Assembly: GCA_020629335.1 (NCBI GenBank)
Contig: JAHDDN010000037.1
Coordinates: 1 to 21,898, forward strand
Origin: Chitinophagales bacterium
GTDB lineage: Bacteria > Bacteroidota > Bacteroidia > Chitinophagales > UBA2359
Length of the DNA: 21,898 nt
Reading direction: 5' to 3'
In this document: positions 1 through 21,898 of the stretch, piece by piece
How the letters are laid out: each line of letters begins with the position of its first letter
Numbering within the stretch: the first letter of the stretch is position 1
Made by a program: the position numbers and the translations under genes
The notes under the pieces: model-generated
Told to the model about the DNA's origin: nothing
What the model saw: only the letters and a program-made list of their open reading frames with translations
Database searches by the model: none

Positions 1-49
1 CTATAACTTTGTGACTTTTTAAAAAGACACAGATTTACGTCGCATGACA

Positions 50-72
50 GGCGACTCTTGTGGTCGCCCAAC
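50..72. repeat. Short dispersed repeat, copy 1
   Basis: A 6-bp inverted repeat (GGCGAC at 50-55, GTCGCC at 63-68) around the loop TCTTGTG. The stretch 51-72 matches 4031-4052 at 19 of 22 positions, including the shared core CTTGTGGTCGC. It lies upstream of the first gene and is intergenic-repeat material. Function unknown. Confidence 0.6.
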
Positions 73-110
73 TTGAGGAATCAATTGATATTATATGTTG
101 AAATTGTAGA

Positions 111-129
111 GACGCATTGCATGCGTCTA
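111..129. repeat. Palindromic repeat with 8-bp perfect arms
   Basis: AGACGCAT, the spacer TGC, then ATGCGTCT: a perfect 8-bp hairpin. It resembles short GAGACGC-type palindromes I have seen dispersed in Bacteroidota and cyanobacterial genomes (recollection, not a search). An in-frame ATG at 121 lies inside this palindrome, which argues against using it as the start of the following gene. Confidence 0.6.
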
Positions 130-183
130 TTTGCACCACTAAAAAAATCTAAACAAAATCCCCCTAAAGCGTGTTTTCCCTCT

Positions 184-705
184 ATGAATTACTGGATACT
201 AATTATAGGAGCGATGTTAGCGAATTTTACCTTAATAGATTTTGATCAGGAATTTGATATGGAGACTTGGCGAGTCGTAGATGATGGCGTCATGGGAGGA
301 TTATCAAAAGGCTGTATGCACCTCAGCGATGAAGGAAATGCCGTATTTCATGGGACGGTTTCTTTGGAAAATTATGGTGGCTTCTCTTCTGTAAGAACTC
401 GTATGAATGAGTCGGTAGAGGATTATACACATTTTGTATTGACGCTTAAGGGGGATGGGAAAAACTATCAATTGCGAGCGAAAAGCGATGCCTATGAGTC
501 ATATTCCTATGTATATACCTTTGAAACTTCAGGCGAATGGGAGAAAGTTGTAATTCCAATGAATGAAATGTATCCTTCTTTTAGAGGGCAGAAATTGCAA
601 ATGCCCAATTACCCAGGCGAGACTTTAGGAGAAATGGCCATTTTGATCGCCAATAAGAAAGCAGAAACCTTCCAATTAGAAATTGATAAGATTGAATTGA
701 AGTAG
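184..705 (+). CDS. CIA30-family protein, probably exported or membrane-anchored
   Basis: A 173-residue protein similar to the NADH:ubiquinone oxidoreductase intermediate-associated protein 30 (CIA30) domain, a beta-sandwich of the galactose-binding type. Visible signatures are the VVDDGVMGG segment (residues 31-39, preceded by W29), GGFSSVR (65-71) and a later FRG motif. In mitochondria CIA30 helps assemble complex I; bacterial members are mostly stand-alone and their role is unknown. The frame is open upstream to a TTG at 58 and an ATG at 121. I chose the ATG at 184 because it starts a hydrophobic stretch (residues 3-18) that could be a signal peptide or anchor, and because the upstream part is repeat DNA. 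The next gene is on the same strand 84 bp on, with no obvious functional link. Family call firm; start moderately sure. Confidence 0.85.
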   Translation: MNYWILIIGAMLANFTLIDFDQEFDMETWRVVDDGVMGGLSKGCMHLSDEGNAVFHGTVSLENYGGFSSVRTRMNESVEDYTHFVLTLKGDGKNYQLRAKSDAYESYSYVYTFETSGEWEKVVIPMNEMYPSFRGQKLQMPNYPGETLGEMAILIANKKAETFQLEIDKIELK

Positions 706-789
706 TTCATTGTTTTCTTTTGTGTGGCATAAATATTGATTGTTTTTATTATCTTTAGAGATAGAATTAACCACTCTAAAAACTTCATT

Positions 790-2958
790 ATGCGCACATT
801 CATCCTCCTTTTGATTGGACTTAGCCTTTCCTTAATAACTTACGCACAAACTTTACCTGCCAATAGAGCAGTTGATTGGACCATAGCAGGTCTGAATGAT
901 ACTAGCACGGTGGGCTTTACCGTGATTGATATGGCAGCGGCTGGATTAGTAGGAGATGGTGCAACGGCTAATGATGCAGATATGACGACAGTATTAGCAG
1001 GAATTAGTGGCCCAGGTGCTATTTTAGAATTTCCAGCAGGTAATTTCTTATTTAATCAAACATTGAACTTGCCCAGCAATATTGTATTGAAAGGAGAGGG
1101 GGCGGAGATGACTACGCTAAGTTTTGATTTAGGAGGAAGCGGCGATGCCATTAATGTAAGTGGAAGTGATGTTAACTCAGTAAGCTCGACATTAACAGCG
1201 AGCGCATTTAAAAATGATTTCATAATAGAAGTAGCAGATGGCAGTATATTTCAAATAGGAGATTGGATTAGAACGATACAAGATGATGAGAATTTAATGA
1301 CATCTACTTGGGCTTATAATACCTATGGCCAAATCACAGAAATTACAGCGATTAATAATAATGAGTTGACACTTCGTTCAGCTTTGCGATTAGACTTAGA
1401 TTTAGCCAACTCGCCTTATATTATCAAAATGACCCCCAAAGAAAATGTGGGAATCGAATGCTTGAAAATACACCGTTTAGATGATACTGCCCCAGAGCAA
1501 AGTGCGAGCATTGAGTTCAGAAGGGTCGTGAATTCTTGGGTGAAAGGCATCGAGTCTGAAAACTGTACCTTTAGCCATATAGATATTAGATTGAGCTCAA
1601 ATATTAATGTTTCGAAATCCTATATGCACCACGCTTTTGATTATGGAGGTGGTGGCCGTGCCTATGGCGTCATGCTACATTCTACAACGAATGAATGCTT
1701 GATAGAAGATAATGTCTTTGAATATTTGAGACATTCTATGATCGTTCAATCAGGAGCCAATGGAAATGTATTTGCTTATAATTACTCCTTTGATCCCTAT
1801 TGGGATTCTTTCCCTAGTAATTCTGCTGGTGATATGGTCTTACATGGCAACTATCCATTCTATAATTTATTCGAGCAAAATATTTGCCAAAATATAGTCA
1901 TTGATAATTCACATGGCCCGAATGGACCGCATAATACTTTCTTAAGAAATAGGGGAGAGGGCTATGGTATTTTCTTTAGTGCCAGCAATTCTCCCAATCA
2001 AAATTTCTTAGGCAATGAAATTACCAATACCTCCTTTCCATATAATATTGCTAATTATTCTATCAATGGCACAGGTCATTTTATTCATGGAAATAATAAT
2101 AAAGGAACCATTGATCCAGCAGGAACAGAAGTATTGCCAGATGAGTCTTATGCCTTTACAAGCACTCCTAATTATGTACCTGCTTCGCAATGGGCTGGTA
2201 TAGGAATGCCTAATGTGATGGAAGCGAATAGCATTCCAGCGCGTGATCGATTATTGAATAATGATATCTTCTTGAACGCTTGTATTGATCCACCCACAGA
2301 TCATGTCATTCAAGCAAAACTATTTTTACAAGCCGCCTATGACGGTAGCATAATGACGACTGATTTATTAGCTAATAACTTAATCCCTTTAGCACAACCA
2401 TTCAATACGGCTCCCTGGAATTATTCAGGCAGTGAAAGCGTAAGTAATATTCCAAATGATGTCACAGATTGGATATTATTAGAACTACGTGATGCGAATG
2501 ACCTCAATACAGTAGCAGCACAGCAAGCCGCTTTCCTAAGAAAAGACGGCAGTGTGATTGCCTTAGATGGTAGCGTAGGTCTAAGCTTTTCAAATCTAAA
2601 TAATAATAGCAATTACCGCTTAATTATCCGTTCCAGAAATCATTTGGCAGTTGTTTCTAATAATGAAATCACTTTGCCACAAACAAGTTTTTACGATTTT
2701 ACTTCTGTGTCAAATATCATGGGTGGCAATACCCAAGTAACTGATTTAGGCGGTGGCGTTTATGGCCTTTATGCAGGAGACATTTATAGCGAAGGCGTCT
2801 TCACCGTAATTGACTTTAACGAATTTGTGAATGACTCTTCCAATATCTTAGAGTATAAGGATACCGATGTAAATTTAGACGGCTATACTACTGTAGAAGA
2901 CTATAATTGGTATAGACAAAACAATAGCCTGATAGGGATTACCTTAGTACAATATTAG
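790..2958 (+). CDS. Secreted parallel beta-helix (pectate-lyase-like) protein with dockerin-like C-terminus
   Basis: A 722-residue exported protein. The frame opens at 736, but the ATG at 790 gives a clean signal peptide (MRTFILLLIGLSLSLITYA, cut before Q20). Residues about 45-125 look like the start of a pectate_lyase_3-type helix: GDGATAND, FPAGNFLF, LPSNIVLKGEG. Residues 220-440 continue as short Asn- and Gly-rich coils (ENCTFSHIDI, ECLIEDNVFEYLR, NVFAYNYSFD, HNTFLRNRGEG), as in polysaccharide lyases and phage-type depolymerases. Residues about 505-635 match a module I recognise from secreted Bacteroidota proteins (APWNY, DWILLELRDA, AAFLRKDGSV, RSRNHLAVVSN). The tail (655-722) has two calcium-loop-like units: a weak one at AGDIYSEGVFTVIDFN and a better one at DVNLDGYTTVEDYN. 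Substrate unknown; carbohydrate binding or cleavage is inference and no catalytic residues were assigned. Confidence 0.85.
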   Translation: MRTFILLLIGLSLSLITYAQTLPANRAVDWTIAGLNDTSTVGFTVIDMAAAGLVGDGATANDADMTTVLAGISGPGAILEFPAGNFLFNQTLNLPSNIVLKGEGAEMTTLSFDLGGSGDAINVSGSDVNSVSSTLTASAFKNDFIIEVADGSIFQIGDWIRTIQDDENLMTSTWAYNTYGQITEITAINNNELTLRSALRLDLDLANSPYIIKMTPKENVGIECLKIHRLDDTAPEQSASIEFRRVVNSWVKGIESENCTFSHIDIRLSSNINVSKSYMHHAFDYGGGGRAYGVMLHSTTNECLIEDNVFEYLRHSMIVQSGANGNVFAYNYSFDPYWDSFPSNSAGDMVLHGNYPFYNLFEQNICQNIVIDNSHGPNGPHNTFLRNRGEGYGIFFSASNSPNQNFLGNEITNTSFPYNIANYSINGTGHFIHGNNNKGTIDPAGTEVLPDESYAFTSTPNYVPASQWAGIGMPNVMEANSIPARDRLLNNDIFLNACIDPPTDHVIQAKLFLQAAYDGSIMTTDLLANNLIPLAQPFNTAPWNYSGSESVSNIPNDVTDWILLELRDANDLNTVAAQQAAFLRKDGSVIALDGSVGLSFSNLNNNSNYRLIIRSRNHLAVVSNNEITLPQTSFYDFTSVSNIMGGNTQVTDLGGGVYGLYAGDIYSEGVFTVIDFNEFVNDSSNILEYKDTDVNLDGYTTVEDYNWYRQNNSLIGITLVQY

Positions 2959-3033
2959 GTTTTTAATGTGTAACGATTAATAATTGTTGTTAGTAGAAGG
3001 ATATAAGAACAAATTTTTAGATTCAAATTCGTA

Positions 3034-3060
3034 TAAGTTTGGAACTGAATATTAAATTTG
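3034..3060 (+). promoter_or_regulatory. Candidate -7 elements of Bacteroidota promoters
   Basis: Two perfect matches to TAnnTTTG lie upstream of the ABC ATPase gene: TAAGTTTG at 3034-3041 and TAAATTTG at 3053-3060. Neither has a TTG at the usual distance of about 19-21 bp upstream, so the -33 half is missing. Either would leave a leader of roughly 40-70 nt. Plausible only. Confidence 0.3.
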
Positions 3061-3109
3061 CTGGTTGAATATAGCATCATCTATCCTGATGTTTTCATAA
3101 ACCCTACAA

Positions 3110-4000
3110 ATGAAATTATCCATTAGTCAACTGAATAAAACCTATCCTAATGGCGTCAAAGCCATTGACAACTTAAGTATCGAAATAGAAGCCGGCATGT
3201 TTGGGCTATTAGGCCCCAATGGCGCAGGCAAATCCTCCCTCATGCGAACAATAGCCACTTTACAGAACCCAGATAGTGGTAGCATATTTTTCAATGATAT
3301 AGATGTCTTAAAAGACAAGATGAGCCTTCGTAAAAACTTAGGCTACCTACCACAAGAGTTTGGCGTTTACCCAAATGTCTCTGCTGAAAAACTATTAGAT
3401 TACTTTGCCGTACTAAAAGGCATTGCCTCCAAAAAAGATCGCAATAAGATCGTAGAGGAAGTATTACATCTCACCAATCTTTATGAGGCCAAGAAAAAGA
3501 GTGTCAATTCTTACTCAGGCGGAATGAAGCAACGATTTGGAATCGCTCAATTACTACTCAATAACCCAAAGCTAATCATTGTAGACGAGCCAACTGCTGG
3601 CTTAGACCCTGCCGAAAGAAATCGTTTCCTAAATGTATTAAGAGAAATAGGAACGAATAATATCGTTATCTTTTCTACCCACTTAGTAGATGATGTCAAA
3701 GAGCTATGCTCTAATATGGCCATCATCAATCAGGGTAGCATCTTAAAGCAAACCACTCCCACAGCAGCTATCAAAGAACTAGAAGGCAAAATATGGCTAA
3801 AGAAAGCCGAGAAAGAAGACTTGCCAGCCCTCAAAAACCAATATAAAGTCTTATCTTCCAGCTTCGATGAGCATAACAAACTCAACCTAAGAGTATATGC
3901 AGACAGCCAACCAGCAAATGATTTTGCCGCCACTGCACCCAACTTAGAAGATGTGTACTTTATGACCTTATCAACTAATGCTGTAGCAACAGCAGCCTAA
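3110..4000 (+). CDS. ABC transporter ATP-binding protein
   Basis: A 296-residue ABC ATPase that would energise the membrane partner encoded 144 bp downstream. All core motifs are present: Walker A GPNGAGKSS (35-43), Q-loop glutamine Q82 in LPQEFG, signature YSGGMKQR (135-142), Walker B LIIVDEP (155-161) with catalytic E160, D-loop GLDP, and switch histidine H191 in STHLVDD. The C-terminal 85 residues form an accessory tail common in ATPases paired with ABC-2 permeases. No signal or membrane segment, so it acts at the cytoplasmic face. The pairing with a permease-M1 peptidase fusion is typical of Bacteroidota; the transported substrate is not known for this group. The ATG at 3110 puts a normal strand-1 sequence (MKLSISQLNKTYPNG) at the N-terminus. 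High confidence in class, none in substrate. Confidence 0.95.
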   Translation: MKLSISQLNKTYPNGVKAIDNLSIEIEAGMFGLLGPNGAGKSSLMRTIATLQNPDSGSIFFNDIDVLKDKMSLRKNLGYLPQEFGVYPNVSAEKLLDYFAVLKGIASKKDRNKIVEEVLHLTNLYEAKKKSVNSYSGGMKQRFGIAQLLLNNPKLIIVDEPTAGLDPAERNRFLNVLREIGTNNIVIFSTHLVDDVKELCSNMAIINQGSILKQTTPTAAIKELEGKIWLKKAEKEDLPALKNQYKVLSSSFDEHNKLNLRVYADSQPANDFAATAPNLEDVYFMTLSTNAVATAA

Positions 4001-4030
4001 GCTAAACTCCGCTCTAAAAAGTAAGTAGGT

Positions 4031-4052
4031 GCGCCCCTTGTGGTCGCTCAAC
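4031..4052. repeat. Short dispersed repeat, copy 2
   Basis: Matches 51-72 at 19 of 22 positions, sharing CTTGTGGTCGC and the following CAAC. In this copy the flanking arms (GCG at 4031 and CGC at 4045) pair less well than in copy 1. It lies between the ATPase and permease genes, so it would sit in the shared transcript if they form an operon. Confidence 0.55.
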
Positions 4053-4091
4053 CAAAACTCTGATTCTCCTAAAATTCTTAAAACTATTTCT

Positions 4092-4124
4092 ACCCCACCT
4101 TAAAAAAGGAGGGGCCAGAGGTGG
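4092..4124. repeat. Imperfect hairpin repeat between the two ABC genes
   Basis: CCCCACCTT (4093-4101), an AAAA loop, then AAGGAGGGG (4106-4114): a 9-bp stem with one A-A mismatch. An alternative perfect 6-bp stem pairs CCACCT (4095-4100) with AGGTGG (4119-4124). It resembles CCTCCTT/AAGGAGGG intergenic repeats of Bacteroidota. It lacks a U-run, so it is a poor terminator and more likely a dispersed repeat or an intra-operon processing hairpin. Confidence 0.5.
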
Positions 4125-4144
4125 TTGTATAAAAACCCAAAATC

Positions 4145-7100
4145 ATGTTTTCCAAAATATTCTCTTATGAGTTTAAGTATTGGTTAAGTAAACCCTCAAC
4201 CTATATTTATGCTTTTGTTATTATTTCCATTGCATTCATTTCCTTCATTGGAACGGGTGGTTATTTTGATGGCTCTTCCGCAAGGAAGTATGCTGTCAAA
4301 TTAATGAACTCTCCGCATGAACTCAACTTTATTTTGCAGTACTTTGGTAAGATGCTACTCTTCTTATTGCCAGCCATTATTGGGGCAGGAATCTATAGAG
4401 ATAGCCAAAGCCAAAGCCATCATATTATGTACTCCTTTCCCATTGAGAAAAAGAGCTACTTATGGGGGAAGTTTATTAGCGCCTTTAGTGTTGTTTTATT
4501 AATTACTTTAGGCGTTGGTATTTCATTTATAGTAGGCGAATTTATTTTGGGAACCAACAATCCAAAGATAGGCGCTTTTAATATCCTTGGCTACCTATCC
4601 GCTTTTGGTTGGTTTATCATTCCTAATTTATTCATTTATGGATTATTGGTATTTATGGTGGTTGCCAGTACCAGAGAAATCTATGCGGGATTTGTTACGG
4701 TCATTATCCTATTCTTAGTCCAAATACTCACAGAGAATTTATTTGCTTCCAGTCCATTTTTAGTTGCCCTTCTTGATCCATTTGCACAAAGTGCTGTAAC
4801 ATATGAGACTAGCCAATGGACTTTAGCAGATAAGAATGCAGAACTAATTCCTACATTAGGCGTAGTGCTTTATAATCGATTACTTTGGTTAGTGATGGTC
4901 TTATTAGTAGGCTTAGGATTTTATAATAAATTTAGCTTCTCTCATGAGCCAATGATAAGTGCCTCATTAGGTCGTAATAAATCCAATAAAAAACCAAGCA
5001 CAAGATTAAGACAGGAGAGCGGGAGCATACAATTGTCAAGTGTAGAATACGACCATTCTTTGGGCCAAAATATCAAGCGAATGTTCCAGTTAGCCAAATT
5101 CGACTTTTTGTATATTGTCAAGAATTGGGGCTTTGTTTTTCTGACATTCTTTGGAGTGTTAGCCATCGTATTTGCTTTAAATAGAATGACAAATGCGGGC
5201 GATTTTACTCTGTATCCTTTTACGAGAATAATGCTTGCTATTCCTTTGTTTTTCTATTCCATCATTATCATACTGATTACCTTCTTGTATTCAGGAATGT
5301 TAGTTCATCGTGCTCGAACGGCCCGAGTTGACCAATTAGTAGATGTAAGTGCAATTCCCAATTGGACTTTCTTAGGAGGGAAATTGATAGCCATATTACA
5401 AGTGCAATTATTGCTATTGTTGGTGATGATGTTAAGCGCTATTGGTATACAAATTTACCAAGGCTTTTATCAATTTGAGATTGGGCTTTACCTATATCAG
5501 TTATTTGTATTGACCTTTCCTTTACTGGCGATATGGGCCTTTGCTTCTCTATTTATTCACAGCCTGATTCCTAATGTATATTTAGGAGTATTTACTTTAT
5601 TATTAGGCTGGGCAGGAAAAGATCAGCTTTCCCAAATCAATATCAATACGCAGCTCTTAGAATTTAATAAAGCGCCAAATTTGACCTATAGCGATTTCAA
5701 TGGTTTTGGTACAGAATTGCCTGCTTATGTCCTGATAGAAAGCTATTGGTTTGTGATTGGTATTATATTACTGATGCTGACCTATTTAATATGGCAAAGA
5801 GGAAGCGTTTTTTCTATGAAAGAGCGTTGGGATATGGCACGATCCAGATTTAGTAAGAGGATTGGTATTGCTGGTATAGCAGCATTATTATTAGCGACTT
5901 TATTAGGCTTTAAAATCTATCAAGGCGAGCAAGATATCTATTTTTCTAAGATCAAGCAAAAGAAAGTCTTAGCCAATGTGAAGGAGAAATTTAAGCAATA
6001 TAAAGACGAAGCTCAACCCAAAATCACAGCCGTAAAATTAAATATAGATATTCATCCTACAGATCACTCATTCAAAGCTTCTGGTACTTATAAGCTAGAA
6101 AACAAAAGCGACCAAGTTATTGATAAAATATTGATCAAAACAGGCTTTGACGAAATTACTAAATATGTATTGAGTAGATCCAGTAATATTATCCAGCAAG
6201 ATACCATTATGCAATATACTGCTCATCAATTAGCTACTCCCTTAGCGCCTAATGATAGTATGTCATTGTATTTTGAAGTAGAGAATAGAGCCAATACTAT
6301 TTTTGAGAGAAATTCCAGCATACTCGAAAATGGTACTTATATCAAAAACGACGCCTTTCCTAAATTGGGCTACTTTTGGTTGAAGCAGGCTTCCAATCCA
6401 AACGATAGCCTTCAAGTAGCAGAAAGTATGTATGCAGGTGATTCTGACTTGATTGATTTTCAAGCAACCATTTCTACTTCTGAAGATCAAAAAGTTCTTT
6501 CAGCAGGCTATTTGAAAAAGGAGTGGGAAGAAAATAATCGCCATTATTACCACTATCAATCTGACGAAAAAATCAAATTCAACTTCGCGTTTCATTCAGG
6601 TGCTTTTGAAGAAATGACTCAGCAGCATAAAGGAGTAGGAATAAAAGTATGGCACCATCCAGAACATGATTTCAATAATGAAAAAATGATCAAGGGGATC
6701 AAAGCAGCCTATGATTATAATACTCAATATTTTAGTACTTACCCATTTAATGAAATAAGCATAGTCGAGATTCCACTGACAGAAGAATCCTTTGCAGCGA
6801 CCTTAATGGCCAATATTGTACCGACTTCAGAATTGCAATTTGTCATTAAATCTCAAGATGAGAAAGACAAGATTGATTTGGCATTTTACGTCATGGCTCA
6901 TGAGTTAACTCATCAATGGTTTGGTAACTTCATGATGCCAGCTAATGCCGATGGCGCTAAGATGTTGGCCGAGAGCCTCACAGAATACATCAGTACAAGA
7001 ATTTATGAAAAGCACAAAGGCAAAGAACAAGCATTGAAGTTTCTAAAAATTCAGCGAAAACGATATTTAAAAGGTCGCAGTAAAGCCTATAGTGTCGAGC

Positions 7101-7648
7101 AGCCCTTAAATATGGTCAAGTCTTCACAAGATTATATCGCCTACGGAAAAGGAGCCATCACATTCAACACCCTACAACACTACTGGGGAGAAGAAAATCT
7201 AAACCAATGCCTGAGCGATTTTCTAAGAAAATATCCAAGCAGTCAAGGCCAATTTCCAACCAGTCTTGACTTCGTAAAGCACTTAAAAATGTCTTTGCCA
7301 ACAGACCTTCATTACCTAGTAAATGACATGATAGAAAACATCACTTTCTACGACAATAAAATCAATCAAGTCGATACCAAAAACAAAAACAATCAACACC
7401 ATGTCCAAATAGATTTTGAAGTAAATAAACACACAGACGATAAAGAAGAAACACCATTGCCGCTAAATGATTATATAGAAATAGCCTGTTACAATTCCGC
7501 AGGAGAACAAATCCATTTAGAAAAAACCAAAATCACTCAATCACAAAATACCCTAAATCTAAAGCTCCAAGAAGCCCCCACAAAAGTGATTATAGACCCC
7601 AATCTATTAACCATAGAAAAGAACATAGATGATAATGTCTTTGAATAA
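4145..7648 (+). CDS. ABC-2 type permease fused to an M1-family (gluzincin) peptidase domain
   Basis: An 1167-residue fusion. Residues 1-270 hold about six membrane segments (near 20-37, 68-84, 110-135, 145-172, 180-200, 240-260); a basic linker (276-312) leads to a second block of six or seven segments (325-345, 365-385, 413-437, 448-472, 476-490, 533-550, 572-590). Residues about 625-1050 form an M1 aminopeptidase-like domain after the last membrane segment, so probably periplasmic. The zinc site is H919-E920-L-T-H923 with E943 as probable third ligand. Nineteen residues separate H923 from E943, not the classical 18, and the GAMEN exopeptidase motif is replaced by LMANIVPTSE. From memory both traits are shared by other Bacteroidota fusions of this type. 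With the upstream ATPase it should form a transporter coupled to peptide cleavage, or a sensor/export machine; which one is unknown. The stop codon merges into a heptamer array. Confidence 0.93.
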   Translation: MFSKIFSYEFKYWLSKPSTYIYAFVIISIAFISFIGTGGYFDGSSARKYAVKLMNSPHELNFILQYFGKMLLFLLPAIIGAGIYRDSQSQSHHIMYSFPIEKKSYLWGKFISAFSVVLLITLGVGISFIVGEFILGTNNPKIGAFNILGYLSAFGWFIIPNLFIYGLLVFMVVASTREIYAGFVTVIILFLVQILTENLFASSPFLVALLDPFAQSAVTYETSQWTLADKNAELIPTLGVVLYNRLLWLVMVLLVGLGFYNKFSFSHEPMISASLGRNKSNKKPSTRLRQESGSIQLSSVEYDHSLGQNIKRMFQLAKFDFLYIVKNWGFVFLTFFGVLAIVFALNRMTNAGDFTLYPFTRIMLAIPLFFYSIIIILITFLYSGMLVHRARTARVDQLVDVSAIPNWTFLGGKLIAILQVQLLLLLVMMLSAIGIQIYQGFYQFEIGLYLYQLFVLTFPLLAIWAFASLFIHSLIPNVYLGVFTLLLGWAGKDQLSQININTQLLEFNKAPNLTYSDFNGFGTELPAYVLIESYWFVIGIILLMLTYLIWQRGSVFSMKERWDMARSRFSKRIGIAGIAALLLATLLGFKIYQGEQDIYFSKIKQKKVLANVKEKFKQYKDEAQPKITAVKLNIDIHPTDHSFKASGTYKLENKSDQVIDKILIKTGFDEITKYVLSRSSNIIQQDTIMQYTAHQLATPLAPNDSMSLYFEVENRANTIFERNSSILENGTYIKNDAFPKLGYFWLKQASNPNDSLQVAESMYAGDSDLIDFQATISTSEDQKVLSAGYLKKEWEENNRHYYHYQSDEKIKFNFAFHSGAFEEMTQQHKGVGIKVWHHPEHDFNNEKMIKGIKAAYDYNTQYFSTYPFNEISIVEIPLTEESFAATLMANIVPTSELQFVIKSQDEKDKIDLAFYVMAHELTHQWFGNFMMPANADGAKMLAESLTEYISTRIYEKHKGKEQALKFLKIQRKRYLKGRSKAYSVEQPLNMVKSSQDYIAYGKGAITFNTLQHYWGEENLNQCLSDFLRKYPSSQGQFPTSLDFVKHLKMSLPTDLHYLVNDMIENITFYDNKINQVDTKNKNNQHHVQIDFEVNKHTDDKEETPLPLNDYIEIACYNSAGEQIHLEKTKITQSQNTLNLKLQEAPTKVIIDPNLLTIEKNIDDNVFE

Positions 7649-7702
7649 TGCGTAATGATGAATGAATATTGATTAATGAGTAATGCATAATGATTAATGA
7701 AT
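7647..7702. repeat. Heptamer tandem array 1, starting on the stop codon
   Basis: Eight degenerate 7-bp units in exact register: AATGCGT, AATGATG, AATGAAT, ATTGATT, AATGAGT, AATGCAT, AATGATT, AATGAAT. The first two bases are the last two of the permease-peptidase stop codon (TAA, 7646-7648). As 7 is not a multiple of 3, the TAA formed at most unit junctions moves through all three frames. Confidence 0.85.
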
Positions 7703-7705
7703 AGT

Positions 7706-7725
7706 GTTTTTTGTCTTTCTGAACG
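7706..7725. repeat. Dispersed repeat sharing TTTCTGAACG, copy 1
   Basis: Twenty bases here match 19441-19460 at 19 of 20 positions (shared GTTTTTTGTC, then TTTCTGAACG versus ATTCTGAACG). It directly follows heptamer array 1, as the other copy follows a short heptamer run. Such GTCATTCTGAACGAA sequences are familiar intergenic repeats in Bacteroidota (recollection). Confidence 0.6.
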
Positions 7726-7747
7726 TATCCTCCCCGCGTTGCACTGC

Positions 7748-7844
7748 AACGTCCAATTTTTTAATCAATACCGTAACGTCCATCTTGAATAAACACCACA
7801 ACGTCCATCTGAAACATCCATCTTGAATCAACACCACATCGTCC
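7748..7844. repeat. Degenerate tandem repeat with AACGTCCA core
   Basis: The core AACGTCC occurs at 7748, 7775 and 7800, with variants AACATCC at 7813 and ATCGTCC at 7838, giving steps of 27, 25, 13 and 25 bp. The best units read AACGTCCATCTTGAAT followed by AAACACCAC. It lies between array 1 and the large repeat copy A, preceded by a 7-bp palindrome (CGTTGCA-C-TGCAACG, 7737-7751). No coding sense on either strand convinced me. Confidence 0.6.
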
Positions 7845-7859
7845 AAGCATAGGGAATTT

Positions 7860-8078
7860 GCGCAAGGGATAGTAGTGGTATGTAGCGTCGAGAAGTAGCT
7901 TATGGAGCTTAGGCACACGCAGGCTGGCCACGAAGTGGCAGACAAGAGGGCCTTAGCGCAATAGCTACTGAACAGCTACATAAGAACGGATAGCCCGACC
8001 CCTTATTTTTTTGGCCAGCGGGCGGACACATAGGTCCGCCCCTACATGGGCTGGCCAAAAAAATAAGGGGTTGCGCCC
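7860..8078 (+). repeat. Large structured intergenic element, copy A
   Basis: Begins GCGCAAGGGATAGTAGTGG. Its core (7878-7996) aligns with the reverse strand of copies B and C: shared landmarks in order are GTGGTATGT, GCGTCGAGA, GCTTA.GGA.CTTAG, ACGCAGGCT.GCCACG, AGACAAG, CTTAG and CATAAGAACGGA. A hairpin GCCAC-GAA-GTGGC (7927-7939) keeps its stem in copies B and C while the loop changes. The end runs into the long inverted repeat at 7998-8071. The GCGCAAGGGATAG ... AGCCCGACC outline recalls structured elements recurring in Bacteroidota; Rfam Flavo-1 is a family to compare, but I cannot confirm identity. Confidence 0.75.
7998..8071. repeat. Long perfect inverted repeat with a nested hairpin
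   Basis: Arms 7998-8018 and 8051-8071 are perfect 21-bp complements (22 with C8019-G8050), each with a run of seven T or A. The 32-bp interior holds a second perfect hairpin: GGGCGGAC (8020-8027), loop ACATAG, GTCCGCCC (8034-8041). The inner GGGCGGAC/GTCCGCCCCTAC resembles a separate dispersed repeat type, suggesting one element sits in the loop of another. Because of the T/A runs it could terminate transcription on either strand. Confidence 0.85.
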
Positions 8079-8166
8079 TAATAAAAAACCTATTTGTAAA
8101 AAGGGAGGAATATGCTTATCTTGAAATATTGAATATACTGTTAGCGTTAATGAATAAGTTAGGAAT

Positions 8167-9252
8167 ATGGCAAAAGCAATAGAAAAAAGCTGGTATGAAA
8201 ATGACTTGCCAATTTACTTAATAATCATATTTATAGCTAGCCTTAGTGCTTGTAAGGCTACGGTCAAAACGGAAGCCTTAGAAGAAAAGGAGGAAATTGT
8301 AGAACAAATTCCTAATGAAAATTTTGTGCCTTTATTTTATGAGGGACAGTTGTGTCATTGGGTGCGCAATATCTTTGAAGATCGAAAAGGGCATCTTTGG
8401 TTGGGGACTAATCATTATGGTATTATGCGTTATAATGGAGATACGCTGGAATATTTTTCGGAAAAACAAGGCCTTGGTATTGGACGGATTACAGGAATCG
8501 TAGAGGATGAAAAAGGACATCTTTGGGTAGGAACTTATAGGGGCTTAAGTAAGTATGATGGCGAATCATTCACCAATTATACGGAAGAGGATGGCCTGAA
8601 GAATAGCGAAATTTGGAGCCTAATACAAGATCGAAATGGCGCATTATGGATGGGTACGATGGAAGGTGTAAGTCGATTTGATGGGAAAGAATTTACCAAT
8701 ATATCCATTCCTCGATCTGATGTAAAAGATGCCGAACCCATTCTGACTCCTGATCGGATTTCAGCTATCTTGGAAGATAAAGAAGGCATGTTTTGGTTCG
8801 GAACAGATGGCTATGGCATTTGTAGATACGATGGAAAAACCTTCTCACATATTACGAAAGCAGATGGACTGCCCGATAATAATATCGCTAATTTGATGGA
8901 AGATTCAAAAGGCAATATTTGGATCGGAACGATGCATGGAGGGCTGTCAATGTATGATGGAAAAAGCTTCCAAAATTTTACTCAAGATGGTCTTATAGAA
9001 GGGGAGGAAGTCGGTGGACTTTATGAAGATAAAGAAGGTAATATTTGGTTGGCTGCTGAAAATTATGGGGTGTACCGATACGATGGAAAAACCTTTACTA
9101 ATTTTTATGAAAAAGAGGGCTTGATTACGAATGGTATTATCAGCATCTATGAAGATAAAAAAGGACGTTTTTGGATGGGTGGCTGGAAAGGACTATTCCG
9201 CTTTGATGGGAAAATTTTTACTACAGTGACTAAGAAAGGGCCGTGGAAGTAG
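8167..9252 (+). CDS. Lipoprotein with a seven-bladed propeller (ligand_reg_prop repeats)
   Basis: A 361-residue protein with a lipobox SLSAC, acylated cysteine C29, after a hydrophobic stretch (16-26). The rest is seven repeats of about 40-50 residues, the two-component-regulator propeller type (hallmarks EDxKGxxWxGT and RYDGKxFTNF): they begin near IFEDRKGHLW, IVEDEKGHLW, LIQDRNGALW, ILEDKEGMFW, LMEDSKGNIW, LYEDKEGNIW and IYEDKKGRFW. Seven units make one closed propeller. Such blades usually form the sensor half of hybrid kinases (two propellers plus Y_Y_Y); here there is no kinase, so it is a free-standing surface or periplasmic lipoprotein, perhaps ligand-binding. The N-region before the hydrophobic core is long and acidic (E6, E11, D13), odd for a signal peptide; a TTG at 8206 would give the more normal MPIYLIIIFIASLSAC. 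Fold firm, role unknown. Confidence 0.88.
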   Translation: MAKAIEKSWYENDLPIYLIIIFIASLSACKATVKTEALEEKEEIVEQIPNENFVPLFYEGQLCHWVRNIFEDRKGHLWLGTNHYGIMRYNGDTLEYFSEKQGLGIGRITGIVEDEKGHLWVGTYRGLSKYDGESFTNYTEEDGLKNSEIWSLIQDRNGALWMGTMEGVSRFDGKEFTNISIPRSDVKDAEPILTPDRISAILEDKEGMFWFGTDGYGICRYDGKTFSHITKADGLPDNNIANLMEDSKGNIWIGTMHGGLSMYDGKSFQNFTQDGLIEGEEVGGLYEDKEGNIWLAAENYGVYRYDGKTFTNFYEKEGLITNGIISIYEDKKGRFWMGGWKGLFRFDGKIFTTVTKKGPWK

Positions 9253-9254
9253 TT

Positions 9255-11657
9255 TTAATTTGCCCTCCTAACCTCATTCGCACCAGTAGATCTATTCTTA
9301 TAAGATACCTTTTTAAGATTGCCAAATTGATAACTGACAGATAAGCGGTAGAATTGGTCATCTCTTTGTCTTTCGAAAAATATATCTGTTTCACCCACCG
9401 AATAATAACCCGATGGTCTCGTAGTATTGAATACATCATTAGCGGTTAACCTGCAAATGAGTCGTTTGTCTAAAAATGACTTTTCTAAGTTGAAACTTAG
9501 GTTGGCCATATCTTCACGATGCGTAATTCCTTCATAAAGATCTCCCCAATACCAATAAGTAAAATCTAACTTTAGCGTCTCTAAAATATTGAAGCTATTA
9601 TTGGTGTAAAAATAAATATGCGGTTTAGGTTGAAGTCGGACAGCAATTAGATCTGATTCCACTATATCATTATAACTCAGCGTGAGGGTATTTTGTGTTG
9701 ACAACCAATCATTGCTATATTGCTTGGACAAAGAAGTATAGAAATTCTGCTCATAGCCATAATTAACTGGTTTAAGTACATAGCTGTAATCATCTTCTCC
9801 ACGAATGGCTCGTGCACCTAAAGGGTCGATCGTATAATTATAACCCACTTTGATATTCGTTTTTAGCCAATTGGTGATGATCTCGACATTATGCGTTTTT
9901 TGGGTGACTAAATCAGGATTGCCTTGTATGGAAGTATAGGCATCCTGATAATACAAAACAGGATTTAACTGACTATAACGAGGTCTACGAATACTGCTGC
10001 TATAAGATAGATTGATGTTTTGTTTATTGGGCAGTAAATAATTAATGGATAAGTTAGGAAATAAATTATTGAAATTATTTTTCAAATCCTGATTTTCTGC
10101 ATCTGCTAATTCAAGGACATAATGAGTGTACTCACTTCTAAGTCCGATAGAAAAGTTCAGATTAGGATTGATAGTACGATTGTAATTTACATAGCCAGCT
10201 GCTAATAGCTCGGTATATTTGAATGTATTAGATATCCTGTCATCGGGAATATATACATTATCATCATTAGCCACTAAAAAATCTAAATTAGCATCATTCA
10301 CTACTTGGCTTAATTTTGTACCAACTTCCAAAGAATGCTTGGTGTTAAGGTGCTTTTCATAGTCAAGCTGTGCAGAATAAACATCAATATTATGATTGTA
10401 TAAGTTTTGTATTAAGCGATTAGAAGTCTCGCCTTGTTCCAAGCTATATTCATCAATATAATTATTGCGATCATTGGTGATTAAAGAATATTGCCCACCG
10501 ATAAAAAGGGTAGAACCCAATGTATCAATCTGCTTTTGATAATTGGTTGATATAGAATTAGTCGCCGAACTTTGATCTCCATTAATGAAACTATCGTAAT
10601 AATTATCCCCATCACTATCAATTATTGTATTGCTGCTTTTATGAGAATTATCCATTTTTTCAAATAATCCCGAATATTCTGCGGATAAATAACTAGTTGA
10701 GTTCAGATCATATTGTACCCCAAAAGATAGGGTAGGGCTTGGCCGATAATTCCATCGCCAATCAGTTGTGACATCTGAATCTAAATAGACCGCTTCAGCC
10801 TCTCGAACACGTGTTGTATGCAATATTTCTCTTTCTTTGCCCCCATATATATCTATGCTTCCAGTCAATTTAAGTGCATTCTTAGCATAATTAGCCAGAA
10901 TCGTTGAGTTAGAAATCGTCCCAGCAAAGTTCGTATGGCTGACACTCTGTTGGAGCTTGATTTGATAGCCTTCTGTCCCCATTGTAGTGATGGTATTGAT
11001 CTTGATGATTGCTCCGCCATCCGCATCATATTTAGCAGATGGATTTCTAATGATTTCTATGTTCTTAATATTGCTTGCTAAGATTAGGTCTAATTGATCT
11101 ACCGTAATTCGTTGCCCATTAAGATAAAAAATAGTCGTCTCTTTTCCCACGACTTGGAATCCATCTTCTCCTTCTACCACACCAGGGGTTTTAGAGAGAA
11201 TCTCTTGAACAGAATTACTAGAAGCCAAGGAGGTTTTATCTACTGAAAAGGCCATCGTTCCATTCTCTTTCTCCACGATTCTCGCTATTTTGCCCTTTAC
11301 AGTCACTTCTTCCAGATCATGACTAGCAGTACTCACTTCAATCATCCCTAAATCAATATCCACTTGATCTTGATAGCGAACAAGCATAGTCGTATCTTCA
11401 AAAAGCAGGGAAGAAAATTTAAGCAATACTTCTGGCAGATCAATATCAGTCACTTTAAATGGGGCATTCATAAAGCTCGTCCCCTCTATTAAAGAAGAAT
11501 CGCTAGGATTCAATAAGATCACATTACCCATCTGTGGCTCTCCATTAGCATCAAGCACTTGGCCGCTTATACTATTGATATTTTGCCCCCAACATATACA
11601 AGATATCAAAAGCAATAAATAAAATGGGGCGAATTTAATAGGATTAAATAATTTCAT
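9255..11657 (-). CDS. Outer-membrane beta-barrel receptor (OMP_b-brl_3 type, TonB-receptor-like)
   Basis: An 800-residue outer-membrane protein. A signal peptide (MKLFNPIKFAPFYLLLLISC, cut near G24/Q25) is followed by a carboxypeptidase-regulatory-like beta-sandwich (29-105; ISGQVLDANGEPQMGNVIL), a plug-like domain (about 115-225) with VQEILSKTPGV, FYLNGQRI and IIRNPSAKYDADGGAIIKI, then a barrel of about 570 residues with alternating strands and aromatic girdles. The NPSAKYDADGG motif is typical of the OMP_b-brl_3 family rather than SusC. No SusD neighbour is present, so it is not a classic Sus pair. The last residues (STGANEVRRAN) form a polar tail beyond the final strand. It converges on the propeller lipoprotein with only 2 bp between stops and diverges from the LytS kinase gene, its likely regulator. 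Ligand unknown. Confidence 0.92.
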   Translation of the reverse strand: MKLFNPIKFAPFYLLLLISCICWGQNINSISGQVLDANGEPQMGNVILLNPSDSSLIEGTSFMNAPFKVTDIDLPEVLLKFSSLLFEDTTMLVRYQDQVDIDLGMIEVSTASHDLEEVTVKGKIARIVEKENGTMAFSVDKTSLASSNSVQEILSKTPGVVEGEDGFQVVGKETTIFYLNGQRITVDQLDLILASNIKNIEIIRNPSAKYDADGGAIIKINTITTMGTEGYQIKLQQSVSHTNFAGTISNSTILANYAKNALKLTGSIDIYGGKEREILHTTRVREAEAVYLDSDVTTDWRWNYRPSPTLSFGVQYDLNSTSYLSAEYSGLFEKMDNSHKSSNTIIDSDGDNYYDSFINGDQSSATNSISTNYQKQIDTLGSTLFIGGQYSLITNDRNNYIDEYSLEQGETSNRLIQNLYNHNIDVYSAQLDYEKHLNTKHSLEVGTKLSQVVNDANLDFLVANDDNVYIPDDRISNTFKYTELLAAGYVNYNRTINPNLNFSIGLRSEYTHYVLELADAENQDLKNNFNNLFPNLSINYLLPNKQNINLSYSSSIRRPRYSQLNPVLYYQDAYTSIQGNPDLVTQKTHNVEIITNWLKTNIKVGYNYTIDPLGARAIRGEDDYSYVLKPVNYGYEQNFYTSLSKQYSNDWLSTQNTLTLSYNDIVESDLIAVRLQPKPHIYFYTNNSFNILETLKLDFTYWYWGDLYEGITHREDMANLSFNLEKSFLDKRLICRLTANDVFNTTRPSGYYSVGETDIFFERQRDDQFYRLSVSYQFGNLKKVSYKNRSTGANEVRRAN

Positions 11658-11701
11658 ACATTTGATTTTGAAAGCAATTTATCTTTTAATTGCTCACCTA
11701 A

Positions 11702-11740
11702 CAAATTTACTATACCAATGAGTCCTAAGTGTATACCAAT
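11702..11740 (-). promoter_or_regulatory. Promoter and possible activator repeats for the outer-membrane receptor gene
   Basis: On the reverse strand a perfect TAnnTTTG box (TAAATTTG, 11709-11702) lies 45 bp upstream of the receptor start codon. Where a -33 box would be, two identical 9-bp direct repeats TATACCAAT occur at 11711-11719 and 11732-11740, 21 bp apart centre to centre. LytTR regulators are known to bind two 9-bp direct repeats spaced by 12-13 bp, and the spacer here is 12 bp; the sequence itself does not match the usual LytTR consensus well. A third, shorter TATACC is at 11780-11785. Confidence 0.45.
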
Positions 11741-11770
11741 AGCCTATAAGGCTTAAAGTAGTCACTTAGG
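11724..11770. promoter_or_regulatory. Compound dyad in the divergent intergenic region
   Basis: A perfect 8-bp outer inverted repeat, CCTAAGTG (11724-11731) and CACTTAGG (11763-11770), encloses an inner hairpin AGCCT-ATA-AGGCT (11741-11753). It overlaps the second TATACCAAT repeat. It could be an operator for a dimeric regulator, a cruciform or a repeat insertion. Confidence 0.45.
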
Positions 11771-11783
11771 TTTCATTTGTATA

Positions 11784-11801
11784 CCTTTAAAGGGCGTTCT
11801 T
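11784..11801 (+). promoter_or_regulatory. CCTTTAAAGG-CGTT motif, copy 1
   Basis: The palindrome CCTTTAAAGG followed by GCGTTCTT, 45-62 bp upstream of the LytS-type kinase start. The same 18 bases occur at 19065-19082 with two changes, next to the start of the hybrid kinase gene. Shared regulator site or short repeat; not decided. Confidence 0.3.
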
Positions 11802-11845
11802 ATTTATTGATGGCTAATTAGTTGATAATAGCTTACCTTTATAGC

Positions 11846-12853
11846 ATGTCATCAACACAAAGATCAATATTTTTTTGGGTCATGGTTTATCTCCTATGGA
11901 GCTTTATGAAATCAAGTGGAGGCGAGAACTTAGTTTACTTTATCGTGAATTTATTTAATATTCCGATCTTCATACTGGCTTATTATTATTTGAAGCATAT
12001 TTTAATTCCACATTTCTACGAAAAAGATAAATACATTCTTTTTTTCATTAACTTTCTCATAGGCTCTTTTGGATTATATTTACTTTGGAGAGTTTTTGGG
12101 ATTTTATGGTTGGATAATTTAAGAGATTTGTGTGATATTCCTTTTATGCGCTTTGACCGTTACTTAGTATATACTGTTCAGTTTTATTCGCCAGGCATAT
12201 TATTATTAGTTTGGGAAATGATCGAAGAGAAAAGAGCAGAAAAGGAACGCTTTAATGAATTAGAAAAACAAAAGCTCAATACCGAATTAAAGTACTTAAA
12301 AGCCCAACTCAATCCTCACTTCCTATTCAACTCCTTTAATAACCTCCATTCCCTGATCGTTACCAATGACAGCAAAGCAGCAGATATGGTACTGCAACTA
12401 TCTTCCATTTTAGAGTTCATATTGTATAAGAGCCAAAAGCCCCATGTCATGCTTCAAGAAGAAGTAGAAGTCGTAGAGAAATATATAGAATTGGAGAAAA
12501 TAAGATACGGAGATCGCTTGAAGGTTAGCTTCGAAAAAGAAGGCGATTTTTCTATGCCCATTTCTCCCTTATTAGTCTTATCTTTGGTAGAGAATGCTTT
12601 TAAGCACGGAGCCAGTGGAGACATTGACAATCCAGAAATAAAGATCAATCTCAAAGTCGAAGCAAAACAATTATCTTGTAATATCTGGAATACCAAATCC
12701 CAATATCAAGGCGAATTAAAAGATGTCCATAAAGAAGGGATAGGCTTATCCAATGTGAAAAGGCAGTTAAGCCTCCAATACCCAGATCAACACGAATTAA
12801 TCATCCAAGATTTAGATGAATACAATGTCCAATTAAAAGTCAATCATGAGTAA
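11846..12853 (+). CDS. LytS/YehU-type sensor histidine kinase (His_kinase family)
   Basis: A 335-residue membrane kinase. Four hydrophobic segments cover residues 8-20, 29-53, 62-88 and 107-124, followed by a basic/acidic coiled coil (125-155) and the His_kinase domain. The phospho-acceptor motif is QLNPHFLFNSFNNL with H158. The ATP-binding part shows an N-box LVLSLVENAFKHGA and a G-box EGIGLSNVKRQL. There is no recognisable extracellular sensor domain, so the signal may be sensed in the membrane. The frame is open from a TTG at 11822, but the ATG at 11846 gives a normal start. It overlaps the LytTR regulator by 8 bp, so the pair is surely co-translated. Divergent from the outer-membrane receptor gene, its likely target. 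This kinase-plus-LytTR arrangement is common in Bacteroidota. Confidence 0.93.
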   Translation: MSSTQRSIFFWVMVYLLWSFMKSSGGENLVYFIVNLFNIPIFILAYYYLKHILIPHFYEKDKYILFFINFLIGSFGLYLLWRVFGILWLDNLRDLCDIPFMRFDRYLVYTVQFYSPGILLLVWEMIEEKRAEKERFNELEKQKLNTELKYLKAQLNPHFLFNSFNNLHSLIVTNDSKAADMVLQLSSILEFILYKSQKPHVMLQEEVEVVEKYIELEKIRYGDRLKVSFEKEGDFSMPISPLLVLSLVENAFKHGASGDIDNPEIKINLKVEAKQLSCNIWNTKSQYQGELKDVHKEGIGLSNVKRQLSLQYPDQHELIIQDLDEYNVQLKVNHE

Positions 12854-13553
12854 TAAAATTAGCTGCCTCATAGTAGATGACGAAGCGCCTGCCATTAAAT
12901 TAATCGAGAAGTACTGTTCTATGATAGATCAGTTAAAGGTAGAATACACTTGTCAAAGTGCAGTACATGCTTTTGATTACCTACAAAATAACTCAGTCGA
13001 TCTAATATTTTTAGACATTCAAATGCCCGTCCTAAATGGCATCGCTTTTTTGAAATCTATCAAAAATCCACCCTCCATTATCATCACCACTGCCTATCGT
13101 GAATACGCCGTAGAAGGCTATGATTTGGACATCGTTGATTACCTACTCAAGCCCATCGGATTTGATCGTTTCCTAAAAGCCATAGATCGCTATCAAAACA
13201 AAAAAAACACAATAGTAGAAACCACTCCTAAAACCGCAACAGAAGATTTCGTCTTTTTTAATGTCAATAAAAAACACCATAAAGTAATGATATCGGATAT
13301 CATTTATGTCGAAAGTTTGAAAGATTATAGCTGCATCCACACCGTCCAAGAAAAATTAGTCGTCAAAGGAAATCTGGGCACTACTTTAAAAGAGCTTCCT
13401 GCTGATCGTTTCATAAGAATTCACCGTTCCTTTGCCATTGCCTTTTCTGCTCTTAGCTCCTACAGTCAAACCGAAGTCGAGCTAAATAGTCTTTCTCTCC
13501 CCTTGGGAAAAAGTTATAGAGAAGACTTCCTTAGCCGCATTAAAAATGCGTAA
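12846..13553 (+). CDS. LytTR-family response regulator
   Basis: A 235-residue regulator with a receiver domain (1-120) and a LytTR DNA-binding domain (about 134-233). The receiver has the acidic pair D11/D12 in CLIVDDE, phospho-acceptor D57 in IFLDIQMP, T81/T82 in IIITTAY and K102 in YLLKP, so it should be phosphorylatable. The LytTR part shows VMISDIIYVESLKDYSCI, a KGNLGTTLKELP stretch, and RFIRIHRSFAI, matching the family. Its start codon overlaps the kinase gene by 8 bp. It most likely binds the direct repeats in the 11.7-kb region and controls the divergent receptor (inference). The last two codons (Asn-Ala) and the stop codon lie within the first heptamer of a tandem array, so the present C-terminus appears to have been set by the repeat. 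Confidence 0.94.
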   Translation: MSNKISCLIVDDEAPAIKLIEKYCSMIDQLKVEYTCQSAVHAFDYLQNNSVDLIFLDIQMPVLNGIAFLKSIKNPPSIIITTAYREYAVEGYDLDIVDYLLKPIGFDRFLKAIDRYQNKKNTIVETTPKTATEDFVFFNVNKKHHKVMISDIIYVESLKDYSCIHTVQEKLVVKGNLGTTLKELPADRFIRIHRSFAIAFSALSSYSQTEVELNSLSLPLGKSYREDFLSRIKNA

Positions 13554-13614
13554 TGCGTAATGCGTAATGCATAATGTGTAATGATTAATGTGTAATGATT
13601 AATGCATAATAATT
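13545..13614. repeat. Heptamer tandem array 2, overlapping the LytTR gene end
   Basis: Ten 7-bp units in register: AATGCGT three times, then AATGCAT, AATGTGT, AATGATT, AATGTGT, AATGATT, AATGCAT and AATAATT. The first unit starts inside the coding region (13545), and the TAA at its junction with the second unit is the stop codon (13551-13553). Confidence 0.9.
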
Positions 13615-13630
13615 AGATTATGTAAATCTA

Positions 13631-13669
13631 AAAATCCGTGCAATCTGTGTAATCAATAAAAAATCCGTG
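13631..13669. repeat. AAAATCCGTG direct repeat
   Basis: AAAATCCGTG at 13631-13640 and 13660-13669, separated by CAATCTGTGTAATCAAT. The ATCCGTGCAATCTGTGTAAT phrase resembles a short dispersed repeat common in Bacteroidota intergenic DNA (recollection). Confidence 0.5.
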
Positions 13670-13680
13670 ATTATTTATTT

Positions 13681-13928
13681 GGGCGGCTATTCCTGCTGTC
13701 CGTTCTTATGCGGCTGTTTGGCGGCTACTTCACTAAGCTGTACTTGTCTTCCACTGCGTGGCAAGCCTGCGTCCAGCTAAGTTCCGTAAGCCCCCTCTCG
13801 ACGCCACATACCACTTCCATCAGGGCCGCATATTAGCAATGAGCAAAAAATCTCACTACTCATTACCCAATACTCACTACCAAAAAGCCACATACCACTT
13901 CCATCAGGGCCGCGGATTAATGATGAGT
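13681..13928 (-). repeat. Large structured intergenic element, copy B
   Basis: Nearly identical to copy C at 19185-19433: the only differences I find in 13681-13913 are a small indel region near 13688 and two C/T changes near 13720 and 13732. On the reverse strand it aligns with copy A over about 120 bp. A 27-bp segment (13803-13829) is repeated exactly at 13887-13913 after 57 bp; that spacer contains four heptamer-like units on the reverse strand (AGTGAGT, ATTGGGT, AATGAGT, AGTGAGA). The hairpin CCAC-TGC-GTGG (13751-13761) corresponds to the one in copy A. The reading frames on both strands through this region are repeat artefacts. Confidence 0.85.
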
Positions 13929-13955
13929 AAATTTGACAGAAAGACTCAAAAATAA

Positions 13956-13987
13956 AAAGGACATGCAAAATAAATTGCACGTCCTTT
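13956..13987 (-). terminator. Probable terminator for the DUF1254 transcript
   Basis: Inverted repeat 13956-13968 / 13975-13987 (AAAGGAC, one mismatch, TGCAA) with a 6-nt loop. On the reverse strand it is followed by TTATTTTTGAG, a U-rich tail. It lies about 245 bp beyond the DUF1254 stop codon, the nearest reverse-strand gene end. Confidence 0.55.
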
Positions 13988-14043
13988 CTGTACAAAAAAA
14001 CGACTATACTAATAATTAGCCAAAATTGTTAAGACTGTTTTTC

Positions 14044-14073
14044 AAAGGAGCATAATACTGATTGTACTCCTTT
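14044..14073. terminator. Hairpin AAAGGAG/CTCCTTT, possible terminator
   Basis: A 7-bp perfect stem, AAAGGAG (14044-14050) and CTCCTTT (14067-14073), followed on + by ATTTTAC. The loop is long (16 nt) for a terminator. It may stop read-through from the LytTR side. The rest of 14074-14233 is AT-rich, with nothing I can identify. Confidence 0.35.
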
Positions 14074-14233
14074 ATTTTACTCAATTAGAAAAGAAAGTTA
14101 TTTACTAACTTTTTTTAAAACGTTTATTCTCTTCATCGTATGTTGGCCTTGTTTGTTAATAAGCCTTTGGCTTAATTTATTGATATGTTTTATTAAGATC
14201 ATGATATATAGTTTAGAGATTGGTTAAAAAATC

Positions 14234-15631
14234 CTATGCTTCATTTACTTCAACTACTGGAGGTTCCCAACTTCCTTCAGCAATACCACCTACTGGCCAA
14301 TAAGCTCTGAATAGAAGGTTAAATTCATCACTTGGAGCAGGTAACCAATTATTGTAGTATGGGTCACTTTCTGCTAATGCTTGGTTTTGAATAAAAATCT
14401 TCAATGAACCATCGTCTTCATAAGTTAAAGGATCGCTATCCGAATGTCCAAGCGCATATCTATTGATAGGATTATCTATAAAATAGCCATCCTTATCATA
14501 CATAGTCAATGACCAAAAAGCTTTAACTGGTGGTGCATCATCAAAAGTCATTATGTACTTCTTACTCCCATCAAGCTGTTCTTTGTTTTCGTCTATTAAG
14601 GTTTTATAGTAAACTGCATCTGCTACCAAGTTAGCTCCGAGACCGATATAAGCGACCATCGCCCGTTGGAAGTAATCGGTACCAAAATTTGCGACAGTAT
14701 CCTGTGTCAAACCAGTCCAACCATTCGGTGTATCAGCAGGTTTGTCAGAAAATGTTTTTAAAGCTCTTAAAGTCTCCGAAGGGATTTTATCCATAGCCGA
14801 AATAATAGCAGGTTTAAACCTCATTTCATTAAAGGGAACAGGAACATCTACTCCTACCCCTATTTTCCTGAATTCTGCCATTTCTTCCTGGTCAATTTCG
14901 GCAGGAGGGTTCTTAACTAACAAACGATTCATTCTGGCAAAAAAGGCACTCATAGACATATCGGCAACAATGGTGTTAGGGTCTCTGGTATCCATTTTTC
15001 GTTCGATTCCGTCGGGCTTTTGATAATCTGTTCCCCATTTACTCAAAGGGGTCAATATCGTCTGTTCTTGCAATTGAATGGCGGTTGCTCCATCATTATT
15101 AGGGTCGTTGACTTGAAAGCGACCTAATATCCATACAAAGTTAGTAGAGGATCGGATGGTATTGACGAGATTAGGGATATTTGAGTCTGATACATCTCCA
15201 CTATCGGGACCTACAATCAAATAATTACCTCCCTCTATTTCTTCAGTTCGGGTACCTGGTGAATATTTGATGGCATTGGTATAAGCATCCAAAAATGGCA
15301 GCATATAGTATTCGTCTGCGGTAGCAGGTACGCTCATAACCAATGGCCCATCAGATAAATCTAAAAAAGCAGTGCAGTAGTAGGTATCGCAATTGGGGCG
15401 TACGACAGAGGTGTCACTAGAGTCTGGAAATTTACTCTTCTTGGAAAACTGGTTAACAGGGGCCCCCTTTGAAATAGCCTTAACATAATTGGTTGATTGT
15501 TCTTTGGTGATATCAAAAAGAACTAATGGAAGTCCAAAAATAAATGCTTTCGTAGCAATAGCTATTTCTTCCTTGACGGAAATAGTGTCCTCGATAACAG
15601 TAGTTGCGGAATTGGTAATCAAATTTTTCAT
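14234..15631 (-). CDS. DUF1254/DUF1214 domain protein
   Basis: A 465-residue protein with two uncharacterised domains. DUF1254 covers about 70-205 (VVRPNCDTYYCTAFLDLSDGP, then SVPATADEYYMLPFLDAYTN and NFVWILGRFQV). DUF1214 covers about 338-447 (YIMTFDDAPPVKAFWSLTMY, then DNPINRYALG and NNWLPAPSDEFNLLFRAYWP). This two-domain architecture is widespread in bacteria, with no established activity. Many relatives carry a signal peptide, but this one does not: MKNLITNSATTVIEDT is polar, so it may be cytoplasmic or exported by another route. A 66-residue gene lies 98 bp upstream on the same strand, with no promoter seen between them, and the hybrid kinase gene is further upstream. A terminator-like hairpin lies downstream. 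Domain call firm; function unknown. Confidence 0.9.
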   Translation of the reverse strand: MKNLITNSATTVIEDTISVKEEIAIATKAFIFGLPLVLFDITKEQSTNYVKAISKGAPVNQFSKKSKFPDSSDTSVVRPNCDTYYCTAFLDLSDGPLVMSVPATADEYYMLPFLDAYTNAIKYSPGTRTEEIEGGNYLIVGPDSGDVSDSNIPNLVNTIRSSTNFVWILGRFQVNDPNNDGATAIQLQEQTILTPLSKWGTDYQKPDGIERKMDTRDPNTIVADMSMSAFFARMNRLLVKNPPAEIDQEEMAEFRKIGVGVDVPVPFNEMRFKPAIISAMDKIPSETLRALKTFSDKPADTPNGWTGLTQDTVANFGTDYFQRAMVAYIGLGANLVADAVYYKTLIDENKEQLDGSKKYIMTFDDAPPVKAFWSLTMYDKDGYFIDNPINRYALGHSDSDPLTYEDDGSLKIFIQNQALAESDPYYNNWLPAPSDEFNLLFRAYWPVGGIAEGSWEPPVVEVNEA

Positions 15632-15729
15632 AGTTTTTTATTTTAAAAATTTAAAGAATATCAGTAATTGAAACAAAGTCGTTTTAACTTTGAAGCTTAG
15701 AGCGTAAAATTTATTTGTACACAGTGAGC

Positions 15730-15930
15730 TTATAGTGTCCTAAAGTTTTCTTGTCTAATTTGTGCTTCAATTTCTTTTATATCCTCTTTGGTAAATTCGA
15801 TATTGAAGTCGAAACTAAAGAAGTCTCTGACTGATTTAAAGCTGATAAAGTTCACAAGACTTTTTACTATACTATTAGATTGGCTGCTTGTGTTGCTTTG
15901 TACTGTCTGATTGATTTGGATTGTGCGCAT
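15730..15930 (-). CDS. Small protein of unknown function
   Basis: A 66-residue ORF, MRTIQINQTVQSNTSSQSNS at the N-terminus followed by a segment rich in Phe, Val and Ser (IVKSLVNFISFKSVRDFFSF) and an acidic amphipathic helix (TKEDIKEIEAQIRQENFRTL). It has no signal peptide, zinc motif or known domain. Evidence that it is real: a good TAnnTTTG box about 80 bp upstream, an AT-rich leader typical of genes here, no overlap with another gene, and position directly before DUF1254 on the same strand. The Ser/Asn/Gln-rich front and helical end would suit a small secreted or adaptor-type peptide, but that is a guess. Confidence 0.5.
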   Translation of the reverse strand: MRTIQINQTVQSNTSSQSNSIVKSLVNFISFKSVRDFFSFDFNIEFTKEDIKEIEAQIRQENFRTL

Positions 15931-16008
15931 GGTTAAAATTTTAATGATTATTTAAAAAGATTTATTAGTCAATTTTTAAGAAAGTCTGTTTCTATAAAAC
16001 TGATGCCA

Positions 16009-16016
16009 CAAATATA
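16009..16016 (-). promoter_or_regulatory. -7 box of the small-protein/DUF1254 unit
   Basis: TATATTTG on the reverse strand, a perfect TAnnTTTG match, giving a leader of about 70 nt. The nearest upstream TTG (16034-16032) is 15 bp away, not the usual 19-21, so the -33 element is uncertain. The rest of 15931-16146 shows no other site I can support. Confidence 0.4.
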
Positions 16017-16146
16017 TAGGTGATTGCCCCGCAACCCTCAGTCAAATGGGTTCAAGTATGGGTAAATTGGTTGTGATGGAGAAAAAAAGAATGGTAAATT
16101 CGTTGCAGAAAGGAGATTTGGTTCGATATAAATTGTTGATAATCAG

Positions 16147-19053
16147 TTATTTGTTGGTTGCGCTCGGTGAGACACCAAATTTGTCTTGAAAAGCTTTGGA
16201 AAAATGAGAAGGATCTTTAAAACCAACTTGCCAAGCCACTTCTGAGACGTTCAGATCGGAGTTTTCTAGTAGGGATTTAGCCTCGCTTAGACGATAATTC
16301 CTGATAAATTGAGAGGGGGAGGTATTGATAAGGGCTTTCATTTTGCGGAATAGCTGGGAGCGGCTCATTCTAATTTTTTGGCAGAGCTGTGGCAGTCCGA
16401 AGTTTTCGTCTCCATGGTGTTCAGCCACGATCTGTCGTACTTTTTGGATAAAAACATCTTCTACTTCGATAGCTTCTTGCAAGGCTGGATCAGGTGTGTC
16501 AATACTATTTTCGCTTTGTATATTCTTAGAAAAATAAGCGACCAAACGCTGTTGTCGCTCCACCAATTTTTCCAAGCGCACAAGCAATTCTTCTTTATGG
16601 AATGGCTTTGCTAAATAGGCATCTGCCCCATGTCTTAGGCCAGATATTTTGGAAGCCGCATCGGCCTTGGCTGTCAGTAGGATGATAGGGATGTGGCTGG
16701 TCCGCTCGTCATTCTTTAAGGTGTCGCAGACTTCATAGCCATCCTTTTCAGGCATCATCAAATCGCTAATGATAAGATCAGGAATGTGTTCTTGTGCCTT
16801 TTCAATACCAATGCGACCATTATAAGCAACGTCCAATTGATAGTATGGCTCTAAGCAATTTTGTAAATAAATAACAACATCAGCATTATCTTCAATAATG
16901 AGTAAGTGAGGAAGCTCTTTCTTTGTTGTTTTATGGCCATTTGCTAAAACCTTGGTATTTTCAGTATCCTGGAATATAGTAGTACTAAGTTTTTCATTTT
17001 CTAAGGCAGTTTTGATAAGTGGCGCATTATTATTGATAGGTAAAGAAATACTAAAAGTAGTTCCCTCGCCTAATTTTGAGTTGACAACAATACTCCCTTC
17101 CATTAAGTTGACTAGTTCTTTACAATGTGCCAATCCAATCCCTGAGCCTTTTCCCTGTCTGCTATTCTCATTGTCCGCTTGATAAAAGCGATCAAATACC
17201 CTTGATAAATCCTTCTCTGCGATACCTATCCCACTGTCTATCACTTCGATTTGAAGTTGCTCATTATGTAGAGATAGCTTAATAGAGATAGTACCAGCTG
17301 AAGGCGTAAATTTGATAGCATTAGAAATTAAATTATGTAAGAGTTGATGGACTTGTTTGGCATCATAGTCCATCACTTGAGATTCTATACTTGAAAAAAA
17401 ACGTAGCGAAAGATTTTTACTATTAGCATAGGTCTGAAAAGACTCTGTGATATAGCGAAGGTAATAGACAATATCATCTTGCTGTAGTTGTAGCTTAAAA
17501 GATTTATCTTCCAATTTAGATAGGTCGAGCAACTGATAGATGATATCTAAAAGCTGATTGGCATTGCGTTTAATGAGTTCGGCACCTTGAGTGCTTTTTG
17601 CTTTATCAGTACTATTAAGCTGGTCTGCCATACCCAATATGACCGTCAATGGAGTACGAAATTCATGTGTCAGATTAGTATAAAGTCGACTTTTAAAACC
17701 ATCTAATTCTTTAAGCCGCTGTGCTTCTAAGTGTTCAAACTTCAATTCGTTTTGTAATTCTAATCTTCTGATGATGATCCTTCTAAATCGATAGACCAAA
17801 GCTAAAGTCATCGTCAAAACCATCGCTAAGCCATTGAATAAGACGACATACTTAACAGTTTTCAAATCATTGTGTAAATTTAAAGTTAATAAGGCTATAA
17901 AAGTTACGAAGTAAGGTAGAATGACACCCATCAAAAAAAAGCGTGCTAACTTATCTTTGGAGAAAAGTAAATAGACGAAAGCCCCTAAAGTAGTAGAAAG
18001 AAAACAGATCACCAGAAAGGGCCTAATAGTAGCCCAAATTATAGTAAGAAAAGAAGGATAACTACGTGTAAATACACCCAAAAAGCATAAAGAAATAACG
18101 AAAATAATCGCCCAACCCAAAGCTTTATGAATACTAGGGAACTTGGATTTAGTATTAATCAATACTCGAGCAAAATGGATAAAAATGGCAAATCGACCTA
18201 CATCCCAAAAGGTACGTAAGATCAACAATAATCTTGGATGATATAGAAAAAACTGAGCGAATAATTCATTTTGAAATACTTGTCCAATGCCTGAGATAAT
18301 CCAAATGCACTGGAAGATAAAAAACCACAAAAATACCTTTTCCCTAAACAATATATACAGAAACACAGTGACAATAAATAGCATAATACCCGCTCCTAAG
18401 GCCAGCATGTATAATATATTGTAAAGACTCCATTCTTTATCTGAATAAACCACTGTTTCATCCACTAATGCCAAATTGACTTTCATAGTACAGCCTTCAG
18501 CCATAGATAAACGAACCCACCTATCTAATACCTCCCCTTGAGCTAATCGTAACTGTATTAAGGACGGATCAATAATATTGGGATAGTCACGTTGATTAGC
18601 ATTGAATATACTGCCCGATTTCCCCTCCATTAAGCGGCCTTGTTGATCTAAGCTATAGCTGTTAACCTGCTTAAAAGTGAACTCCCAAGGCCAGCAATTA
18701 CCAACTCGATCTAATCTTAGCGCAAAATGATCTAACGAACTCTCCAGATCACTACTGATTAGAATTCGAAACCAGTAATTTTGGTGGGCTTTTATATCAA
18801 ATTGGGCATCCTCTCTTAAATCAAGGAACTTAGCATCTTTTAGCTGACCTTGCCTCAGCTCCTCAAAGGTCAATGAGTTTTCACCTTCTTCCAATATCCA
18901 TTTTAAAGGCGGGAGTTCCTGTGTATCAAAAGCCTCTTGAACATGATATTCAAGAGCAGGAGCCAACTGTTCATTGGTAGCCATATCTTGAGCAGCTATG
19001 GGAATCCATAACAAGATCAAAATAGCAACAAATAAATAGCAATGGTATCTCAT
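16147..19053 (-). CDS. Hybrid two-component protein: 7TM-DISM sensor, histidine kinase, receiver, AraC output
   Basis: A 968-residue one-protein signalling system. Order: signal peptide (1-21, cut near AAQ), periplasmic 7TMR-DISMED2-like sensor (about 35-205), seven membrane segments (about 213-422), coiled linker, HisKA with H463 in LTHEFRTPLTVI, ATPase with N-box HNLISNAIKF (573-582), G1 DSGIGIAEKD and G2 GKGSGIGLA, receiver (715-832) with E721/D722 in LLIIEDN, phospho-acceptor D764 in ISDLMMP, T794 and K816, then an AraC HTH domain (870-966) with SRSQLFRKMKALINTSPSQF and SEVAWQVGFKDPSHFSKAF. All catalytic residues are present. Such proteins bind DNA from the inner membrane to switch on nearby genes; here the likely target is the 66-residue/DUF1254 unit downstream on the same strand. 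The DISM sensor in place of propellers suggests a small-molecule or carbohydrate ligand (inference). Confidence 0.95.
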   Translation of the reverse strand: MRYHCYLFVAILILLWIPIAAQDMATNEQLAPALEYHVQEAFDTQELPPLKWILEEGENSLTFEELRQGQLKDAKFLDLREDAQFDIKAHQNYWFRILISSDLESSLDHFALRLDRVGNCWPWEFTFKQVNSYSLDQQGRLMEGKSGSIFNANQRDYPNIIDPSLIQLRLAQGEVLDRWVRLSMAEGCTMKVNLALVDETVVYSDKEWSLYNILYMLALGAGIMLFIVTVFLYILFREKVFLWFFIFQCIWIISGIGQVFQNELFAQFFLYHPRLLLILRTFWDVGRFAIFIHFARVLINTKSKFPSIHKALGWAIIFVISLCFLGVFTRSYPSFLTIIWATIRPFLVICFLSTTLGAFVYLLFSKDKLARFFLMGVILPYFVTFIALLTLNLHNDLKTVKYVVLFNGLAMVLTMTLALVYRFRRIIIRRLELQNELKFEHLEAQRLKELDGFKSRLYTNLTHEFRTPLTVILGMADQLNSTDKAKSTQGAELIKRNANQLLDIIYQLLDLSKLEDKSFKLQLQQDDIVYYLRYITESFQTYANSKNLSLRFFSSIESQVMDYDAKQVHQLLHNLISNAIKFTPSAGTISIKLSLHNEQLQIEVIDSGIGIAEKDLSRVFDRFYQADNENSRQGKGSGIGLAHCKELVNLMEGSIVVNSKLGEGTTFSISLPINNNAPLIKTALENEKLSTTIFQDTENTKVLANGHKTTKKELPHLLIIEDNADVVIYLQNCLEPYYQLDVAYNGRIGIEKAQEHIPDLIISDLMMPEKDGYEVCDTLKNDERTSHIPIILLTAKADAASKISGLRHGADAYLAKPFHKEELLVRLEKLVERQQRLVAYFSKNIQSENSIDTPDPALQEAIEVEDVFIQKVRQIVAEHHGDENFGLPQLCQKIRMSRSQLFRKMKALINTSPSQFIRNYRLSEAKSLLENSDLNVSEVAWQVGFKDPSHFSKAFQDKFGVSPSATNK

Positions 19054-19064
19054 GTTTTATTAAT

Positions 19065-19082
19065 CCTTTAAAGGTCGTTTTT
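19065..19082. promoter_or_regulatory. CCTTTAAAGG-CGTT motif, copy 2
   Basis: CCTTTAAAGG followed by TCGTTTTT, 12-29 bp upstream of the hybrid kinase start codon (which reads leftward). Matches copy 1 at 11784-11801 in 16 of 18 positions. The orientation relative to the gene differs from copy 1, but the palindromic half is symmetric. Confidence 0.3.
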
Positions 19083-19184
19083 CTTGAAATCAAGCCAATC
19101 ATAATAAAGTCAGTATAATAAACTTAAGATACACAATTTTTACTGTTATGTGAAATTTAAACAAATTAAAAAATATAATAATGA

Positions 19185-19433
19185 GGGCGGCTGTATCCTG
19201 CTGTCCGTTCTTATGCGGCTGTTCGGCGGCTACTCCACTAAGCTGTACTTGTCTTCCACTGCGTGGCAAGCCTGCGTCCAGCTAAGTTCCGTAAGCCCCC
19301 TCTCGACGCCACATACCACTTCCATCAGGGCCGCATATTAGCAATGAGCAAAAAATCTCACTACTCATTACCCAATACTCACTACCAAAAAGCCACATAC
19401 CACTTCCATCAGGGCCGCGTATTAATGATGAAT
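19185..19433 (-). repeat. Large structured intergenic element, copy C
   Basis: Near-identical to copy B in the same orientation, with the 27-bp segment duplicated at 19308-19334 and 19392-19418 and the same 57-bp spacer. It ends in a short heptamer run (AATGATG, AATGCGT, AATG). The run from 19054 to 19184 holds only AT-rich sequence and the motif at 19065. ORFs called across this region on either strand match those called across copy B, because both are translations of the repeat. Confidence 0.85.
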
Positions 19434-19440
19434 GCGTAAT

Positions 19441-19475
19441 GTTTTTTGTCATTCTGAACGAAGTGAAAGAATCAC
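19441..19475. repeat. Dispersed repeat sharing TTCTGAACG, copy 2
   Basis: Nineteen of 20 bases match 7706-7725, and the match to the familiar Bacteroidota repeat continues with AAGTGAAAGAATCAC. Because it reads through as MFFVILNEVKE on +, it produces a spurious ORF at 19439-19639. Confidence 0.6.
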
Positions 19476-19560
19476 TTAACACTACAAACTTGGAAGTTAA
19501 GCAATCAGTCTGCAAGTCCGATAATCCCACTCCGCCCAAACTACAGGAATATTCTCAAAG

Positions 19561-19582
19561 CCCGAACGCTTTAGCGTTTGGG
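19561..19582. repeat. Palindrome CCCGAACGCT / AGCGTTTGGG
   Basis: A 10-bp inverted repeat (one G-T wobble) with a TT loop. No U-run follows on +. It looks like another short dispersed palindrome. The surrounding bases from 19476 to 19679 hold nothing else I can identify. Confidence 0.55.
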
Positions 19583-19679
19583 AGGTGTGGTGCTTATACT
19601 TTGGGTTATACTTTTAAAGAAATGTTGGTTTTATTATAATTCATATCCAATTATAAATTAAGGATTTAAATACTTGTCT

Positions 19680-19739
19680 TTAAGCGACAATATCACCTAA
19701 ATCATCATCTGCTACTTTGATAATCAAATTTTTTGACAT
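19680..19739 (-). CDS. Possible 19-residue peptide or remnant gene start
   Basis: Reads MSKNLIIKVADDDLGDIVA on the reverse strand, with an AT-rich leader. The bases AAAAATTTGATTA plus CAA also open the DUF1254 gene (MKNLITNSATT), so this may be a truncated relative of that gene start rather than a working peptide. Too short to judge by composition. Confidence 0.2.
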   Translation of the reverse strand: MSKNLIIKVADDDLGDIVA

Positions 19740-19858
19740 ATTTTACTCAAAAATATAAATGAAAGGCAAGAGATAAATACTTTCAAAAAGTATTACTCAT
19801 TATTAAAGTTCTTGATGGTAAAATATTTATTTTAATTATCAGTAATTAAATAAAAACT

Positions 19859-20440
19859 ATGGAGATTTCAGAATATGTTTTTAGAAAAAAAGAAGAATTG
19901 GAAATAATTCATTCTTTGGAATTAGATAAGGAAATCAATGAGTATATATTATTTGAGAAACCTTATACAAGGAGAGAGTTTGACTTGTTTGGAGAAAGGC
20001 CTACTATTTCGATTAAAAAAATCGGTAATGATATTAGTGGAGAATCTATCAAAGCATATAATATTTTAAATGTGAATCAGAGGGAAATAAGAAATGCAGT
20101 TCTGAAAATTACTCTTCAAGGAGTGGCTTTATTTCCCATTGAGAAAATTGTTTCAGGTGTTGCGTCGATTATCTTATTAATATTAGAGTTTTACGAATTA
20201 GCTAAATATGATCTTACTGAAAATACTGCAAGGACTTTATATTGTATTTATTTGATCGATAAAAAAGAGTTTAGCATGAATGAGATACTAGATATTTATA
20301 ATCACAAGTTTAAAGAAAAATTAAAAAGTGAAAGCATTTCCGAAATTTTATCTCACTTAGAATACTTAAAATGTCTTAAAATTGACAATAAATCAATGTT
20401 GATAACTATGGAGGAAGATATTAAAATTATAAGAGCATGA
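19859..20440 (+). CDS. Unknown protein with winged-helix-like C-terminus, partner of the HExxH protein
   Basis: A 193-residue protein I do not recognise. Residues 1-60 are charged and contain FDLFGERPTISIKKIGNDIS. Residues 88-115 form a hydrophobic stretch (ALFPIEKIVSGVASIILLIL), long enough for one membrane segment or a buried helix. Residues 122-187 read like a winged helix: ENTARTLYCIYLI (H1), FSMNEILDIYN (H2), KSESISEILSHLEYLKCLKI (recognition helix and wing), NKSMLITMEED (wing strand). The gene overlaps the following one by 4 bp (ATGA), so the two are coupled. Base composition and codon use are clearly AT-richer than the rest of the window, suggesting acquisition. It may regulate or tether the metalloprotease-like partner, in the way ImmR-type repressors pair with ImmA proteases; that is analogy only. 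Confidence 0.75.
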   Translation: MEISEYVFRKKEELEIIHSLELDKEINEYILFEKPYTRREFDLFGERPTISIKKIGNDISGESIKAYNILNVNQREIRNAVLKITLQGVALFPIEKIVSGVASIILLILEFYELAKYDLTENTARTLYCIYLIDKKEFSMNEILDIYNHKFKEKLKSESISEILSHLEYLKCLKIDNKSMLITMEEDIKIIRA

Positions 20441-21681
20441 TTGATAATAGCCGCTTTTCAAAACCAAATGATAAATACAATATTTTTAATCTGAAAATAG
20501 ATTTGTCTTCAGGAGAAGATATTGGTGTCTTTGCGCATGAATATTATCATCACTTACAGAACGTAACAACAATACATGGTGCAGAAAGATTCAATCTTTT
20601 TATTCAACTAATAGGGCATATCGCTCGACTTGGAAAGAAAGGAATTCCTTTAAAGCTCCCTTTAAGTAAATGGCAACCAGATGAGCAAGAAATTCAAAAA
20701 GATTTGAAGAACTTATTAGGTCATATTTCAATGTGGGATTATCTTGAAAAAAAGACGATCTTTAATGATGTTTTTACAGAAGAAGATTTAGGAAGTATTG
20801 TATCTGGTCCAAGCCACAATGAAGGAGGAATTATCCCTTGTTATGTTATAGAGTATCAGGATGAATTAATAGGTTATCCTATTGGAGGATTTACTTTATC
20901 GGAATCTTCAGCATTCTCTGTAGAACAGTTATACTCACAAAATCCTATTGAAAGGAATAAGCTTGATCCGAAATATGAAACTTTTGAATATACTCTTATA
21001 CCTTTTTTAATTTCTAAACTAAGTGATTTTAGCTCAAGAGACGTTTTTTTAACAAGTTTAATGGCATGTGAATTGATTTATTCAGTCTCAACTCCTGCTA
21101 TGGGATTCTTGTATATTTATAAGAGCTTGTTCTCTCAGGTAGGTCAATTAAAAAACTATAAACAATTTTTACGTGAGTTGTCAATAGAGTTTAAAGAAAT
21201 AATTAATGAAAATATTTCTTTGGAATTGGAAATGATAGAAGAAACTCAACTTAATTCTAAAGATTTAGGGAAAGAACTAAATTCAATGATTAATTGGCAA
21301 ATTAAACAAATAGAAAAAGGACTTAGGATGAGAAAAGAGAACCCTTATTTTATTTTTGATAAATTGACCAAAGAAGAAGACGGAATTAAATGGCTTATCA
21401 ATGAATTTCCTCCTTCCATTATTCAAATCAAAAATCAAGGACTAAGAAATTTTGAAGTTAATCATTATGTACTTTTAGACTCATTAAGTAAAATTGTAAT
21501 TAATTTGATGTACTCTCCAGAACTGATTTATGAAGAATTCAAAAAACACTGTATTGTCGAAGAAATAAATAGTAAAAGTTATAAAGTAAACATTAAAACT
21601 GATGATAGTTTAACAACTAATATTATGGGATATGCACTTAGAATGTTAAATCTTGATAATTGTATAATCGAAAAATTATAA
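20437..21681 (+). CDS. Putative HExxH zinc metalloprotease of unknown family
   Basis: A 414-residue protein. Near the N-terminus FAHEYYHHLQNVTTIHG gives the zinc-protease motif H34-E35-Y-Y-H38, followed by Q41 and a Thr/Gly turn. About 117 residues later a predicted helix LSESSAFSVEQLY (154-166) offers E156 as third zinc ligand, a gluzincin-like layout with a long insertion. The rest is mainly helical, with charged segments at 240-300 (EIINENISLELEMIEETQLN) and no signal peptide or membrane segment, so it should be cytoplasmic. I cannot place it in a named peptidase family; it is not a normal ImmA/M78, M1 or M48 sequence. It is translationally coupled to the upstream winged-helix-like gene and ends 125 bp before copy D of the large repeat. 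Zinc site fairly sure; protease activity and role are inference. Confidence 0.8.
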   Translation: MIDNSRFSKPNDKYNIFNLKIDLSSGEDIGVFAHEYYHHLQNVTTIHGAERFNLFIQLIGHIARLGKKGIPLKLPLSKWQPDEQEIQKDLKNLLGHISMWDYLEKKTIFNDVFTEEDLGSIVSGPSHNEGGIIPCYVIEYQDELIGYPIGGFTLSESSAFSVEQLYSQNPIERNKLDPKYETFEYTLIPFLISKLSDFSSRDVFLTSLMACELIYSVSTPAMGFLYIYKSLFSQVGQLKNYKQFLRELSIEFKEIINENISLELEMIEETQLNSKDLGKELNSMINWQIKQIEKGLRMRKENPYFIFDKLTKEEDGIKWLINEFPPSIIQIKNQGLRNFEVNHYVLLDSLSKIVINLMYSPELIYEEFKKHCIVEEINSKSYKVNIKTDDSLTTNIMGYALRMLNLDNCIIEKL

Positions 21682-21806
21682 AAGAAGTGATAAGTTATTT
21701 GGCTTTGTTAATTCATCGGCTAAATGTTTCTTGATATATCAGTATGATTAATGTGATAATAAGTTGTCTCTATAATATGTCATTTTCAATATACACCATC
21801 CCAATT

Positions 21807-21898
21807 GCGCAAGGGATAGTAGTGGTATGTGGCGTCAGAGAGACGACTTACGGCGCTTAGTGATGTGCAGGCTCCAATAAGAGACAAGCAGCACTTAG
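21807..21898 (+). repeat. Large structured intergenic element, copy D (cut by window end)
   Basis: Starts with GCGCAAGGGATAGTAGTGG exactly like copy A, and continues GTATGTGGCGTC as in copies B and C. It then diverges: CGTC-AGAGA-GACG forms a local hairpin (21833-21845), and the GCCAC/GTGGC hairpin of the other copies is not kept. Landmarks GGCTTA-like ACTTACGG, GCAGGCT and AGACAAG are still present. The element runs off the window. Confidence 0.7.

Follow-up and report, generated by a model that had tools for sequence, protein, structure and literature searches.

Gene content and composition of the locus

The window, i.e. the whole 21,898-nt stretch of DNA analysed here, contains a two-gene cassette encoding proteins of 193 and 414 amino acids (Table 1). 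The original prediction had described this layout with a 4-bp ATGA overlap, on which ORF positions and sequence agree, and the overlap suggests that the two genes are translationally coupled. Both reading frames are open along their whole length. The GC contents of the 193-aa ORF (26.8%) and the 414-aa ORF (28.5%) lie below those of all ten other window ORFs of at least 110 aa (33.7–40.1%), as do their GC3 values (0.237 and 0.205, compared with 0.317–0.397), in agreement with the claim that the cassette is AT-richer than its neighbours; as the reference is the 21,898-nt window alone, 'foreign' is here a window-relative term. The synonymous codon choice of the cassette is not foreign in kind and leans further to A/T, with mean log relative codon frequencies of −0.95 and −0.94 for the two ORFs versus −1.01 to −1.11 for the other window ORFs. 

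Table 1. Positions of the cassette, its predicted active-site residues and the surrounding repeats in the window
Feature	Position	Strand	Basis or remark
Partner ORF, 193 aa	19859..20440	+	ATG start; ORF list
414-aa ORF (P0001), HEYxH/E predicted metallopeptidase	20437..21681	+	ATG start; homologues; superfamily placement
ATGA overlap	20437..20440	+	TGA of first gene overlaps ATG of second gene
HEYYHHLQ, residues 34–41	20536..20559	+	Predicted zinc-binding His and catalytic Glu; HEYxH kept in 18/18
E156 codon, first of ESSAFSVEQ	20902..20904	+	Predicted third metal ligand; aligned E in 18/18
Dispersed intergenic repeat, upstream of cassette, not cassette-specific	19185..19431	.	98% copy at 13681–13926 (247 nt)
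Inverted 77% copy of part of the repeat, 127 nt	7868..7994		Sequence comparison
Partial repeat copy downstream of cassette, inverted relative to 19185–19431	21805..21873	.	

The remainder of the window resembles an ordinary Bacteroidota chromosome. Pfam matches there comprise a LytTR regulator with its kinase, DUF1254/DUF1214, an outer-membrane receptor and an M1-peptidase fusion adjoining an ABC transporter gene, and a hybrid two-component protein was recognized by eye. The M1–ABC protein had matches in 63 of 296 Bacteroidota genomes, the best of them with 37–38% identity. None of the window ORFs was recognized as an integrase or a defence gene, the window ending 217 nt past the 414-aa gene (position 21898). 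Rfam gave no match on the window, and a promoter/terminator scan reported no terminator-like sites and 23 promoter-like sites compared with 13.5 ± 3.9 in shuffled sequences. The possibility that the cassette is bounded by repeats of its own was rejected, as the flanking repeat also occurs at two other places in the window (Table 1). Separately, short related repeats consisting of TGCGTAATG-type units start where two genes, unrelated to each other, end (7646–7703 and 13551–13608).

The HEYxH/E protein superfamily

The 414-aa protein contains the HEYYHHLQ motif and the later ESSAFSVEQ stretch as claimed. It was unmatched in Pfam at E ≤ 1 and in NCBIfam, PADLOC and the PDB at E ≤ 5, which bears out its description as an unfamiliar HExxH protein. 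The PADLOC 2023 models matched neither cassette protein at E ≤ 5, and neither matched a toxin–antitoxin family in Pfam or NCBIfam. A search of 5.8 billion proteins, which depends on shared words and called genes, returned three relatives with 58% (P0002), 36% (P0003) and 32% (P0004) identity, which together with the window protein (P0001) constitute subfamily A; even its most distant member, at 32% identity, retains the motif columns. The sole Pfam peptidase hint in the set, a Peptidase_M41 match in P0003 (E 0.29), lies outside the motif and was regarded as noise. A family of the PHROGs collection with unknown function, phrog_15354, weakly matches five of the eight superfamily proteins scanned, namely the window protein (E 0.0035, over residues 27–322), L003 (0.00017), L024 (0.014), P0007 (0.045) and P0002 (0.12), and is unmatched by L006, P0003 and P0004. 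No other link to a family emerged from the libraries searched. A scan of whole genomes for phrog_15354 was uninformative (0/395), because the controls were likewise negative (0/14).

More distant relatives were identified with alignments of increasing breadth. An alignment of P0001–P0003 (A1) led to ten loci in Bacteroidota genomes (L001–L010), here designated subfamily B, whose proteins of 460–470 aa bear IFIHEYYHYLTN and IDEF (HEYYHYLTN/IDEF proteins). Wider profiles retrieved L024/L025 and then L031, L032 and L035, the last three with profile A6. Protein searches added P0007 on the Hymenobacter plasmid pHsw1 (5e-15) and L037, encoded on a plasmid of Aliarcobacter (21.9% identity over 89%, E 3e-5), and a viral-contig scan added L036 (24% identity, 4e-14). 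L024, P0007, L031, L032, L035, L036 and L037 make up subfamily C, which consists of HEY[VI]H proteins. Two further candidates were rejected as relatives and stand outside all counts: a SusC-like protein (by eye; L016), whose match spans about 58 residues only, and a phage MuF-like protein (by eye; L017), found by DNA pattern only. The latter (7776–9824), by eye a phage head-morphogenesis-like protein, carries HEYFHHLQNV in its C-terminal part, resembling the motif of the window protein.

Profile–profile comparison of subfamilies A (four sequences) and C (seven sequences) gave 98.1% locally, over query columns 14–409, and 99.2% globally, compared with 0.3% for a reversed-alignment control. Subfamilies B and C were connected at 96.9% (local) and 98.3% (global), and A and B at 94.3% locally over 75 columns and 86.0% globally, so that the sequence kinship of A and B is judged firm mainly across this 75-column motif region. 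By its sequence the window protein is placed as a member of this unnamed superfamily, which was defined in the present analysis and is termed HEYxH/E here.

Eighteen sequences were then aligned jointly: the four of subfamily A, seven of the ten of subfamily B (the near copies L002, L008 and L010 were left out) and the seven of subfamily C. Y14, H34, E35, Y36, H38, P75, E156, Y185 and P220 are identical throughout, and T45 is kept in 17 and G48 in 16 sequences, at an identity between subfamily A and the other subfamilies of about 17–20%. H34, E35 and H38 are also among the 13 invariant columns of an 11-sequence alignment (A5). The conservation of HEYxH is partly by construction, since subfamily B and L036 were fetched by peptide patterns, one of them containing HEY; as judged from the aligned sequences, the HEYYHHLQ motif nevertheless exceeds chance. 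The conserved Glu, located 110–136 residues after HEYxH in all 18 aligned sequences, is absent from all fetching patterns. Subfamily B was confirmed by tblastn over query residues 6–78 only, a stretch that does not reach this Glu, whereas profile A6, the source of L031, L032 and L035, includes its column. E156 is described as a conserved, probable third ligand. Subfamily B has a homologous N-terminal block, HEYYH and the aligned Glu in common with the window protein, and differs from it in its low identity and in its usual neighbour, as described below.

Although subfamily C matches subfamily A over nearly its full length, a set of four C-terminal cysteines distinguishes the two. These are invariant in five aligned members of subfamily C (L024, L026, L031, L032 and L035; C388, C394, C411 and C423 in L031 numbering), might constitute a metal or Fe-S site, and are not kept as a set in P0001–P0004; two cysteines were noted by eye near the end of P0001.

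This conservation bears on whether the cassette could be a passive, AT-rich hitchhiker, a horizontally acquired pair that has no current role. The off-composition orphan genes between dispersed repeats would fit such an origin, but both frames are open end to end, and the retention of the motif columns within subfamily A and in 18 of 18 sequences across the superfamily makes this reading very improbable.

AlphaFold models of the 414-aa protein reached a mean pLDDT of 47 with four sequences and 54 with 11 sequences. In the better model, residues 1–152, which span HEYYHHLQ, have pLDDT values below 50, and E156 opens a predicted helix (pLDDT about 55–70 there). Foldseek searches yielded no match at E ≤ 0.001 in the PDB or among viral models.

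The HEYxH/E family is rare. At E ≤ 0.001, profile A2 matched 2 of 395 Bacteroidota genomes (one of the two judged a chance match), profile A4 matched 0 of 128 and 2 of 151 genomes, and profile A6 matched 3 of 197 and 2 of 247 genomes; these counts include genomes that supplied query rows and are rough lower bounds because narrower profiles miss members, as in the case of G100, which was unreported by A2 and later found by A6. Scanning genome and viral contigs with single sequences, or viral contigs with the A1 and A5 profiles, gained nothing, and most tblastn searches of A, B and C proteins against plasmids and phages gave no match, the exceptions being the Hymenobacter and Aliarcobacter plasmids. 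No account of the family was present among the matches listed for the open-access literature, and no housekeeping role came to light among the homologues examined, a possibility raised with the original prediction.

The upstream 193-aa partner

Residues from about 119 to 193 of the partner show a helix-helix-helix-hairpin succession that by eye resembles a winged-helix pattern. To the eye, the helices and wing of the proposed winged-helix-like tail are suitably spaced, but the tail lacks a database match above noise: the best E-values were 0.043 in Pfam (below the cut-off), 0.02 in NCBIfam, 0.06 in the PDB and 0.0042 in PHROGs, the last to a glucosyltransferase over 58 residues. The protein database contains one partial homologue (P0006; 114 aa), encoded on a 555-nt contig, which covers 59% of the query and is 59% identical to it there.

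None of 446 ORFs of at least 50 aa from the fetched loci resembled the partner (phmmer, E ≤ 5), and the pair is therefore not a feature of the superfamily. The expectation that the partner is conserved beside homologues accordingly fails for subfamilies B and C, i.e. outside the narrow subfamily A. Within subfamily A the pair may be a shared feature, the sole hint being that P0006 (59%) is about as distant as P0002 (58%); among the matches listed, no partner homologue lies on a contig as long as that of P0002 (19,588 nt), which is weak evidence of absence because such a search depends on shared words and called genes. We infer that the partner is most likely a lineage-specific control part of the peptidase, such as a sensor, a repressor or an antitoxin.

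The last of these options raises the alternative of a toxin–antitoxin or addiction pair, in which the wHTH-like protein would act as antitoxin and autorepressor and the peptidase-like protein as a toxin that stabilizes a mobile element and does not sense phage. Such a pair would be in keeping with the small gene standing first, the 4-nt overlap, the AT-rich orphan character of the cassette and the presence, some 7 kb away from the relative in Aliarcobacter, of a gene for a HipA-family toxin. The absence of partner homologues beside the B and C relatives indicates that the peptidase-like protein does not in general depend on this antitoxin, and together with the lack of a toxin–antitoxin family match for either window protein it renders this alternative unlikely.

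ImmA (M78)/ImmR pairs resemble the cassette in combining an HExxH protein with a presumed DNA-binding partner, and the original prediction had likened the cassette to them. Pfam-A contains an M78 model, and membership was rejected because nothing in Pfam, and hence no M78 profile, matched the 414-aa protein at E ≤ 1. ImmA is also small, and its size and the spacing of its Glu differ from those of the window protein. Regulated proteolysis of the ImmA/ImmR kind, in which the peptidase would cut its DNA-binding partner and thereby switch on a mobile element, is quite improbable: while the HExxH gene is directly coupled to an HTH-like gene and some relatives adjoin integrases, the partner does not accompany the relatives, and no element to control was seen in the window. 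The analogy is possible as a way of working, not as membership.

Neighbourhoods of relatives and proposed role

In agreement with the original placement of the cassette in mobile-element control and conflict, a survey of homologue neighbourhoods showed that relatives are carried by mobile elements and have defence genes in their vicinity. A defence-type gene is present within the fetched stretch at 12 of the 17 B and C loci, with L003 counted once. This is a raw count without a control rate, and it overstates independence because it includes pairs of almost identical loci (L001/L002, L007/L008, L009/L010 and L031/L032). The five others are L005 and L032, at which one and two neighbours were scanned and PADLOC reported nothing, and L031, L036 and L037, whose neighbours were unscanned. 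At seven of the ten subfamily-B loci (L001–L003 and L007–L010) a DUF4238 gene lies directly downstream of the relative, in the position of usual neighbour that the 193-aa partner does not hold there (the Pfam match was run on the L003 copy). A single DUF4238 protein is reported to act as a one-gene system conferring strong resistance to phage T7 (PMC9122126). No DUF4238 gene was seen in the window, and no sequence relation between DUF4238 and the window protein is claimed.

PADLOC further identified an Avs4-like gene at L003 (6.2e-127), Wadjet JetA, JetC and JetD at L035, Upx-like (2.7e-20) and Ppl-like (2.9e-28) genes at L004 and L006, respectively, and DrmD, PDC-S68 and type III restriction–modification genes around the relative on a Hymenobacter plasmid (L026). 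L025 encodes a SIR2-like protein (PADLOC 4.4e-11), for which Pfam SIR2_2 remained below its cut-off. The next upstream ORF is tyrosine-integrase-like at six of the ten subfamily-B loci (L001, L002 and L007–L010; L002 by Pfam, the others by eye).

Several of these loci have additional features. Over 11.9 kb (8233–20156), L001 and L002 are 99.98% identical, although one record is assigned to Massilibacteroides vaginae and the other to Sphingobacterium psychroaquaticum; either an integrative element was transferred recently or one of the records is contaminated. At L035 (7787–10242), the gene for the HEYVHFLQ protein is followed 11 nt later by one for a second protein (330 aa) with HEVGHLIQ, beside the Wadjet genes, and RadC-, SSB- and DUF932-like ORFs were recognized by eye. 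On the viral contig L036 (170–9239), two large ORFs, one of 1075 aa and one of 847 aa that by eye resembles a helicase, precede the HEYIHYIQ protein, which adjoins a serine-recombinase-like ORF.

Another alternative is a metalloenzyme other than a peptidase, such as an HExxH oxygenase or hydrolase, that would act in metabolism or in modification. Against it, the neighbourhoods of the relatives resemble defence and mobile cargo more than biosynthesis. NCBIfam, which contains models of RiPP enzymes, was also not matched. That the 414-aa protein has no assigned fold (low pLDDT, no Foldseek match) leaves room for such an enzyme, which we consider quite unlikely. HEXXH proteins need not be peptidases, as HEXXH enzymes with oxidative chemistry have been described (PMC12636437).

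The explanation we prefer, and hold to be somewhat more probable than its converse, is that the 414-aa protein is an intracellular, zinc-dependent, gluzincin-like peptidase and that it works within a mobile conflict module directed against phage or rival elements, either as its effector or as a protease for processing. HEYYH, on one helix, would supply the general base and two of the ligands, both His, and the third ligand would come from E156, some 120 residues further on. The superfamily would travel as cargo of integrative elements, plasmids and defence islands, and the upstream 193-aa gene would act as a lineage-specific control part. Of the 'regulated-proteolysis or defence module' initially proposed, this keeps the part consistent with the off-composition cassette and with relatives that are mobile and near defence genes, and drops the ImmA/M78 kinship.

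A broader proposal is tentatively entertained as a sizeable possibility: the HEYxH/E proteins, with the window protein as a founding example, may form an undescribed superfamily of metallopeptidase effectors, distributed across phyla on mobile elements, that would cut a phage or host protein upon sensing an invader. Their companions would then vary among DUF4238, Avs4, Wadjet, PDC-S68 and SIR2, or be, as here, a dedicated wHTH-like partner.

Systems that pair a mobile peptidase with a coupled regulator are already known as a kind, while this family and this pairing are undescribed as far as the searches reach. Peptidase effectors constitute a small share of known prokaryotic immunity. The superfamily, whose scanned members have no Pfam, NCBIfam or PADLOC matches, recurs in the vicinity of defence genes on Bacteroidota mobile elements and was found once on a plasmid of Campylobacterota, and thus represents a concrete and testable candidate class. 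As the window pair has no defence gene beside it within the sequence analysed, it may be a stand-alone form and would therefore be convenient to assay.
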